From: Roseivirga sp. E12
GTDB taxonomy: Bacteria > Bacteroidota > Bacteroidia > Cytophagales > Cyclobacteriaceae
Length of the DNA: 64,000 nucleotides
Assembly: GCF_017592825.1 (NCBI RefSeq)
Contig: NZ_JAGFMD010000001.1
Location: 186,001-250,000 of the forward strand
Direction: 5' to 3'
Below the pieces are notes generated by a model. The model was not told where the DNA came from and searched no databases. It saw nothing but the letters and a program-made list of their open reading frames with translations. Numbering within the stretch: position 1 is the first letter of the stretch; each line of letters opens with the position of its first letter. Made by a program: the position numbers and the translations under genes. Positions 1 to 64,000 of this stretch are shown piece after piece.

Positions 1-1
1 G

Positions 2-202
2 ACTTATAAAAAGGGCAATTCTGGAGAGAAGGGCTACCTGACCCGTGCCGAAGGCGCATGTAGCTTTTGTGTAAACGATCATTGGGAGTTCCCGTTGGGT
101 TGCCCTTACAAAAAACCAGAAGAACCAGCACCACCCGTTGGGTTTTTAAAGAAGGTAGCTGCCCAAGTTGTAGCTGCAGGTAAAACCAATCAAAAGAAAT
201 AG
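2..202 (+). CDS. C-terminal end of an unrecognised protein (5' end outside window)
   Basis: The open frame enters from the left edge and stops with TAG at 200-202, giving the last 66 residues of a protein. The visible part has three cysteines in a short stretch (A-C-S-F-C, then L-G-C-P) followed by a proline-rich KKPEEPAPP linker and a basic, Ala/Val-rich tail ending NQKK. No family is recognised. The next gene starts only 2 nt downstream on the same strand, so the two are probably co-transcribed and translationally coupled. The Cys pattern could bind a metal or an Fe-S cluster, but that is a guess from spacing alone. Confidence 0.6.
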   Translation, partial: TYKKGNSGEKGYLTRAEGACSFCVNDHWEFPLGCPYKKPEEPAPPVGFLKKVAAQVVAAGKTNQKK

Positions 203-204
203 TC

Positions 205-960
205 ATGAGCAAGCTGCCACCACCACCGAATGCTGTCAGAGTATGGAGAGGGTATAGATCGCCATCGCTAGAAGTAAAGGACTTCTACGACAAGCTCTCC
301 ACCGTTTTCGTGCCGGCAACAGTTGAAATGCAAACTCCCATTGGGCTTTGTGCATATATTCCGACTATACCCTGCGACTTGGCAGACAAGCCGGATACTG
401 TTCCGGATGAAACAGCCATTTTGTATTGGGAGTCGCAAGACACTTATCACAATGGTTTTAATACGCTGGGAGTGAGGACCTATACCCTAACACACGGCTC
501 TGTTTATACAGATGAAAGCCGAGCTGATTTTCCGACTTTTTTCAACGGTGCACTCACTTCGGAGCAGCCTTGCTACTTAATTGACAAGGCTGTTGATTGG
601 ATGCGGGGCGAAGTTCGGCACTTGGTGGCAGGAAAGCCTTCAGCCCTTAGCTCAGACGAGTTCATGGATCAGGTGGCTAAAATCATGACGGAAATTCAAT
701 CCGAAGCTTCTGTGGATGGAGCTGTTATCTGTGTGGGAGATGATTACCTCGTCTATTGGGAGCTAGGACAGGAAAGCGCTGGCTATAGCAAACTACAAGC
801 TCTGGTCGGATGGCAATTAGATGCCAATCCAGCACCCAATACGTTGACAGCAAAGCTTTGGGACGACTGGTCAGGTATGAAGATTAAGCCTGGAAGTAGC
901 TTCAATATGCAATTTAAGAGAGATTCTTATGAGTATGCATGTCCCGATGCAAGCGGCTAA
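205..960 (+). CDS. Conserved-looking protein of unknown function (251 aa)
   Basis: ATG start 2 nt after the preceding stop. The 251-aa product has no signal peptide or membrane segment and looks cytoplasmic. It begins with a proline run (KLPPPP). It contains two roughly equal halves, each with a Tyr/Trp-rich strand near its end (ILYWESQ and LVYWELGQE), which suggests an internally duplicated alpha/beta fold such as a dimeric alpha-beta barrel; this is inference. The family is not recognised. It probably works with the Cys-containing protein directly upstream. Its stop codon overlaps the stop of the convergent thioredoxin-family lipoprotein gene by a few bases. Confidence 0.7.
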   Translation: MSKLPPPPNAVRVWRGYRSPSLEVKDFYDKLSTVFVPATVEMQTPIGLCAYIPTIPCDLADKPDTVPDETAILYWESQDTYHNGFNTLGVRTYTLTHGSVYTDESRADFPTFFNGALTSEQPCYLIDKAVDWMRGEVRHLVAGKPSALSSDEFMDQVAKIMTEIQSEASVDGAVICVGDDYLVYWELGQESAGYSKLQALVGWQLDANPAPNTLTAKLWDDWSGMKIKPGSSFNMQFKRDSYEYACPDASG

Positions 961-1754
961 ATGCCCATGGCAACTCTGGCTAAGTCTAGCTCTTCGAAAT
1001 TATGAGTGACCTTTTTGACCTTGCCGTCAGGGCCAATCAGATAGTGCGTGGGGTAGGCGAGGTTGACTAAGTTTTCATCGATGAAATCGCCCTGAAGTGG
1101 AATGACCTTGTAGTCAAACTGTGTCTCTTGCAGAAACGCTTTTAAGGCTTCGGCTTTATCGAGTGCAAGACTAATAAAGATGATATCTTCACGGTTTTGA
1201 TATGCCTTTACCAACTCGTTGAGGTCTGGCATTTCCTCGATACATGGAGCGCAGGCGATAAACCATGTTTTTAAGAATACGGTCTTTCCCAAAAGATCAT
1301 CCCTAGCGTAGTAGTTCCCATCGAGGTCGATGAATTCATAGTCAGGAAAGTCCCTTCCTTCCTGTAAGAAATGCTCCAGTGCTGTATAACCATCCACTTC
1401 TACCATGCCACTGATGGAAGTATCAGCATTCTCCGAGATGGCTAACAACTGATAATACTTTTGTTTTGACTCGTCTTCAACTTCCACTGCAATGAAGTCT
1501 CCCGTATTGAGTTTTTCTAGAAAATCCCTCTTAGTAATTTCGGCCCCGTCAGTGTCAAGTGGGTTGAACTCAGTGGAAAGAATGATGTGGCCCTTGTGAT
1601 AGGTCCACCATGTCATTTTATCCTTTTCTAGGTGAGCCTGAAGTGCTTTTATCGAGCCATATTGAGTAGTGAGCACTCTACTTTCTTTGGATGGCCCACT
1701 GCATCCAAACGAAAGGGACATGATCATTAATAAAAGGGCCAACTTGCTCCGCAT
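957..1754 (-). CDS. TlpA/ResA-like thioredoxin-family lipoprotein
   Basis: 265 aa. The N-terminus is a lipoprotein signal (MRSKLALLLMIMSLSFGC, lipobox SFGC). The C-terminal half is a thioredoxin fold of the TlpA/AhpC-TSA type with the redox motif C-A-P-C in WFIACAPCIEEMP and a cis-proline region near AYPTHYLIGPDG. In this family such proteins are membrane-anchored disulfide reductases that act on cytochrome c or other exported proteins. The N-terminal 130 residues before the fold are typical of Bacteroidota TlpA-like lipoproteins and have no assigned role. The gene converges on the unknown 251-aa gene with overlapping stop codons. No partner such as a c-type cytochrome biogenesis gene lies nearby, so the substrate is unknown. 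Confidence 0.88.
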   Translation of the reverse strand: MRSKLALLLMIMSLSFGCSGPSKESRVLTTQYGSIKALQAHLEKDKMTWWTYHKGHIILSTEFNPLDTDGAEITKRDFLEKLNTGDFIAVEVEDESKQKYYQLLAISENADTSISGMVEVDGYTALEHFLQEGRDFPDYEFIDLDGNYYARDDLLGKTVFLKTWFIACAPCIEEMPDLNELVKAYQNREDIIFISLALDKAEALKAFLQETQFDYKVIPLQGDFIDENLVNLAYPTHYLIGPDGKVKKVTHNFEELDLARVAMGI

Positions 1755-1835
1755 GATACCATAAATATAAGGGACGTAATTATCAGTTGATGTTTCTTTT
1801 CAGAAAAGACTATCTTAAAACCAAATAGAGAAATT

Positions 1836-2204
1836 ATGCACATCAATCCGACTCCCGAACAACAGCAGCAGTTTATGGAAATGCCTGATATTGGGCCTTT
1901 GTTTATGATTAACATGCTAAAGTTCAAGACGGGTGGACTTGATAAATACCAGGCCTATATTAAAGCCGTAGCACCATTGATCGCTGAGGTTGGGGCTGAA
2001 CTGGTATGGTCTGGTCAACCGATGGGTATGCTGATTGGTCCAAGTGATGAACGCCTATGGGATGCCGTGTTGATTGTTAAATATCCTAATAAGATGGCCT
2101 TGGCTCAGCTCGGAGGTCACCCTGACTATCCTGGACACTTAAGAACAGAAGCACTTGCCGATAGTCGGCTAGTCGCTTGTACTGAAATGGACTTCTCTGT
2201 CTAA
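1836..2204 (+). CDS. DUF1330-like small protein
   Basis: 122 aa, no signal peptide. The sequence fits DUF1330: a dimeric alpha/beta (ferredoxin-like) fold with the early GPLFMINMLKF strand, Y-x-x-Y helix (KYQAYIKAV), the VGAELVWSGQ strand and a WDAVLIVKYPNK strand followed by a helix. The molecular function of the family is unknown; small-molecule binding is often suspected. The gene lies alone, divergent from the thioredoxin lipoprotein, with about 80 nt between start codons in which both promoters must lie. The ATG at 1836 is chosen because it is followed directly by family-like sequence. Confidence 0.8.
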   Translation: MHINPTPEQQQQFMEMPDIGPLFMINMLKFKTGGLDKYQAYIKAVAPLIAEVGAELVWSGQPMGMLIGPSDERLWDAVLIVKYPNKMALAQLGGHPDYPGHLRTEALADSRLVACTEMDFSV

Positions 2205-2353
2205 GTCCTTCTATTATGCCCGTTTATCAATATTGGGCCAAATCTTGATCATTTTCGTGTATCACATGATGATGTGAAATTGCCAAAACGGTTGTTTCTT
2301 CTCGCTGAACTGAGGTTTCTTGGGTGAATGTTTACTCATAAACTAAAGCAACA

Positions 2354-3757
2354 ATGAGATCTATTAAGCCTTTTCTATCCCTTTTTATTTGTCTTCAACT
2401 ATTAGCCATTTCCGCTTGCGGTGATAAAGAATCAGAAGCTGATCTAATGGAAATATCCTCCTTAGAGCCACCGGCATTGTATTGTGGTGAGTCTTTGAGT
2501 ATTAAGGGAGCTAATTTCAGTTCGCGGCTAAGTGAAATGAAAGTGCTGCTTCAGGGCAAGACTTTGAAAATTCTTGACTTGACAACCACACGAATCCTCG
2601 TTGAAGTTCCTGATGCCGTAAGCTCCGGACCGATAACTGTCCAAAGAGGAAACCAGGAAGTACAGAGCAGCCAAGACCTGACCATTTTAGTGGCCGATCC
2701 ACCAGTGATCACCGCTGTTTCACCGAATGAGGGATTCTTAGGCGAAGAGATAGAGATTATCGGAGAGAATTTTGGTGATGATCTGGCTAACGTTTCTGTA
2801 AACTTTTATGGTACGATCGGTGAGGTAGTTGCGGTCAATAGTACTTCCATCAGAGTGAAGGTGCCGCTTAAATTCAACAGCGAGGGAGAATTGACTGTCA
2901 GGGTAAAAGGGCAGAGTATTACTACTGAGAACAACTTTAAAATCAATACCTCAAGAGGCTCCTGGCACATTCCTGGTTGGGATATCCGATATCACGACAA
3001 TCACCCGATAGAATCTGAACACTTTATGGTCTACAGTGATGGGGCAAGTCAAGAGATGCGTAGAACCATATCTGAGGAGGCTGAAACGGCTTTGGCGGAT
3101 ATCAAAACCATCATAGACTATCAGGATGGAGATTTTGACTTTCGACCAGAATGGGCTACGGTATGGGGAGCCAACAAGATGCATATTATGGCCGACTATA
3201 ATCAGGCAGCCGCTTCGGGCTTGGCCTATCGCGATGGCTGCATTATACGGTCCAGAGATTCTCCTCGATATGATGGCGATCTGGATCGTTGGTGGAAGGT
3301 TTTTCAGCATGAGATCACGCATATCACTGAGTTCTTGATGATTGGTGATTATTCCCGTAGACAATCGAATACCGTTTGGATGCGTGAAGGCTTTGCTAAT
3401 TATGGGGCTCGAAATCACCGAATTCAAACGATTAAGGAGCTAGACGATTGGCAGCAACTAATGACCAATGTTCCTGGAGAAGGGAATCCGATTCAAATTA
3501 AAGTCTGGGGTGACTTTCCGCAAGAGATACGCGACTCTTTTAGAACCATTGAATACTATGGATTCTTCGAGCTGGTAGTTCGTTACTTGCTGGAAGACGA
3601 TGAACTTGGCAATGACATACAGGATATGAAGAACTACTATGATGATCTTGGTGCAGGAGTTCCACAGCCTGAGGCTTTCCTAAATCATTTTGGAGTTGCC
3701 ATGGATGATCTAGAGGCTAATTTCTGGACCATCATGAGAGAATTCCTTCAAAACTAA
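2354..3757 (+). CDS. TIG-domain lipoprotein with a gluzincin-type metallopeptidase site
   Basis: 467 aa. The lipoprotein signal ends at AISAC. Two IPT/TIG immunoglobulin-like domains follow (about residues 36-115 and 118-198; G-x-x-L-x-I-x-G-x-N-F signatures ESLSIKGANF and EIEIIGENF). The C-terminal 260 residues carry H319-E-I-T-H323 and, 21 residues later, E345 in REGFANY. This HExxH plus downstream Glu arrangement is the zinc site of gluzincin peptidases. The protein is therefore probably a surface or periplasmic metallopeptidase presented on an Ig-fold stalk. The substrate cannot be read from the sequence. A bidirectional terminator separates it from the convergent S9 peptidase gene. Confidence 0.82.
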   Translation: MRSIKPFLSLFICLQLLAISACGDKESEADLMEISSLEPPALYCGESLSIKGANFSSRLSEMKVLLQGKTLKILDLTTTRILVEVPDAVSSGPITVQRGNQEVQSSQDLTILVADPPVITAVSPNEGFLGEEIEIIGENFGDDLANVSVNFYGTIGEVVAVNSTSIRVKVPLKFNSEGELTVRVKGQSITTENNFKINTSRGSWHIPGWDIRYHDNHPIESEHFMVYSDGASQEMRRTISEEAETALADIKTIIDYQDGDFDFRPEWATVWGANKMHIMADYNQAAASGLAYRDGCIIRSRDSPRYDGDLDRWWKVFQHEITHITEFLMIGDYSRRQSNTVWMREGFANYGARNHRIQTIKELDDWQQLMTNVPGEGNPIQIKVWGDFPQEIRDSFRTIEYYGFFELVVRYLLEDDELGNDIQDMKNYYDDLGAGVPQPEAFLNHFGVAMDDLEANFWTIMREFLQN

Positions 3758-3799
3758 TTCATACAGTTAATTACAGTATTAGGCACTGGGTCAAATAAT

Positions 3800-3833
3800 A
3801 AGGCCTCGATCAGTATTTTGATTGAGGCCTTTG
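3800..3833. terminator. Bidirectional rho-independent terminator
   Basis: AAGGCCTCGATCA and its near-complement TTGATTGAGGCCTT form a 13-bp stem with a short loop. T-rich sequence follows on the + strand, and on the - strand the hairpin is followed by TTATTATTTG. It lies between two convergent genes. Confidence 0.8.
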
Positions 3834-3852
3834 ACTTTTCTTTTGTGAGGGT

Positions 3853-5907
3853 TTACCTCCTGATATCTACCGATACAGTTTCGGTTCGGTACTTGTCGAA
3901 CCAACCCAGAATAGCAGAGACTTTGGCAATTAGATTACTCGGTCTTGCCGCTATACCATGAAAGGCACCTGGAATCCTAACCATGGCTGTCTCAACACCT
4001 TTCAACTTTAGGGCACTGAAATACTGCTCTGACTCATGAATAGGAGTTCTTAGGTCAGCTTCTCCCGTCAGTAACATGGTTGGCGTAGTTACATTGCCAA
4101 TCAATGAGATAGGAGAGTGCTTCATATACTTTTCAGGATCTTCCCAAGGTTTCTTCTCGAACCAATAACGCGTAGCGAAAGCCGACATATCTGAGTAGAG
4201 CGCCCAGCTGTACCAGTTGATCACTGGCTTGGCCACTACAGCGGCTTTAAAGCGATTGGTCTTACCAACGATCCAGGAAGTCAAAACACCGCCTCCAGAG
4301 CCTCCTGTAACAAACAATTGGCTTTCATCGATATATCCACGACTGATTACTTCGTCCACACCAGACATTAAGTCGTCATAGTCTTTGCTAGGGTAGTTCT
4401 TGTCAATCTCGTTCCCAAAGTCATAGCCATAACTCGTGCTACCTCGTGGGTTGGTATAGAGCACTACATAGCCCGCAGCAGCCATCAGCTGAATTTCGCC
4501 CGAGAAAACCGGGCCGTAGCTTGAGAACGGTCCACCGTGGATTTCCAAGATCAATGGATACTTTTTGTTGGGATCGAAATCTGGCGGTGTAACGATCCAT
4601 CCGTTGATATCGAGTCCATCTACCGAAGACTTGTACCAAATCTCATCAACCTGACCTAATTGCTTATAGTCAAAAAGGTCCTCATTCACTTTAGTGACCC
4701 TCTTGTTGTTTCCAGCGTTACCTACGCCAAGATCGGCCGGTTCGTGTGTTTCGGCCCAAGTGTAGGCGTAATTGCCATTGTCGGCAATAGAGTAGGCGCC
4801 TGAGGTATAAGGCCTTCCCAGAGAAACACCGCCAAGCCCTTCGGTAATATCTGTTACTTTCCCTTTCAGGGTGATATAGGCGATCTTAGTATGCGCCTTG
4901 TCTACATACTGGAAGTAAAGTCCTTTGCCATCAGCAGACCATTTGATATTGGAAACGTCCCTATCGAGTTTACCCGAAATCAACTGACTGTTAGAACCAT
5001 CTACATTGGCTACATATAGCCTGTTGATCTGATAGCCCTTATACTTATCATCGAAGCCGAAGTAGGCCATTTTCTTGCCGTCAGGAGAGATACGCGGATT
5101 GCTATCTGGGCCATATCGATCGGTTAGTTTGGTAAGCTTTCCATCGCTGAGGGAGACACTATAGATATCTGAATCGGAGCCTTCCAGCTCTCTGTCTTCT
5201 CTCATATTGGCACTGAAGTAAAGGTGCTTTCCATCCTTTGCCCAGACGGCATTGCCATGGTTAAATGGTCCTTCTGTGAGCTGTCTTGGAGTACCTCCGG
5301 AAACAGGAACAGTGAAGAGTTGTTGGTTGCCCGGTGTTACCTCACCCACACCATCTCGTCTCCAACCCAGGTTGTCCACATACTTTGGTGGAGCGTTCCA
5401 GGTGGCACCTTTCGGCTTAGCCGGCATCTTAATCGGTGAAGGCTTTACTTTCGGAACAAACATATTAAAAGCCAGATGCTTATCGTTTGGAGACCAAGTA
5501 ATACTTGAAGGTGACTTTTCTGAATTAACAAGCACCATTTCATCTCCTGAATCCATCCAGCGGAGATAGATTTCTGACTTGCCGGACTTGTTCGAAGCGT
5601 AGACAATGCGGCTACCATCATGCGACCATCTTGGTGAGCGATCGTTTTGCTCACCCGTAGTTAGAGGTCTGTTTTGCGAACCGTCAAAATTCGCTATCCA
5701 AAGGTTAGATAAGTTCTTATCGGTCATGATGTCCTTGAAGTTGCGGACATAAACAATCTTCTGACCGTCAGGAGAGATTTGTGGATCGGATACAAACTCG
5801 AGGTTAAAGATGTCGAGCATTTCTATCTTGTTAGAGACCTGTGCCTGAACGGATAGGCATAGAAACGCAAATAATACCACTGCGGTGAGCTTCTTGAGAT
5901 ACTTCAT
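3853..5907 (-). CDS. Secreted S9-family prolyl oligopeptidase/dipeptidyl peptidase
   Basis: 684 aa starting at the ATG at 5907 (MKYLKK...). A longer frame to 5949 would put 14 polar residues before the signal peptide. The signal peptide ends near SVQAQ. The N-terminal part is a beta-propeller with WD40/PD40-like repeats (SPDGQKIVYV, SHDGSRIVYAS, SPDGKKMAYF). The C-terminal alpha/beta-hydrolase domain carries the S9 triad: S537 in GGSGGG, D618 in GEADLRTP and H650 in GAFHG. Enzymes of this family cleave oligopeptides, often after proline, in the periplasm or outside the cell. The gene is monocistronic, with a terminator beyond its 3' end. Confidence 0.93.
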   Translation of the reverse strand: MKYLKKLTAVVLFAFLCLSVQAQVSNKIEMLDIFNLEFVSDPQISPDGQKIVYVRNFKDIMTDKNLSNLWIANFDGSQNRPLTTGEQNDRSPRWSHDGSRIVYASNKSGKSEIYLRWMDSGDEMVLVNSEKSPSSITWSPNDKHLAFNMFVPKVKPSPIKMPAKPKGATWNAPPKYVDNLGWRRDGVGEVTPGNQQLFTVPVSGGTPRQLTEGPFNHGNAVWAKDGKHLYFSANMREDRELEGSDSDIYSVSLSDGKLTKLTDRYGPDSNPRISPDGKKMAYFGFDDKYKGYQINRLYVANVDGSNSQLISGKLDRDVSNIKWSADGKGLYFQYVDKAHTKIAYITLKGKVTDITEGLGGVSLGRPYTSGAYSIADNGNYAYTWAETHEPADLGVGNAGNNKRVTKVNEDLFDYKQLGQVDEIWYKSSVDGLDINGWIVTPPDFDPNKKYPLILEIHGGPFSSYGPVFSGEIQLMAAAGYVVLYTNPRGSTSYGYDFGNEIDKNYPSKDYDDLMSGVDEVISRGYIDESQLFVTGGSGGGVLTSWIVGKTNRFKAAVVAKPVINWYSWALYSDMSAFATRYWFEKKPWEDPEKYMKHSPISLIGNVTTPTMLLTGEADLRTPIHESEQYFSALKLKGVETAMVRIPGAFHGIAARPSNLIAKVSAILGWFDKYRTETVSVDIRR

Positions 5908-5983
5908 GTGAATAAGGTTGATTTGACGATTAAGATAACCAAATCCCATATCACTTTAAAAGTCCATTTGATAAGTGGGAGGG

Positions 5984-6059
5984 AGAATTCAGAATTGAGA
6001 ATTAAGAATGATGAATTAGGAATGAAGAATGATCAATTAAGAATTAAGAATGAAGAGAG
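5984..6059 (+). repeat. Imperfect GAATTAAGAATGA-type tandem repeat
   Basis: A/G-rich degenerate tandem units (GAATTGAGAATTAAGAATGA and variants) cover about 75 bp. Similar AT-rich degenerate repeats are common between genes of Bacteroidota. No coding or structural role is evident. Confidence 0.7.
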
Positions 6060-6090
6060 GTCAACTTGGTGCTTGGCGGCTGACTCTTGT

Positions 6091-6227
6091 CGTCATGCCG
6101 GAAAAATTAGCCGTAAATTTTAAGACGGCTTATTTTATCCGGTATCTAATTTCTTAGGACTTGAAATAAATGAGATTCCACACATTTTTCTTCTGTTATA
6201 ACTTAGAAGAAAAATTCTGGAATGACG
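6091..6227 (+). repeat. Family A inverted-repeat element, copy 1
   Basis: 137 bp bounded by imperfect terminal inverted repeats: left CGTCATGCCGGAAAAA, right complement CGTCATTCCAGAATTTTT. A second copy with the same order of blocks (TTATTTTATCC, GTATCTAA, ATGAGATTCC, TTTTTCTTC, AAAAATTCTGGAATGACG) is at 16786-16938. The size, ends and lack of coding capacity suggest a MITE-like or REP-derived non-autonomous element. No flanking target duplication could be defined by eye. Confidence 0.7.
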
Positions 6228-6278
6228 ATCTCTATACTAAGGTACATCTCTAGTAAGCACTACCAAATTATGCTCAAC

Positions 6279-6461
6279 CTAGCGCTCACATGTTGTGAGT
6301 GCTGATCTTGAAAAAAGGATACGCACTACAAGTGCGCACCAGTGGGAAAACCTCTTTCTACCCTGAGCGGAGCCGAAGGGTCTTCTCAAGTAATCGATTT
6401 GCTATATTGGGTGAGTTCCCTCGACTTCGCTCGGGATAAAAAGGGAGGTGGTATCAAGAGT
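6279..6461 (+). repeat. Family B two-hairpin element plus REP-like tail, copy 1
   Basis: The core has hairpin H1 (AGCGCTCAC 6281-6289 with GTGAGTGCT 6295-6303) and hairpin H2 (CGCACT-ACA-AGTGCG 6322-6336) followed by CACCAGTG. The tail holds REP-like palindromes of the form CCCTGAGCG-GAGCCGAAGGG and CCCTCGACTTCGCTCGGGA. The whole unit is repeated directly after, at 6470-6670. Short copies of the core occur at 8299-8350 and 9007-9073. Confidence 0.75.
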
Positions 6462-6469
6462 CTACCAAT

Positions 6470-6670
6470 CTAGCGCTCACCTGTCTGCCGATAGGCAGGC
6501 TTGCAGTGAGTGCTGATCTTACAAAATGGCTACGCACTACATTGCGGACCAGTGGGAAAACCTCTTTCTACCCTGAGCGAAGCCGAAGGGTCTTCAAAGT
6601 CATCGATTTGCTATATTGGGTGAGTTCCCTCGACTTCGCTCGGGATGAAAAGGGAGGTGGTATCAAGAGT
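6470..6670 (+). repeat. Family B element, copy 2 (tandem)
   Basis: Nearly identical to copy 1 from CTAGCGCTCAC through the final GGTATCAAGAG. The loop of H1 is enlarged by a small palindrome (CCTGTCTGCC-GAT-AGGCAGG, 6480-6499) that copy 1 lacks. The copy ends 16 bp before the start codon of the phosphatase-like gene. Confidence 0.75.
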
Positions 6671-6685
6671 TTATTTGAAAACGAT

Positions 6686-7657
6686 ATGAGTATGATTAGG
6701 TTTTTAGCGCTGGCATTGATTAGTGCACTTTTTGCTTCTGCTTGCCAAAGCCCACCCAAGGAAAGAAAAGTAGTCTTTATCCTCCTAGATGGAATACCTG
6801 CAGATGTATTAGAGGCCTCCAACACTCCCTATCTCGATGAGATAGCTGACGAGACAGGCTATACACGGGCTTATGTAGGTGGAGAGAAGGGTGGAGCATC
6901 TGAATCGCCCACTATCTCTGCAGTGGGCTATAATAGCCTATTGACAGGCACTTGGGCCAACAAGCACAATGTCTGGGGCAATAGCATCAAAGCCCCGAAC
7001 TACGACTACTGGAGCATATTTAGGATAGCCAAGGAACATAATCCAAACCTGAAGACAGCAATCTTCTCTACCTGGCTAGACAATCGCACCAAGCTAATCG
7101 GGGAGGGGCTTCCAGAAACAGGGAATCTCAAAATGGACTATGCCTTCGATGGCTTCGAACTGGATACGGTGCGCTTTCCGCATGATGCCGAACGCCAATA
7201 CATCCTGAACATCGATGAGATGGTGGCCACAGAAACAGCCGACTACATAGCCAGCGATGCACCAGACCTCTCTTGGGTTTATTTAGAATATACAGACGAT
7301 ATGGGACATCGCTATGGCGATAGTCCTCAAATGGCGAAGGCAGTCGAACTAGCCGATGCACAAGTAGGACGCATTTGGAAGGCCGTTCAACAGCGGGAAG
7401 CTCAGTATGATGAAGACTGGCTAATCATTATCACCACCGACCATGGCAGAACAGCAGTCAATGGCAAGGGCCATGGTGGCCAATCCGACAGAGAGCGCAC
7501 CACATGGATAGTCACCAATTACCCAAAACCATTACCATCTTTCTATCAGAACCCCGGTATAGTGGATATTATGCCCTCAATTGTTAATTATATGGACTTA
7601 ACCATGCCTAAGGAAATAGCCGAGGGGATTGATGGGGAGGCTTTTATTGGGAGGTGA
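6686..7657 (+). CDS. Alkaline-phosphatase-superfamily lipoprotein
   Basis: 323 aa from ATG 6686. The frame stays open upstream to 6506, but that part is family B repeat sequence and precedes the signal peptide, so the longer start is rejected. Lipobox ASAC with C20. Alkaline phosphatase/nucleotide pyrophosphatase superfamily metal-site signatures are present: D35 in ILLDG, candidate nucleophile T76 in SPTIS, D204-D205-x-x-H208 in TDDMGH, D252-H253 in TTDHGR and H263 in GHGG. The product is probably a membrane-anchored phosphodiesterase or phosphatase facing the periplasm; the substrate is unknown. The close upstream repeats may carry or disturb its promoter. Confidence 0.87.
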   Translation: MSMIRFLALALISALFASACQSPPKERKVVFILLDGIPADVLEASNTPYLDEIADETGYTRAYVGGEKGGASESPTISAVGYNSLLTGTWANKHNVWGNSIKAPNYDYWSIFRIAKEHNPNLKTAIFSTWLDNRTKLIGEGLPETGNLKMDYAFDGFELDTVRFPHDAERQYILNIDEMVATETADYIASDAPDLSWVYLEYTDDMGHRYGDSPQMAKAVELADAQVGRIWKAVQQREAQYDEDWLIIITTDHGRTAVNGKGHGGQSDRERTTWIVTNYPKPLPSFYQNPGIVDIMPSIVNYMDLTMPKEIAEGIDGEAFIGR

Positions 7658-7706
7658 GGATACGCTGAATTTGGTCCGAACAAGACTGCTAAGACTAGAG
7701 AAGTTA

Positions 7707-8288
7707 TCAGCAAATATTATTAATGTACTCCTCAACCTGTTTTTCGTCACTCAGGTCATAGTATCCGGAATTATACCAGTTTACGCCTATAAAGCTGAAT
7801 TGCTTTCCGAACTCTATGAGTCCTAGTTTTAGGTTTTGTCTGTCTACATCATTTTCAGTCTGTCCGGTGATCCAAATATTTTCAAGTATGTCTGCATCAC
7901 CTTCAAGGATAACAGCGAAATCCCTAGAGCCATACCCCAATGGTGCATTGTCGCCTTCTAAAAGTCCAACCCCTTGCATAACAACTTTATCAATTCGATT
8001 GAGGTTGGCATCATTCAATATTTCTTTTACTCGACTTAGCGGAACATGCTTATCAAATGTCTTCACGGGTTTTTCTCCAATTACCGTGATGTCTGTAAAT
8101 CCGGTCCCGTCAAAATGTTCTTTTCCAAAATCATCAATCCTTTTAGTCTCATTTATAACGAATTCTAAATTCTCTTTCGGAAGTAATTCAATCATTAGAT
8201 TGTCGTCTTCCCACATATGCAGAATTTGAGATGGTTCAAATGGCTTTTGGCTTTTTCGTTGAAGTCCGAATAGTTTTATTAGGTTCAT
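7707..8288 (-). CDS. Unrecognised cytoplasmic protein (193 aa)
   Basis: ATG start at 8288 (MNLIKLFGL). No signal peptide, membrane segment or motif that I recognise. It is acidic, with central strand-rich sequence (FTDITVIGEKPV, DKVVMQGVGLLEGD, SRDFAVILEGDADI). It is the most downstream (leftmost) of three minus-strand genes of unknown function in the accessory island. A family B repeat core (8299-8350) lies immediately upstream of its start, so the gene could be the body of a cassette. It might be an immunity-type or single-domain accessory protein, but nothing in the sequence proves that. Confidence 0.65.
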   Translation of the reverse strand: MNLIKLFGLQRKSQKPFEPSQILHMWEDDNLMIELLPKENLEFVINETKRIDDFGKEHFDGTGFTDITVIGEKPVKTFDKHVPLSRVKEILNDANLNRIDKVVMQGVGLLEGDNAPLGYGSRDFAVILEGDADILENIWITGQTENDVDRQNLKLGLIEFGKQFSFIGVNWYNSGYYDLSDEKQVEEYINNIC

Positions 8289-8298
8289 TTTTTAATAA

Positions 8299-8350
8299 GT
8301 GAGAGCTGAGTTTGTAAGAAAGGTACGCACTACAAGTGCGAACCAGTGCG
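8299..8350 (+). repeat. Family B core, copy 3 (short)
   Basis: GTGAGAGCTGA...AAGGTACGCACT-ACA-AGTGCGAACCAGTG matches the H1 right arm and all of H2 of copies 1 and 2, without the REP-like tail. It lies between two minus-strand genes, 11 bp from each. Confidence 0.7.
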
Positions 8351-8361
8351 TTGTCGTATGG

Positions 8362-8961
8362 CTAACTAAAATTCTTTCTCAAAGAGTCGTTTCTTGTTAT
8401 TTTATATCCAGCAACTTCTGTTGATTCGTTATTCTTCAATTTAGCATTTCCTCCAAGAATATGAGCTAGTCTAAATGCGGCCCAAGATCCACTGTTGGCG
8501 CTTACCCATAAATGATCAAAGAAACCCAAGATTCCCTTCATTCTCCATTTGCTTGAATCAGCTTTTTCTCGTCTTATTAGTTCAATCGTTGTTCCTTCTG
8601 GGTGTTCCAGAAACCGGAAATCTGTTCGGTTTGGAACTGAGAGTTCAGTTTCTCCTTTTGACCACATCTGTTCGTCATATGAAAATGACTCATAGGGATT
8701 CCATTCCTTAATTGTCACATAGATTGAAGTCCCATGAACGGTTGTGGCTTTGAATACATCTCCATTGTAAATGATGTTATTGTCACCAAGTGATTTCACT
8801 TTTTCCTCAAGCCTATAGCGCCCATAAATAAAGGATATGGCATCATAATTTAGTCTGCTCTCTACATGAAACATGCTAATGATGGATTTCCAAGCTTGCT
8901 CTTTGGTTAATCCTTTTTTTAATGAAACTGCCTTGGCAGCTGAATAGACTTTAATGCTCAT
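8362..8961 (-). CDS. Unrecognised protein (199 aa), weak SRPBCC-like pattern
   Basis: Start taken at ATG 8961 (MSIKVYSAAK). A GTG at 9006 would add 15 residues but would reach the edge of the family B repeat. The middle of the protein (IYVTIKEWNPYESFSYDEQMW, then FLEHPEGTTIELIRRE) resembles the strand pattern of START/SRPBCC ligand-binding proteins. The N-terminal helix-rich 60 residues and the C-terminus (GYKITRNDSLRKNF) do not help. The call is weak. The gene is flanked on both sides by family B cores (8299-8350 and 9007-9073), the arrangement expected of a mobile gene cassette. Confidence 0.6.
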   Translation of the reverse strand: MSIKVYSAAKAVSLKKGLTKEQAWKSIISMFHVESRLNYDAISFIYGRYRLEEKVKSLGDNNIIYNGDVFKATTVHGTSIYVTIKEWNPYESFSYDEQMWSKGETELSVPNRTDFRFLEHPEGTTIELIRREKADSSKWRMKGILGFFDHLWVSANSGSWAAFRLAHILGGNAKLKNNESTEVAGYKITRNDSLRKNFS

Positions 8962-9006
8962 TTCTAAATCATTTATAACTATGCGATTAATGTAGGAACT
9001 TACCAC

Positions 9007-9073
9007 CCTAGCGCTTACTTGCAGTGAGTGCTGGTCTTGTAAGGTGGGTCCGCACTACATTATGAACCAAGGG
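9007..9073 (+). repeat. Family B core, copy 4
   Basis: CCTAGCGCTTAC-TTGCA-GTGAGTGCTGGTCTTG...CCGCACTACATTATGAACCAAGGG: H1 is well preserved, while H2 has lost its right arm. It lies between the 199-aa and 1107-aa minus-strand genes. Confidence 0.7.
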
Positions 9074-9109
9074 TGTAGTGTCATTACCTATACACCGCGT
9101 TAACAAGTC

Positions 9110-12100
9110 TTATTTTGGCGTCCAGAGTTCACCATAAGTTTTAAAATGTCCAGCTGCTATTACTGTTTCTATTTCTCCCTGCCATAATTTCTCAGAGAAC
9201 AGTCCTGACCCTTCCATATTGAAGTCAATCGTCTCATTGTTTCCGATAAACAGAACTAAGTTCTTATGGCTCTCGAATTTGTCTTCAAGGTGCTTGAAAA
9301 ATTTATGAACTCGGCTATAGTGCTCCCAGAAGTGCTCCCCTTCAACCTCGGTACTTCTAAATCGTTTGAAGACATCTGAATGAAATACATTAGTCGGTGA
9401 AACTATCATTCTGAAAGAAATTGATTCTGTTGAAAAAGAGTATAGCCTATCTATGAATTCTTTAATCCTCCTATTGTTGAATCCTTGTTTCGCGCTGGAT
9501 AGAAATATGTACTTGGCATCATTCGTAGATGTGGCGTTCCCATTCCAACAATACATATCGTCCTTGTTCTGTTGAGCATTCTTCTGCATTGATGTTACAA
9601 AATCGTTTATACCCAACTTTGTCTTTTTTATTAGACTGCGGTATGCCTCTACGTCTTGATGAGTCCTCATCTTCTTTGTCGCAGTGGAGTCAACTATGTC
9701 GTAGTAGATTACCTGGTCGTAGCTAATTGTTCCATCGCCATGCTGCTCAAACCTATCTAATTCAAAACTCACAGCTCCACGAGTTTTAGACATCTCATAA
9801 TTTAAAGAACCAATTTCCTTTTGCAAATACTTTGCGGTTCCAAGTATGTCAAAGTTTCTGAAATCAGAATTGGAGTGTCCATCCAGGTTAGACACCAGGG
9901 TTAAGTCTCGCTCATTGAGTAGATTAACATCAACTGCAATTGTTCTCTCCATGAAGGCTTTTATTTTCTTAACACTTGAACTAATCCTTTTTTTTCTTGT
10001 TTTTTCGATTTCCTCAGGATTGAGTAATAGAAGCAAGGTCAGAAAATTAACATTTAACAGAAGTCGATGGCCAATTCTGGCCATAACTTCAATATCTTTA
10101 TCAAATATTGATTGTTCATCTTCTCGTTCGAGAATTGATAATGAATCCCAATAAGACTCCCAATCGAGTACGGCAGTATCTTGATTCAAAGCGGTCAATA
10201 TTCTAGTTCCCTTGGAAATTGCTTGTTGTGCACCACTGTTCCTCCAACCGCGAAATTTTTTATGAATACTATTTAGGGCGGTAAAGCCGTCCCCTTGAAC
10301 GATTTCCTTTCGCTTGTGGTACGGGACTGCCTTCCCTTCTGCGATTGCATTGAGAACTGAAACAACGGTTGGACTAAGTCTATCTATGAAAATATCATGC
10401 TCGACATAGAGAGCTGCAGCAACATCTTTTGGTCTAAAACAAGTACTTAGAAAGATTAAATCATCATCCGTCAAACGTAACGTGTCATCTTCTTTAGTTA
10501 CTCCCTTTACTAAAAGTCCTAAAATCATTCCAAACTTCTTTGATTCAGGAATAGAGGAAGTAGATATCTGAATTGCATCAAAGTGCTCCTTGAACCGGTA
10601 ATTGTTATCTCCTGCTCGTTCTATCACCTGTCTTTCAAGTAGGTGCCGAGAAAGCCACAAATCGGACTCAACGTTGTAGTTATTGCGTTTCTTCATCTTC
10701 ACAACCGCTCCATGCAAATGAAATCCAATTTTTGCTACGCCATCTTGCCCAGAAGTTCCGTATTGTAATTGAAAAATGCCCCTCGTTACACCAACACGGA
10801 TAAATAGGACTAGTAATTTTTCAAGATATAGCTTCGGAAGTGCTTCCTTGTCGTATGACTTGATGGCCGTTTCAATTAAGTGACCACATAATTGAGTCTC
10901 TTGCTCAGCGAATTTGACATCCTCTCCATGCCGATATGCTCGATATATTGCCCCTGTACTTTCATCATACCGTGTTACTGGAACACAAATTCCTTTGTCT
11001 ATACTATAGTCCAGAATAAGTGAGAGCACATTTTTGACTTTGTCAGTCAGCTCATACTCATAAGTTTTCTTGAGGTATGTGAGAATCCCAGACCATGTGA
11101 TTCCAGTTTCAAGCCTATCGATTGCTCTAATTTCATCCCATTGATTGAGCGGGGCATGTTCTCTAACTTTAACTCTGGAGGGTAGTTCCTTATACCTGTA
11201 TAGGCTTAGAAATATATTGCTGAAATCAGCAAATACGTTTCGATAATTGTCTTGGTTGAAATCATTTATTTCTACTACATTCAACTGGCCTTCCTCGAAC
11301 AAATCTTCGAATTCAGTATTACTAGTTTCAATTTCGGAAGGCTCAATTACTCCGTTACTTAAAAAGCTTAGGGTATCGTTTTCAAGTAAATACCTGCCAA
11401 TTTCGTGGACTATGTGATAGTTCTCTTTACCGAAAAGCAAATCTACATCCAGTTGCCTAGTCTCTATTCTCAATTTCTTTTCGAGTACGTATTCAACATC
11501 TTTTCGGAATATCCTGGCAAGCAGAATAGATGAAATATATTGAATAAGTCGCAACTTGCTTGTTAGGGAGTTGTGTTGCTTGCCTAACCTAGCTATATCC
11601 TTGGTTTCAAATCCAATCTTGTAGAGTGATGATTCTAAGGAATCAGTAATCAATGAGATGTCGTCAGATAATATTGGTTTAAAGGTTACAATCGGCATAA
11701 CCGACAATTCAAATCCCCAATCATTTTTAATTGAGTAGACGCGTATCTTGGAAATTTCAACCAAATTGAAAACAGATTCTCCAATTCTACTCCTAAAATC
11801 ATCAAGCACTTCAGTAGTTGGGAAAAATGACAATGAACTAACTCCATTCAGCTCCTGCATTGTGTTGGTTATATCGTATACATTCCAAGCCTGCGAAGAA
11901 ATGAATAGTTGCCAGTACTTTTCTTTAATTTCTAACTGATGGAATAGGGGGAAATCAACTGCATAAGGTCGAGGAGCGATAGATAATGCAGATACAATTG
12001 ACGCACAGAAGGTCAGGGATCTTTGGTCAGAAAGAACAACTGCCTTGTAGTCCGGATCAATGCATTCTGGAACCCAATATTTTTCATTTGTACAAAAAAC

Positions 12101-12433
12101 GTAAGTCAGGACTTCTTTTGCTCCATAATTTTCAAGAAGATTTGACTTGGCTTTCCATATTGTTGTCCCACAAATAACAATGTCATCCACAATAGCAACA
12201 CGCTTGTTCTGGAAGATAAATGTGTCAGTGTCTAGCAACTTATCGCTAACAACGGGTTTATCAATTACAGTAACTCCAACTGAGGTCAATAAGTCGTAGA
12301 GACAGCAGAATTTTCTAGACATGAGGACGAATACATCACAATCCACTTTAGACAAAGTCTCTCCGAATTCAAGAAGTTTAACTGCTAAGTCTGGCTCAAA
12401 ATGAGCTAATATTTTATCTTTCATATTCTTCAT
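9110..12433 (-). CDS. Large protein with PRTase-like N-terminus and class III cyclase-like C-terminus
   Basis: 1107 aa, no signal peptide. Residues about 75-115 contain VAIVDDIVICGTTIWKA, matching the PRPP-binding loop of type I phosphoribosyltransferases (D83-D84, G89-T90-T91), with hydrophobic strands on either side. About 750 residues of helix-rich, charged sequence without a recognised domain follow. Near the C-terminus, VIYYDIVDSTATK (D912, D915) matches the first metal-binding strand of class III adenylate/guanylate cyclases (D-I-V-G-S-T). STNDAKYIFLSS (D972) may be the degenerate second metal strand. PRTase-like domains in large proteins are known from prokaryotic conflict systems. A nucleotide-signalling or defence role is inference. 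Family B repeats lie beyond its 3' end, and the ECF sigma operon begins 275 bp beyond its 5' end. Confidence 0.7.
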   Translation of the reverse strand: MKNMKDKILAHFEPDLAVKLLEFGETLSKVDCDVFVLMSRKFCCLYDLLTSVGVTVIDKPVVSDKLLDTDTFIFQNKRVAIVDDIVICGTTIWKAKSNLLENYGAKEVLTYVFCTNEKYWVPECIDPDYKAVVLSDQRSLTFCASIVSALSIAPRPYAVDFPLFHQLEIKEKYWQLFISSQAWNVYDITNTMQELNGVSSLSFFPTTEVLDDFRSRIGESVFNLVEISKIRVYSIKNDWGFELSVMPIVTFKPILSDDISLITDSLESSLYKIGFETKDIARLGKQHNSLTSKLRLIQYISSILLARIFRKDVEYVLEKKLRIETRQLDVDLLFGKENYHIVHEIGRYLLENDTLSFLSNGVIEPSEIETSNTEFEDLFEEGQLNVVEINDFNQDNYRNVFADFSNIFLSLYRYKELPSRVKVREHAPLNQWDEIRAIDRLETGITWSGILTYLKKTYEYELTDKVKNVLSLILDYSIDKGICVPVTRYDESTGAIYRAYRHGEDVKFAEQETQLCGHLIETAIKSYDKEALPKLYLEKLLVLFIRVGVTRGIFQLQYGTSGQDGVAKIGFHLHGAVVKMKKRNNYNVESDLWLSRHLLERQVIERAGDNNYRFKEHFDAIQISTSSIPESKKFGMILGLLVKGVTKEDDTLRLTDDDLIFLSTCFRPKDVAAALYVEHDIFIDRLSPTVVSVLNAIAEGKAVPYHKRKEIVQGDGFTALNSIHKKFRGWRNSGAQQAISKGTRILTALNQDTAVLDWESYWDSLSILEREDEQSIFDKDIEVMARIGHRLLLNVNFLTLLLLLNPEEIEKTRKKRISSSVKKIKAFMERTIAVDVNLLNERDLTLVSNLDGHSNSDFRNFDILGTAKYLQKEIGSLNYEMSKTRGAVSFELDRFEQHGDGTISYDQVIYYDIVDSTATKKMRTHQDVEAYRSLIKKTKLGINDFVTSMQKNAQQNKDDMYCWNGNATSTNDAKYIFLSSAKQGFNNRRIKEFIDRLYSFSTESISFRMIVSPTNVFHSDVFKRFRSTEVEGEHFWEHYSRVHKFFKHLEDKFESHKNLVLFIGNNETIDFNMEGSGLFSEKLWQGEIETVIAAGHFKTYGELWTPK

Positions 12434-12708
12434 ATGTGATTCTATTTATGCTTGCCCCCCCGTAGGATAACGACATGATTTTGTGTCATCATACCTCCAA
12501 TGAGACTTGCTATATGCGCCTAGTTTAGTTTTCCAGAAAAGCGTAGTGAGTGAAAGGTATTGTTGTGTTTTATCTCCTATGAAGAAAAGAAATTATTGGT
12601 ATAATCACAAATAGAGAATTTGGGAGGTAGTTGTTGGTGACAAACGGAGCCTCAACTAATTCCTTTCCATTTTTCCTTGAGAAATGATTAATATGTACTT
12701 TCAAGGCA

Positions 12709-13221
12709 ATGCAGGAATCAGTCTGTCAAGAGGAGGTTTATAACACCTTATACCACAAGCATTTCAATGGCCTAAGGAACTACGTCTACTACAAATGTGG
12801 TGACTTAGATCAGGCAGAAGATATCGCTCAGGAGAGCTTTATCCGGCTTTGGCAAAAGTGTGCCGATGTGCTTTTTGAAAAGGTCACCGGCTTTGTACAT
12901 ACCGTGGCCAATCGCTTATTTCTGGATCAGGTACGTTCGAAAAAGGTCTCTCTAAAGTTTGAGAAGGATCAGGTAACGCAACAGAACAATGAAGATCCTT
13001 ACCATATCCTAAGGACAGAAGAGTTTCGCCAACGGATAGAAGAGGTGATCTCTGATTTGCCCGAAGGGCAGCGAGAAGTGTTTTTACTCAACAGAATTGA
13101 GAAGCATACTTATAAAGAAATTGCGGAGATGTTGGGTGTTAGCCAGACAGCCGTTGAGAAACGCATGGCCAAGGCTTTGGTCAAACTAAAGGACAGAATC
13201 GAAGAATTTAAAAATATTTAA
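12709..13221 (+). CDS. ECF RNA polymerase sigma factor (FecI-like)
   Basis: 170 aa. Sigma-70 region 2 is at about residues 10-75 (YVYYKCGDLDQAEDIAQESFIRLWQ) and region 4 helix-turn-helix at about 110-160 (LPEGQREVFLLNRIEKHTYKEIAEMLGVSQ). There is no region 3, as usual for ECF sigma factors. It is followed at 43 nt by a FecR anti-sigma gene and then a TonB-dependent receptor with an STN domain. In that known arrangement, ligand binding by the receptor signals through the periplasmic STN domain and FecR to release this sigma factor, which then transcribes the receptor genes. The region upstream lacks a clear housekeeping promoter. Confidence 0.94.
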   Translation: MQESVCQEEVYNTLYHKHFNGLRNYVYYKCGDLDQAEDIAQESFIRLWQKCADVLFEKVTGFVHTVANRLFLDQVRSKKVSLKFEKDQVTQQNNEDPYHILRTEEFRQRIEEVISDLPEGQREVFLLNRIEKHTYKEIAEMLGVSQTAVEKRMAKALVKLKDRIEEFKNI

Positions 13222-13264
13222 GGAGAGGGGTTGGGTGATCCCAAGAACCCACCGTTAGTTAATT

Positions 13265-14179
13265 GTGAGCGCAGAACTCGAAAATAAAGAAATTATTGCC
13301 CGATGGCTGAGTGGAGATCTCTCCGAAGAAGAAAAGGCTACACTCAGCAAACGAGATGATCTTGAGGACCTCAAGCATGTGCTCGAGGATGTCAGTACCT
13401 GGTCATTGCCTCCGGTCAACACTGCAGAAAGCTTAAAAAGGCTAAGAGAGAAGACCGCAGCTGCCAAGCCAGAAACTAAGGTCATCAGCATGAGGCCTCT
13501 GCTCAGGTATGCCGCAGCCATCGCTTTGTTGGCTACCGTCTGGTTTGTTTATGACTATACCCGCAATAGCGGTTTGGTTGACCTGAAGACAGGTCTGGCA
13601 GAGACTATCGAGCATGACCTGCCCAATGGCTCTGTGATTACCCTGGGAGCCGTTTCGAGTGCGAGCTATAACAAAAGTAATTGGGATGATGATCGCTTGA
13701 TCGACTTGGTCGGTCAGGCTTTCTTTGATGTGGAATCAGGTGCCAAGTTTACCGTGAACACCGCCTATGGTGATGTTACCGTGTTGGGTACCGAGTTCGA
13801 TGTGCAAACCATTAACGGAGCACTAAAAGTAAATTGTTTTGAAGGTAGCGTGGCCGTTATCTCTGCTGATCAGCGAGAAGTGCTCAAGCCGGGAGAGGGA
13901 GTTGTTTTTGAAAACGGCAGCTTTGAAAGAATAGCCTTTGACAATAGAACACCAAGCTGGACAGGTGCATCGAGTGTTTATGAGTTGACCGAATTAGAAG
14001 ATGTGATCAACGATTTAAAGCGATACTATCAGGTTGAAATTGCTCTGCCTTCAGACATCGCGACCGAAAGTTTTTCAGGAAGCTTTCCGCACAATAACCT
14101 AGAACAAGCTTTACGTTCCATATTCTCTCCGCTGGAAATAGAATATACCCTTGCTGAAGGAACAGTTGTTTTTGAATAA
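13265..14179 (+). CDS. FecR-family anti-sigma factor
   Basis: 304 aa from a GTG start at 13265. No ATG precedes the conserved N-terminal helix ENKEIIARWLSGDLS, the cytoplasmic sigma-binding domain. One membrane segment is at about residues 79-95 (LLRYAAAIALLATVWFV). The periplasmic FecR domain follows (DLPNGSVITLGAVSSASYN, RLIDLVGQAFFDVE, VTVLGTEFDV), and a C-terminal DUF4974-like secretin-type segment (VINDLKRYYQVEIALP, FSGSFPHNNLEQAL) contacts the receptor signalling domain in characterised relatives. It sits between the cognate sigma factor and receptor in one operon, with 43-nt and 20-nt gaps. Confidence 0.93.
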   Translation: MSAELENKEIIARWLSGDLSEEEKATLSKRDDLEDLKHVLEDVSTWSLPPVNTAESLKRLREKTAAAKPETKVISMRPLLRYAAAIALLATVWFVYDYTRNSGLVDLKTGLAETIEHDLPNGSVITLGAVSSASYNKSNWDDDRLIDLVGQAFFDVESGAKFTVNTAYGDVTVLGTEFDVQTINGALKVNCFEGSVAVISADQREVLKPGEGVVFENGSFERIAFDNRTPSWTGASSVYELTELEDVINDLKRYYQVEIALPSDIATESFSGSFPHNNLEQALRSIFSPLEIEYTLAEGTVVFE

Positions 14180-14199
14180 AAGCCACTCCATCTTTGAAT

Positions 14200-16728
14200 A
14201 TGCTCAAAAGCCTTAGGTCGACTTGCTTTTTATGGACATGCTGCTTGCTCTTAGGCATTGGACAATGGAGTCTGGCACAGTCTAACCAGTCGATTATCGA
14301 GGTTTTTAAATCGCTGGAGCAAAAGCATAATGTAGTCTTTTCTTACAACCCCAAATTGATTGGGCTGCTTCGGCTTTCTGTCAATAGTTCATCTCAGTCA
14401 TTAGACGCTTCATTAGAAACGATCAGTGATAGACTCCCTTTGAAATTTGAACGAGCGGGTGCCAATGGAATTCTGGTAATCCCTGTTCGTTCGAGTCTCG
14501 AATTCAAGGCAATTGATGCAGATGATCAAAGACCGATTGACTTGATCTATGTGGCGGTGAATAATCAGCAACCTAATTACTTGCTTCCCAAGAATGGTTT
14601 GTACAGGATGGAAGACGTATTTATCACCGATTCCCTTGCCATCAATACCTCTTTCTACCATCAGGTGAGTACTACGGTAATGGCATTACAAGCTGGCGGA
14701 AACACAGTCAGTATGAAGGCCGAGACCACTGACTTGGGGGATGTGACCATCTTGTCCTATATCACTACGGGAGTCAATTCTGTACTAGGCGATCACCGGA
14801 TTGAGGTGGATATGTCAGACCTAGGTTTAATTGCCGGGGAAACGGATGGGGATGTCTTTCAGGTATTGCAGGCAGTGCCGGGCATTCGATCACCCAACGG
14901 CAAGCCGGGTAGTCTCAATCTTAGGGGAGGACCTTTCGATCAGAACCTGATGCTCTTTGACAACATACCGATCTATCATACAGGTCACTTCTTTGGCACC
15001 TTTTCACCCTATAACCCAGGGATTGTTGACAAGATCAGTGTTTACCGAGGAGGGCTGCCAGCATCTTGGGGCGGACGCGTAGGCGGGGTAGTTGATATTA
15101 AAACACAGCAGCATGTACCAGACTCACTCAGCATTGGTTTGATGACCAATACCGTCACTTCGGGCTTGGAACTGAGGGTACCCGTTGTCAAAGACAAGTT
15201 GGGCTTTGTTTTTTCCGCTAGGGCGAAAATATTTGGTGATATGCCTCCCAAACTTGAGGCCTATTATGACCTGAACTTTCAGGGAAGTAGAATTTCTGAT
15301 ATCGCCCTCAATGGACCAATAGAGCTCCGAAACCTCAATATCGGCTTTAGCGATATGAATGGCAAGTTGATTTACAAACCCAGCAGCAAGCATCATTTGA
15401 GCCTGAGTTTTTTGACGATTGGAAATGACTTCTCTTATGAGCTATTCTCTCGAAATCAGAATAGGATAGAGACTGAGGTATCTGAATTAGATAATTGGGG
15501 GATGACTTTGGAATGGCAGGCACAATTGACGGAGGCCATTAACCTGAGAACTCGATATACCTCTTCGCAGTTTCGCCTCGAAGAGCAAAGAACAGAACCC
15601 CGAAACAATGGCAATGGGGTCAATAGGGAGTTTGTGGAAAATGGAATTGATGACCAAAGAATTGACCTGGCACTGAAGGTGAAATTAGATGAGAAGACCG
15701 ATTTAAATGCAGGGTATGAGTTCTCGAATCACGATATCACTTTTGACGATACAGTCGATGGAGACAATCCGCAAGTGGTGGATAGAAGGAGTGGGAATGG
15801 CGATATCAATTCGCTTTACTTAAGTCTAAAGCATCAATTTAGCGATAAGCTGATCGTGGATGCGGGTCTGCGATCCAACCACTTTTCGGTAGGAGATCAG
15901 TCCTTTTTGGCGCCTAAACTCTTTGTGAGCTACTTGGTGTCAAATTCCTTTTTCCTGAAAGGCTCTGCAACAGGCGCTTATCAGTATGTAAGGCAGAACT
16001 TTGCGAACGACTTTGATGACTTCCGCATAGAGAACCAATTCTGGACTCTGGTCGATGATAATATTCCCGTGCTAAGAGGTAAGCAATATATGTTTGGAGG
16101 CTTGGTGGATCGTGGCAGCTGGCTATTTGATGTGGAATTCTATCAAAAAGACGTGAGCAATGTTATTCGACCCGGAGGGAATCAAACGCCTAATTTAACC
16201 GGTGATTTAAATATCAAAGGCATTGACTTTCTGGCCAAGAAGCGGTGGGATGGCTTTGAATCATGGATTAGCTATTCATTGAGCAAGGCGGAAGAATCGT
16301 TTAGAGTGCAACAACAACAAGGGCCACCGAGAGTTGTGACGCGTGAAGCTTTCTATGACCAGCGCCATGTACTGAACCTAAAGTTTATTGTGCCAATGAA
16401 CCGATGGAGTTTGGCTGCATCATGGAGCTTAATGTCAGGCGTTCCGGTATATGAGGCCGACCGCGATGAGATTCTCGACAACAATGGCAATCAATATGAT
16501 ATTGAGTACACCGGTAATTTTCCTGCTCAGCACCAGCTAGACTTGTCTGCGTCTTACGTCTTTTCAAAACCGACTGCAGGTTGGAGGGGAGTATTAGGCT
16601 TCTCCATATTGAATGTTTACGATCGCAGGAATATCATCAACGCCTTCCAGCAAAACGTGAATATTAATAACACCATCCGATATGGTTTAGGCTTTTCTCC
16701 CAATATTCAACTAAAAGTGACTTTTTAG
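14200..16728 (+). CDS. TonB-dependent receptor with STN signalling domain
   Basis: 842 aa from ATG 14200. An in-frame TTG two codons earlier is less likely. After a signal peptide (ending SLAQS) come an STN secretin/TonB N-terminal domain at about residues 30-98, a CarboxypepD-like linker domain (about 100-175), the plug (GDVFQVLQAVPGIRSP, LNLRGG, DNIPIYHTGHFFGTF, VYRGGLPASWGGRVGG) and a 22-strand-type barrel ending in the aromatic C-terminal signal (NIQLKVTF). With the sigma and FecR genes it forms a complete trans-envelope signalling unit. There is no SusD gene, so iron-chelate or another small-ligand uptake is more likely than glycan uptake. The last 45 nt are echoed downstream at 16947. 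Confidence 0.94.
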   Translation: MLKSLRSTCFLWTCCLLLGIGQWSLAQSNQSIIEVFKSLEQKHNVVFSYNPKLIGLLRLSVNSSSQSLDASLETISDRLPLKFERAGANGILVIPVRSSLEFKAIDADDQRPIDLIYVAVNNQQPNYLLPKNGLYRMEDVFITDSLAINTSFYHQVSTTVMALQAGGNTVSMKAETTDLGDVTILSYITTGVNSVLGDHRIEVDMSDLGLIAGETDGDVFQVLQAVPGIRSPNGKPGSLNLRGGPFDQNLMLFDNIPIYHTGHFFGTFSPYNPGIVDKISVYRGGLPASWGGRVGGVVDIKTQQHVPDSLSIGLMTNTVTSGLELRVPVVKDKLGFVFSARAKIFGDMPPKLEAYYDLNFQGSRISDIALNGPIELRNLNIGFSDMNGKLIYKPSSKHHLSLSFLTIGNDFSYELFSRNQNRIETEVSELDNWGMTLEWQAQLTEAINLRTRYTSSQFRLEEQRTEPRNNGNGVNREFVENGIDDQRIDLALKVKLDEKTDLNAGYEFSNHDITFDDTVDGDNPQVVDRRSGNGDINSLYLSLKHQFSDKLIVDAGLRSNHFSVGDQSFLAPKLFVSYLVSNSFFLKGSATGAYQYVRQNFANDFDDFRIENQFWTLVDDNIPVLRGKQYMFGGLVDRGSWLFDVEFYQKDVSNVIRPGGNQTPNLTGDLNIKGIDFLAKKRWDGFESWISYSLSKAEESFRVQQQQGPPRVVTREAFYDQRHVLNLKFIVPMNRWSLAASWSLMSGVPVYEADRDEILDNNGNQYDIEYTGNFPAQHQLDLSASYVFSKPTAGWRGVLGFSILNVYDRRNIINAFQQNVNINNTIRYGLGFSPNIQLKVTF

Positions 16729-16785
16729 GTTATCCCTTTATTCTGACTGGAGGATCAAGAATTCATAATGTCTGTTTTTGCCTTC

Positions 16786-16938
16786 CGTCATGCCGGAAAA
16801 ATAATTCAAAGCTTTAAAAGTGGATTATTTTATCCTGCCTGTCTGCTGACAGGCAGGTATCTAAAAGCTCGAATCAATGAGATTCCGGATATTTTTCTTC
16901 CTTATAAGAAAAGTAGAAAGAAAAATTCTGGAATGACG
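16786..16938 (+). repeat. Family A inverted-repeat element, copy 2
   Basis: 153 bp with the same terminal inverted repeats and internal blocks as 6091-6227. It differs mainly by a 20-bp palindrome (TGCCTGTC-TGCT-GACAGGCA, 16836-16855) placed between the CC and GG of the CCGG present in copy 1. Confidence 0.72.
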
Positions 16939-16946
16939 TGCTAAGG

Positions 16947-16991
16947 GGTTTGGGCTTTTCCCCCAATATTCAACTGAAAGTTACTTTCTAA
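16947..16991 (+). pseudogene. Orphan 3' end of a TonB-receptor gene
   Basis: 45 nt encode G-L-G-F-S-P-N-I-Q-L-K-V-T-F-stop, identical in protein to the end of the intact receptor (16684-16728). The DNA differs at six positions, each a third codon position or within the stop codon. It is a remnant of a diverged but once functional allele, not a fresh duplication. Confidence 0.8.
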
Positions 16992-17055
16992 AGACTTCCT
17001 TTGAGTCGCCATTTTTTCGGGATAACCTTTTCTGAAGACCTTCGTTTCTTTAGTT

Positions 17056-17076
17056 GTTTTACAAAATAGTAAAAAC
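17056..17076 (+). promoter_or_regulatory. Candidate PadR operator
   Basis: Dyad GTTTTAC-N6-GTAAAAAC ending 4 nt before the ATG of the padR-like gene. PadR regulators bind dyads and commonly autoregulate; the assignment is by position and symmetry only. Confidence 0.45.
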
Positions 17077-17080
17077 CTAT

Positions 17081-17416
17081 ATGAGACAAGGTATTGGAGA
17101 GTTCGAGGAGATAGTCCTTCTGGTAGTAGCCGCCCAGCATGATCATGCTTACGGCTTATCTGTAACAGAGGCAATAGAAGTTCAGTTGAAACGATCCGTA
17201 AAACTGAGTAGTGTACATACATCTTTGTATCGTCTTGAAGAGAAGGGGCTTGTCGAATCAAGGATAGGGGACACATCCACCTTGAGAGGTGGCAGAAAGA
17301 AAAGACATTTTATCATTACCACACTAGGCAAGCGCGCACTTATAGAAGCTCAGGAGGCACGCCAGACCTTATGGAATCAGATTCCCAGTAGCGTACTAGA
17401 CATTTCGAAAGGTTGA
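17081..17416 (+). CDS. PadR-family transcriptional regulator
   Basis: 111 aa from ATG 17081 (MRQGIGEFEE). A TTG at 17054 would extend the frame through the candidate operator. Winged-helix PadR domain: helix EFEEIVLLVVAAQHDHAYGLSVTEAIE, recognition region SSVHTSLYRLEEKGLVESR and the R-G-G-R-K-K-R wing. Such proteins repress transporters and are released by small-molecule ligands. The stop overlaps the TTG start of the following permease gene (TTGA), so the two are translationally coupled. A second pair with the same layout is at 41.5-38.6 kb on the other strand. Confidence 0.92.
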   Translation: MRQGIGEFEEIVLLVVAAQHDHAYGLSVTEAIEVQLKRSVKLSSVHTSLYRLEEKGLVESRIGDTSTLRGGRKKRHFIITTLGKRALIEAQEARQTLWNQIPSSVLDISKG

Positions 17417-20040
17417 GTACAAACAATCCCATAAAGCCTCCGAAACTGGCCACCCGCATTTTTAAGGCCTATTGTAAGAATGAATTGGCGGATAGCATAT
17501 TAGGTGATATGCAGGAGCAGTTTTTTAAACAGGCGGAGCATGGGAAACCTATGCGCGCCAAGCTCCGCTACTGGCAAAACGTTTTGACTTTCGTCAATCG
17601 ACACACCCTGAAATCAGATAAACCAAACCCCTGGTTCTCTAAAAACCATACCTCTATGCTGAGAAATTACACGCTGGTTACCTTCAGAAACCTTAAAAAG
17701 AACCCACTTTTCTCTCTTATCAACCTATTAGGCCTGGCTGTCGGCTTGGCGAGTAGCTTGATCATATTTTTATATATACAGCAAGAGTTGAGCTTTGACA
17801 GCTTTCATCGCAATGCCGATCAAATCTATCGTGTCACCAGCACCTATGCGCGCCCTTCAGCTACTTACAACTGGGTGAGAACGCCACCAGCACTGGCACC
17901 AGCCATCAAGAATAACTTCCCAGGAATTGGTAAGGTAACGCGACTCCGATCAACGGACGAACATGTCTATTTCATAGAAGACGATCCTTTTATTCTAGGA
18001 AGGGGCTTTTATGCGGACTCCATGTTCTTGGAAATGATGGACTATCCGCTGGCCATGGGTAATCCTTTGACCGCTCTTGATGAACCCAATTCCATTGTCA
18101 TTTCTTCTGATTTAGCCATGCGCTTCTTTGGCAACCAAAACCCGATGGGGAAAATCATTCGGTTTGACAACGAGCTGCCTTTACGCGTAACAGGTGTGCT
18201 GGAAGAGCTTCCGTCCAATACGCATTTAGACTTCGAGTTATTGATCTCATTTACCACTTATGTGGTGCCCGAAGGCTACTTGGCCGATTTGAATAGTTGG
18301 TCTTGGGGCGGCTTTTACACTTTTGTTGAGCTCAATGCAGACTTGGATGTCGACCAGCTAGAAGAGAGAGTGACAGGACTCTATGAAGAAAACTACACCC
18401 GAACGGATACCAAGGTAACCGCCCACTTTCAGCCCCTGAAAAAACTCTATTTAGACTACGGGCATTTTACCAACCATGGGGACTTGGTGAGGCTAGGCGA
18501 TAAGAATACTATTTTCACGCTGATGGCCATTGCCATTCTGGTACTCATAGTGGCCAGTCTCAATTATATGAACCTATCGACCGCCATTTCACTGAATCGC
18601 GGCAAGGAAATCGGCATGAGAAAGGTGATGGGTGCCGTCAGTGGTAGAATCAAGGCCCAATTCCTTTGGGAATCAATACTGCTTGCTTTGGCGAGTATGT
18701 TCATTGCCATAGGCCTCACATGGCTAGCACAACCATTGTTCTCTGACTTATTGCAGATTGAACTGCCTACGGATGTTGCAGGTATGTTAGGCATTCTTCC
18801 AGTGCTCTTGGGGGTAACTTTGCTCATTGGCTTTCTGGCGGGACTTTATCCTTCATTCGTGCTCTCTACTTTCAGTCCTATTAAGGCTTTAAGGGGAAGG
18901 TTAAAAACTTCAGCGGTGGGCAATAGAGTCCGCAAAGGGCTTACCGTTTTTCAGTTTGTGGTATCGATCGTTTTGCTGACTGGTAGCTTCCTGATCATTA
19001 AGCAGACCCAGTTTATGAGAGAGCAACCCCTAGGTTTTGAAACCGAGAATGTGCTGATCTTAAATGTCTTGGGTGTAGATATGAACGAGCGCTATGATGT
19101 TTTAAAGAATACCATGCTCAGAAATCCTTTTGTTACGGGGTTCAGCGAGTCGTCTCATCAGTTTAGTAACTCATCGAGCAGCGGTCCTGCACACTTAGAA
19201 GGCGCACCGCCAAGTGAGAACTTTCAATTGAACTACTATCAAACAGGCTATGACTTTATAGACTTAATGGACTTGGAGATCACTCAGGGACGCTTCTTCT
19301 CCAAAGACTTCCCCAATGACACGGCAAGTGCCATGATACTAAACGAGACTGCCGTGGCTCAAATGAAGCTTGAAGATCCGGTTGGTCAAAGGATTCAGTT
19401 CAACAACCGAGATAGAGTAGTAGTGGGGGTGGTCAAAGACTTTAACTATAGTTCTTTGCATGCACCGGTCGCACCCATGGCGATCGTGATGCCATTTACC
19501 ATACCTTCGACCTTCCTGATCAAGACACAAGGTGATAACCTAACTCAGGTTATATCATCCATTGAAAGTGATTACAAAAACATTATACCAGAAGCGCCTT
19601 TCGACATTAAGTTCCTGGACGATGACATTGCGCGCATGTACGATCAGGAGATAAGATTATCACGACTAGTGGGTCTCTTCTCTTCGTTAGCAGTGATTCT
19701 GGCTTGCTTAGGCTTGTATGGTCTTGTTACCTATTCGGTGCAGGCAAGGCTTACAGAAGTGGGAATTAGAAAGGTCTTAGGAGGCTCATTGAGCAAGATT
19801 ATGGTCCTGCTTTCGAAGCAATTCTTTATACTAATTCTTGTGGCCAACCTCTTGGCTTGGCCTTTAATTTTCTGGTTAGGCAGTAACTGGCTAAGTAACT
19901 TTCACTATCGCATAGATTTAGACCTTAGCATCTTCCTTTGGCCGACATTGAGCCTATTGCTTATTGCGGCCATTACTGTCAGTCATCAGGTCATCAAAGC
20001 GGCATGGACAAACCCAGTCAAGGTTTTAAGAAGTGAATAA
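17413..20040 (+). CDS. FtsX/MacB-like ABC transporter permease with N-terminal prefix domain
   Basis: 875 aa from TTG 17413, overlapping the padR stop. This start gives STNNPIKPPKLA, matching MSNNTTSPPKWA at the start of the sister permease, which supports it. The prefix domain covers about residues 1-75. It is followed by TM1 (about 103-123), a periplasmic MacB domain, TM2-4 (about 367-490), TM5 (about 511-530), a second periplasmic domain and TM6-8 (752-870), ending NPVKVLRSE. No ATP-binding subunit is encoded beside it, so an ATPase from elsewhere must energise it or it acts otherwise. MacB-type permeases work by mechanotransmission, exporting lipids, peptides or lipoproteins. Regulated by the coupled PadR protein. 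Confidence 0.92.
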   Translation: MSTNNPIKPPKLATRIFKAYCKNELADSILGDMQEQFFKQAEHGKPMRAKLRYWQNVLTFVNRHTLKSDKPNPWFSKNHTSMLRNYTLVTFRNLKKNPLFSLINLLGLAVGLASSLIIFLYIQQELSFDSFHRNADQIYRVTSTYARPSATYNWVRTPPALAPAIKNNFPGIGKVTRLRSTDEHVYFIEDDPFILGRGFYADSMFLEMMDYPLAMGNPLTALDEPNSIVISSDLAMRFFGNQNPMGKIIRFDNELPLRVTGVLEELPSNTHLDFELLISFTTYVVPEGYLADLNSWSWGGFYTFVELNADLDVDQLEERVTGLYEENYTRTDTKVTAHFQPLKKLYLDYGHFTNHGDLVRLGDKNTIFTLMAIAILVLIVASLNYMNLSTAISLNRGKEIGMRKVMGAVSGRIKAQFLWESILLALASMFIAIGLTWLAQPLFSDLLQIELPTDVAGMLGILPVLLGVTLLIGFLAGLYPSFVLSTFSPIKALRGRLKTSAVGNRVRKGLTVFQFVVSIVLLTGSFLIIKQTQFMREQPLGFETENVLILNVLGVDMNERYDVLKNTMLRNPFVTGFSESSHQFSNSSSSGPAHLEGAPPSENFQLNYYQTGYDFIDLMDLEITQGRFFSKDFPNDTASAMILNETAVAQMKLEDPVGQRIQFNNRDRVVVGVVKDFNYSSLHAPVAPMAIVMPFTIPSTFLIKTQGDNLTQVISSIESDYKNIIPEAPFDIKFLDDDIARMYDQEIRLSRLVGLFSSLAVILACLGLYGLVTYSVQARLTEVGIRKVLGGSLSKIMVLLSKQFFILILVANLLAWPLIFWLGSNWLSNFHYRIDLDLSIFLWPTLSLLLIAAITVSHQVIKAAWTNPVKVLRSE

Positions 20041-20162
20041 AGGCAATCGCTTCCGACAATCTGACTAGTCTTAACAGTTCCGATTCATTCGCAGTCCAGC
20101 TAATCTCCTAGGTCGATTTTCTAAAGATTTCATTATCTTCCATGTAATCAACCTTAAGTATC

Positions 20163-21281
20163 ATGGATCGAAGAGAATGGATGAGACGCGGCAGCGCTCT
20201 CGGAGCTTTATCGCTACTCAGTGGAAGCAGTGTAATTTCCTCATTGACTGCCGAAGAGAAGGCCAAATTCAACCCTAGAGATCTAGAGTTTCCTATCCAA
20301 CTCAACTTCAATGAAAACCCTTTTGGGCCTTCTGAAAAGGTGAGACAGGCCATGATAGATGCTTTCAAGATCGGCTGTCGATATCCTGATACTTATTCGC
20401 AAGAGTTACTCGATATGATTTCTGAAAAGGAGGGTGTCTCAAGAGATCACATTGTCATTACTGGCGGATCGACCGAAGGCTTGAAAATTACAGGCTCAAC
20501 CTTCGCCAATAACGGGGGAGAGATAATTGCCGCCCGACCTACCTTTCTAGCCATGATGATGTATGCTAAGCAGTGGGGTGCTACCATCAACTGGGTTGAC
20601 CTTGACAAAAATCTTACCCATGATGTAGATGAGATGGAAAGAAGGATTTCGGCCAAGACCAAATTGATCTTTCTATGCAATCCGAATAACCCAACGTCCA
20701 CACTGCTTTCCAAGAATAAGCTGATTGACTTCTGCACAGCGGCATCCAAGAAAACCATCGTGTTTAGCGATGAAGCTTACTATGATTTTATCGAAGAAAA
20801 GGACTATCCTTCAATGACTTCCCTTGTCAAGAAGGGCGAAAACGTTATCGTTTCTAGAACATTTTCCAAAGTATATGGTCTTGCTGGCCTAAGGATTGGT
20901 TACCTGATTGCCAAGCCCGAACTGGCGAATAAGATCAGGGATAATGTGGTGGCCTATACCAATGTACTTGCCCTGAAAGCTGCGGCTTCGGCCATGCAAG
21001 ACAAAGAGTTTTATCAGTTTAGTCTGCGCAAAGTAAATGAGTGCAAGCAAATTATGTATGCGGCAATGGACGAGCTCAAGCTAGAGTACATAAAGTCCAA
21101 TACAAACTTTATCTTCTTTAAAACGGGAAGGGATATTGACATTTTCAACCGACAAATGCTTGCCGAGGGCGTGAAAGTGGGTAGGGCCTTTCCTCCTTAC
21201 ACAGATTGGTGCCGAATAAGCACCGGAACAGTCGAAGAGGTACAGTATTTTGCTGAGAAGCTCAAAAAGGTATTGTCCTAA
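20163..21281 (+). CDS. HisC-like PLP-dependent aminotransferase with Tat signal
   Basis: 372 aa. The N-terminus (RREWMRRGSALGALSLLSG) has an arginine pair followed by a hydrophobic stretch, as in Tat signal peptides. The remainder is a fold-type I aminotransferase of the histidinol-phosphate aminotransferase group: N-x-N-P-F-G-P-S near the start, CNPNNPTS, SDEAYYDF and the PLP lysine K236 in SRTFSKVYGLAGLRIGY, plus an ending with R-I-S-x-G. Tat export would deliver a folded, PLP-loaded enzyme to the periplasm, which is unusual for HisC relatives. No other his gene is near, so histidine synthesis is unlikely to be its role. The substrate is unknown. Confidence 0.88.
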   Translation: MDRREWMRRGSALGALSLLSGSSVISSLTAEEKAKFNPRDLEFPIQLNFNENPFGPSEKVRQAMIDAFKIGCRYPDTYSQELLDMISEKEGVSRDHIVITGGSTEGLKITGSTFANNGGEIIAARPTFLAMMMYAKQWGATINWVDLDKNLTHDVDEMERRISAKTKLIFLCNPNNPTSTLLSKNKLIDFCTAASKKTIVFSDEAYYDFIEEKDYPSMTSLVKKGENVIVSRTFSKVYGLAGLRIGYLIAKPELANKIRDNVVAYTNVLALKAAASAMQDKEFYQFSLRKVNECKQIMYAAMDELKLEYIKSNTNFIFFKTGRDIDIFNRQMLAEGVKVGRAFPPYTDWCRISTGTVEEVQYFAEKLKKVLS

Positions 21282-21296
21282 AACGCCATCCTGAAC

Positions 21297-23537
21297 ATGC
21301 AAAAACAATCAATTAAGCTAATATCAAAAACCTGTTTCGGACTTTTGATATTCATTCTTTTTTCCGCCTGCCAACCCGATTATGAAGAGCCATCTGTCTC
21401 TCTCGAAGACTATGTGGTTGAGCCAGGCTTTGAGCTGGAAGTGATCGCTTCGGAACCCTTCTTGGAAGCGCCAGTGGCCATAGACTTTGATAATCAGGGA
21501 AGAATTTGGACGGTGGAAATGAGAGGCTATATGCAGACACTCACAGGCGAAAGTGAGACCATGCCCAATGGAGTCATCTCTATATTAGAAGATAAGGATG
21601 GAGATGGTAAGGTGGATCATTCAAAAGTCTTTTTGGATAGCCTTGTATTGCCGAGAGCCATTGCTCATGTCTATGGTGGCTTGCTCTATGCCGAACCACC
21701 TAACCTGTGGTTTGTAGAAATCGAGGATGATAAGCCCAGCAAGAAAGTACTGGTTGACTCATTGTATGCCGATGAGGGCAATGTAGAGCATCAGCCCAAT
21801 GGTTTGATGATGAACATTGATAACTGGATTTATAATGCCAGATCGCATTTCAGGTATAAAAGGGAGAATGGTGTCTGGTTGAAAGAACCTACAGCTTTCC
21901 GCGGGCAATGGGGAATTACAAAAGACAATTTCGGAAGGCTCTATTACAACAATAACTCCACGCAAATCATGGGTGACTATGTGTTGCCCAATGTGCTTAC
22001 GCGAAATCAATACTATGAACCTAAGGATGGTTTGGGGAAAGTGCTAACCCGAAACCAGAGAGTCTACCCCTTACATGCTACACTAGTGAATAGGGGCTAT
22101 GAACCAGGTGTTCTGGATCAGGATAGTGTTTTGAGAAATGTCACTTCATCCTGCGGGCCATTGGTGTATCGCGGTGGTCAATTCCCTCTTGAGTATACTG
22201 AAAACGCCTTTGTATGTGCGCCTGAAGCGAATCTAATCAAACGCAACCTCTTAATGTTTGACGGACCGATCACTACAGCTAAGCAAGCGTATGACGATCG
22301 AGAATTTATCGCTTCTACCGATGAAGGTTTTCGTCCGGTTAACCTATCTAGTGGCCCTGATGGTGGTATGTACGTGGTAGACATGCACAGAGGAATCATT
22401 CAGCATGGCGCCTATATGACTTCCTATTTAAGAGAACGACTTGCCGCTGCTGGTATGGATAAGATGGTGGGGATGGGCAGAATTCTTAGGGTGAAAAGCA
22501 AAGAGGCTGGACTCAGTGCATTACCTGATTTTGATAAGCAAGACGCAGAGGGGTTAGTAGCCTTATTGAACCATAAGAACGGATGGGTGAGAGACAGGGC
22601 GCAGCAGCTAATTATCCAAAATGAACTGAAAGATGCGATACCTTACCTTCAAGCTTTGCTTAGAAATGCCGAAAACCCCGTGGCTTCTGTCCATGCGCTT
22701 TATGCTTTGGATGGGTTGAAGGCGATTGATTCGCATACGTTGCTGGTGTCTTCAAAAAGTGAAAATGTGAGCCTTGCTTCTCATGCACTTCAAATGATAC
22801 ATGGGCGAGCTGACCAAAGTCAGCAGATCGATATAATTGAAACCTTAATGGCTAGGAACAGTGCCTCATTGGATCTCTATCTTTTGATATTTATTGGGAA
22901 ATCCATCCATCCAGGCAGCCAGGGTCTGGCAGACTATGCCGATAAAATATTGTCAAGGAATCCAAATGGACTCTATGAGGAGGCTTTGATAAGTTCTCTT
23001 TTAGGTACTGAAAGTGATTTCTTAGAAATGAATGGTTCGAATATCAGACCAGACTTCAGAGCTAAGCTCGAAGGTGTAGTAGCAAACCAAGATTCAGATA
23101 AGAAATTCTGGATTTACGCACAGGAATCTCTTCCTCTGGATGATCGAACGCATGGACTTCAGCTATACAGAGAGACATGTGCAGCATGTCACGGAGGCAA
23201 CGGCAGGGGAATAGAAGGTCTGGCACCTCCATTAGACAATTCAGATTGGATAAAAGGTCCAGCCAATAGACTCGCTTTGGTGCTCTTACATGGCTTGAAA
23301 GGACCTGTGGACGTGAATGGAGAAAGGTATGAGTTCAATGCACAAATGCCTGGCTTGGCAAGCAATCCGAACTTTACAGATCAGGATATCACCGATTTAA
23401 TTACTTATCTGAGCAATGCCTTCGGTACTTCAAGTCGCGGAGCTAATGCTGATATGATCAAAAAACTAAGGGAAGTGAAACCGAATGACGGGGCTTTCAC
23501 ACAAGAAGAAGTAAACGATGTTTCTAATGAAAACTAG
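21297..23537 (+). CDS. PVC-type membrane-bound dehydrogenase/cytochrome c lipoprotein
   Basis: 746 aa, lipobox FSAC. The N-terminal 420 residues form a propeller of the planctomycete-type membrane-bound dehydrogenase family (PGFELEVIASEP, AIDFDNQGRIWTVEMRGY, EDKDGDGKVD, VEHQPNGLMMNIDNWIYN). HEAT-like helices follow (about 430-600), then a c-type cytochrome domain with C628-A-A-C631-H632 and a Met ligand candidate in QMPGLA. Such proteins are thought to oxidise sugars or alcohols and pass electrons to cytochrome c. The gene ends inside the start of a DUF1080 gene (20-nt overlap), a pairing often seen in carbohydrate-degradation loci. It starts 15 nt after the aminotransferase gene, so it probably shares that operon. 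Confidence 0.86.
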   Translation: MQKQSIKLISKTCFGLLIFILFSACQPDYEEPSVSLEDYVVEPGFELEVIASEPFLEAPVAIDFDNQGRIWTVEMRGYMQTLTGESETMPNGVISILEDKDGDGKVDHSKVFLDSLVLPRAIAHVYGGLLYAEPPNLWFVEIEDDKPSKKVLVDSLYADEGNVEHQPNGLMMNIDNWIYNARSHFRYKRENGVWLKEPTAFRGQWGITKDNFGRLYYNNNSTQIMGDYVLPNVLTRNQYYEPKDGLGKVLTRNQRVYPLHATLVNRGYEPGVLDQDSVLRNVTSSCGPLVYRGGQFPLEYTENAFVCAPEANLIKRNLLMFDGPITTAKQAYDDREFIASTDEGFRPVNLSSGPDGGMYVVDMHRGIIQHGAYMTSYLRERLAAAGMDKMVGMGRILRVKSKEAGLSALPDFDKQDAEGLVALLNHKNGWVRDRAQQLIIQNELKDAIPYLQALLRNAENPVASVHALYALDGLKAIDSHTLLVSSKSENVSLASHALQMIHGRADQSQQIDIIETLMARNSASLDLYLLIFIGKSIHPGSQGLADYADKILSRNPNGLYEEALISSLLGTESDFLEMNGSNIRPDFRAKLEGVVANQDSDKKFWIYAQESLPLDDRTHGLQLYRETCAACHGGNGRGIEGLAPPLDNSDWIKGPANRLALVLLHGLKGPVDVNGERYEFNAQMPGLASNPNFTDQDITDLITYLSNAFGTSSRGANADMIKKLREVKPNDGAFTQEEVNDVSNEN

Positions 23538-24213
23538 GTCGATATTATTGCTAGCCGTAGTCATAATCTCGGCTTGTTCAGGTACTAAAGATGAGTGGGC
23601 AGCACCATTCAATGGAACAGATCTGGAAGGTTGGAAGATACTCGGTGGAGAAGGACTTTATGAAGTCAATGAAGGAGAAATAGTAGGCACAACCAAAGGC
23701 ACTGCGAATACCTTTCTGGCCACAGAAAAACCGTACAGCGATTTTATCCTGGAGCTCGAGGTTTTCGTAGACCCAAGAATGAATTCCGGTATTCAGTTTA
23801 GAAGTGCGCAAAAAGAAAGTGGAACAGTCTTCGGCTATCAGGCCGAGATAGATCCTTCAGATAGAAAATGGAGTGGTGGACTTTACGATGAATCAAGAAG
23901 AGGCTGGCTTTATCCGCTAGACTTAAATGAGGAAGGTAAATCTGCCTTTAAGAATAACCAATGGAATAAATACAGAATCGAGGCTGTGGGTGACTTGATT
24001 CATATTTGGGTAAATGATATTTGCACAGCGGCTGTAAAAGATAGTGTCTCTAGTGCCGGTTTTATCGCACTTCAGGTGCATGGTGTGGGCACCAAAGAAG
24101 AAGAGGGTAGGCAAGTGAAATGGAGAAACATTCGCATAAAAACGGCTAGTCTCGAGGGTGAAATGAGAGAGCTACCTGCTTCGGTTGATGAACTCAACCT
24201 GCTTGAAAAATAA
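23518..24213 (+). CDS. DUF1080 (3-keto-disaccharide hydrolase-like) lipoprotein
   Basis: 231 aa. Lipobox ISAC. DUF1080 features: FNGTDLEGWK near the N-terminus, EGEIVGTTKGTANTFLATEK, the D-F-I-L-E-L-E-V strand, MNSGIQFRS, GYQAEIDP, WNKYRIEAVGD and the final GFIALQVHG. The fold is a concanavalin-like jelly roll, and characterised members hydrolyse 3-keto-disaccharides. The start lies inside the 3' end of the dehydrogenase/cytochrome gene, indicating coupled translation. A second ATG three codons downstream (23527) is also possible. The two lipoproteins plausibly act on the same sugar at the cell surface or in the periplasm: oxidation at C3 followed by cleavage. Confidence 0.9.
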   Translation: MFLMKTRSILLLAVVIISACSGTKDEWAAPFNGTDLEGWKILGGEGLYEVNEGEIVGTTKGTANTFLATEKPYSDFILELEVFVDPRMNSGIQFRSAQKESGTVFGYQAEIDPSDRKWSGGLYDESRRGWLYPLDLNEEGKSAFKNNQWNKYRIEAVGDLIHIWVNDICTAAVKDSVSSAGFIALQVHGVGTKEEEGRQVKWRNIRIKTASLEGEMRELPASVDELNLLEK

Positions 24214-24239
24214 GCAAGGACCTATCAAAAGACGCCCAA

Positions 24240-25433
24240 TTGAATCCTAAAAAAGACAGTGTTGAAATTACCCAAGAACAGGCAAGGAAGCTTGTTTTGC
24301 GAGCTCAAGGTTTGTCGGGAGTTCAAGAGTCTTCGCTGGATGCCATAAAACGGTTGAGCTATGTTCAGATTGATACCATTTCCGTAGCAGAACGAGCACA
24401 TCACCATGTTTTCTTCAGCAGGAATGCTGACTACCAGAAGGAGGATTTAGATCGGATGGTGTCAGATAGATCTGTTTTTGAATACTGGAGTCATGCGGCA
24501 GCATTTCTTCCGATAGAAGACTTCCGTTTCAGTCTTTATCATAAAGCGGAGGTACAAAAGGCGGATAAGTTCTGGTTTGAGAAGGATAAAAAAGTGATGC
24601 GTAAGGTCTTAAAACGCATCAAAGAAGAAGGCCCTCTTGGATCGAAAGATTTTGAGAAGGCATCAAAGGTAGTTCAGGGCTGGAGCGATTGGAAGCCCGC
24701 CAAGGTAGCTTTGCAGTTGCTGTTTATGGAAGGTAAGTTGATGATTTCTGAACGCCAGAGTTTTCAGAAAGTCTACGATTTAACCGAACGTGTTTATCCT
24801 GATTCAGTGGGTCTTAAAAAGCCGAGTCAAAAGGAGTATTGCGATTACCTGATTGACCGAGCGATCAGTGCCCAAGGTATAGTCACAGAAACCGAAATGG
24901 GCTATTTGCGAAAAGGCCTTAAGAAACCGATTCAGTTGGCTTTGGCTAAGAGGATCGGTAAGAAAGACATCATTCGAATAAAGGTCGATGGAAGGCCTGA
25001 ACTGTATTATTCATCGCATAAAAAGATCAATGATTTAGATGGGCCCATTAAGCAAAACCTGCACCTCTTATCGCCATTCGATAACCTCGTCATTCAGCGT
25101 AACAGAGTAAAACAGCTTTTCGATTTTGATTACCTGATTGAATGCTATGTACCTGAGAAAAAGAGGAAGTTTGGTTATTACACCTTGCCGATCCTCCATG
25201 GCGATCGATTTGTCGGAAGACTTGACCCCAAAGCAGATCGTAAGACCGGGACCTTCCACATAAAGAAGCTGTGGTTTGAAGATGGCTTTATTCCTGATGA
25301 GCACTTTTGCGATCAGTTCGCTGCCAAAATCAAGGCATTTGCTCGTTTCTGTGGTTGCAACAAGCTGGTGCTTAGTAGTGTGTCTCCAACGACATACAAG
25401 ACACAGCTCAAAAAACACTTAAGGGACGCCTAG
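24240..25433 (+). CDS. AlkZ/YcaQ-like winged-helix DNA glycosylase (HTH_42)
   Basis: 397 aa from a TTG start; the first in-frame ATG would cut away conserved sequence. Family features of the HTH_42/AlkZ-like superfamily are visible: LSYVQIDTISVAERAHHHVFFSR, including the Q-hydrophobic-D motif found in the YcaQ branch, then FEYWSHAAAFLP and, near the C-terminus, LLSPFDNLVIQR and DRFVGRLDPKADR. YcaQ-type enzymes are DNA glycosylases that unhook interstrand crosslinks and bulky alkyl adducts. The gene is 26 nt after the DUF1080 gene on the same strand but appears functionally unrelated to it. Confidence 0.88.
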   Translation: MNPKKDSVEITQEQARKLVLRAQGLSGVQESSLDAIKRLSYVQIDTISVAERAHHHVFFSRNADYQKEDLDRMVSDRSVFEYWSHAAAFLPIEDFRFSLYHKAEVQKADKFWFEKDKKVMRKVLKRIKEEGPLGSKDFEKASKVVQGWSDWKPAKVALQLLFMEGKLMISERQSFQKVYDLTERVYPDSVGLKKPSQKEYCDYLIDRAISAQGIVTETEMGYLRKGLKKPIQLALAKRIGKKDIIRIKVDGRPELYYSSHKKINDLDGPIKQNLHLLSPFDNLVIQRNRVKQLFDFDYLIECYVPEKKRKFGYYTLPILHGDRFVGRLDPKADRKTGTFHIKKLWFEDGFIPDEHFCDQFAAKIKAFARFCGCNKLVLSSVSPTTYKTQLKKHLRDA

Positions 25434-25525
25434 TTTCTCTTCGGTAACCGTTCATGTAAGTCTCTGCATGCTTGCTAAACCTTTCCGATATTCAGTAATC
25501 AAACCTTCAAATCAACCATTAAAAT

Positions 25526-28500
25526 ATGCAGACTAGAAACTATGCCAGTGCCAAAGGGGTGAGGACCACACTTTTAGCACTATCTGCCATGCTTGTGACC
25601 TTCCTGTCACATGGGCAACAAATCGACTTTCCTAAAATGGAATCCATGAAACCACGAAACGTTGGCCCTGCCAGTATGAGTGGACGTGTGACTTCAATAG
25701 ATGTCGTAAGAAACAATCCCGAGGTTATTTATGCAGGTACCGCTTCCGGAGGCCTCTGGAAGTCTGAAAGTGGAGGAATTGCATGGGAACCCATATTTGA
25801 TGGCAATTTGGCCTTGTCCGTTGGAGCAGTGGCCGTTTCTCAGAAGAACCCTGACGTGGTTTGGGTAGGAACAGGAGAAGGAAATCCAAGAAACAGTTTA
25901 ACTGGAGGATATGGCGTTTACCGAAGCCTCGATGCCGGTGCCACCTGGGAACTAATGGGTCTTGAGAAAACAAGGAATATCCACAGAATCATTATTCACC
26001 CAGATGATCCGAACACTGTCTATATCGGTGCCATTGGATCTCCTTGGGGCGATCACCCAGAACGTGGCGTTTATAAAACGACAGACGCAGGAAAAACCTG
26101 GAACAAGATTCTTTATGTAGATGAAATGACGGGGGTAGGTGATATGGTTATGGATCCTTCTAACCCAGATAAGATATTGGTCAATATGTGGCAACATAGA
26201 AGAGAACCATGGTTTTTCACCTCCGGTGGACCAAGCTCTGGACTTTATATGACCGTTGACGGAGGCCAAAATTGGACGAAGCAATCGGCTGAGAAAAATG
26301 GTCTTCCAGAAGGAGACGTAGGTCGAATGGGTTTGGCCTTTGCTACTAACAATCCAGATCGAGTGTATGCGATTATTGAGGCAAAAGATAATGCCTTGTA
26401 TCGCTCAGAGAATGGTGGTAAGAATTGGACAATGATCAATGATAAGTCCGATATCGGTAATCGACCTTTCTACTATTTTGACATTTATGTCGACCCTCAA
26501 AATGAGAATAGACTGTATAGCATTTTCACCAATGTCAATGTAAGTGAAGATGGCGGTAAGTCCTTTTCAGGGTTAATTAGTAGAGGCCTGATCCATGTAG
26601 ATAATCACGCACTATATATCCACCCAGACGATCCAAAGTACATGATACTGGGTAATGATGGTGGTATGGCGATTACCCGAGATATGGGCAAGACATGGCA
26701 ATTTGTAGAGAACCTGCCTTTAGGCCAGTTCTATCATATCGCTGTGGATGACGAAGTTCCTTACAATGTATACGGTGGTCTTCAAGACAACGGTAGCTGG
26801 ACAGGACCTGCTTATAATTGGACCAGAGGAGGTCTTAGAAACGATTATTACCATTCAATTGGTGGTGGTGATGGATTCGATGTGGTGCCTGACAAAGATG
26901 ATTCACGCTTTGGTTACTCCATGTCTCAGCAAGGTAATGTCAATCGCTATGATAAATTGACAGGCCGATCGAAAAGCGTTAAGCCGAATCACTCTGATCC
27001 GAATGTCAAGCTAAGGTTTAACTGGAATGCAGCGATAGCGCAAGATCCATTTGACAATTCTACCATTTACTTCGGTAGTCAGTTTGTACACAAAAGTGTT
27101 GACAAAGGAGATAGCTGGGATGTGATATCACCTGACTTGACAACCAATGATACTACTAAGCAGAAGCAAAACGAGAGTGGCGGATTAACAAGAGATGCCA
27201 CTGGTGCTGAGAACTTTACAACGATTTTGGCCATTGAACCTAGCCCAACCGAGCAAGGTGTTATTTGGGTAGGAACGGATGACGGTAATGTGCAAGTGAC
27301 CAGAGATGGTGGAAGTACTTGGACCAACGTTGCTAAGAACATCAAAGGAGTGCCAGCCGGAAGCTGGGTGACACAGATCAAAGCTTCGAGATATAATAAT
27401 GGAGAAGCTGTGGCTGTCATTAACAATTACAGACGCTTCGATTTTAAGCCTTATCTGATGAGAACCAAAAACTATGGCAGATCATGGGAAGCCTTGGCTA
27501 GTGAAGATCAAGTCTTCGGCTATGCCTTGTCTTTTGTTCAAGATCCTGTGGAGCCGAACTTAATGTTCTTCGGAACTGAGCATGGTTTGTATATCTCCAT
27601 TGATGGAGCTAAAAACTGGAGCAAGTTCGAGAACGGATATCCAAGTGTTTCTACCATGGACCTAGTGATCCAGGAGAGAGAAAGCGATCTAGTGATTGGT
27701 ACTTTCGGTCGTGCTATCTGGGTGTTGGATGATATTCAACCCTTAAGAGTTATGGCTAACAAAGGTCAGCAATCGGTAATAGAGGCTTCTGTAACGGCTA
27801 TACCTACTAAGACAGCTTATATAACGAGTTCTAGATCTGCCAGCGGCCCAGCCAATCCGGGTAGTGCCACATTCGAAGGACAGAATAGGGCTTCAGGCTC
27901 AGCTATAATCAAATTCTTCGCTAAGAAACCAGAAGTGACCGCACCACAACGTAGAGCAGAGGGAGCAGGAAACGGAAGAGTCGCTGGAGGAGGCGGAGGT
28001 AACAGACAAGCTGCTGGCGGAAGATTCAGACAGGGCGGAGGTCGCTTCGCAGCTGCTGGTGGCAGAGGTGGAGCTGCTAGGGGTCCTCAGGCGAAAGTCG
28101 AAATCTCTGACCTGAGTGGCAATGTAGTCAGAAACCTGACTGCTCCTGTTCAAGATGGATTGAACCAGGTATCATGGAGATTTGATGAAGACCCACCAAA
28201 GGATACTGAGCAACCTGCCTTACCAGCTGGTATTCCAGCTCAGTTTGCACGCAGGTTCCAGCGTGGTGGTGCACCAATTTTACCAGGTACATACAATGTA
28301 AAGGTGACGGTGGGTGACCAAAGTGATGAGACCCGCATAGAGGTGAAAATGGACCCTAGGCAAGAAGTGGCTATGGATATTCTAGTGGCCAGAAGAGATA
28401 TGATTCGTGATGTGAATAAAATCACTAACGAAGCCACCAAAATCTCTTCTAAGCTCACCAGAGACATGGCAACTGTCGACAAGGTGATTGCCGCATTGCA

Positions 28501-28834
28501 AGGGAAACGGGGACGTGATATACTGACACTCCGCAACAGAAGCAATGAGGTCAAGAAGGAAATGCAGACATTATCTGCCCTTGTGGGTAGCGGAAGAAGA
28601 TTTGGCGGTGGAGGAAATGGTCCCACACCGTTGCAGAATAGAGGCTTTACCCTTTCGCGTAGTGTAAGTGGATCTTATGACATGCCAGGCAGAACGCAAG
28701 AGATGTTAAAGAAGCAGTTCGAAGATAGGCTGAAGGAAGTTCAAGCAAAAGTGGACGCCTGGTACAGTGAAAACTGGGATGCCTATATGGAAGAAGTGAA
28801 AAAAGTAGATTTCTCTCCGATAGGATCTAACTAG
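25526..28834 (+). CDS. Secreted sortilin/VPS10-like Asp-box beta-propeller protein
   Basis: 1102 aa with a signal peptide ending SHGQQ. At least nine Asp-box (S/T-x-D-x-G-x-x-W) motifs are seen, such as SLDAGATWE, TTDAGKTWN, TVDGGQNWT, TRDMGKTWQ, SVDKGDSWD and TRDGGSTWT. They define tandem propellers over residues 1-740, as in the VPS10/sortilin-like BNR group often annotated glycosyl hydrolase. At about residues 811-852 lies a Gly/Arg/Ala-rich linker (GGGGGNRQAAGGRFRQGGGR), then an Ig-like domain and a helical C-terminus (about 955-1100). No glycosidase active site can be identified, so catalysis is doubtful. A strong terminator follows. Confidence 0.86.
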   Translation: MQTRNYASAKGVRTTLLALSAMLVTFLSHGQQIDFPKMESMKPRNVGPASMSGRVTSIDVVRNNPEVIYAGTASGGLWKSESGGIAWEPIFDGNLALSVGAVAVSQKNPDVVWVGTGEGNPRNSLTGGYGVYRSLDAGATWELMGLEKTRNIHRIIIHPDDPNTVYIGAIGSPWGDHPERGVYKTTDAGKTWNKILYVDEMTGVGDMVMDPSNPDKILVNMWQHRREPWFFTSGGPSSGLYMTVDGGQNWTKQSAEKNGLPEGDVGRMGLAFATNNPDRVYAIIEAKDNALYRSENGGKNWTMINDKSDIGNRPFYYFDIYVDPQNENRLYSIFTNVNVSEDGGKSFSGLISRGLIHVDNHALYIHPDDPKYMILGNDGGMAITRDMGKTWQFVENLPLGQFYHIAVDDEVPYNVYGGLQDNGSWTGPAYNWTRGGLRNDYYHSIGGGDGFDVVPDKDDSRFGYSMSQQGNVNRYDKLTGRSKSVKPNHSDPNVKLRFNWNAAIAQDPFDNSTIYFGSQFVHKSVDKGDSWDVISPDLTTNDTTKQKQNESGGLTRDATGAENFTTILAIEPSPTEQGVIWVGTDDGNVQVTRDGGSTWTNVAKNIKGVPAGSWVTQIKASRYNNGEAVAVINNYRRFDFKPYLMRTKNYGRSWEALASEDQVFGYALSFVQDPVEPNLMFFGTEHGLYISIDGAKNWSKFENGYPSVSTMDLVIQERESDLVIGTFGRAIWVLDDIQPLRVMANKGQQSVIEASVTAIPTKTAYITSSRSASGPANPGSATFEGQNRASGSAIIKFFAKKPEVTAPQRRAEGAGNGRVAGGGGGNRQAAGGRFRQGGGRFAAAGGRGGAARGPQAKVEISDLSGNVVRNLTAPVQDGLNQVSWRFDEDPPKDTEQPALPAGIPAQFARRFQRGGAPILPGTYNVKVTVGDQSDETRIEVKMDPRQEVAMDILVARRDMIRDVNKITNEATKISSKLTRDMATVDKVIAALQGKRGRDILTLRNRSNEVKKEMQTLSALVGSGRRFGGGGNGPTPLQNRGFTLSRSVSGSYDMPGRTQEMLKKQFEDRLKEVQAKVDAWYSENWDAYMEEVKKVDFSPIGSN

Positions 28835-28856
28835 AAACTAAAATCAAGATTGTACA

Positions 28857-28890
28857 AAGTCACCCTGATCAGTTAGGGTGACTTTTTTTG
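28857..28890 (+). terminator. Rho-independent terminator
   Basis: AAGTCACCCT-GATCAGTT-AGGGTGACTT followed by TTTTTG: a 10-bp perfect stem with a T-run, 23 nt after the propeller gene. Confidence 0.88.
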
Positions 28891-28955
28891 TGTTATAACA
28901 GAAATATTTCTAACCTACGATTTTTTTCGTAGCTTGCTTTCAAGGCAAAACTCAT

Positions 28956-30326
28956 ATGAAAAAAATAGAAGAAGGTCATCAGTTAGTTAATATCTCAAAA
29001 GCAATTTCTAGACTATTGAGAATTATCGCTGTTTTTTTAATCGTTGCATGTCAATCTAGCGAGACAACCAAGTTAGTTGAAGAACCAACTGAATCTAGTA
29101 CTAGGAAGTTTACCAAAGTACGATTGGAGCAAGTAGACTCTATTATGATCGATGTGATTGGCAACTTAGAAGTATATGATTATGATGCTGAAACGGGTCT
29201 TTTTTTGGCTGGGGATATCGCTAGGGAAAGAATGATCTATATGGGTGGGGGTGGCCCGAAGTTTAATGAATTAGGACATATGGTTATCGACCGAAATGGT
29301 GAGATAGTTGAACAGTTCAATCGTTCAGATAAAGGTCCTGAGGGTTTTGGTGGGAAGGCGGCTGACAACTTCTTTTTAGGTGGAAAGAGCATTGGTGTTT
29401 TGAATGCCAAGGGACTTCATCAATATGGCTTGGATGGTACATTTCTTAAAAAGTATAAAGGCCTGAATATTTTAGACGCTAGTGTCGGTGTTACTTTTGG
29501 TGGTTTCATCGCGGGAGATGATGCAGGGATGCTTGCGATGGCATTGCCCAAGTGGAATAATGAAGAGGATAGTGTCAATGAAGTACCCAAACCATTACGC
29601 TTTTATAACCTTAAGAGATTTGAAACAGGCTATGAGCCTGTAACAGATTTTACGGTCAAAAAATATGGATACCCAGACCATCATGTCTTTGCTCCAGATA
29701 GTAAGTTTGCCAATGGCTTAAGCCCCAAAGTCTCATTGAATGACATTACTGATGAGCTTCAAGTCCTTTATACTGAGATTCCGTACCTCGATATTTACGA
29801 TATGTCGACTGGGGATTTAATGAAAAGGATGGATTTAAAGCCAGATCATTTCCGTGACCTAGTAGAAATGGGAGAGGTTAAAGGCGGCACTTTAGGTTAT
29901 GAGCAGTTGGCTTGGATAAACAAAGGAGGTCGATTTGCTAATTCTACTTATCTCTTACTTATTCAATTAGGAGAATATACGCTAACCATGTATAGTACAG
30001 GACTCCCCTCCGAGGAACTGAGTAGGCTAATCAATTCACCAGAAAAAATTGGCAAGAATGAGGAGTGGCCAAGTACTAGAAGAAAGCACTATAAGTTTTA
30101 CTATCAATTGTTTAAGGATGGAGAAAAAGTAGTGCCCGATTTTCAATTACCCGTTTTTGACCCACAAGAGGGTCAGGCCGAGTTTACTCAGTATAACAAA
30201 ACGAGAGGAGTGCTAATTGGAGGAGATGGTTTGGACAAGTTGTATGTCTATGTTCCAAATGATGGGGATGAGGAAAGAGATTACGAACTAATTAGGGTTT
30301 ATAAACTCCAGCTTACACAGGAATGA
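28956..30326 (+). CDS. DUF4221-like propeller lipoprotein
   Basis: 456 aa. A long N-region precedes the hydrophobic stretch, with a lipobox at FLIVAC (C about residue 32). The sequence is strand-rich, with propeller-like blades (GLFLAGDIARERMIYM, GHMVIDRNGEIVEQFNRSDKGPEGFG, SIGVLNAKGLHQYGLDG). The GPEGFG loop recalls the GxGPGEF signature of Bacteroidota six-bladed propeller lipoproteins, and overall it fits DUF4221. Function is unknown; such lipoproteins are often near signalling genes. It stands alone between a terminator-bounded gene and a convergent TauE-family gene. Confidence 0.7.
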   Translation: MKKIEEGHQLVNISKAISRLLRIIAVFLIVACQSSETTKLVEEPTESSTRKFTKVRLEQVDSIMIDVIGNLEVYDYDAETGLFLAGDIARERMIYMGGGGPKFNELGHMVIDRNGEIVEQFNRSDKGPEGFGGKAADNFFLGGKSIGVLNAKGLHQYGLDGTFLKKYKGLNILDASVGVTFGGFIAGDDAGMLAMALPKWNNEEDSVNEVPKPLRFYNLKRFETGYEPVTDFTVKKYGYPDHHVFAPDSKFANGLSPKVSLNDITDELQVLYTEIPYLDIYDMSTGDLMKRMDLKPDHFRDLVEMGEVKGGTLGYEQLAWINKGGRFANSTYLLLIQLGEYTLTMYSTGLPSEELSRLINSPEKIGKNEEWPSTRRKHYKFYYQLFKDGEKVVPDFQLPVFDPQEGQAEFTQYNKTRGVLIGGDGLDKLYVYVPNDGDEERDYELIRVYKLQLTQE

Positions 30327-30391
30327 TCACGGGATTTTTCTGGGATAAATTGAGCTTTCAAATGACACTTCAGTCAATAAAGTTTGCAGTG

Positions 30392-31135
30392 TCAAGTAAG
30401 GAAAATAATGATAGATCCGATGCCAGTCATAATAAGAATGAACTTTCGGAATAGGTTGTCATTAATTCTTTTCAACAGACGAACTCCCATAAAAAGCCCA
30501 AGGAATATCACCGGAATGGTAATTGCACTCACTTGAATGGTCTCTGTTGTGATGGTACCCCAATTCCAGATATGAAAAGGGACTTTAAAAAGATTGATGA
30601 TAAGGAATAGCCATGCTGTAGTTCCAATAAAAGCATCTTTAGGAAGTCTCATGGCTAGAAAGAAGATATTGGCAAATGAACCCGCCAGATTACCTACCAT
30701 GGTCGTGAATCCAGCTGTGAGCCCCATAATGCCAGCAAAACCTAATTGTTGAGGAACGTGCTTTGATTTCCTTTGGTCCCACCAAAACATGACTACTACA
30801 GAGATTAGAATAACAGCAGCCATACTCTTTCTAAAAACCTCTTCGGTCAGCGAGTCTCCGATCCAGGTACCCAGAATTACACCCAGCATCATGAAAGGGA
30901 GGAGTCTAAACAGGTACTTCCATTGGGCATGTCTATGGTAATAAATCACAGCAAAGATGTCGCCCACAATAAGCATTGGAAGTAATATGCCAGTTGAGCT
31001 CTTTGCCCCAAAGATGAAAACCAGCATAGCCACAATGATAATGCTTATGCCCTTAATGCCAGACTTAGATAGGCCCAGAATAAAGGCCGCGCCAAAGAGT
31101 ATCAACCAATGCAGTAAGGGGAGTTGAGAAAGCAT
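30392..31135 (-). CDS. TauE/SafE-family membrane permease
   Basis: 247 aa, almost wholly hydrophobic, with about eight membrane segments. TauE/SafE hallmarks: two homologous halves, FGAAFILGLSKSGIKG at the start and AGIMGLTAGFTTMVGNLAGS at the centre, and FLGLFMGVRLLKRI towards the end. The family transports organosulfur or sulfur oxyanions (sulfite, sulfoacetate, taurine products) or other small anions. No sulfur-metabolism gene is adjacent, so the substrate is open. It is divergent from the acyltransferase gene, with about 150 nt between them. Confidence 0.9.
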   Translation of the reverse strand: MLSQLPLLHWLILFGAAFILGLSKSGIKGISIIIVAMLVFIFGAKSSTGILLPMLIVGDIFAVIYYHRHAQWKYLFRLLPFMMLGVILGTWIGDSLTEEVFRKSMAAVILISVVVMFWWDQRKSKHVPQQLGFAGIMGLTAGFTTMVGNLAGSFANIFFLAMRLPKDAFIGTTAWLFLIINLFKVPFHIWNWGTITTETIQVSAITIPVIFLGLFMGVRLLKRINDNLFRKFILIMTGIGSIIIFLT

Positions 31136-31288
31136 CGGTCGAAGATAAATAATACTTCTTCAAAAAATCAGGAGCTAATGATCATTCATTTCATCAATCA
31201 ATTTATAGCAGTTCAAGTGATAAAAAGCCAATACAGCCCTGAGACATATGAATTCTGATTTGATTTACTCCACTCAAAAATATCAACT

Positions 31289-32419
31289 ATGAAGGTCAGT
31301 CATTTAAAAAGTCAAAGATTACATTCCCTAGATGCGCTAAGGGCGGTCATGATGCTCTTGGGTATCGTGTTACATGCAACGGAACCCTATAGTCTTGGAA
31401 AAGATCCCTTCTGGGCGAAGGACCCCAATGGCACGCACATATCGATGAATTATATTTTCGGTATTATTCACATTTTCCGAATGCCCATATTCTTTATGGT
31501 AGCGGGATTTTTTGGTTCAATGCTGTTCTATGATCGTGGACCACGGTTAATGATTAAAAATCGAGTAAAGAGAATACTCTTTCCCTTTGTCGTATTTCTA
31601 TTGCTTTTGCACCCCATACTGATAACGGTCTGGACTTTTACATCTGAAACGATGAGAGTTGGTATCACTTCGATCATGACTACAATGACTTGGTTGCCAG
31701 AGGTAACATATCACTTATGGTTCCTCTATTACTTACTGATGATAACTGCTTTATCATTCGGTTTGGCCACCCTTTTAAAGAGGGCACCAGGTTTTACCAA
31801 GAGGGTAGTAAGAGTTTTTGAATGGCTTATGAGGAGAAAAGTCATTTTCATTATGCTCTTCTCTATAATCCTATTCTTAATGCTTGTCTGGATGTGGGAT
31901 ACCTGGATATCAACACCATTGTCATTCGCGCCAGATGTGCCGGTGCTACTGGCTTATAGCATGTTCTACTTTATTGGCTGGGTACTCTTTAAGTCGAAGC
32001 ACTTTCTGGATAATATGATGAGAAATGATTGGTTATTTACCCTTCTAGGTGTGACCGTCTTTACCTTGAGGTTTGTATTTCGGCCATACATAGATGATGT
32101 TCTGTACGGTGCCTTGAATGCTATCACCGTCTGGTTTTTCGTTTTTGGAATTTCTGGACTGTTCATTCGCTATGCGAGTCGTTACTCGGCAAGAATGAGG
32201 TATGTCTCAGATGCCTCTTATTGGGTCTACCTGATTCACCTTCCACTAACAGGCCTGATTCCAGCCTTTATATTTGACTGGCCAATACCCGTGTTTGCAA
32301 AGTTCTTAATTGTGGTAATAGTGACGACTGTGATTTGCTTTACGACCTATCACTTCCTGGTGAGGTCAACTTTTATTGGTAAGTTTTTGAACGGAAGGAA
32401 GTATCCAAGGAAACCTTAA
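31289..32419 (+). CDS. Membrane acyltransferase (Acyl_transf_3/OpgC-like)
   Basis: 376 aa, with about ten membrane segments. Acyltransferase-3 signatures: RLHSLDALRAVMMLLGIVLHATEPY (the family R-x-x-x-x-D-x-L-R and catalytic-type His), then IFRMPIFFMVAGFFG, RVKRILFPFV, YHLWFLYYLL and a final SYWVYLIHLPLTG. The sequence resembles OpgC/MdoC-type glucan succinyltransferases. The family O-acylates exported glycans or lipids, taking the acyl donor across the inner membrane. The acceptor is not identifiable. The gene ends 5 bp from the convergent LytTR regulator. Confidence 0.88.
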   Translation: MKVSHLKSQRLHSLDALRAVMMLLGIVLHATEPYSLGKDPFWAKDPNGTHISMNYIFGIIHIFRMPIFFMVAGFFGSMLFYDRGPRLMIKNRVKRILFPFVVFLLLLHPILITVWTFTSETMRVGITSIMTTMTWLPEVTYHLWFLYYLLMITALSFGLATLLKRAPGFTKRVVRVFEWLMRRKVIFIMLFSIILFLMLVWMWDTWISTPLSFAPDVPVLLAYSMFYFIGWVLFKSKHFLDNMMRNDWLFTLLGVTVFTLRFVFRPYIDDVLYGALNAITVWFFVFGISGLFIRYASRYSARMRYVSDASYWVYLIHLPLTGLIPAFIFDWPIPVFAKFLIVVIVTTVICFTTYHFLVRSTFIGKFLNGRKYPRKP

Positions 32420-32424
32420 GCGTA

Positions 32425-33309
32425 TCAGGCAGTGCGTGATTTTAGCCAGCTCCTGAATGCTGAAGCACGGGTTCGGCTGATTGTCACAGAACTTATGTTT
32501 TTACAAGCAGGAGTGAGGCTGACCTCAATTTTGCCATGATCCAGCGCTTTAATGCTTTTCACTGTTTTATGACTTAGAATGGTTTGTCGATTGGCCCTGA
32601 AGAAGCTGCTTTCATCCAAGCTTTTCATAAGTGCATCTAAGGAGTGTGGGTATACTAACCTGCGATCTTCATCTGTCAAGATCATCACAGAACCAGATTC
32701 ACTGGTGGCGCATCGGATATTCTCTTGTTTCAACAGGTGTCTTACTTTACCCAAGGTCACATAGATAGGTTTGGTAGATAATGAGTCGTCACGATTGGAC
32801 TTAGTGCTTGTAATGGCCCAGTTCCTTGAGAAATCCATTCCTGTATCTATCAAGGTAAAAATGACCGTTAGGGTAACCATACTAAGGTTGATGACCATCA
32901 ACTCATCAAATGAATAGAAACCGCCATAGAAGAAATAGGTGATTCCGATGACAAGTGCATTCAACAATACAATGACCAGTAAGAATTGCAAGGAAACCTG
33001 TCTCACTAATCGCCTTGTAATACCATCTCTCCAAGGGAATTTGACTTCCACTTTTTTAGAAACCCATCGTGTGGTCGAAAGCAAGATCCAGGAGGCAATT
33101 ATGGCATTTACGTACTCTTCAAAGCTTACAGAAACGAGAGGGCGTTGATGTTTGTAATCAAAAATCACATTGACCAATGTGTTGCAACTAATACCTAACA
33201 AGACAATGCTGACCCACTTCCATTTGATGACTTTAACAAGGGGTAGAATAATGCTTATGATTCTCTCCTTTTCTTTTAGAATCGAAAAACTGTTAGTCTT
33301 GCTTTGCAT
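32425..33309 (-). CDS. Membrane-anchored LytTR transcriptional regulator
   Basis: 294 aa. Three to four hydrophobic segments occupy residues about 25-160 (WVSIVLLGISCNTLVNVIF, AIIASWILLS, LLVIVLLNALVIGITYFF, VINLSMVTLTVIFTLI). A C-terminal LytTR DNA-binding domain covers about residues 190-290 (CATSESGSVMILTDEDRRLVY, SSFFRANRQTILSHKTVKSI). There is no receiver domain, so this is a one-component regulator that probably senses a membrane or lipid signal directly. Its target genes are not evident. It converges with the acyltransferase and diverges from the MORN protein. Confidence 0.88.
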   Translation of the reverse strand: MQSKTNSFSILKEKERIISIILPLVKVIKWKWVSIVLLGISCNTLVNVIFDYKHQRPLVSVSFEEYVNAIIASWILLSTTRWVSKKVEVKFPWRDGITRRLVRQVSLQFLLVIVLLNALVIGITYFFYGGFYSFDELMVINLSMVTLTVIFTLIDTGMDFSRNWAITSTKSNRDDSLSTKPIYVTLGKVRHLLKQENIRCATSESGSVMILTDEDRRLVYPHSLDALMKSLDESSFFRANRQTILSHKTVKSIKALDHGKIEVSLTPACKNISSVTISRTRASAFRSWLKSRTA

Positions 33310-33506
33310 GATGCGTTAGTTAGGTTGTCATCTTTAGTGCGATGCTCTAAAGATGCGTCATCCATGAAAAGGCTGCATAGGAGTAGATTTTATTCCCAAT
33401 TACCTAGCAATTTTCTTTGAATTTTGTCAAGACTTTTACTTCTCAAATCCCATTTTATTGAAAAAGTAAAAGTTGTATATTGATTGAGTATAACCGATTC
33501 ATAATC

Positions 33507-35582
33507 ATGAAGATAGTCTTTGTTTCGTTGTTGTCATTAGTTTTAGCAAGTCCAACAATCGCTCAGAATGATGCATGTAAAGACCTCTCTTGTTTAGTCT
33601 ATCTTTTGGCTTCAGACCCTCTGGAACCAAAAGTTGCAGCCTATATAAAAGAGCATAATGGATGGGGTAATAAAGAGGCGGGCCCAGAAATTGAAAATCC
33701 AGCCTTCTACTACGGTGCCGAAGATTTGAAAAAAGGTTCTTTTTGGGAAGGTGAGGATCATAGGGAACTGATCAGTTTTTTGCGGGTTAATGACGCCAAA
33801 GCAATCGATGAAGTTCTGCTTGCATTGGGGTATCCCAAAGATCATGGATCACTCAAGTCTAAATACCCTGACAAATTTGTGAAAGTTAAGAAGAAGTATA
33901 ATCGTGTTTCTGTTCAAATAGGACATGATTGGGCCCTTAATGCTGCTCAAGGTAATTTTTCAGATTGTTGGAATGGGACAATTCTGTATAGAAGAAACGC
34001 AGATGGAGAACTAATGGCTTCTGAAATTGAGTTGTTTTTGAAGGAAAAGGAAAAGGCCATTAGTTATAATCCCGTTGGCTGGCACACTGAAGACATTCTG
34101 ACAACATGTGAAACCGGTGATTGCACTGTTTGTAATATTGGCAAATTAGGGAACTTAAAAGGGGTGACTATCGAAGTAAAGGAGAATAAATTCAGGGAAG
34201 ACAAGATTACCATCGATGTCCAGAATACAGATATAGAGTTGCCTATGGAGCTAACTAAGTACGCTTCTCAAGAAGCGATGATGTATAAGTATGGATTTGA
34301 ATATCCATGGGATGTGGAAGATGGTGTGTATAAAGTGAGTACTAGTAAGAATCCGATCAAATTCTATTTCCAAGATGAGGAGTTAGTAAAGATAGTCGCT
34401 GAGGGAATTGGATGCAGCTTAGACTTCAAACCGATTCTTAAACGGATTAATAAAACGGTCAGGGTGGGTGGTGCAACTCCAGATAGTCCAGCTTTAGTAG
34501 AATATACCGGAGGTTATACCTATATCGGTGAAATGAAAAATGGTGTGCCTCACGGTTTTGGAACGCTGACAGGTCCGGATGTAAAAGAAGATGATGGCCC
34601 AAGAAAGCGTATCTATGGCAACCGTTTTCAAAATGGTAGATTCAATGGAGGAGCTGAACTTGAGAAACCTATTTGTATTTCTGATGACTGTTCAGAAAAG
34701 GGTATGGTACTGACCGAACAGGGCCTCTATAATGGAGAATTGAAAGACGGTTTACCTCACGGATTTGGTGTTCTTGTATACACCTATGATTTGTTCTTAC
34801 AGCGGTATCAGGGACAATTTAAGAATGGATATGGAGTTGCTGACAAAGGTAAAATCACTTATCATGGCGGTAGTTACTATCAGGGTGCGATTGCAGGGAG
34901 CTTACCGAATGGCAATGGTACCCTCTACTCTGAGGATGGAAAGATTAAGGGTAGTGGCTTCTACATAGACGGTGTTAAAAAGGGACCTCGTAAGGACCAA
35001 GCCAAAAAAATTGTAGTAAGTAGATTCAAGTATGATCCAGCCAAAGGTTCGTTAGAAGGTTATGTCGCCTCAAATATTGCCGAGTTTAGAAAAGTCCAAC
35101 AAAATAAATTGCTTGCCGACTTTGGTAAGACATTTGCCTTTTACGCAAGGAGTTGCGGTAATACAATAGAGTCAGCTAATGTTCTTAGTGATTGCATTTA
35201 CAGGAACCATACCAAACACACAGATGGCAGGTATAAAGTTACGTCTACTATTGAGGAAATGTGGACTGAACTAGGCATAGCCATAGACTCACCAGTTTGT
35301 TACAAAGGTGAAATCTGGGCTGGTGATGTCCTTATGGAAACCCAGCGACTTTTCAGGAAGTACCAGAGCAGTGTCGATAATTTTAACTCCTATTATGATG
35401 CCGCAATTGCTCAACTGAATACCACTGAAGCCCAAAGAGATGGCAAATTGGCAAAGACACTTTTTTCAGGGATAGTTTCAGGTATATCTTCAAATTATTT
35501 GGGTATGGATAAGTATTTCAGTGATTTTGTAAATAGTTTAGTTGAATTGGAGAAGATTCTGAGAGGAAACGATTGTTGGTGA
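33507..35582 (+). CDS. Secreted MORN-repeat protein of unknown function
   Basis: 691 aa from ATG 33507. A TTG at 33480 would add nine residues ahead of the signal peptide (KIVFVSLLSLVLASPTIAQ). Several MORN-like repeats lie at about residues 330-490 (YTGGYTYIGEMKNGVPHGFGTL, GLYNGELKDGLPHGFGVL, GGSYYQGAIAGSLPNGNGTLY). The N-terminal 300 residues contain conserved-looking cysteines (DLSC, CETGDCTVC). The C-terminal 180 residues are helical with further Cys. MORN repeats in bacterial exported proteins have no single role. Part of it may be disulfide-bonded, consistent with export. Confidence 0.75.
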   Translation: MKIVFVSLLSLVLASPTIAQNDACKDLSCLVYLLASDPLEPKVAAYIKEHNGWGNKEAGPEIENPAFYYGAEDLKKGSFWEGEDHRELISFLRVNDAKAIDEVLLALGYPKDHGSLKSKYPDKFVKVKKKYNRVSVQIGHDWALNAAQGNFSDCWNGTILYRRNADGELMASEIELFLKEKEKAISYNPVGWHTEDILTTCETGDCTVCNIGKLGNLKGVTIEVKENKFREDKITIDVQNTDIELPMELTKYASQEAMMYKYGFEYPWDVEDGVYKVSTSKNPIKFYFQDEELVKIVAEGIGCSLDFKPILKRINKTVRVGGATPDSPALVEYTGGYTYIGEMKNGVPHGFGTLTGPDVKEDDGPRKRIYGNRFQNGRFNGGAELEKPICISDDCSEKGMVLTEQGLYNGELKDGLPHGFGVLVYTYDLFLQRYQGQFKNGYGVADKGKITYHGGSYYQGAIAGSLPNGNGTLYSEDGKIKGSGFYIDGVKKGPRKDQAKKIVVSRFKYDPAKGSLEGYVASNIAEFRKVQQNKLLADFGKTFAFYARSCGNTIESANVLSDCIYRNHTKHTDGRYKVTSTIEEMWTELGIAIDSPVCYKGEIWAGDVLMETQRLFRKYQSSVDNFNSYYDAAIAQLNTTEAQRDGKLAKTLFSGIVSGISSNYLGMDKYFSDFVNSLVELEKILRGNDCW

Positions 35583-35633
35583 GCCTCTATCAATGATTGT
35601 CGCTTGGTGTTCAATAGACTATACAAGAGCATA

Positions 35634-35678
35634 AAACAAAAAAGCCCCAGATTTCTCTGAGGCTTTAAGCGGAACGGA
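35634..35678. repeat. 45-bp direct repeat, left copy (tRNA-Asp 3' end plus terminator)
   Basis: Identical over 45 nt to 35980-36024. It holds the terminator hairpin AAAGCCCCAG...CTGAGGCTTT and the last acceptor-arm bases of tRNA-Asp (GCGGAACGGA). The tRNA body is missing here; REP-like palindromes follow instead. Confidence 0.9.
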
Positions 35679-35723
35679 TCCCGAGACTTCGGGAAACCCC
35701 CGACCTTCCCGAGTGCTCGGGAC
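35679..35723. repeat. Two REP-like palindromes
   Basis: TCCCGAGACTTCGGGA (35679-35694) and TTCCCGAGTGCTCGGGA (35706-35722) are two short perfect or near-perfect palindromes next to each other at the 3' end of the GIY-YIG gene. Confidence 0.6.
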
Positions 35724-35730
35724 AAGCATA

Positions 35731-35979
35731 CTATTTCTGATTGATTAGTTTTCTGAGAAACTCAGCGCTTTTCTGTCTTTTTAAAAATCTCTCACGTTGA
35801 ATAGCCGCACTTTTGTGACCAAAAGTTTCTGTATAGACCAATTTCCAAGGTTTTTTAGTCGATGTGTAGCCGCGGTTTGAGTTGTTATGTTTTACCAATC
35901 TTTCTTCTGGGTTATGGGAATACCCGATGTAGAAGCTACCATCCTTCTCACTTTTTAGTATGTAGATATAGTATTTCAT
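35731..35979 (-). CDS. GIY-YIG nuclease-domain protein
   Basis: 82 aa from ATG 35979. A single GIY-YIG domain (COG2827-type): Y4-I5-Y6, Y17-I18-G19, R27 in ERLVKH, and the Glu-containing helix IQRERFLKRQKS. This class of small stand-alone GIY-YIG proteins is widespread, and its biological role is poorly defined; the fold makes single-strand nicks. The gene lies exactly between two 45-bp direct repeats of the tRNA-Asp 3' end and terminator, with the start codon touching the right repeat. That location suggests a minimal mobile or homing-type unit at the tRNA gene. Confidence 0.9.
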   Translation of the reverse strand: MKYYIYILKSEKDGSFYIGYSHNPEERLVKHNNSNRGYTSTKKPWKLVYTETFGHKSAAIQRERFLKRQKSAEFLRKLINQK

Positions 35980-36024
35980 AAACAAAAAAGCCCCAGATTT
36001 CTCTGAGGCTTTAAGCGGAACGGA
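35980..36024. repeat. 45-bp direct repeat, right copy (with intact tRNA)
   Basis: Contains the tRNA-Asp terminator (hairpin 35987-36012) and the 3' acceptor strand of the intact tRNA. Starts 346 bp after the left copy. Confidence 0.9.
35987..36012 (-). terminator. Terminator of tRNA-Asp
   Basis: On the minus strand AAAGCCTCAG-AGAAAT-CTGGGGCTTT followed by TTTG, starting 4 nt after the tRNA 3' end. Confidence 0.85.
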
Positions 36025-36089
36025 CGGGACTCGAACCCGCGACCTCCTGCGTGACAGGCAGGCATTCTAACCAACTGAACTACCGCTCC
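36016..36089 (-). tRNA. tRNA-Asp (GTC)
   Basis: 74 nt on the minus strand. The acceptor GGAGCGG pairs with CCGTTCC, including one G-T pair, with G as discriminator and no encoded CCA. The D-loop contains AGTTGGTTAGAA. The anticodon stem CCTGC/GCAGG encloses loop CTGTCAC with anticodon GTC. The T-arm is GCGGGTTCGAGTCCCGT. The gene is intact despite the duplicated 3' end nearby. Confidence 0.96.
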
Positions 36090-36265
36090 AAAATGTCTTT
36101 TTGTGTGCCTTTCGTTTAAGGTGATGCAAAAGTAGTACCCTTCTTTTGATTTGCAAACATCAAATCAAAAAATATTGATCTGAAATCGTTGAAAAATCAA
36201 GCATTGATACACGTGGATTTCTAAGTGTCTTTGATTGAAGTCTTTAGCAAAAATATTAGCCTGAA

Positions 36266-36868
36266 TTAGTTTCTGAGCTTGAAAGTAATTGTATAAAGTC
36301 TATGGCTAATTTCTAATTCTTGAAGCACCCCATCTTTGAAAGTGTGAAGTTCCTTTTTGCCATCATGCTCAAAATAGAAGCTATTCTGGTCCTTCATGAT
36401 CATGTTTAGCATTCCTCCCGTAGCCAGGGCATAGGATTTGGTACCATTATCAGGCACCTCAAAGTAGTAATAGTCGGCACCTACTAAATCCTTTTGATCG
36501 AGTTTTGATGACTTGCCATCTTTGTTTAGTTCGTAGTGCTCATCTCGAAAGACCGTATGCACAGAGTTTTTGAGGTGCCCATTGGTTCGAGATTCAGCTT
36601 CTCCAATCAGCAGCTTGTTGTCCATATAAGTCGAGCTACTCTTGAAGTCCACAACAATCTTTACAATCATATGTGCTTCAATGTGAGTGTCGACAGTGAT
36701 TTTTGTGGCCTCATCATTTACTTCTCGAATCACCTTCATTTCGCCTACCTTATCGCCTCTGATAAAAGCATCATAAGTCAACGTTTGGCCATTGACCGAG
36801 CTGGTAAATAGGGTAATAGCAATGCAGATCAACAACAAAGTGGATGTTCTAAGAAACTTTGGGTACAT
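36266..36868 (-). CDS. DUF6134-like exported protein
   Basis: 200 aa if started at ATG 36868 (MYPKFLRTSTLLL). An upstream ATG at 36886 directly abuts the start codon of the divergent gene and is less likely. The signal peptide ends near SVNGQ. Strand-rich sequence: YDAFIRGDKVGEMKV, SSTYMDNKLLIGEAES, then GKSSKLDQKD, matching my memory of DUF6134 (an exported beta-barrel-like protein that may bind a lipid or hydrophobic ligand). The function is unknown. Confidence 0.65.
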   Translation of the reverse strand: MYPKFLRTSTLLLICIAITLFTSSVNGQTLTYDAFIRGDKVGEMKVIREVNDEATKITVDTHIEAHMIVKIVVDFKSSSTYMDNKLLIGEAESRTNGHLKNSVHTVFRDEHYELNKDGKSSKLDQKDLVGADYYYFEVPDNGTKSYALATGGMLNMIMKDQNSFYFEHDGKKELHTFKDGVLQELEISHRLYTITFKLRN

Positions 36869-36886
36869 CTGTGTGTTTGATAACAT

Positions 36887-37171
36887 ATGGAATACAATAT
36901 ACTGGAGAAAGAAAGCGAAACCAAAGGGAGCTTTTATATAGAAGAGGGCGGTAGCATCCTTGCTGAGATGACCTACTCAATAGCCGGTCCTGAGAGAATC
37001 ATTATTGACCATACAGAAGTCAGCGAAGCATTACGCGGTAAAGGGGCAGGTGTTCAGCTTGTTGCATATGCTGTTGCCTTTGTCAGGAAAAAAGGAATCA
37101 AAATGTTGCCTTTATGTCCTTTTGCGAAGGCTACACTCTTGAGACACCCTGAGTGGAAAGATGTTTGGTAA
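36887..37171 (+). CDS. Small GNAT-type N-acetyltransferase (YjdJ-like)
   Basis: 94 aa. One GNAT_2-type domain of the short YjdJ class: AEMTYSIAGPERIIIDHTEVSEALRGKGAGVQLVAYAVAFVRKKGIKMLPLCPFAKATLLRHPEW. Acetyl-CoA binding is shown by R-G-K-G-A-G. The CPFA motif followed by an HPEW end is diagnostic of this group, whose acceptor is unknown. The start codon adjoins the upstream ATG of the divergent DUF6134-like gene. It ends 8 bp from the convergent SUMF1-type gene. Confidence 0.9.
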   Translation: MEYNILEKESETKGSFYIEEGGSILAEMTYSIAGPERIIIDHTEVSEALRGKGAGVQLVAYAVAFVRKKGIKMLPLCPFAKATLLRHPEWKDVW

Positions 37172-37179
37172 GGCTCCCT

Positions 37180-38574
37180 TTAGTTACTAGGAGCCGTTCT
37201 AACATAGCGTTGACTGTAGGCTATTGATCTTTTACCACCTGACCAACTGGCATAGGTTCTGTAAGCAATTGGACTGTGTGGGTTGATGTCACTTTCATTC
37301 TTGCCATGTTGGTAATAACCGCCACCTCGGTAACCATATCCACCTTCCTCGGCAATTCCCTTGGGCCAATCGCTGTTAGTAGCCTCACCGTTTTCTCCTG
37401 TTCGGCCATCACCATGCGTGCCTCTGTAGTTTCTCCCGATCGGATGCCCAATGCTCACACATTTTTCCCATAAGCTACCGGCCAAATCCATCACCCAGTA
37501 GTAGGAGGCTCCATACAAGTGTCTGTTGTCATTGGATATACTTGCTTCATTCAGACCGTTCTTTATTTTAAGGTTGTCATCAAGATCTACAAAACGGGCA
37601 AGACCTGCTTTGTTGTCTGTTCCCCATGGGTATTCATGGGCCATTGGTGTTTTAGGACCTCTTGCTGCTTTCGTATACTCCAACTCTGTCATGGGTCTTA
37701 ATCCTGCCCAATCGGCCATAGCAGCTCCATCATCCCAGGTAATATAATTACATGGCCTGTCGGGAAATTCGGTCTTGTAAATACCATCAGCCAACTTAAT
37801 ACTGCCTCTGCCTTCGTAGTATTTTTCCGTATTGTGGGGGCTTAAAGATTGCGCAACATCCGGTGCCAACCTGTTGAGGAATTCGGTATAAAAGCCTTGT
37901 GAGGTCTCATATTTCATGATGTAAAAGGGTTGTACACCCTTCGGGAAAGTACCCGGTACAGGGCCTGCCTGATCTCCCGTATAAATAGGATAACGTCCGG
38001 CATTGTAAAACAGGGCATTGTCTTTTGGACCAATCTGAATTACCTGTTCTTCCGAATCAATTTGATACAGCCCCTTGGGTTGACCATTCTCATCCGACTT
38101 ATATAAAGCTGCAAAATCCATTGACTTTGGATCGGGGTCACCAAGCGTAAAACCACCTTGGGGAATGTAGACCATCTCTAGGGCAAAAACCTCTACAATA
38201 GATTCTTCACCTGCATTCTGTAAAGATTTCTCATCCAATTTTAGAGTTACATTGAAGCTTACATCTCCGCGGTGATTGTTTTGTGGTTCAACAAATGCAC
38301 CTACTTGGTCTTGGGGCAAGACGATTTTGGCATCCCTGGCTACATCATGGCCTCGTGAGGCTAGCTTGACGTGTTGGTAACCTGAAGTAGTTTTGACTTT
38401 CACAAAAACCCAAGCAGCATCATGGTTTCGAGCATTCTTCCAGCCATTTTTCCATGATAAAGTGAATTTGACTTCATTCTTGTTCTTATTCCAGGCGATT
38501 TCATTGACTGAAATGTCTGTTGCGAAAGCATTAAAAGCCGTGACCAAAAAGAGGGTTAGAATCAATTTTTTCAT
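37180..38574 (-). CDS. Exported SUMF1/formylglycine-generating-enzyme-like protein
   Basis: 464 aa with a signal peptide (MKKLILTLFLVTAFNAFA). The N-terminal 130 residues form an Ig-like strand-rich domain. From about residue 130 the FGE-sulfatase fold is seen (FALEMVYIPQGGFTLGD, FYIMKYETSQGFYTEFLN, PCNYITWDDGAAMADWAGLRPMTELEYTKAARG, then YGYRGGGYYQHG and AYRTYAS). No copper-binding Cys pair is obvious, so true formylglycine formation is doubtful; many homologues are binding scaffolds. The start overlaps the permease stop by one base, so it belongs to the PadR-permease operon and is probably linked to that transport system. Confidence 0.87.
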   Translation of the reverse strand: MKKLILTLFLVTAFNAFATDISVNEIAWNKNKNEVKFTLSWKNGWKNARNHDAAWVFVKVKTTSGYQHVKLASRGHDVARDAKIVLPQDQVGAFVEPQNNHRGDVSFNVTLKLDEKSLQNAGEESIVEVFALEMVYIPQGGFTLGDPDPKSMDFAALYKSDENGQPKGLYQIDSEEQVIQIGPKDNALFYNAGRYPIYTGDQAGPVPGTFPKGVQPFYIMKYETSQGFYTEFLNRLAPDVAQSLSPHNTEKYYEGRGSIKLADGIYKTEFPDRPCNYITWDDGAAMADWAGLRPMTELEYTKAARGPKTPMAHEYPWGTDNKAGLARFVDLDDNLKIKNGLNEASISNDNRHLYGASYYWVMDLAGSLWEKCVSIGHPIGRNYRGTHGDGRTGENGEATNSDWPKGIAEEGGYGYRGGGYYQHGKNESDINPHSPIAYRTYASWSGGKRSIAYSQRYVRTAPSN

Positions 38575-41207
38575 TATTCGCTTCTTAAAGAGGTGGAAGG
38601 ATTAACCAAGGCGGTTTTTAGGCCTTGGAAACAAATGGTAAGAATGGAGAGTGCTAGAGAAGCTAGACCGGCAAATACAAAAATCCAGATGTTCAAATCG
38701 ATTTTGAAAGTGAAGTTCGCTAACCACTCTTGAGAAAAGTACCAGGCTGCTGGCCAGGCGATCAGGTTGGCGACTATCACCAGTAGGGCATAGTCTTTTG
38801 ACAGAAGTTTAAGTATGCTGATGACAGAAGCACCAAGAACTTTACGAACGCCAATTTCTTTGACCCTGAGGAGGGTCGAATAATTAGTCAAGCCCAAAAG
38901 GCCTAGTGCCGCGAGAAAAATAGAGATGATGGAAAAGTACCCCACCATTTGACTGATTTTGCGCTCGCTTTCATAGATATCATTTAGTCGATCGTCCAAA
39001 AAGAAAGGAGTAAATGGTCGCCCGGGTTCGAACTGATTCCAGACAGATTCCAAGTTCTCTATTGATTGGAAAATGTTCTCAGGACGTATTCTAATGGCCA
39101 TATATGCATACCAACCAGGGCTGTAGGTGATAACGAGAGGTCTGATTTCTTGCTTGAGGTCTGCAAAATGGAAGTCTTCTACAACACCTATTACTGGCCT
39201 TCCTTTTCTAGCCCAGCCAATATGTTTGCCTTCCCAAGCTGCGCTGTCCCATTGATTGGCTGCGGACTCATTAATTATGAAAGCCTCCTTATCAGTTTCG
39301 AGATCTATGGAGAAATCTCTGCCCTCCTTAAGCTTTAAGCCGAAGGTTTTTACAAAATCAAAGTCAGCAAATAAACCAGGGATGTTTTGAGACTTCTGTT
39401 GCCCTTCGAATCGGAAAGGCCTGAGGGGTACATCATTTCCTAGTATATCAGACATGGCAGAGGCGCTGACAACCGAGCTGTTTTTGAATAGCTCTACCTT
39501 GAATTCCTCAGATTGGCGCTTGATGCTCGTCCCTCGAATCGGAACCATGACCACCTGTTCTTTGGTAAAGCCCATGTCTTTATTGAGTAGGAATAAGTGC
39601 TGCTGATTAACCACTATGGCGCCAATGATTAGAATAACGGAGGTGGCAAATTGAAACACCACAAGGCTTTTCCATATCCATGGCGACTTTCTTCCGGTCA
39701 ACTTTATATTCCCAATTTTCAAAGCATCAACTGGTTTAAAGGATGTCACCAAGAAGGCAGGGTATATACCGGCTAGTAAGCCGATGAGCATTGTGAAAAC
39801 GACAATTGTACTGATGAAAATAGGGTGGAATAGGATGGAGAAGTTGACTGGTGAGTTAGTAATCTGTTCAAAGGGCTGAGTGAGAATAGAGACCAGCCCA
39901 ATCGCAATAATTAGGGATATTAGGCTGGTGAGCAATGACTCGGTAAGGAATTGGTCAAGCAATTGTCGTTTGCTAGACCCCATTACTTTTCTGACTGCGA
40001 CTTCCTTGGCACGTTGTGATGACCTTGCAGCACTTAGATTCATGAAATTGATCACCGCAATGATGATTATGAATATGGCAATTGCCACTGCTATATAAAT
40101 GGATTTGTAGTCGCGGTTGACCTCAATTTCTTGATATAGTTGAGACTTGAGGTGAATGTCTGTGAGACGCTGAATTGGAAACTCCAGAAATGGAGCCATA
40201 CTCGCAGGAAAGTGTTTAGGGATAAACTCATCCGTGTATGTCTGTAACTGCTCCTGAGAAAAACCATTGGGTACTTTGGCATAGGTGTGACATGGATTCC
40301 AATACCAACTTTTATCTCCAAATCGGTTGCCCGTTGCTTCGAATACCTCATCAATGTTCATGAGTGTTGAAATGAAGTCGAAGTGGAAGTGTGAGTTAAT
40401 GGGGACTTCTTTTGCAATGCCCGTTACAACCAAGGGAAGCTTGTTTTCGAAATGGATCGTTTTTCCCATGGCTGACTCATTGCCAAAGTACTTCTTTGCC
40501 ATTCTCTCCGTAAGGATCAGAGACCTCGGGTTATCGAGAGCAGTTTCTTTGTTTCCTTGAACAAGCTCAAAGGAGAAAACATCGAAAAACGTTGAGTCTG
40601 TAAAGAAGAGCTTCTCTTCATAAAATGACTTTCCTTCTTCTCGATAAGTCATTAAGGGTACTTTTTGAAAAGTCTGATATAGTCGTGTTGTAACAATATC
40701 AGGGTAGTCGACACTGAATGTTGGACTGAAAGGGAAGGGGATGCTTGCTGACTTCTCTTCTACAACACCTTCTTCATTGCTGAAAATTTCCGAGAAGCGA
40801 TAGATGTTCTCAGCATCAGAATGAAATTGATCATAAGTCAACTCATTGAAAACGAAGGAACTGATCAGAATAACAGAGGCTAGGCCTATTGCCAGTCCTG
40901 ATATTTTAATCATTGAATAGAACTTGTTTTTTAGGAGATTCCTGACCGATACTCTATAGTTGTTTCTTAGCATGTTGAAATAATTTAAGTTTTTGTACCT
41001 GCTGCATTTCTTAAAGTTGGCGGACTTAAAAGACCTTAAGACTTCCCAGACAAATAGGAACTGGGCCCTGACCGACCCAATTTTCTCAGCTCTTAGATGA
41101 TACATTTCATGCAAGTCGCCCTGTATCTCGTTGACCAGCGACTTGTCACAGTACCATTCAAGAAACTTATCCGCCCATTTCGGTGGTGAAGTTGTGTTGT
41201 TACTCAT
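38574..41207 (-). CDS. FtsX/MacB-like ABC transporter permease with prefix domain (second)
   Basis: 877 aa. Same architecture as the 17.4-kb permease: prefix domain (SPPKWADKFLEWYCDKSLVNEIQGDLHEMYHLR), TM1 (ISGLAIGLASVILISSF), a periplasmic MacB domain, TM2-4 (about 375-495), TM5 (LVVFQFATSVILIIGAIVV), a second periplasmic domain and TM6-8, ending NPSTSLRSE. The two share the layout but are clearly diverged. One-base start/stop overlaps link it to padR upstream and the SUMF1-type gene downstream. No ATPase gene is nearby. It probably forms an exporter or envelope mechanotransmission device controlled by its own PadR. Confidence 0.92.
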   Translation of the reverse strand: MSNNTTSPPKWADKFLEWYCDKSLVNEIQGDLHEMYHLRAEKIGSVRAQFLFVWEVLRSFKSANFKKCSRYKNLNYFNMLRNNYRVSVRNLLKNKFYSMIKISGLAIGLASVILISSFVFNELTYDQFHSDAENIYRFSEIFSNEEGVVEEKSASIPFPFSPTFSVDYPDIVTTRLYQTFQKVPLMTYREEGKSFYEEKLFFTDSTFFDVFSFELVQGNKETALDNPRSLILTERMAKKYFGNESAMGKTIHFENKLPLVVTGIAKEVPINSHFHFDFISTLMNIDEVFEATGNRFGDKSWYWNPCHTYAKVPNGFSQEQLQTYTDEFIPKHFPASMAPFLEFPIQRLTDIHLKSQLYQEIEVNRDYKSIYIAVAIAIFIIIIAVINFMNLSAARSSQRAKEVAVRKVMGSSKRQLLDQFLTESLLTSLISLIIAIGLVSILTQPFEQITNSPVNFSILFHPIFISTIVVFTMLIGLLAGIYPAFLVTSFKPVDALKIGNIKLTGRKSPWIWKSLVVFQFATSVILIIGAIVVNQQHLFLLNKDMGFTKEQVVMVPIRGTSIKRQSEEFKVELFKNSSVVSASAMSDILGNDVPLRPFRFEGQQKSQNIPGLFADFDFVKTFGLKLKEGRDFSIDLETDKEAFIINESAANQWDSAAWEGKHIGWARKGRPVIGVVEDFHFADLKQEIRPLVITYSPGWYAYMAIRIRPENIFQSIENLESVWNQFEPGRPFTPFFLDDRLNDIYESERKISQMVGYFSIISIFLAALGLLGLTNYSTLLRVKEIGVRKVLGASVISILKLLSKDYALLVIVANLIAWPAAWYFSQEWLANFTFKIDLNIWIFVFAGLASLALSILTICFQGLKTALVNPSTSLRSE

Positions 41208-41530
41208 TATTCAAAAGATAGTTTTGGGGCCATACTCCAAAGTGCCTCTCTCTGTTTATTGAGGTCTTTGGCCATTTGATATCCTACACTTGTGATCGAG
41301 TATATGCGTTTACTGCGTCCCCCTCTAAGGTTTGTTGAACCCCCAACCCTTGACTTGATGAAGCCTTTGTCTTCAAGGCGCCTGAGGACCGTGTGAATGG
41401 CTGGTATGGAAATCGTCTTATTAAACTGTTTAGAGTATTCTTCAGAAATTGATACTGCATAGGCATTGTCATTCAGTACGATGACTATCAATAGAATAAT
41501 TTCTTCCAGCGATCCAATGGATTTATTCAT
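41207..41530 (-). CDS. PadR-family transcriptional regulator (second)
   Basis: 107 aa from ATG 41530 (MNKSIGSLEE); an upstream start at 41563 would extend it across the candidate operator. PadR winged helix: SLEEIILLIVIVLNDNAYAVSISEEYSKQ, HTVLRRLEDKGFIKSR and the wing R-G-G-R-S-K-R. The stop overlaps the permease start by one base. It is about as similar to the 17-kb PadR as typical paralogues, both keeping the pattern K-S-R-V-G/E-S-R-I-G, then T-N-L-R-G-G. Likely autorepressor of the three-gene operon. Confidence 0.92.
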   Translation of the reverse strand: MNKSIGSLEEIILLIVIVLNDNAYAVSISEEYSKQFNKTISIPAIHTVLRRLEDKGFIKSRVGGSTNLRGGRSKRIYSITSVGYQMAKDLNKQREALWSMAPKLSFE

Positions 41531-41550
41531 TGTTTTTTTATTTAATAAAT

Positions 41551-41565
41551 ATTTGTATAACAAAT
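41551..41565 (-). promoter_or_regulatory. Candidate PadR operator (second)
   Basis: Perfect 6-bp dyad ATTTGT-N3-ACAAAT, 20 nt upstream of the padR start codon, placed where it would cover the promoter. Assigned by symmetry and position only. Confidence 0.45.
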
Positions 41566-41628
41566 AAATTAAAAAAAGCAGAAATCACAAAGTTTCTGCT
41601 GAATTGAATATGCTTACGTGAAAGGGGG

Positions 41629-42087
41629 CTACCAGGTTGAGGTTTTTAAATCTCTGGTTGCTTTTAGAATGTCTCTTCGGCTTACTTGGCCTATTAATTT
41701 ATCATTGTGATCTACAACAGGGAATCTTCTAAAGTGTGTTCTCAGGAATTTTGAGGCTATGTCCAAGACATCAGCGTCCATTGAGACAGTGGCAACCTTG
41801 TCACTCATATAATTTTCAACACTGATTCTACCGTGGGGCAAGTTATGATAAGCTTCATCAACCATAATCTTGAGACAGTCTACTTCAGAGAGTATTCCCG
41901 CGATTCGTCCGCTGTCATCTACAACGGGGGCTCCTGAAATCCTGAGTTCCAAGAAGGTATCCATTGCCTCAGCAATGCTTTGATCCTTATGAAAGGTGAT
42001 CACATCCTTTGTCATATAATCCGTTACAGGTCTGTACTGATTGACTGTTTTTGGTGGTTCTGGTGTTTTTACGCCCGTGAAATTCAT
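41629..42087 (-). CDS. CBS-domain protein
   Basis: 152 aa, with two CBS motifs: MTKDVITFHKDQSIAEAMDTFLELRISGAPVVDDSGRIAGILSEVD (about 28-75) and MSDKVATVSMDADVLDIASKFLRTHFRRFPVVDHNDKLIGQVSRRD (about 95-142). CBS pairs form a Bateman module that binds adenine nucleotides. No enzyme or channel domain is fused, so it is a stand-alone regulator or stress protein. It is monocistronic; neighbours on either side lack a functional link. Confidence 0.93.
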   Translation of the reverse strand: MNFTGVKTPEPPKTVNQYRPVTDYMTKDVITFHKDQSIAEAMDTFLELRISGAPVVDDSGRIAGILSEVDCLKIMVDEAYHNLPHGRISVENYMSDKVATVSMDADVLDIASKFLRTHFRRFPVVDHNDKLIGQVSRRDILKATRDLKTSTW

Positions 42088-42231
42088 GATGCCTTTTGTT
42101 TATCTTCTGAAAAATTACTGAGAAAGGGTATAGAAATTACGGATAATTTCACGAAAGACAAAATAAATTTCTGACTATGTTAAGAATGAAAGAATAATAA
42201 GTTGTTATTATGTATTCTTACAGAATTTTAA

Positions 42232-42750
42232 TCAGGAGTGATGAGGGTTTTGGTTATACAGTTTGATCTTTTCGGTTAACAACCTATAATCGATTTTTCC
42301 ATGCATATCCTTCAAGTGCTCTAGAATGGCCAAGCTTTTATTGATTTGCTTGTCAATGCTCTTCACCTTACTCACAATATAGATTAAACTACGTTGCTTG
42401 CCGGGAGTCAAGGCATGAAAATATTCACTCCCTTCCTCATCCTGATCCAAAAGCACCATAAGGCTTTCTGGCATTGGAAGACCGTATTCTGAAGTTTCCT
42501 TCTCCAGTCTAAGTTCTACTTTTTCTCCTAGACGAATGCCGAGCTTTAGTCTATTGGTTTTATTGATCATAATGTAGCTAGCATCATTCAGAGGCATCAA
42601 AGAACAATGCATTTTGATCATCCCGTTTACACTACAGATGACACGTCTGTGATCGTCACTCGACATTTTCTTGGTTACTTCACTACTGATTGGGAAGTGA
42701 TAACCCCATATGCCCTGATCAAATTTCTCCAGTGTTGTTGTGACAGTCAT
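42232..42750 (-). CDS. DUF1905/YdeI-family protein
   Basis: 172 aa. The N-terminal half is a DUF1905-like small barrel (IWGYHFPISSEVTKKM, RRVICSVNGMIKMHCSLMP, YIMINKTNRLKLGIRLGEKVELRLEKE). The C-terminal half has the helical YdeI/OmpD-associated pattern (FHALTPGKQRSLIYIVSKVKSIDKQINKSLAILEHL). In the family this pairing is common and has been tied loosely to bacteriocin tolerance; the biochemical role is unknown. It is cytoplasmic, and divergent from the Oar-like receptor. Confidence 0.82.
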   Translation of the reverse strand: MTVTTTLEKFDQGIWGYHFPISSEVTKKMSSDDHRRVICSVNGMIKMHCSLMPLNDASYIMINKTNRLKLGIRLGEKVELRLEKETSEYGLPMPESLMVLLDQDEEGSEYFHALTPGKQRSLIYIVSKVKSIDKQINKSLAILEHLKDMHGKIDYRLLTEKIKLYNQNPHHS

Positions 42751-42923
42751 TCTGTTTAAATATATGGACTAGTCAGAGTTTAATGCAAGCCCTTTTTACT
42801 CAGTCAAGCATATTACCTATTCATGTCTTCTGTCGCAAGATTGCTCAATTTTCATGTTAATTTACTGTTACAATAAGGTTGTGACACCTACATTCGTGTT
42901 GTAAAGGAGATCAAACAAACTCA

Positions 42924-45900
42924 ATGACTATGACACAATTCCTACGATACTTTCTCAGTTTCACTCTCTTGCTTACACTAGGCTTGGGTGTTGTAAATGC
43001 ACAAGTGACCACATCTTCAATGAGTGGAACGGTTGTGGATGCCGGTGGAAATACGCTTCCTGGAGCTACAGTCTTAGCAATTCATGAACCTACCGGTACA
43101 AGATATGGTGTCATCACTCGATCCAATGGCCGTTATAACATCGCCAACCTTAGAGTTGGAGGCCCTTATAGAGTGGAGGCTTCGTTCGTTGGGTTTGAAA
43201 CTCAGATCAAACAAGGCTTCTTTCTAACACTAGGAAAGAATCAGACGATCAATTTTGAGATGAAAGAAAGTTCTACAGCCCTAGAGGATGTTGTGGTTAC
43301 AGCGGCTTCATCAGAGATTAATACAGATAGGACTGGTGCTGCAACAGTTATTGACAATGACAGACTTAAAATTATTCCTACTATTACAAGGTCTGCCTCC
43401 GACATTTATAGGCTGAATCCTGCCTCAGATGGCAATTCATTTGGTGGACGAAATGACCAATTCAACAACTTCTCTTTAGACGGGTCAATTTTTAACAATC
43501 CATTTGGGTTGGATGCTGCCACACCCGGTGGACAGTCTAACGCGCAACCCATTTCCCTAGATGCAATTGATCAGATTCAGGTATCTATTGCTCCTTATGA
43601 TGTAACGCAAGCTGGTTTTACCGGTGCTGCTGTTAACGCAGTGACCAAGAGCGGTACCAATGAATTCAAGGGTACAGCTTTCTCCTTTTACCGTAATCAA
43701 GGAATGACTGGAAGCAAGGTCAGAGGCGAAGAGATTTTTGTGCCAGACTTGAATCAGTTTCAGGCAGGTTTCAGCTTAGGCGGACCCATTATTAAAGACA
43801 AACTCTTCTTCTTTGCTAACTTTGAGCTGGAAAGAAGAGAAGATTTAGGTTCTAACTTTAGAGCAACTGGTTCGGGGGGTACAGGTGATAATGTATCTCG
43901 AGTATTGGCCTCAGATTTAGATGCTGTCAGTGATATCCTCAGAACACGATTTGGTTACGAGACAGGTGCTTACGAAGGCTATACCCACAATACCGACAAT
44001 CAAAAGGGTATTATTAAGCTTGATTGGAATATCAATCAAAAACACTCTTTAACGGCTACTTATAATTTCTTGGATGCCTTCAGGGAGCAAAATGCTCACC
44101 CTTCAGCTTTGGGTAGAAGAGGGCCGGATGCAAATACTTTACAGTTCTTTAATTCAGGGTACAGAATCAATAACAAGATTCATTCAGGAATTTTAGAATT
44201 GAGATCGCTATTCAGTAGTCAATTTTCGAATAAGCTGCAGGTGGGGTATACTAGTTTTGAAGACAGTAGAGATCCGTTTAGTGATCCTTTTCCAGTTCTT
44301 AACATTCTCCAAGGTGGTTCTCGTTATATCATTGGGGGGCACGAGCCTTTCTCAATCAACAATAGACTGGATCAAAATGTATTTCAGTTTACCAACAACT
44401 TTGAGATCTATAAAGGTGATCACACCATTACCGTTGGTGTATCATTTGAGAAGTTCCAATTTGACAACTCTTTTAATCTGGGTGTTTATGAGCCTTTTGG
44501 TGTTAATTACCCAGGAGGCACATTTGGAAATGGCTTTGCCAGTGTTTCGGACTTCTTGAACTTTGTAAATGCTGGTAGTATGGATGCCGTGGTAGATCAT
44601 GCACGTGCAACTTTCGCAAATAATAATACGAATGACAGCTGGGCACTGGCTGAGACCAACGTGGGTCAATTGGCTTTCTATGTCCAGGACAAATGGGCAG
44701 TTAATGATCGATTCACCTTGACTTATGGTTTGAGAGCTGACAAACCTCTTTTCTTCGATACCGAAGATAAGATCAGAGAGAACATCGCACGGAAAGGCGG
44801 ACTCTTGGATCCCGCCAATGGCATATTTGACGGTAATTATGCACCAAGCGTGATTTACTACAATGAAAACAACGAAGAGGTCACTTTTGATCATACGGTG
44901 TTGCCGACCAATGATATACTTTGGTCTCCAAGGGTAGGATTTAACTGGGATGTGAACGGTGATCAGACTTTCCAATTGAGAGGAGGATCAGGGTTATTCA
45001 CAGGCCGTTTTCCTTTCGTGTGGTTAGGTAACCAAGTAGCCAACCCAGACTTCTTCTTTTATACGATCACGGATCCTGAATTTCAGTTTCCACAAGTGTG
45101 GAGAACCAATATTGGTTATGACAGAACATTTGGAGACGGCTGGTTTGTATCAACCGATGTTATTTATACGAAGGACATCAATGCCATGATGGTAAGAAAC
45201 TTTGGATTGAGAACGCCAACGGGTTTCTTGTCGGGAGTGGACAATAGAGCTTATTATTTACCTGGAGATAGATCAATAGATCCTTTCGGTAACCCAGGTC
45301 AGAATGCTTATGTCTTTACCAGCGAGGACATGGGCAGAAGCATCAATGTTACTGTAGAAGTAAAGAAGCAATTCTCTAATGGCATTTATGCAACATTAGG
45401 TTATAACTATCTCGATGCTAAAGATATTAGCTCGATTGAAGCAGAGATTTCTGGTGATGCCTTTGAGAGAAATGCGGCAGTCAATAATGTCAACACGCCT
45501 TTGTTACAGCCTTCCCTGTATGGTAATAGACACCGAGTGGTCGCCACTGCACATAAGGCCTTTGAGTATGGAGGTAAGTGGAAAACGACAATTTCATTAT
45601 TCGCTGAGTATGCCGAAGGTGGACGTTACAGCTATACTTATGCTGGTGATGCAAATGGCGATGGCTCTGCTATCAATGACCTTATTTATGTTCCTACAGC
45701 CGCAGAATTGTCCAACTACACTTTTGTCGGTTCGGCAGTACTTCAGGATATCCAAAGGTCAAGGTTCAATGACCTGATCAATCAAGATCCTTACCTAAAT
45801 GGCAGAAGAGGACAGTATGCAGAACGAAATGCAGCTTTGAGTCCTTGGTATGGTAGATGGGATGTGAGATTTCTTCAAGATTTGACTTTGGCCAATGGCA

Positions 45901-46127
45901 ATACAGTTCAGTTTTCTCTAGACATTCTAAATGCAGGTAACCTCATTACTTCAGACTGGGGTGTGAGAGAAGTTCCAAGAGACCTTCAGCCACTGTCAAT
46001 AACTGTTAACCCAGCAACATTCGAACCTACGTATTCTTATTCTACTGCTGAACCAACAACTTTTATTGATGATTTCAGCCTATTATCAAGATGGCAAATG
46101 CAAGTTGGGCTACGCTATATATTCTAG
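42924..46127 (+). CDS. Oar-like TonB-dependent receptor with CarboxypepD domain
   Basis: 1067 aa. The signal peptide ends at VVNAQ. The CarboxypepD_reg domain (about 32-115: MSGTVVDAGGNTLPGATVLAIHEPTG, SNGRYNIANLRVGGPYRVEASFVGFE) is followed by a plug (TDRTGAATVIDNDRLKIIPTITRSASDIYRLNP, FNNFSLDGSIFNN, VNAVTKSGTNEFKG) and a large barrel ending WQMQVGLRYIF. This is the Oar-like class, commonly tied to protease or peptide-related outer-membrane functions rather than glycans. There is no SusD partner. A long hairpin terminator follows. Confidence 0.93.
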   Translation: MTMTQFLRYFLSFTLLLTLGLGVVNAQVTTSSMSGTVVDAGGNTLPGATVLAIHEPTGTRYGVITRSNGRYNIANLRVGGPYRVEASFVGFETQIKQGFFLTLGKNQTINFEMKESSTALEDVVVTAASSEINTDRTGAATVIDNDRLKIIPTITRSASDIYRLNPASDGNSFGGRNDQFNNFSLDGSIFNNPFGLDAATPGGQSNAQPISLDAIDQIQVSIAPYDVTQAGFTGAAVNAVTKSGTNEFKGTAFSFYRNQGMTGSKVRGEEIFVPDLNQFQAGFSLGGPIIKDKLFFFANFELERREDLGSNFRATGSGGTGDNVSRVLASDLDAVSDILRTRFGYETGAYEGYTHNTDNQKGIIKLDWNINQKHSLTATYNFLDAFREQNAHPSALGRRGPDANTLQFFNSGYRINNKIHSGILELRSLFSSQFSNKLQVGYTSFEDSRDPFSDPFPVLNILQGGSRYIIGGHEPFSINNRLDQNVFQFTNNFEIYKGDHTITVGVSFEKFQFDNSFNLGVYEPFGVNYPGGTFGNGFASVSDFLNFVNAGSMDAVVDHARATFANNNTNDSWALAETNVGQLAFYVQDKWAVNDRFTLTYGLRADKPLFFDTEDKIRENIARKGGLLDPANGIFDGNYAPSVIYYNENNEEVTFDHTVLPTNDILWSPRVGFNWDVNGDQTFQLRGGSGLFTGRFPFVWLGNQVANPDFFFYTITDPEFQFPQVWRTNIGYDRTFGDGWFVSTDVIYTKDINAMMVRNFGLRTPTGFLSGVDNRAYYLPGDRSIDPFGNPGQNAYVFTSEDMGRSINVTVEVKKQFSNGIYATLGYNYLDAKDISSIEAEISGDAFERNAAVNNVNTPLLQPSLYGNRHRVVATAHKAFEYGGKWKTTISLFAEYAEGGRYSYTYAGDANGDGSAINDLIYVPTAAELSNYTFVGSAVLQDIQRSRFNDLINQDPYLNGRRGQYAERNAALSPWYGRWDVRFLQDLTLANGNTVQFSLDILNAGNLITSDWGVREVPRDLQPLSITVNPATFEPTYSYSTAEPTTFIDDFSLLSRWQMQVGLRYIF

Positions 46128-46147
46128 CAAAAAGAGAGTTTTATAGG

Positions 46148-46197
46148 AATTAGATCAACAAAGAGGAATCACAAGGTTCCCCTTTGTTGATCTAATT
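46148..46197 (+). terminator. Terminator of the Oar-like receptor gene
   Basis: AATTAGATCAACAAAGAGGA and its complement TTCCCCTTTGTTGATCTAATT form a stem of about 18 bp with a short loop, 20 nt after the stop codon. Confidence 0.85.
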
Positions 46198-46212
46198 TAT
46201 TGTACGGTTTTC

Positions 46213-46242
46213 TTTACATAAAGCACTGACGTGTTACCTTTG
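46213..46242 (+). promoter_or_regulatory. Candidate Bacteroidota promoter
   Basis: TTTA (46213-46216), an 18-nt spacer, then TACCTTTG (46235-46242), a full match to the TAnnTTTG -7 element of Bacteroidota with a one-mismatch -33 element. Confidence 0.4.
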
Positions 46243-46248
46243 TGACAA

Positions 46249-46336
46249 CAAGTAGGGATGAAAATATTCTAAGACATGATTTAATATCATGTTTTTGATT
46301 AGGTTGAAAGGAGGTGTCATGGCCTCCTTTCATATT
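46249..46336 (+). ncRNA. Candidate small RNA (about 88 nt)
   Basis: Downstream of the TAnnTTTG match lie two stem-loops: ACATGAT-TTAAT-ATCATGT followed by TTTTT (46274-46297), and TGAAAGGAGG-N8-CCTCCTTTCA followed by TATTTT (46305-46338). There is no ORF. It could be a small RNA or the attenuated leader of the hydrolase gene at 46406. Confidence 0.3.
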
Positions 46337-46405
46337 TTAGTCCACTCATCAAACCTTGCTTGAATTTTTTGAGATTACTCTCTATCTCGTTCCAAAATAG
46401 ATTCT

Positions 46406-47557
46406 ATGAAATTCTTTAAGATCAAAGTCATTGTATTAACGATGGTTTGTATTGCTCAAGTCTCATACGCCCAAGACTATTTTCCTAAACGGAGCGAGTG
46501 GGAAAGCAAAACAGCGAGTTCAGTAGGCTTAAATCAGTCCAAGCTCGATGAAGCAGTCAAGTTTGCTGAAGAGAATGAGTACAGTGGCTCAAAAGACTCA
46601 AGAGTAGCCTCCTTAATTGGCTTTGGAAGAGAGCCTTTTCATGAGATTCTGGGTCCGATGCGTGAGCGTGGAGGACCAGCAGGTGTAATAATCAAGAATG
46701 GATATATCGTGGCACAGTGGGGTGATGTAGATCGTGTTGATATGACACATAGTGTAACAAAGAGTTATCTCTCTACTACAGCAGGTCTGGCGATTGACAA
46801 CGGTTTGATTAGAAATGTTCAAGACAAAGCCGGTGACTATGTTTGGGATGGTACTTTTGATGGTGCTCATAACGCTAAAGTGACTTGGCATACCCTTTTA
46901 AACCAATCTTCCGCATGGTCAGGGGAGCTTTTCGGCTTGCAGGATTGGGCAGACCGTCCTCCTAGAAGTGGCGGCCTTGACGATTGGAGGTTTAAGAAAC
47001 CAGTCGAGCCTGGTACAGTGATGGAGTATAATGATGTACGTGTCAATGTACTTGCTTATGCACTGCTACAAGTATGGAGAAAACCCTTGCCCCAGGTACT
47101 GAAAGAGCGTATTATGGATCCAATAGGCGCTTCCACTACATGGCGTTGGTATGGTTATGACAATTCATGGGTAAATGTCGATGGTGTGAAAATGCAATCT
47201 GTAACTGGTGGCGGTCATTCCGGTGGAGGAGTGTTTGTTAGTGCCATGGACCATGCCCGATTTGGTCTATTATTTTTAAATGAAGGCAATTGGAATGGCA
47301 AGCAGCTCATATCCAAAGACTGGGTAAATGCTGTCCAGGTTTCTTCCGAAGCCAATACCAGCTACGGATACTTGTGGTGGTTGAACCGAGGGCCTCGGAA
47401 ATGGAGAGGAGTAGAAGATGAGTCTATTTACTATGCAGCAGGCTTTGGAGGTAACTTCATAGTAGTAGATAAAACCAATGACATGGTAATTGTTACACGA
47501 TGGTTGGAACCCAATAAGATTGGAGAATTTATGAAGTTAGTGCAAGAGGCACTTTAA
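46406..47557 (+). CDS. Secreted beta-lactamase-fold serine hydrolase
   Basis: 383 aa; the signal peptide ends SYAQD. Class C beta-lactamase/DD-peptidase superfamily: S116-V-T-K119 (SxxK), YND in the position of Y-x-N (VMEYNDVRVN), and HSGGG in the position of the K/H-T/S-G triad strand. The order and spacing fit esterase or peptidase members (Beta-lactamase PF00144). An N-terminal extension of about 90 residues precedes the domain. The substrate is unknown, and antibiotic resistance should not be assumed. The stop overlaps the stop of the convergent DUF3820 gene. Confidence 0.9.
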   Translation: MKFFKIKVIVLTMVCIAQVSYAQDYFPKRSEWESKTASSVGLNQSKLDEAVKFAEENEYSGSKDSRVASLIGFGREPFHEILGPMRERGGPAGVIIKNGYIVAQWGDVDRVDMTHSVTKSYLSTTAGLAIDNGLIRNVQDKAGDYVWDGTFDGAHNAKVTWHTLLNQSSAWSGELFGLQDWADRPPRSGGLDDWRFKKPVEPGTVMEYNDVRVNVLAYALLQVWRKPLPQVLKERIMDPIGASTTWRWYGYDNSWVNVDGVKMQSVTGGGHSGGGVFVSAMDHARFGLLFLNEGNWNGKQLISKDWVNAVQVSSEANTSYGYLWWLNRGPRKWRGVEDESIYYAAGFGGNFIVVDKTNDMVIVTRWLEPNKIGEFMKLVQEAL

Positions 47558-47781
47558 AGGGACCTTTTGATAGGTTCTAACAGTTGCTCAAGACCATTGA
47601 GCTTGATTTCATAGATAGTGGAAAGGAGCATACCAAGCTTTCCCTTGGGGAAGCCTTTGCCAGCAAACCACTCTAAATAAGAAATAGGGAGATCGCATAG
47701 CGTTCTCCCTTTGTATTTTCCAAAAGGCATCTTCATAATGACCAAGTCTTTAAGAATATTGCCGTTCGCTTGTGCTTCCAT
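47554..47781 (-). CDS. DUF3820-family small protein
   Basis: 75 aa. The DUF3820 signature MPFGKYKGRTLCDLPISYLEWFAGKGFPKGKLG is complete. The family is short and cytoplasmic, often fused to or encoded near exonuclease-type proteins, and its role is unclear. An ATG in frame at residue 17 (MKMPFGKYKG) would also keep the whole domain. Its stop overlaps the hydrolase stop codon. Confidence 0.9.
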   Translation of the reverse strand: MEAQANGNILKDLVIMKMPFGKYKGRTLCDLPISYLEWFAGKGFPKGKLGMLLSTIYEIKLNGLEQLLEPIKRSL

Positions 47782-48295
47782 CTTGATCCAAAGATCAAAA
47801 CTTCGAGCGGCTATTCAAACCTCAAATGCTTTACCGGATTCTCCCTTGCCGATCGCCATGTTCTATAACCAATGGCTAGCACCACAATGGCTGTGACTAC
47901 TATTACAGGGAGCACGAAATTGTTGAGTGAGGTTTCCGTGTGATAGACTTAGACTGATCAATGTGGTCCTTGTCACAAAAGCATTAATGCTTAGCATAAT
48001 GTTGATTGTCTGCCTAGCGGGTTTCAATATATCGTCTTGAAGAAGGCCTGCTAAAAAGATGCTGATATACATTACTGCATTCATTCCTTCTAATCTGCCA
48101 AATAATTGCCATGAGGCAAAACGTTTTTAGAGGATACTCGCCTTCTTCTATGCTTCCTTGAGGCGAGAGAGTCATCACATGTTTATGTGATTTTTACCGT
48201 TTTTGGGTAAAACGGAGTCCGTTTACATGGGTAATAAATAACCTTAGTTGTTATTGCTAACGTAAAACAGAAAACCTCAAACACATTTTTTCATT
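47782..48295. other. Gene-poor region with decayed coding sequence
   Basis: 514 bp without an intact gene. The left third is a permease 3'-end fossil (47811-47945). The middle is an open but unanchored hydrophobic frame on the minus strand (MNAVMYISIFLAGLL..., about 47946-48118), probably another gene remnant. The right part contains three stem-loops (48137-48212) before the propeller gene. Confidence 0.6.
47811..47945 (-). pseudogene. C-terminal remnant of an FtsX-like permease
   Basis: The minus-strand translation from about 47945 to the TAG at 47811 gives YHTETSLNNF, a hydrophobic VIVVTAIVVLAIGY stretch and WRSARENPVKHLRFE-stop. Length and end match the final 44 residues of MacB-type permeases (compare NPVKVLRSE-stop of the 17-kb permease). 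The frame is closed by a stop just upstream and no start is possible. Confidence 0.7.
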
Positions 48296-49204
48296 ATGAG
48301 ACTTAAATTTCTAGCAATTACTTTTTTGGCGAGTATTTCATTGAGCCTTACTGCTCAAAAACCCAAAGTGACCAAAGTGACAACGCTTGGCGATCCCATT
48401 CAAGCGGGCAGTGGGGGCATGGAAGTAGATGCTTCTGGAAATATCTATATGAGCAATTTTGGCATTTATCTTAATCAAGCTGGCGGAGCAGAAGTTTTTA
48501 AAATTACGCCTGACGGAAAAGCAAGTGTGTTTGCCAAGGGTTTGAATGGAGCATCAGGAAACGATATAGGACCTGATGGACTTTTTTATCAGAGTAATGT
48601 AAGCGGTCGAAAGATCAGTGTGATCCAAAATGACGGAAGTGTTAGCGACTTTGCCACAGAAGGGTTCTTCTCTCCAGTGGGACTTGTTAAAACTGAGGAT
48701 GCCCTTTTTGTAGCTAACTGCGGAAGTGGAACCATTCAAAAAGTCGATAGCGATGGAAACTCCAGTGTCTTCGCTAAAAGTGATCTTTTAAAATGCCCGA
48801 ATGGTTTGGAGATGGATGATAAAGGTAATCTCTATACTGCCAACTTCATGAGTAGCAATATTGTAAAAATTGACCCTCAGGGACATACTTCTGTATTAGC
48901 AAGCCTTCCTGGAAATAATAATGGTCATCTGGTATTCAGAAACGGACTTTTCTACGTCCTCGCCAGAGGTGCCCATCAGGTGTATACAATTGATTTAGAA
49001 GGGAATGTTGAACTATTGGCAGGTTCTGGAAAGAAGGGAAATAAAGATGGGAGTGCTTCAGAAGCTACATTTACATTTCCGAATGACCTAGCTTTTAGCC
49101 CCGATGGCTCTAAACTTTATGTCAATGATGTAGGAGCAGAGACACAAGATGGTCGCCTACTAGGTCCGGTACTTATTAGAGTACTTCACATTAGCTACAA
49201 TTAG
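48296..49204 (+). CDS. Secreted SMP-30/NHL-like beta-propeller protein
   Basis: 302 aa, with a signal peptide ending LTAQK. Repeated propeller blades of the SMP-30/gluconolactonase/NHL type: MEVDASGNIYMSNFG, GNDIGPDGLFYQSNV, PVGLVKTEDALFVANCGSG, PNGLEMDDKGNLYTANF, PNDLAFSPDGSKLYVND. The calcium-binding and catalytic residues of true gluconolactonases cannot be confirmed, so lactonase activity is open. It probably acts in the periplasm. It stands alone, with stem-loops upstream. Confidence 0.85.
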   Translation: MRLKFLAITFLASISLSLTAQKPKVTKVTTLGDPIQAGSGGMEVDASGNIYMSNFGIYLNQAGGAEVFKITPDGKASVFAKGLNGASGNDIGPDGLFYQSNVSGRKISVIQNDGSVSDFATEGFFSPVGLVKTEDALFVANCGSGTIQKVDSDGNSSVFAKSDLLKCPNGLEMDDKGNLYTANFMSSNIVKIDPQGHTSVLASLPGNNNGHLVFRNGLFYVLARGAHQVYTIDLEGNVELLAGSGKKGNKDGSASEATFTFPNDLAFSPDGSKLYVNDVGAETQDGRLLGPVLIRVLHISYN

Positions 49205-49285
49205 GTCAAAAAGGAGCCGTGTCGCATTTATACTTTACAATTAGTCGCTAATTGACTAATTTTCTATGCACTAAATTTTTTGAAC

Positions 49286-50209
49286 ATGCCTAAGATGAAC
49301 ATAAGTCGGTCTGTGTTGGTGAATGCACCGATCGAGAAGATTTTTTCTACGCTAAATGATTTCAATCACTGGTCCAGTTGGTCGCCATGGCTGATAATGG
49401 AGCCAAACACAAGGGTGACTGTAAGAGAAGATGCCAAGTATTACGAATGGAAAGGTGGCCGAGTAGGAGAAGGTAATATGACCGTTCTCAATGAAAGAGA
49501 GAACGAGTCTATTGACTATGACCTAGTCTTTCTAAAACCATGGAAATCTCAGGCTAAAGTCAGTTTCTATATGAAACAAGTTGGCGAATCAATACAAGTC
49601 ACCTGGACCATGGACAGTAGTTTGCCCTTCTTTATGTTTTGGATGAAAAAACAGATGGAAGCCTTCGTAGGTATGGATTACGAGAGAGGTTTGAATATGC
49701 TCAAAGAGTATATTGAAAAAGGAGAGATTGATTCTAAGCTAGATTTCAAAGGTGTTTCTGATTTCCCACATACACATTATGTTGGTGTTAGAACTTCATG
49801 CAGCATGGATAAAATGGGTGACCACATGATGGCCGATTACGGTAAGCTTGAGGAGTATGCAAAAGCCAACGAGGGTGTAGCTACCGGCCAAGCGTTCTCT
49901 ATTTATCATAAATGGGATATGGTAAAGCAGACGGCCGAATACACAGCCTGCTTGGGAGTAAATGCTAAGCAGAGTGGATTGTCTGGAAATCTCGTAGCTG
50001 GAGAAATTCCTGCTACTAAGACCTATACGCTAAGACATGTAGGTGCTTATGATCATTTAGGAAATGCCTGGAGTACTTTATATGCCATGCAAAGGGGTAA
50101 AGAATTTAAGATGGCAAAGGGAATACATCCTTTTGAAATGTATGTGAATAGCCCTCAGGAAGTAGCACCTAAAGATTTGATTACCGACATACACTTCGCA
50201 GTCAAATAG
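49286..50209 (+). CDS. SRPBCC domain fused to GyrI-like ligand-binding domain
   Basis: 307 aa from ATG 49286; a TTG two codons earlier is less likely. The N-terminal SRPBCC/polyketide-cyclase-like domain covers about residues 1-150 (ISRSVLVNAPIEKIFSTLNDFNHWSSWSPW, then ITWTM-like strand and the long C-terminal helix). A GyrI/AraC effector-binding-like domain covers about 155-307 (FPHTHYVGVRTSC, GQAFSIYHKWDM, ACLGVNA, KTYTLRHVGAYDHLGNAWSTLY). There is no DNA-binding region. The fusion suggests a cytoplasmic small-molecule sensor or carrier. Confidence 0.88.
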   Translation: MPKMNISRSVLVNAPIEKIFSTLNDFNHWSSWSPWLIMEPNTRVTVREDAKYYEWKGGRVGEGNMTVLNERENESIDYDLVFLKPWKSQAKVSFYMKQVGESIQVTWTMDSSLPFFMFWMKKQMEAFVGMDYERGLNMLKEYIEKGEIDSKLDFKGVSDFPHTHYVGVRTSCSMDKMGDHMMADYGKLEEYAKANEGVATGQAFSIYHKWDMVKQTAEYTACLGVNAKQSGLSGNLVAGEIPATKTYTLRHVGAYDHLGNAWSTLYAMQRGKEFKMAKGIHPFEMYVNSPQEVAPKDLITDIHFAVK

Positions 50210-50211
50210 GC

Positions 50212-50334
50212 CTAAAAGATCGCATCCTGAATCTTACCGCTGAGTTGAAATAATGTCAATTCAGCCAGTTTAGCATCGTACTTAGCCTGTATCAAATTGA
50301 TACGGGCATTAAGTAGGTTGCTCTCTATGCTATC
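50212..50334 (-). pseudogene. C-terminal remnant of a TolC-family outer-membrane efflux protein
   Basis: The minus strand reads DSIESNLLNARINLIQAKYD, then AKLAELTLFQLSGKIQDAIF-stop (TAG at 50212), the typical last helix pair of TolC-family proteins (A-x-x-x-L-x-x-A-x-Y-D...L-x-L-x-x-L-x-G). A stop codon precedes it directly, so the gene body is lost. Confidence 0.75.
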
Positions 50335-50369
50335 CTAAAGTCAATCTATGTAACTCGCCCTAGTAGGAA

Positions 50370-50537
50370 TTACCCTTTTTGGTTGACATTATCAGCCGTG
50401 ATGGTCATAAATCCTTCGATATCACGTGCGTTATAAGTTTCTAGCTGCTTTTGTACAATTTGTTCGGGTGACATCTTTTGTTGATTAAGAGAAATAATGC
50501 TGATTATTGCCGATAAAGAAAGCATGATTGATTTCAT
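50370..50537 (-). pseudogene. Truncated SnoaL/NTF2-like gene
   Basis: ATG 50537 to TAA 50370 gives 55 residues: a signal-like MKSIMLSLSAIISIISL, then MSPEQIVQKQLETYNARDIEGFMTI and TADNV, matching the first helices of SnoaL-like proteins (Q-x-x-x-Y-N-A-R-D-x-x-x-F). The rest of the roughly 130-aa fold is missing. Confidence 0.65.
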
Positions 50538-50693
50538 GACTATTAAATCTCATATGGGTCTCAATTGTTTAGGAGTTTATCGATTAAGAATCTCAAGTTC
50601 TACAATGATCTAAGCTGATTTTTGATTACCTTTTCGGCCAACGGCTTCATTGCTTTAAAAATGAAGTCTTACTGAAGAGAATCAAACATATAG

Positions 50694-50921
50694 ATGGAGA
50701 AAAAGGGAAGACCAGCAACTAAACCACCTACCTTAAAAGAAGGTTTTTATTTAGAAGTAAGAAGTAAAGGCTCCAGTACGGGAGTAAAAATCAGAAGAGA
50801 CACAAAGGCCGAAATGGAATTTGCTGTTCGTCAATACGAAAAGAGTAAGACTGTAACCTACCTAGGAGAGGTAAAAGCCGGCAGGTGGGTAGACGGTAAG
50901 AATGCAGGTAAGAAAACCTAG
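50694..50921 (+). CDS. Small basic protein of unknown function (75 aa)
   Basis: 75 aa, highly basic: MEKKGRPATKPPTLKEGFYL, ending GKNAGKKT. GRPATKPP resembles an AT-hook-like or DNA-contacting basic patch, and the central part has alternating charges (VRSKGSSTGVKIRRDTKAEM). No family is recognised, though the length and composition look like a conserved Bacteroidota protein. A nucleic-acid-binding role is inference. It converges with the LytTR response regulator 6 bp away. Confidence 0.7.
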   Translation: MEKKGRPATKPPTLKEGFYLEVRSKGSSTGVKIRRDTKAEMEFAVRQYEKSKTVTYLGEVKAGRWVDGKNAGKKT

Positions 50922-50927
50922 CATCAC

Positions 50928-51626
50928 TCAATCATTTTTCAACAACCGCTTTACAGTATTGGCATAAGTCTGTCCAATAGGAAGGAACTTATCGCCCAAT
51001 TGAATCTTGGTACCAGTCAGTGCCTCAACATGCTGATGGGCTACAATATAAGATTTATGAATTCTTAAGAAGGATTTCTCTGGCAGTAGAGATGCCAAAG
51101 TTGAAATTCTTTCTGGGGTAATTATCATACCTTCTTGAAGGTAAACTTTGCAATAATTCCCATAGGCTTCGATATATCGTATTTCGTTTAACCAGACCTT
51201 CCTGAGCTTCCGATCTTCTTTCAGAAATATGCTTTTCTCGGGCATATCATCAGGTTTTGATTTTCCACCCTTGATGTCATTCAATAATACTTTGTTTACT
51301 CCTTTTAAGAAACGCTCGAATGAGAATGGTTTGAGTAGATAGTCGGTGACATTCAATTCATAACCCTCCAGAGCAAACTCTTGATAAGCCGTGGTGACAA
51401 TGACTCTTGGCGGATTTGAAAGTGTCTTTAGCATTTCAAATCCACTCAGCTGTGGCATGTTGATGTCAAGAAATATCAGGTCTGTAGACTCTTTCTGAAG
51501 TATGGTCAGGGCTTCCATAGCGTTATAAGCATTACCCACTTTTAAAAGATGAGGTAGGTTATTGGCATAGCCTTCAATAATTCGATGGGCGATTGGCTCA
51601 TCATCTATGATTAGAAAACGTGTCAT
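50928..51626 (-). CDS. LytTR-family response regulator
   Basis: 232 aa. The receiver domain (about 1-120) has acidic pair D8-D9, phosphoacceptor D54 in LIFLDINMP, T in VTTAYQ and K in YLLKPF. The LytTR DNA-binding domain covers about residues 135-232 (FLKEDRKLRKVWLNEIRYIEAYGNYCKVYL, FLRIHKSYIVAHQHVEAL). It overlaps the 3' end of the sensor kinase gene by 4 nt (ATGA) and forms with it a LytS/LytR-type two-component system. Targets are unknown; the serine hydrolase on the other side of the kinase is the nearest candidate. Confidence 0.95.
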   Translation of the reverse strand: MTRFLIIDDEPIAHRIIEGYANNLPHLLKVGNAYNAMEALTILQKESTDLIFLDINMPQLSGFEMLKTLSNPPRVIVTTAYQEFALEGYELNVTDYLLKPFSFERFLKGVNKVLLNDIKGGKSKPDDMPEKSIFLKEDRKLRKVWLNEIRYIEAYGNYCKVYLQEGMIITPERISTLASLLPEKSFLRIHKSYIVAHQHVEALTGTKIQLGDKFLPIGQTYANTVKRLLKND

Positions 51627-52423
51627 GAGATAGTCAACTCAAGTTTAGCCTTATAAACGCCATCAGTGGCTTTGACTTCAAAGGTATGACGCTTTGGGTA
51701 GCAAAGTTTTAACCTCTGTTTCAGGTTATTGAGTCCAGTTCCACCGTGTAGGTAAACGCTTGGAAGAAAGTTGTTTTCAATTTCAAAGCTGACCCTATTC
51801 CTTTTGGCCTTGATATAAATATTAATAAAAGCTCCAACTGTCAAAGTCTCAACGCCATGTTTAAAAGCATTCTCAAGGAGGTTGATGAATAAGAGTGGAG
51901 AAACTAAAAACTCTTCTGTGGAGAGTTCTTGATGTAATTGGATATTAATGTCAGTCTTATACCTAATCTTATGAATTTCGATGTATTGTCTTAAATGCTC
52001 AATTTCTTGACGAAGCGTTACCGTTTCTTTTTCGCCATTGTATATAGTGTAGCGCATAACCTCTGACAGTTTAAGTATGATAGGGGCTGTGTCGTCTGAT
52101 TTTTCGATGGCCAGCCCATAGAGGTTGTTCAGAGTGTTGAAAAAGAAATGGGGATCCATTTTACTCTTCAAAAGCTCCAGCTGAGCTTGAGCATGTGAAT
52201 TCTTAAGCTGTTGGTACTGTTTCCATTTGTTGAAAAGAAAGCTGAATACTACATAACCAATAGTAAGACCGAATATCAACTGAGCAATTTTGAACTCCTC
52301 TTCTGAGCTCGAGTTGCGGTCTAGCTCATAGGCCCGTTTCAAATGAAGCATACTGATCGTTGAACTAATCAATATGATCAGTACGATAATCGCTTTCACA
52401 TGCCTCCTCAGCCAGTTTATCAT
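51623..52423 (-). CDS. LytS-type sensor histidine kinase
   Basis: 266 aa. Two membrane segments (about 11-29 and 47-64), then a His_kinase domain with the phosphoacceptor H in KMDPHFFFNTLNNLYGLA (about residue 93) and an HATPase region with N in LINLLENAFKHG and the G-box GGTGLNNLKQRL. The short periplasmic loop means it probably senses a membrane-derived signal or a partner protein. It overlaps its response regulator by 4 nt. Confidence 0.94.
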   Translation of the reverse strand: MINWLRRHVKAIIVLIILISSTISMLHLKRAYELDRNSSSEEEFKIAQLIFGLTIGYVVFSFLFNKWKQYQQLKNSHAQAQLELLKSKMDPHFFFNTLNNLYGLAIEKSDDTAPIILKLSEVMRYTIYNGEKETVTLRQEIEHLRQYIEIHKIRYKTDINIQLHQELSTEEFLVSPLLFINLLENAFKHGVETLTVGAFINIYIKAKRNRVSFEIENNFLPSVYLHGGTGLNNLKQRLKLCYPKRHTFEVKATDGVYKAKLELTIS

Positions 52424-52631
52424 CCTCTAAAAGTAAGTGTTAGCCTAGTCGATAACAAAAGGCTTTCCGGGTAGAGATGTGATTAATGATGAACACTGCT
52501 TTTTTAATGTTCAACCGAGTTCATCATGCCGATGAGGAGGTTTGTCATCACAGTAGGTGAGGTGATCATTAAAAGAAAATTAATGCTATTGCTACTGCTA
52601 GGTTCAGGCATTGATTATTAAAAAAAGAATT

Positions 52632-53744
52632 ATGTCGTACACTCGAAAATTTTACGCAATAGCAATTTTAATGGCAATGACCTCGGTAGTCAGTGCCCAA
52701 ACTAAAGAAGATTATAAGGTGCTTAGGACAGCACTCAACAAGGATGTACCGGCTCTAATGAAAACCAAGAATGTACCAGGGATGGCCATTGTAGTTTTCG
52801 ATAAGGGAGAGATCATTTTCAAAAAGGGAATAGGGTATGCGAATGTTGCTGCCAAAAGACCTATCACTGAGGAAACTGGCTTCAATATCGGCTCTATATC
52901 CAAGCTCTTTACCGCCTGGGGGGTAATGAAACTTGTACAGGATGGTAGAATAGATCTGGACGCACCAGTTGAAGAGTATATCACCCGATGGAAGATTCCA
53001 GCTTCAGAATTTGATAGTAAAAAAGTGACGATCAGAGCACTTTTGAGTCATACTGCAGGTTTATCGGTCCATGGGTACCCTGGCTTTAACCCAAGAAAGA
53101 AGCTTCCAAGTCTTGTGGAGTCCTTAAATGGAGATAATGGACCTGTTAGGGCAGATGAGCCGGTGGAATTGGTGTTAGAACCACAGAGTAAGTTTCAATA
53201 TTCCGGTGGAGGTTTTACCATACTTCAGTTGATGATTGAGGAAGTGACTGGAAAGCCCTTTGCTAAATATATGGAAGAGACTGTTTTTCGCCCTCTAGAT
53301 TTACAGCATACCAGTTTCGTTATCGATAAGCATGTGCTTCAGCATACCGCTTCGCCATATGACGAGAATGGTGATAAGATCTACCTAGAGAGGTTTACAG
53401 CTACTGCCGCAGCTGGTTTGCACACCACCTTGGAGGACATGATTAAGTTTACCAATGCCGCTTTTAACGGAAACCCTGTACTGACTCAGAAAACTCTTGC
53501 TATGATGAGAAAGCCAGATCCAATTACTAATGGAAGCTATGGCTTGGGCTATATGAATTATAAAATGGGACCAATTACAGTTCAAGGGCATGCAGGATCG
53601 AATGACGGTTGGGAATCCGGATTTATGATGAATTACGAAGAGAAAAGCGGAGTGATTATGCTTACCAATGGATCTCTAGGTAAGGATGTGGCCATCGCTA
53701 CTCTTAGACAATGGGCAATGTGGAAAGCGAAAGCTAGTCGTTAA
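52632..53744 (+). CDS. Secreted beta-lactamase-fold serine hydrolase (second)
   Basis: 370 aa from ATG 52632, giving a signal peptide MSYTRKFYAIAILMAMTSVV. Beta-lactamase PF00144: S88-I-S-K91 in NIGSISKLFTAWGV, YSGGGFTILQLMIEE at the Y-x-N position with Gly in place of Asn, and HAGSNDGWESG as the H-x-G strand. It is more compact than the 46-kb enzyme and closer to D-alanyl-D-alanine-carboxypeptidase/esterase types. It is divergent from the LytS/LytR pair, which may regulate it. The last 11 nt overlap the convergent cupin gene. Confidence 0.9.
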   Translation: MSYTRKFYAIAILMAMTSVVSAQTKEDYKVLRTALNKDVPALMKTKNVPGMAIVVFDKGEIIFKKGIGYANVAAKRPITEETGFNIGSISKLFTAWGVMKLVQDGRIDLDAPVEEYITRWKIPASEFDSKKVTIRALLSHTAGLSVHGYPGFNPRKKLPSLVESLNGDNGPVRADEPVELVLEPQSKFQYSGGGFTILQLMIEEVTGKPFAKYMEETVFRPLDLQHTSFVIDKHVLQHTASPYDENGDKIYLERFTATAAAGLHTTLEDMIKFTNAAFNGNPVLTQKTLAMMRKPDPITNGSYGLGYMNYKMGPITVQGHAGSNDGWESGFMMNYEEKSGVIMLTNGSLGKDVAIATLRQWAMWKAKASR

Positions 53745-54129
53745 GAGAAGATAGTTTTATGTGGACAGCCCTCAAGGGTTGTTCACCTATTACTTCTGCT
53801 CGATGCCCATGCACTGAAGCATTGAATGCAATGTGGGAGGGAAGGTAGTCTTTGGCAATAAACATATCTCCAGCGGAGAAGTCTCTGGCATTGCCATTTT
53901 GAAGGGTCAGCCTGATTATGCCCTGCTGTACAATGATTAAAGTTGGGTCGCCAGCTACATGGAAGTCGGTTTTGTAACCAGCTTCACTTTCTCTTAATCG
54001 GAAATTCAGCGCATTGATGCGATCGGTTAGCATCATTCCACCCATGGTGTTTTTATCAAATTGCTCTGTTGAAAAAGTAGAAATGAATTGATCATCGACC
54101 TCTATAGTGGTTATTTCAAAAGACGCCAT
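53734..54129 (-). CDS. Cupin-fold protein
   Basis: 131 aa. Strand pattern of a single cupin: FHVAGDPTLIIVQQGIIRLTL, ARDFSAGDMFIAKDYLPSHIAF, VHGHRAEVIGEQPLRAVHIKL. Metal ligands are poorly preserved (an early His in TDFHVAG, a later SHI), so catalysis is uncertain and binding or regulation is more likely. It follows the membrane protein gene at a 1-nt gap in the same operon. Confidence 0.75.
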   Translation of the reverse strand: MASFEITTIEVDDQFISTFSTEQFDKNTMGGMMLTDRINALNFRLRESEAGYKTDFHVAGDPTLIIVQQGIIRLTLQNGNARDFSAGDMFIAKDYLPSHIAFNASVHGHRAEVIGEQPLRAVHIKLSSLND

Positions 54130-54130
54130 C

Positions 54131-54700
54131 CTATTCCTCTATTTCTTTGCCATTTTCCATCCAACAATCATCATAAATGGAGCAGTATTTAAGACTCAAA
54201 TTGAAGAATCCAATTTTGGCGTAGAAGTCTTCCTTGTCTAGTATTTTAATTGAGAATAGATTTCTTGTCTCACCTGGCTTATAGACTGAGTTGGGAGATT
54301 TTCGAATAGCAAACTGAAGGAGTTCGTATTTGTCTTTTCCCATAATGCTGTCCATGGCATTGGTGAAGTCTCGAAAGTCGTTGTAGGCCTTATCTAGAAT
54401 TTGAATGCTAATTTCTTTGACAATAGCCGGCCCAACTCCTTTGTTCTCTGCCGTAGAATTAAATGTGAGGGAATCAGACAGTTGATTCAATATGGTAACC
54501 CCACTTTTAACCTCCATATAGGGCCAGACCGCACCCTTTTGTTGTTCAACCATTACCTTTTGTTGCTGTGCCATTATCTCTTGTTGCTCCGCCATGATTC
54601 TGGCTTCAATGATGCCAATGAATAATGCAGCAACACTCATGATCACAGCTAAGAATGATGCTATGTCTGATCGACTAAATTTCTTTTTACTCTCGGTCAT
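54131..54700 (-). CDS. Membrane protein with Gln-rich coiled coil
   Basis: 189 aa. One N-terminal membrane helix (DIASFLAVIMSVAALFIGII) is followed by a short repeat of the form E/A-Q-Q-x-x-M (MAEQQEIMAQQQKVMVEQQK), a likely coiled coil, and a strand-rich soluble domain (VWPYMEVKSGVTIL, ENKGVGPAIVKEISIQI). The layout is common in Bacteroidota proteins of unknown role. It is probably the first gene of a two-gene unit with the cupin. Confidence 0.7.
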   Translation of the reverse strand: MTESKKKFSRSDIASFLAVIMSVAALFIGIIEARIMAEQQEIMAQQQKVMVEQQKGAVWPYMEVKSGVTILNQLSDSLTFNSTAENKGVGPAIVKEISIQILDKAYNDFRDFTNAMDSIMGKDKYELLQFAIRKSPNSVYKPGETRNLFSIKILDKEDFYAKIGFFNLSLKYCSIYDDCWMENGKEIEE

Positions 54701-54783
54701 TCGTCAAAGTCGTGGATTAACTATTAAGTATATCCAATTAAACCATGACCGCAAAGTGATTCGAACTTAAGCCTATCGAAAGC

Positions 54784-54885
54784 TTATCCAATAACGAAGT
54801 GAAGTGCTTGGAAAAAGGCGATGCCTGCTGCTAAAATTGTTACTGCTGCTAAAGTGTTCTTGGTTTCTATGATTACTGTTTTCAT
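54784..54885 (-). CDS. 33-aa hydrophobic small protein
   Basis: ATG 54885 to TAA 54784. A polar N-terminus (MKTVIIETKN) is followed by a membrane-length helix (TLAAVTILAAGIAFFQ) and a short end (ALHFVIG). Start, length and amphipathic layout fit a single-pass small protein. The region is otherwise 355 bp without a gene. Coding is inferred from composition only. Confidence 0.45.
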   Translation of the reverse strand: MKTVIIETKNTLAAVTILAAGIAFFQALHFVIG

Positions 54886-55055
54886 AACTTTTTTGTTTTG
54901 TTACAATAGCAATACGCAAAGGGTGCATTTACCCAACCCCATAGGGTAGAAATATTTTTAAAAGTACAAGTGAGTGTCCAGGAGAAATACATGCAACATT
55001 ATTGCATTAACGAGGAAAGTTTCACTTCTTGACATCTCTATATCAAGAGTCCGAC

Positions 55056-55556
55056 ATGAAAATCGTTTCCAGAATAGTTCTTGTATGCATTATAGGCTGT
55101 TTGTGTTTCGTTTGTAAAGCACAAGAGAAGAAAATTGGATTCACCATCTCTGCTGGTTATGCAAGCAAGCTCACTTTTGATGGTAATTCTTTTGAAGCGG
55201 GTAATGGGATTCACTTGGGCATTAACTTATACAAGAAAAATACCGAACGCTTGAGCTGGGATGGGCAGTTGTCTATAAATAATACTGCAGAGAAGTTTAC
55301 TTCTTCCAATCTTATTACAATTAATGCGCTTTATGGAGTTAGGTACTACCTGAGTAAACCAGAGAGTGTCACCAGGTTTTTCGCTAGTCTTTTAGGTGGA
55401 CCAGCCCTAAGGATTGACAATGGAGATGATTTTACCGAGACAATTATCGATGTTGGATACTCCGTGGGCTTTTATGCAGAAAGAAAGCGCTTTCTCTTTG
55501 GAGTTTCGATTGATGCCCCTGAGAATCTGATTTTTAAGCTAGGATATATCTTTTAA
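55056..55556 (+). CDS. Small outer-membrane beta-barrel-like protein
   Basis: 166 aa from ATG 55056; an upstream TTG at 55029 precedes the signal peptide. The signal peptide ends VCKAQ. Alternating strands with aromatic turns (KIGFTISAGYASKLTF, GIHLGINLYKKN, YGVRYYLSKP, GFYAERKRFLFGVSI) end in KLGYIF, a typical outer-membrane barrel end. It resembles the OmpA/OprF-beta or porin-like eight-stranded barrels of Bacteroidota. The specific role is unknown. Confidence 0.75.
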   Translation: MKIVSRIVLVCIIGCLCFVCKAQEKKIGFTISAGYASKLTFDGNSFEAGNGIHLGINLYKKNTERLSWDGQLSINNTAEKFTSSNLITINALYGVRYYLSKPESVTRFFASLLGGPALRIDNGDDFTETIIDVGYSVGFYAERKRFLFGVSIDAPENLIFKLGYIF

Positions 55557-55573
55557 CTGAGGTGCGATTGGAT

Positions 55574-55846
55574 TCAATCGGCCTGTCTCTTATCAGGCAT
55601 TGGACCTCGTAAATGGATGATTAGTCCATTTAGGAAGTTTCGTAAGATTTGATCACCCGCTTCTACAAAATTGTCGTGATCCGCTGCGCGGAACATATCG
55701 CCCAGAGCCCCTTTCGAAATTTCAAAATCTACCAATTTTAGAATGGCAATAATATCATCGTTTCGAAGTTTATGCGCCACTCTTAGCTTTTTAAGTATGT
55801 CGTTGTTGGTGAGTGAAGATTGCTTGGTGCTATAGTTAATGGGCAT
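55574..55846 (-). CDS. DUF1456 (YehS-like) single-domain protein
   Basis: 90 aa from ATG 55846. One DUF1456 repeat is visible: LTNNDILKKLRVAHKLRNDDIIAILKLVDFEISKGALGDMFRAADH, then the AGDQILRNFLNGLIIHLRGP end. YehS-type proteins normally carry two such repeats in about 155 aa, so this is half length. It may act as a homodimer, or be a shortened form. The function of the family is unknown. Confidence 0.85.
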   Translation of the reverse strand: MPINYSTKQSSLTNNDILKKLRVAHKLRNDDIIAILKLVDFEISKGALGDMFRAADHDNFVEAGDQILRNFLNGLIIHLRGPMPDKRQAD

Positions 55847-56053
55847 AAGACTTTGTTCTTTCTGTGCCAAAGATGCGAAAAAAGGAGAGGAAGTTATTAG
55901 ACTTGGCCAGTGAGATTTTTATTCTTTTCGATTCTCTCAATTGATATTTCTTCCCTTTCTTGGATGCCTCGCTTCAATCTCATTCTTTGATGCTCTTAGC
56001 TGTTTTCTTGATTATTAGTTCTTAGATCTGCAATCAAAAGGAAGAAGTATTTG

Positions 56054-59000
56054 TCAATTCTTTTCCTTTTTTCTTCCCAGAGTGACGTCATAATCTTCAG
56101 GTGTTCCTTTGACCCTTACACTGACAAAAGTGGTTCTTTTAGATTCGTCTCTGTATTGAATGTCATCTACCTGATCCGAGTTGTCACGATTCTTTCGACC
56201 AAATAGCTTTCTAAAACCGGCACGGGTAACAACCTTAAATGGTATTCTCATTACATAATCCATGTTAAGGTCGAGGCTTTGAGTACCGGAGATTTCGAAA
56301 TACCCTAGGCTAGTATTGATATTCATATTGGGAATAATAAGGTCTCCATTGCTTAGTGTAAGCTTATTTTGAAGCGTATCGAACCTTACGAGGTTTAGGT
56401 TCTTATCCGTAAAATAACTGGAGAGTGCCTCGAAAGGCGTAAAGTCCACGAGGCTTCCGTCTAAGACTTCAATATCCATTTCTAACTCAGAAACGTCTGT
56501 TGCAGGAACTAAATCCGGATGCATGTGTATTTTCCCCTTTAGTGACCCACTCAGTTGTCCATGCAGGTTGTTCGAAACCAACTGATCTTGACCAAAATTA
56601 TCAAACTTAAAAAGTAGTTTGTCCAGATCAACATCTTTCAACTCCATATTAGGACTGAAGTAAATTTGCTTAGGGTCAGAACCATTGAAATAGCCACTCA
56701 GCCTCATTTCTCCGCCAGCAGCTTTAAGAGACATGGTGTCTAAATAGATGTAATGATCTCTTTGCATTTTTCCCTCCAACATGAAGTCATCCAACAGGTA
56801 TTTATGATAATTCATTTCATCTATGTCAAAGCTGAAGTCCATATTGGCAAATGGAAGGTCAAAAACATTAAACCCAGCTTCGTGATCTACTTGCCCGTTT
56901 TGGGTGTCAATCTGGGCAGGCACATAAGAGAACAGTTGATCAAAGTCCAGTTTTGGACTCTTGAATGAAAAGGAGTGGTTAGGACTAGTCTCATCCTGCT
57001 TTAGATAATAGGTAAGATCAGTAACGAATTCTGAGTTACCCACTTTTCCACCTAGGTTTTCGATCAGCAGTTTAGAACTATCGGCCCATATTTTACCGGC
57101 AAAGTTTTCCAGCTTCATTCCATGAACTTTCATAGAAGTACTCAAGTGGTCAAGTTCCAAGCCAACTGCCGTGATTTCTTTGTCAAACTCTAATTTGGAA
57201 AGCCCATGAAACCTCAGGTTTCTAAATTCTTCATGACGATAGTCTTCAGGTACATAATTTTCTCCTCCATAAGAGAAAAGGTCTTCTAATTGAATACGTT
57301 GAGCATCTAAATTGAAATCGATCTCTGAAGTACCGCGAGGCTGATCTTGAAACCATAAGTCATAATGTGTCAGGTTTCCATCAAAATGAAAGTCACTTTG
57401 GTCTAGCATTCCTGTAAAATCTATGACCTTAAAATCGGTTGAATCTATAATGATATCCGCATTAAAATCATGAAGCTGATGTGGGTAGTGGGTCAAATCT
57501 GCCTTTAGTCTGGTAATGAAGAATTCACCTAATGGCAAATAGGGAGACTCTGTGAAGGCTTTAGCACTGCTTTTAAACTTAAAGCCAAGCGATAAGTCAC
57601 GAATTTGCTCATCGAAGCCCTCTGTAAGACTATCTATCTTAGTGATTTCCAATAGGTCGATCATGTTGGATTGAATATCCATATTCACATCCACTGGTAA
57701 ACTCGTATGGTGAATGATAGCGGGCAGGTCTGATATGTCTGCCGAAAAAGAAATGTTTGAATTACCAGCTTTTAACTCAAACTGATCTATCTCAGCTCTA
57801 TGTCCATCCATGGAAGCATGGATGTTGATGTCTTGAAGAGGCAAGTGAAAATTAGGGCTCTTGAAGTTCAGATCTTCTACTTTAAGTTCTGTATAATAAC
57901 TCTCATTTAGTCGTTCAATAGCCTTTGAAGGGTCGTCAAGGTCAATAATATCATGGAAGTTCATGTCCAAGGCAATTTTTCCACTCACATCTTCAAGCCC
58001 CTGTATATTGAAAAACTCTGCTAAAAAGTCTAGGTTAAACTCTGAGTTGACTTTCATTTCGATATCAGGCGAATCGAAATTTTCTATCCTGACATCTCCA
58101 CGGAATGTTCCAGTTTCTGGCTTGGCTGTAAAGTCTTGTATGGTGAGTAGCATGGTTTCCGGAGAATTCTGTGCTCCGGTGGTGAAATGTCCTTTAAAGA
58201 ATAAGTCGTTGACTTCTTTACCGGCTTCAAGGTTTTCAATGAAAGCTTCTTCGCAGCCAAAATCTATTTCTAGGTGGGGAGTCTTTCCAAAAGCCGCTGG
58301 TCCTTTGATATCTGCATCGAAATAGACTTTGCCCCCATTAGCGTATCTTTGAATTAGAGGGTTGTACTCTTCAGGAATGAATGCTAGGAATAGATCGAAG
58401 TTAGGCTTCTGTCCACTGATTTGAAGGTCGAGGTTAAGGCTATCTTCTACGTTTATGTGCCCATCCATTAGAAAGGAGGCTTTTTCAATGAATAATTCCG
58501 AGGGGTCTAGGTCAAGTATTCCCGTCTTGAGGTCATAATCTATACCAGTACTTAAGGAAAGGTGTTTGTCATGTAGAAAAGATGTATCCCCATCCAGTAC
58601 CAAGTTAAAAAGCACACGACTATCAAACTTGGCTTTGATATGTTCTTCCGACATAGATAAACTGGAACTAATCTTTTCTATAAACACCTCAGCCAATATA
58701 TTATTAGCTTCATTGATCTTAAGGAGATCAATGTTCTTCAGTTCAACTGCTTCTAGACTAAGATTTAGTGGAGCACCTTCAGCTGAAGGTGCCTTTTCTT
58801 CAACAACCTGATCATTTGAAAGTGCATTTAATACGTTCAGGCTGCCATCGGTGTGTTGAATGAGTTTAATGAAGCCATCACTGAGCTTCACTTTTTTAAC
58901 CTGGTAATCTCCCTTGACGATAGACAAGAGGTCGAATCCCACATAGACATCCTGGACGCCAACCAAAGCTTCCGTACTGTCTGATTTAGTTTCATATATG

Positions 59001-59236
59001 GCGACATTTTCTAAGTCGATTGACACGTAGGGAAAGTTGACAAAAGGAGAGATGTGCGAGTCTTCAACACTGAACTGGCCGGTAAAATCTTTATTCAGAC
59101 TAGAGAGTGCCTTTTGAATGAGTTTGTCTTGCTGATTGTAGACAATGCCGATAACAATTGTGACCAGAAAAATCAGGCTAAGTCCAATGATCATCAATAT
59201 TTTGATCCAGCGTCTAAACTTATGTGTTGTTTTCAT
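56054..59236 (-). CDS. AsmA-like large envelope protein
   Basis: 1060 aa. One N-terminal membrane helix (IKILMIIGLSLIFLVTIVIGIVY) is followed by a very long strand-rich periplasmic region. Its start fits AsmA (GQFSVEDSHISPFVNFPYVSIDLENV, VKKVKLSDGFIKLIQHTDGSLNVL) and its end fits the AsmA_2 C-terminus (GSLVDFTPFEALSSYF, LTLSNGDLIIPNMNINTSLGYFEISG). AsmA-like proteins form groove-shaped bridges that move phospholipid between membranes. The length and single TM fit this group. No operon partner. Confidence 0.9.
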   Translation of the reverse strand: MKTTHKFRRWIKILMIIGLSLIFLVTIVIGIVYNQQDKLIQKALSSLNKDFTGQFSVEDSHISPFVNFPYVSIDLENVAIYETKSDSTEALVGVQDVYVGFDLLSIVKGDYQVKKVKLSDGFIKLIQHTDGSLNVLNALSNDQVVEEKAPSAEGAPLNLSLEAVELKNIDLLKINEANNILAEVFIEKISSSLSMSEEHIKAKFDSRVLFNLVLDGDTSFLHDKHLSLSTGIDYDLKTGILDLDPSELFIEKASFLMDGHINVEDSLNLDLQISGQKPNFDLFLAFIPEEYNPLIQRYANGGKVYFDADIKGPAAFGKTPHLEIDFGCEEAFIENLEAGKEVNDLFFKGHFTTGAQNSPETMLLTIQDFTAKPETGTFRGDVRIENFDSPDIEMKVNSEFNLDFLAEFFNIQGLEDVSGKIALDMNFHDIIDLDDPSKAIERLNESYYTELKVEDLNFKSPNFHLPLQDINIHASMDGHRAEIDQFELKAGNSNISFSADISDLPAIIHHTSLPVDVNMDIQSNMIDLLEITKIDSLTEGFDEQIRDLSLGFKFKSSAKAFTESPYLPLGEFFITRLKADLTHYPHQLHDFNADIIIDSTDFKVIDFTGMLDQSDFHFDGNLTHYDLWFQDQPRGTSEIDFNLDAQRIQLEDLFSYGGENYVPEDYRHEEFRNLRFHGLSKLEFDKEITAVGLELDHLSTSMKVHGMKLENFAGKIWADSSKLLIENLGGKVGNSEFVTDLTYYLKQDETSPNHSFSFKSPKLDFDQLFSYVPAQIDTQNGQVDHEAGFNVFDLPFANMDFSFDIDEMNYHKYLLDDFMLEGKMQRDHYIYLDTMSLKAAGGEMRLSGYFNGSDPKQIYFSPNMELKDVDLDKLLFKFDNFGQDQLVSNNLHGQLSGSLKGKIHMHPDLVPATDVSELEMDIEVLDGSLVDFTPFEALSSYFTDKNLNLVRFDTLQNKLTLSNGDLIIPNMNINTSLGYFEISGTQSLDLNMDYVMRIPFKVVTRAGFRKLFGRKNRDNSDQVDDIQYRDESKRTTFVSVRVKGTPEDYDVTLGRKKEKN

Positions 59237-59475
59237 TAGTCCATTAAAATACGCTTCAAAGCCCAGAAGGACTATAAATTGCTTTGGTTTTTATATCCTT
59301 TGAGCAATGAAAAAGTGTTTCTTATCCTATGAATGAAAATGATGACAGCTTGTATTGGGTAGATTAGAATTTAATAGTGCTATTTGATATCTTTCTCACA
59401 TGTGTGGAATAACCATACTTTGAGTAACAATCATTACCATTCCAATTACCTTGTCAATTCGTCTAACCACAGTTT

Positions 59476-60216
59476 ATGAGATTTCTATTTATCTGTATCT
59501 GTTCATTTTTTGTATCACTTGCCACCTTTGCTCAATCGACTGATGAGCTAATAGCGAAGAACTTAGAGGCTATGGGAGGGCTATCGAAGTTGATGTCCAC
59601 TCAGAACATCACTTTCCTCGGGTCTGTAAAAATTAGGCAAGGCAATAATTCGACCGACTTTACCTTCTCACAAGTCATGACTAAAGATGGGAAGATGTTA
59701 TTCCGGTTAGTAAACAGTTTAGGTAGGATCGTGAATCTTCAGGGTTTTGACGGAGTAGATGCATGGGTCGGGACAGAATCAAGATCTCAATTAATGAAAG
59801 GAGAAGCCCGATTAGACTTTATACATAACTCATTCCTGACACGTTTTATAGACAGGGATAGACATGCAAAGAATATTAAGCTAATAAGTAGTATTAAGCA
59901 GGAAACAGAGCTTTCTATGCGCGACTTGCTTGACCGAAGGATTACTATAGTCTTGGATAATGCTACTCACCAAATTACCAAGGAATCTTATCTGGACTTG
60001 CAGGGCAATTTTCATGTGATTCGAAATAGTGATTTCAAGGCTTATGATGGATTGGTACTCCCTTCAAGTATAAGAGTAACACAGTTGCCTCGCTGTAAGG
60101 GCTGTTCTGATGAAGAGCAAAACAACAAAATTGTCACCATGAGTTATACTGTCGATCAAGTAGTTCTGAACGCGACAGGTATCGATGCTAAGATGTTTGA
60201 ACCGACAGGAGGGTAA
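59476..60216 (+). CDS. LolA-like outer-membrane lipoprotein-sorting family protein
   Basis: 246 aa; the signal peptide ends TFAQS. The N-terminal helix TDELIAKNLEAMGGLSKLMS and subsequent antiparallel strands (NITFLGSVKIRQG, TDFTFSQVMTKDGKMLFRL, QGFDGVDAWVG) fit the LolA/LppX-like half-barrel that carries lipids or lipoproteins. The C-terminus contains CKGC, a possible disulfide or metal site. It is probably periplasmic. It is followed by a fragment of mnmE on the opposite strand. Confidence 0.75.
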   Translation: MRFLFICICSFFVSLATFAQSTDELIAKNLEAMGGLSKLMSTQNITFLGSVKIRQGNNSTDFTFSQVMTKDGKMLFRLVNSLGRIVNLQGFDGVDAWVGTESRSQLMKGEARLDFIHNSFLTRFIDRDRHAKNIKLISSIKQETELSMRDLLDRRITIVLDNATHQITKESYLDLQGNFHVIRNSDFKAYDGLVLPSSIRVTQLPRCKGCSDEEQNNKIVTMSYTVDQVVLNATGIDAKMFEPTGG

Positions 60217-60236
60217 TTAGAAAGTATTATTTCCGA

Positions 60237-60293
60237 ATGCAGAACTTCGATAAGATGTTTGCTAGCAAATCATCCAAGGTGATCTTTCAGTTT
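60237..60293 (-). pseudogene. Orphan 3' end of mnmE
   Basis: The minus strand from 60293 to the stop at 60237 encodes I-T-L-D-D-L-L-A-N-I-L-S-K-F-C-I-R-K-stop. The intact mnmE at the window edge ends I-T-S-D-D-L-L-A-N-I-F-S-K-F-C-I-G-K-stop. The conserved Gly of the C-x-G-K motif has become Arg. DNA is strongly diverged between the copies. Confidence 0.82.
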
Positions 60294-60413
60294 TCCAACA
60301 ACAATGTTTCAACCATCCTAAGCGAGTAACATTCTTTAAGTTTTGTTCGTCTTGTACGTTACCTAGGCTTTTGGGTCTGTTGTAAGCCTCCAGCACCTAC
60401 ATAATAAAAAACT

Positions 60414-61478
60414 ATGAGCTTTTGGCCTCTATTCTTTTTTGCCGTTGGCTTTCAGGGCGTTTTTCTTGCTGTCATTCTTTTTGCCCAAAGGCGTAGCAAT
60501 CAAGCTAACATCTATTTGGCCTTACTTATTCTCTTGTTTTCGGTGTCTACTATTGATACCGTTATTTTCTGGATCACTTGTGAGTGTGATAGCCCAGGGT
60601 GGTTAGGTTTAAGCCTCATATTTACATTTTTATATGGTCCACTCTTTTACCTCTACCTGATAGCCTTTGATAAGCGTGAAGTTAGTTTAAAGGGGCGGTG
60701 GAAGGATTTTTTGCCAGCTTTGATTGTCCTTGCTTGGCATGCCCAGTATATTATTCTCAGACTAACAAAGCCTCAACTCATTTCTGAATGGAATAGCAGT
60801 CTGTTTAGTTCTTATCTGTTGCCACTGGCCGGACTGGGTTCCTTGCTTTTTTATGCTTATTGCGTTTATAAATTCATTCTTAGGCTTGAAAAAAAGCACG
60901 CTACTGAAATTTTAAAGTCGTGGCATTGGCTTGGGTTGATATTCAAAGCATACTTGTTTTTTGTGTTGTTCCACTTCATCTACTTCGCAAGTATTGCATT
61001 GGGGAAATCAACAAGACTTTCAGATACTGCTATTGTTTTAGGGTATTCTATCTTTATCTACTCAATCGGCTATCTAGCACTTAAAACCAGCAAGTTGTTA
61101 AATGGTATCAAAGTGAGTACTAACAAGTACCAAAGCACTTCGCTACCTCAAAGCTTCTCAAGGTCCATGTTCGAAAAGTTAGAGGCTCACATGAGATTGA
61201 ATAAACCTTATAAGCAGAATGAGATCAAGCTTGCAGTATTAGCAGAAGAGCTTTCCCTTGCTCCATACCAGCTTTCACAAATCATTAACGAACATGCCAA
61301 CCGCAATTTTGCGGAGTATATAAATGTTTATAGGGTTGATGAGGCAATTGCCCTCATATCACAAATAGATAGGGTGAATGAATTAGCATTTGAAGTGGGT
61401 TTTAATAACAGAACAAGTTTCAATCGAGAATTCAAGAAGCGAACGGGCCTTACCCCGACAGAATTCAAAAAGAGATGA
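60414..61478 (+). CDS. Membrane-anchored AraC-family regulator
   Basis: 354 aa. About six to seven hydrophobic segments lie in residues 5-225 (LFFFAVGFQGVFLAVILFA, LALLILLFSVSTIDTVIF, LIFTFLYGPLFYLYLIAF, and more). A C-terminal AraC helix-turn-helix pair covers about residues 250-354 (EIKLAVLAEELSLAPYQLSQIINEH and VNELAFEVGFNNRTSFNREFKKRTGLTPTEF). This architecture is frequent in Bacteroidota and probably senses a membrane signal. The gene lies between the mnmE fossil and the intact mnmE, so it may be part of inserted DNA. Confidence 0.9.
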   Translation: MSFWPLFFFAVGFQGVFLAVILFAQRRSNQANIYLALLILLFSVSTIDTVIFWITCECDSPGWLGLSLIFTFLYGPLFYLYLIAFDKREVSLKGRWKDFLPALIVLAWHAQYIILRLTKPQLISEWNSSLFSSYLLPLAGLGSLLFYAYCVYKFILRLEKKHATEILKSWHWLGLIFKAYLFFVLFHFIYFASIALGKSTRLSDTAIVLGYSIFIYSIGYLALKTSKLLNGIKVSTNKYQSTSLPQSFSRSMFEKLEAHMRLNKPYKQNEIKLAVLAEELSLAPYQLSQIINEHANRNFAEYINVYRVDEAIALISQIDRVNELAFEVGFNNRTSFNREFKKRTGLTPTEFKKR

Positions 61479-61520
61479 AAAGGTGAGGGTAAGAAGCATT
61501 TAACCGTACCTATATAAATA

Positions 61521-61545
61521 ATTCAGCCCAATCACTGGGCTGAAT
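61521..61545. terminator. Bidirectional terminator
   Basis: ATTCAGCCCA-ATCAC-TGGGCTGAAT: a perfect 10-bp stem between convergent genes; in the minus direction it is followed by T-rich TATTTATATA. Confidence 0.75.
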
Positions 61546-61594
61546 CATAAAAAACCAATCGTGCCCTTATTAGAGGAATTTTCTTAGGCAATTA

Positions 61595-62632
61595 TTATTG
61601 GTTTGTGGAAATGGTATCGGTTTTAAGTCTTTCATACATTTCTCTGATCTCATTGAGGACCATGCCGGGTTGATCAAAGTGAATATAATGTCCAGACTTA
61701 GATACAGGAACCAATTTTCCCTGAGTACTTAGTTCCGACAACTCACGTTGCATTTCGAACCAGGCCTTCTGTCCTTCAATGAGTAGTTCCTTACTAATGT
61801 TGCCCACTTGAGATGGGTTAGGAGGGTCTACTGCACCAAGTACCGTCAAGGGTAAATCGTCTAGTGATGTGACCTCAGCTGCCTGTTCAAGACTCTCCAA
61901 AATATTACTGAATTCACTAAGTACCGTGGATATACTTCCGGCAGATACTTTGTAAAGTGCCGTCTGTTTTTCAGGTGCTATCTGTGGGAAGTTGAGTTCA
62001 TTTTTCATCACGTTGCGCATGATGCCGATTTTACGTAATAAAGGGACTGTTTTCAGTATGAACTTTGGAGGCACACTAAAATTCTTATTGGCAGGGAGTC
62101 TTTCGAATTGTTCTGGGTGTGATGAGTCAACCAGTATAAGCCCCGCCATCTCATCGAAATACCTTTTAGCAAATAACCGAGCATAGGGACCACCCATTGA
62201 CCAGGCGACTAATAAATAAGGTCCTTTTTCATTCGAATTTTCAAGTAGCAGGTGAAGCTCGTCCACTAGTTTATCAGCAACTCGGGGCTGAGGTCCAATT
62301 TCGCTCCAGGCTATACCAGCCTTGTCGTAGGTACAGACACGACAAAACTCTGCAATTGAGTCAATAAGACCAGACCAGAGAATTGAACCGCCCATAGGAT
62401 CTAGGCCGGCCTCTAAAATGACGGTAGGAGCGCCCTCTTCCGCAGTTCCACGACAGTCAAGGTGAAGCTTATGAGAACCAACTGAAATCATTTCACCTGG
62501 TGGTGGATATGCTTTAAGCGCATTTTTCCTTGCAGTGCTTTCATAAATAAGCCCACCGATGGAGCCAACGATTAGCAAGCTTATAAATGATATGACGATG
62601 AGCTTTAATACTTTTTTGACCTTCTTTTTCAT
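61595..62632 (-). CDS. Alpha/beta hydrolase, exported or membrane-anchored
   Basis: 345 aa with an N-terminal hydrophobic segment (VLKLIVISFISLLIVGSIGGLIY). Alpha/beta-hydrolase fold: VILEAGLDPMGGSILW (oxyanion region), CRVCTYDKAGIAWSE, nucleophile Ser in VAWSMGGPYARLFA (about residue 145), acid candidate in VLGAVDPP, and catalytic His in SKSGHYIHFDQP. It resembles epoxide hydrolase- or lipase-like members without a clear substrate. The gene lies in the segment bounded by the two mnmE ends. Confidence 0.88.
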   Translation of the reverse strand: MKKKVKKVLKLIVISFISLLIVGSIGGLIYESTARKNALKAYPPPGEMISVGSHKLHLDCRGTAEEGAPTVILEAGLDPMGGSILWSGLIDSIAEFCRVCTYDKAGIAWSEIGPQPRVADKLVDELHLLLENSNEKGPYLLVAWSMGGPYARLFAKRYFDEMAGLILVDSSHPEQFERLPANKNFSVPPKFILKTVPLLRKIGIMRNVMKNELNFPQIAPEKQTALYKVSAGSISTVLSEFSNILESLEQAAEVTSLDDLPLTVLGAVDPPNPSQVGNISKELLIEGQKAWFEMQRELSELSTQGKLVPVSKSGHYIHFDQPGMVLNEIREMYERLKTDTISTNQ

Positions 62633-62782
62633 ATAAATGACTTCTACAGTTTTTGAGATGTTGTTTTCTTAATATTCATTGAACCTCAAGAAAGGACATG
62701 GCAGAGCAGTACTGTCAACAATTATAATTATTGTCAAAAAGCAGGTTGTGCAGAATTTTTCTGAAAAGGTTTGGCGGATTAA

Positions 62783-64000
62783 TTACTTCCCAATACAAAA
62801 CTTGCTGAAGATATTGGCTAATAAATCATCAGAGGTAATCTCACCTGTTATCTCACCAAGGTAGTGGAGGGCGCGCCTGATGTCCATGGCGACAAAGTCA
62901 TTGGTGACTGAACCGTCAATGCCGTTGATTACATCTTGCAGTGAGTTCTGTGTTTGTAGGAGGGAGTCGTAGTGACGGACATTGGTGACTACCGTATCAC
63001 CTCGCTTGAACTTGTCTAGGTTCACAAGTTCAAGGATTCTGGTTTTAAGCTTTTCGACTTGTTCTGGCTCTTTTGCAGAAAGGAAAAGCATATCAGGGTG
63101 TTGCTTTTGTAAGCCTTCCACAAATGATTCCTCCACCTTGTCAATCTTGTTCCCTAGTTTGAGAAAAGGTACGCCTGTATTCTCTAATCGATTGATTTCT
63201 TTATTCATCTCGACAATATCAAGGTCTGCCAAATCGAAAAGGTAGATAATGAGCGAAGCTTGCTTCATCTTGGCTTGCGTTCGTTCCACACCGATAGCCT
63301 CAATGGTATCGGTCGTTTCCCGAAGACCGGCTGTATCGATAAAGCGGAAGGCCACACCACCAATGATAATTTCGTCCTCGATAAAGTCTCTGGTGGTTCC
63401 AGCAATATCGGAGACAATGGCCTTGTCTTCGTTGAGCAAGGCATTGAGTAGGGTAGACTTGCCTGCATTAGGCTTTCCGGCAATAACGGTCGGCACGCCA
63501 TTCTTGATTACATTACCTAAGTCAAAGGAGTGGATCAAGGCATTGATTACTTCCTGCAGTCGGTTAACAAGCTTCTTCAAGTCATCTCGACTGGCAAACT
63601 CAACGTCTTCTTCGCCAAAGTCAAGCTCTAATTCAATCATTGAAGCAAAATGGATCAATTCTTCTCGAAGGTGTTTGATTTCGCCTGAAAAGCCGCCTCG
63701 CATTTGATTTAAGGCCGCATGGTGTGCAGCTTCGGAATCTGCATTGATAAGGTCTGCTACTGCTTCGGCTTGGGCTAGGTCAAATTGCCCGTTCATAAAA
63801 GCGCGTTTGGTAAACTCACCTGGTTTGGCAGGACGCGCTCCCTTGCGTATGAAAAGTTGTATAATTTGACGGATAATAAAGTTCGATCCATGACAAGATA
63901 TCTCGACTACATTTTCCTTTGTGAAGGATTTAGGGGCAATGAAAAGGGAAATCAGAACTTCATCTAAGATTTTGTCTTCATCCCTTATTGTACCAAAATG
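62783..64000 (-). CDS. mnmE: tRNA modification GTPase MnmE (5' end outside window)
   Basis: The frame enters from the right edge, so only the C-terminal 405 residues are seen. The N-terminal folate-binding domain end (VEISCHGSNFIIRQIIQLFIRKGARPAKPGEFTKRAFMNG), the helical domain and the G domain are present: G1 GKPNAGKST, G2 AGTTRD, G3 DTAGLRE, G4 GNKIDK, G5-like LSAKE. The protein ends FCIGK, the conserved C-x-G-K motif. MnmE acts with MnmG to make the aminomethyl-type modification at wobble uridine U34 of several tRNAs. A decayed copy of the same 3' end lies at 60237. Confidence 0.97.
   Translation of the reverse strand, partial: HFGTIRDEDKILDEVLISLFIAPKSFTKENVVEISCHGSNFIIRQIIQLFIRKGARPAKPGEFTKRAFMNGQFDLAQAEAVADLINADSEAAHHAALNQMRGGFSGEIKHLREELIHFASMIELELDFGEEDVEFASRDDLKKLVNRLQEVINALIHSFDLGNVIKNGVPTVIAGKPNAGKSTLLNALLNEDKAIVSDIAGTTRDFIEDEIIIGGVAFRFIDTAGLRETTDTIEAIGVERTQAKMKQASLIIYLFDLADLDIVEMNKEINRLENTGVPFLKLGNKIDKVEESFVEGLQKQHPDMLFLSAKEPEQVEKLKTRILELVNLDKFKRGDTVVTNVRHYDSLLQTQNSLQDVINGIDGSVTNDFVAMDIRRALHYLGEITGEITSDDLLANIFSKFCIGK

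What the first reader, a model, noticed from the sequence alone, without database searches (positions are those of the whole stretch)
9110..12433. Single large protein joining a PRTase-like module to a cyclase-like module
The 1107-aa protein has a clear PRPP-loop signature near its N-terminus (D83-D84...G89-T90-T91) and a class III cyclase first-metal strand at its C-terminus (D912, D915), with about 750 helix-rich residues between. I know of no named family with this order. It lies in a repeat-rich island of unknown genes. A nucleotide-signal defence or stress protein is plausible, with PRTase-like and cyclase-like parts making or sensing a ribonucleotide. The function is inference.
Basis: partly seen in the sequence, partly recalled or inferred. 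Interest (0 to 1): 0.75.

Follow-up and report, generated by a model that had tools for sequence, protein, structure and literature searches.

The report
Likely phage-defence protein with swappable tail
A rare, patchily spread family of large bacterial proteins starts with a phosphoribosyltransferase-like head and ends in an exchangeable tail (cyclase-like here, TIR or nucleosidase-type in relatives), which suggests an undescribed kind of one-protein phage-defence switch.

Summary
No Pfam, NCBIfam, PADLOC or PHROGs model covers the rest. A second organism has the same head-to-tail architecture (27.6% identity over residues 5-1106, E 1.5e-119). The C-terminal module resembles class III cyclases weakly but above controls, only around the first metal strand; its second metal site is uncertain. 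A motif search found eight relatives. The six longer ones share residues up to about 740-800 with the window protein (and L016 all of it), but end in a cyclase-like (one), PNP/nucleosidase (four, one partial) or TIR (one) tail; two are head-only fragments. The gene lies in a low-GC cargo at a site where one congener carries a Hachiman pair and another a GmrSD-type protein. Best reading: a one-protein, probably abortive, phage-defence switch in which the PRTase head and core sense or gate and the tail is the output, here perhaps cyclic-nucleotide synthesis.

The parts
9110..12433 (-). PRTase-core-cyclase-like protein, 1107 aa (P0001)
   Evidence: full-length relative in L016, E 1.5e-119
11939..12433 (-). 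N-terminal phosphoribosyltransferase-like domain, about residues 1-165
   Evidence: PF00156 E 3.5e-8 on 50-123; R40, K41, D83, D84, G89, T90 invariant in 8 of 8 rows
12158..12199 (-). PRPP loop VAIVDDIVICGTTI, residues 79-92
   Evidence: family profile aligned to the PurF PRPP loop
11948..11989 (-). Family motif ALSIAPRPYAVDFP, residues 149-162; used as search probe
   Evidence: A149, L150, S151, P154-Y157 and D160-P162 invariant in 8 of 8 rows; probe
9794..11938 (-). Family-specific core, about residues 166-880, with invariant R498, R501-H-G-E504, N721, K726, W758, W762
   Evidence: 7-row alignment; no Pfam, PADLOC, NCBIfam or PHROGs hit there
9113..9781 (-). C-terminal class III cyclase-like module, residues 885-1107
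9698..9700 (-). D912, putative first metal ligand (YYDIVDSTAT)
   Evidence: aligned to the cyclase metal Asp; D in L016
9518..9520 (-). D972, possible second metal ligand in the S-x-ND-x-K-x-IFLS motif; register uncertain
   Evidence: D in L016; but the profile alignment puts N966 opposite the cyclases' second Asp
7700..12450 (.). Low-GC cargo (0.382; left 1-6000 is 0.451, right 12700-64000 is 0.419) in a variable site; holds three minus-strand genes
   Evidence: flanks syntenic with G731, G741, G732, cargo different
8362..9006 (-). Unknown 214-aa gene in the same cargo; partnership not shown
   Evidence: no Pfam/PADLOC hit; no match at the other held loci
7707..8288 (-). Unknown 193-aa gene in the same cargo; partnership not shown
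   Evidence: no Pfam/PADLOC hit; no match at the other held loci
6506..7657 (+). Left flank gene (alkaline-phosphatase-like by reading); its relative lies at the site in G731 and G741
12709..13221 (+). Right flank gene (ECF sigma factor-like by reading), present in all five fetched congener stretches

Best explanation
It is a one-protein conflict (anti-phage) switch. The PRTase-like head and the ~700-residue core form a constant sensing or gating half; the C-terminal module is the output. In most relatives whose tail can be read the output is a PNP-type nucleosidase domain (predicted to destroy a nucleotide such as ATP) or a TIR domain (predicted to act on NAD+). In the window protein the output is a class III cyclase-like domain with one well-placed candidate metal ligand (D912) and a less certain second one (D972), predicted to make a cyclic nucleotide when the head is engaged during infection. 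Shown: the architecture and its conservation, the different tails, the patchy distribution, the location at a site that holds defence genes in two congeners. Inferred: that it defends, that the head senses PRPP or a nucleotide made from it, and that the cyclase-like domain is active.
For: Architecture conserved end to end in L016. Shared core, different tails: PF01048 PNP in P0004, P0005 (partial), P0009, P0010, with PADLOC 'Effector, PN-superfamily' at 7.8e-17, 9.3e-22 and 1.3e-17 for P0004, P0009, P0010, the three PNP-tailed members scanned; TIR in P0012, Pfam TIR_2 1.1e-10, PADLOC ThsB1 2.4e-13. PRPP-loop D83, D84, G89, T90 and R40, K41 invariant in 8 of 8 rows. The same site holds HamA (2.4e-124) + HamB (E 0) in G741 and a GmrSD-type protein (PF03235 6.4e-28) in G732; ten window proteins of my choice, of 45 frames listed, give nothing better than 3e-5 in PADLOC. 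The L016 gene lies next to a type I methylase (7.4e-261) and a DUF1016 gene. Patchy: 0 of 18 other congeners have a full-length match; two of the three nearest relatives in the tree are named from other phyla, the third is unplaced. Published context, passages only: a PNP effector cleaves ATP in Detocs, and TIR domains degrade NAD+ (PMC11249213); PRTases act in retron and DprA-PRTase defence (PMC12548924, PMC9122126).
Against: No phage assay, no activity. The window protein's own PADLOC match (ShosT, 4.1e-5, loop only) is no better than the best of the ten controls (3e-5). The cyclase resemblance is weak and local; the profile alignment puts Asn966 opposite the cyclases' second metal Asp, and the usual Asn of the N...R pair is not at its place. 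No receptor for a cyclic nucleotide was recognised beside the gene. In G731 the site holds only a CBS protein with a weak Csx1-like match (3.8e-5). Neighbours of L015 and L026 show no defence gene by reading, and four scanned neighbours of P0004 have no Pfam hit over the cut-off. The plasmid and phage searches with P0001 found nothing.
Confidence: 0.5

Rival explanations
1. The PRTase domain is itself the toxic effector, as proposed for retron type III and DprA-PRTase systems, and the C-terminal module only regulates or localises it.
For: PRPP loop intact and invariant; PADLOC ShosT 4.1e-5 for P0001 and PRTase_III-A 0.0013 for P0009, both around the loop only; literature passages.
Against: The C-terminal parts that differ (TIR, PNP) are established effectors, while the head is constant, the usual layout of a sensor with changing effectors (general knowledge).
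Confidence: 0.2
2. The C-terminal module is not an active cyclase: the resemblance is a remnant or chance, and the window protein works as a scaffold or by its PRTase alone.
For: No Pfam or PDB cyclase hit; the match is limited to about residues 908-966, with Asn966 opposite the second metal Asp. In the four PNP-tailed rows the aligned region lacks D972 in four of four and D912 in three of four (P0009 keeps it), and a profile of that region (with the TIR-tailed piece P0012 added) does not match cyclases (probability 0.4%).
Against: Score above 100 of 100 shuffles; the D912 and D972 motifs are both kept in L016 at 27% identity.
Confidence: 0.18
3. A nucleotide-stress or housekeeping signalling enzyme, not a defence protein.
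For: No direct defence test. Both end modules belong to nucleotide metabolism or signalling folds.
Against: Rare and patchy, cargo at a variable site with defence genes in two congeners, TIR-tailed relative.
Confidence: 0.12

Closest known systems
Type I phosphoribosyltransferases, PurF-like PRPP loop (PF00156)
   Same: DD...GT loop, invariant in the 8 aligned members
   Different: Only ~165 residues of an 1107-residue protein; no NCBIfam PRTase model reaches its cut-off
Class III nucleotidyl cyclases (PF00211)
   Same: First metal strand YDIxxST, following helix and next strand
   Different: No library hit; S-x-ND-x-K-x-IFLS and FWEHxSR motifs in place of the usual ones; second metal site uncertain
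PNP-superfamily effectors of CBASS and Detocs-like systems
   Same: Four relatives carry such a domain (one partial) after the same core
   Different: Absent from the window protein; here fused behind a PRTase-headed core instead of a SAVED or response-regulator partner (partners recalled)
Pycsar cyclases (recalled)
   Same: A class III-type cyclase as signal maker in defence
   Different: No PRTase head in Pycsar; no recognised cyclic-nucleotide receptor gene next to the window gene
ShosTA / DprA-PRTase and retron III-A PRTase systems
   Same: PRTase used in phage defence (passages)
   Different: PRTase with DprA or RT partners there; similarity here only around the PRPP loop

Membership tests
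Type I PRTase superfamily (PF00156) | PRPP-binding loop with two acidic residues and G-T | tested here: met
   PF00156 E 3.5e-8; invariant in 8 of 8 rows
Type I PRTase superfamily (PF00156) | Pyrophosphate loop and hood; catalysis | tested here: inconclusive
   R40-K41 invariant, which may be the pyrophosphate loop; fold and activity could not be tested
Class III cyclase (PF00211) | Match to the family model | tested here: not met
   No hit at E <= 1; only weak profile-profile similarity
Class III cyclase (PF00211) | Two metal-binding Asp | tested here: inconclusive
   D912 aligned to the first metal Asp. Second: the alignment offers N966 in the window protein (D in L016); D972 is conserved in both but placed by motif reading only
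Class III cyclase (PF00211) | Transition-state Asn and Arg on the last helix | tested here: inconclusive
   R1041 in FWEHxSR kept in L016, no Asn four residues before it; register unproven
Pycsar | Cyclase plus adjacent cyclic-nucleotide-binding effector gene | tested here: inconclusive
   Neighbours P0002 and P0003 have no Pfam or PADLOC hit, so a receptor is not recognised but not excluded; the two scanned L016 neighbours are HsdM and DUF1016
PRTase-CE (PF24390) | Match to the family model | tested here: not met
   P0001 no hit; P0009 E 0.0017, below the cut-off
ShosT / DprA-PRTase | Whole-length ShosT match and a DprA partner | tested here: not met
   Match only at residues 72-130; no Pfam hit in P0002 or P0003
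Defence-locus cargo | Same flanks, different cargo, known defence genes in relatives | tested here: met
   3 of 5 fetched congeners share both sides; 2 of these 3 hold genes of known systems

The most novel reading that the evidence does not exclude
A new one-protein immune architecture in which a PRPP-binding head and an undescribed core directly gate exchangeable outputs, and in the window's branch the output is a built-in class III cyclase: phosphoribosyl metabolism coupled within one chain to cyclic-nucleotide signalling during phage infection.
Probability: 0.22. Interest if true: 0.82.

Novelty: new variant of a known kind. Interest (0 to 1): 0.6.

Why it matters
Known defence switches with exchangeable effectors mostly use STAND ATPases, CD-NTases or response regulators as the constant part (general knowledge). 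Here the constant part is a PRTase-like head and an unclassified core. If confirmed, PRPP or a product made from it would join the cues or signals of bacterial immunity, and the tails give a direct experiment: the same kind of head should drive NAD+ loss, ATP loss or cyclic-nucleotide synthesis depending on the member.

Tried and rejected
Integron gene cassettes: intergenic repeats near 8348 and 9073 first looked attC-like to me, but the core sites did not fit by reading, and the 81-nt repeat query has seven matches at E <= 0.001 in the genome, itself included, on three contigs. Rejected as an explanation; no integrase search was made.

Free cyclase-like homologues: a 225-aa C-terminal query in 395 phylum genomes gave one hit besides the window's own (G054, E 8.3e-4), which by reading of its locus does not look like a cyclase-like protein.

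Profile hits of other PRTases: with A2, two of 394 genomes other than G160; with A5, three of 18 congeners and 86 of 283 others match only between profile positions 56 and 150, in frames too short for the family. Not counted as members.

Other collections: viral contigs with A2 gave no relative; two motif patterns there gave one chance stretch and none. In plasmids P0008 found nothing; P0009 and P0004 found 30 records each, and the 20 listed for each match only their PNP tails. In phages P0010 found one record, again the PNP tail.

The RHGE motif at 501-504 recalls histidine phosphatases, but no further motif of that family was seen by reading; not pursued.

Common partner gene: P0002, P0003, P0006, P0007 and two L028 neighbours match nothing at other held loci. 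The region before the effector in four PNP-tailed members against the cyclase-type C-terminus scores 24.7 against a shuffle maximum of 23.5; a version without the upstream stretch, with P0012 added, scores 22.6 (probability 3%). Suggestive only. Literature: (open-licence PMC only) listed no paper that, from title, start of abstract or the passages I opened, describes this architecture; the listed papers were not read whole, and one search listed 10 of 72.

Full report
What is there. Window 9110..12433 (-) is an intact 1107-codon frame. Its first ~165 residues are a phosphoribosyltransferase-like domain: PF00156 at E 3.5e-8, with the PRPP loop V79-AIVDD-IVICGTT-I92. A profile of seven members against the PDB returns 51 hits at E <= 1; 49 are PRTases or PRPP synthetases matched around that loop, best an amidophosphoribosyltransferase (E 3.3e-4), and two are unrelated. 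The other library matches are also loop-local: PADLOC ShosT 4.1e-5, eleven NCBIfam families far below their cut-offs, and PHROG 16932 at 0.0036.

The C-terminus. Neither Pfam nor a PDB profile search recognises residues 885-1107 as a cyclase. I compared a two-row profile (window protein and L016 protein) with 28 class III cyclase domains taken from the window's genome and its relatives. The score is 28.9, P 0.0013, probability 18.8%; 100 column shuffles reach at most 21.5, the reversed profile 14.9, and windows of the protein that do not hold residues 908-965 in full at most 19.2. The aligned part runs from the strand with D912 to the strand with the cyclases' second metal Asp. There the window protein has N966 and L016 an Asp; D972, six residues on, is Asp in both. 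D912 is kept in L016 and D915 is not. So 'cyclase-like' is supported, 'cyclase' is not proven, the second metal site is uncertain, and D915 is not conserved.

Relatives. The protein itself finds one other genome in 394 of the phylum draw and one in 394 of the class draw, none in plasmids or phages, and none in genome contigs with tool-chosen patterns. A motif conserved between these three, L-S-x-x-P-R-P-Y-x-x-D-F-P, scanned as DNA over the 84,980-species collection, gave 16 stretches. Eight are relatives, each confirmed by tblastn with the window protein, E 1.5e-119 to 3.6e-32; the other eight gave no match and are taken as chance. The records are named Bacteroidales Phil6, bacterium SY70-5-12, Chthoniobacter flavus (MAG), Bacteroidetes RIFCSPLOWO2_12, a Kapaibacterium, a Pyrinomonadaceae MAG, Niastella vici and a Syntrophus MAG. 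The scan needs an exact motif, so the true number is probably larger.

Tails. The six longer relatives align with the window protein from near its start to about residue 740-800, and the L016 protein to residue 1106. P0004, P0009 and P0010 end in a PNP_UDP_1 domain and P0005 in a partial one, 105 of 233 profile positions. In L015 the gene is broken between two frames; the second piece ends in a TIR domain. L018 and L025 match only the window's residues 34-195 and 1-282. A tree of the N-terminal part (about 150-270 residues) has one split with support 100/99: the window protein with L016, L025 and L018 on one side, the PNP/TIR-tailed members on the other (the L016 row is flagged for its letter make-up). 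Of the window protein's three nearest relatives, two are named from other phyla (Pyrinomonadaceae, Chthoniobacter) and one is unplaced, while the members known to be from its own phylum (G160, G417) lie across the split.

The site. The gene, with two unknown genes, forms a cargo of GC 0.382 between flanks of 0.451 (1-6000) and 0.419 (12700-64000). I fetched the site from five congeners, the best five of 38 other genomes by match to the FecR-like neighbour. Three share the left side (peptidase gene, plus the phosphatase-like gene in two) and the sigma/FecR side, with different cargo; two lack the left side and have housekeeping genes there by reading. None of the five stretches carries the three window genes. 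In G741 the cargo includes HamB (E 0) and HamA (2.4e-124), a Hachiman pair; in G732 a GmrSD-type protein (PF03235 6.4e-28, PF07510 3.4e-17); in G731 a CBS protein with only a weak Csx1-like match (3.8e-5). As a control, ten window proteins of my choice, of the 45 frames listed, gave nothing better than 3e-5 in PADLOC; the window protein's own PADLOC match is no better than that. Within the genus, 0 of 18 other genomes hold a full-length match; of 283 further genomes in the class of G160 none does, while 86 match around the PRPP loop alone. Elsewhere, the L016 gene is followed by a type I methylase and a DUF1016 gene, and L028 has a nucleotidyltransferase of the candidate PDC-S09 set nearby. 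For L015 and L026 I saw no defence neighbour by reading.

How it may work. Constant head and core with an exchangeable tail is the usual layout of defence proteins whose tail is the effector (general knowledge). A PNP effector cleaves ATP in Detocs and TIR domains degrade NAD+ (PMC11249213, passages). By analogy the window's tail is the output module and would make a cyclic nucleotide. The head would sense PRPP or make a nucleotide that opens the core. None of these steps was tested. The main rival takes the PRTase as the toxin, as suggested for DprA-PRTase and retron systems (PMC9122126 and PMC12548924, passages). A PRTase also appears in a figure legend on validated systems in the DefensePredictor paper (PMC13092281, passages), with no architecture like this one in the passages seen.

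Novelty. No family model searched here covers the core, and none of the papers listed describes PRTase-core-tail proteins as far as titles, abstract starts and opened passages show. The principle (a switch with exchangeable effectors at a defence site) is known; the head, the core and the cyclase-tailed branch are not, to my knowledge. I therefore rate it a new variant of a known kind.

Noticed in passing
window 6295-6344, 6506-6555, 8299-8348, 9024-9073: A ~50-nt interspersed repeat (with CGCACTACAAGTGCG in two copies) lies upstream of the phosphatase-like gene and between the three cargo genes. A stretch 87% identical to window 9018-9078 lies at the cargo edge of the same site in G731 (L049 6317-6377), so it may take part in cargo exchange.
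   Followed up: partly
L049 2956-3960: The G731 cargo at the same site has a CBS-domain protein with an RNDVMH stretch that fits a HEPN R-x4-H motif by reading; PADLOC gives only a weak Csx1 match (3.8e-5).
   Followed up: partly
L005 14688-16397: Two genes of unknown family, the first with a clear and the second with a possible membrane segment, follow the PNP-tailed gene on the same strand and may form an operon with it.
   Followed up: partly
L015 463-4358: The TIR-tailed member is broken between two overlapping frames; whether this is a sequencing error, decay or two genes is open.
   Followed up: no
L025 2246-3079 and L018 5735-6214: Two relatives keep only the PRTase part and about 30-120 further residues; in L025 transposase-like genes lie nearby (reading). 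Decay or stand-alone heads are both possible.
   Followed up: no
window 17054-20040 and 38574-41563: Two copies of a small PadR-like regulator next to a ~875-aa permease-like gene, by reading.
   Followed up: no
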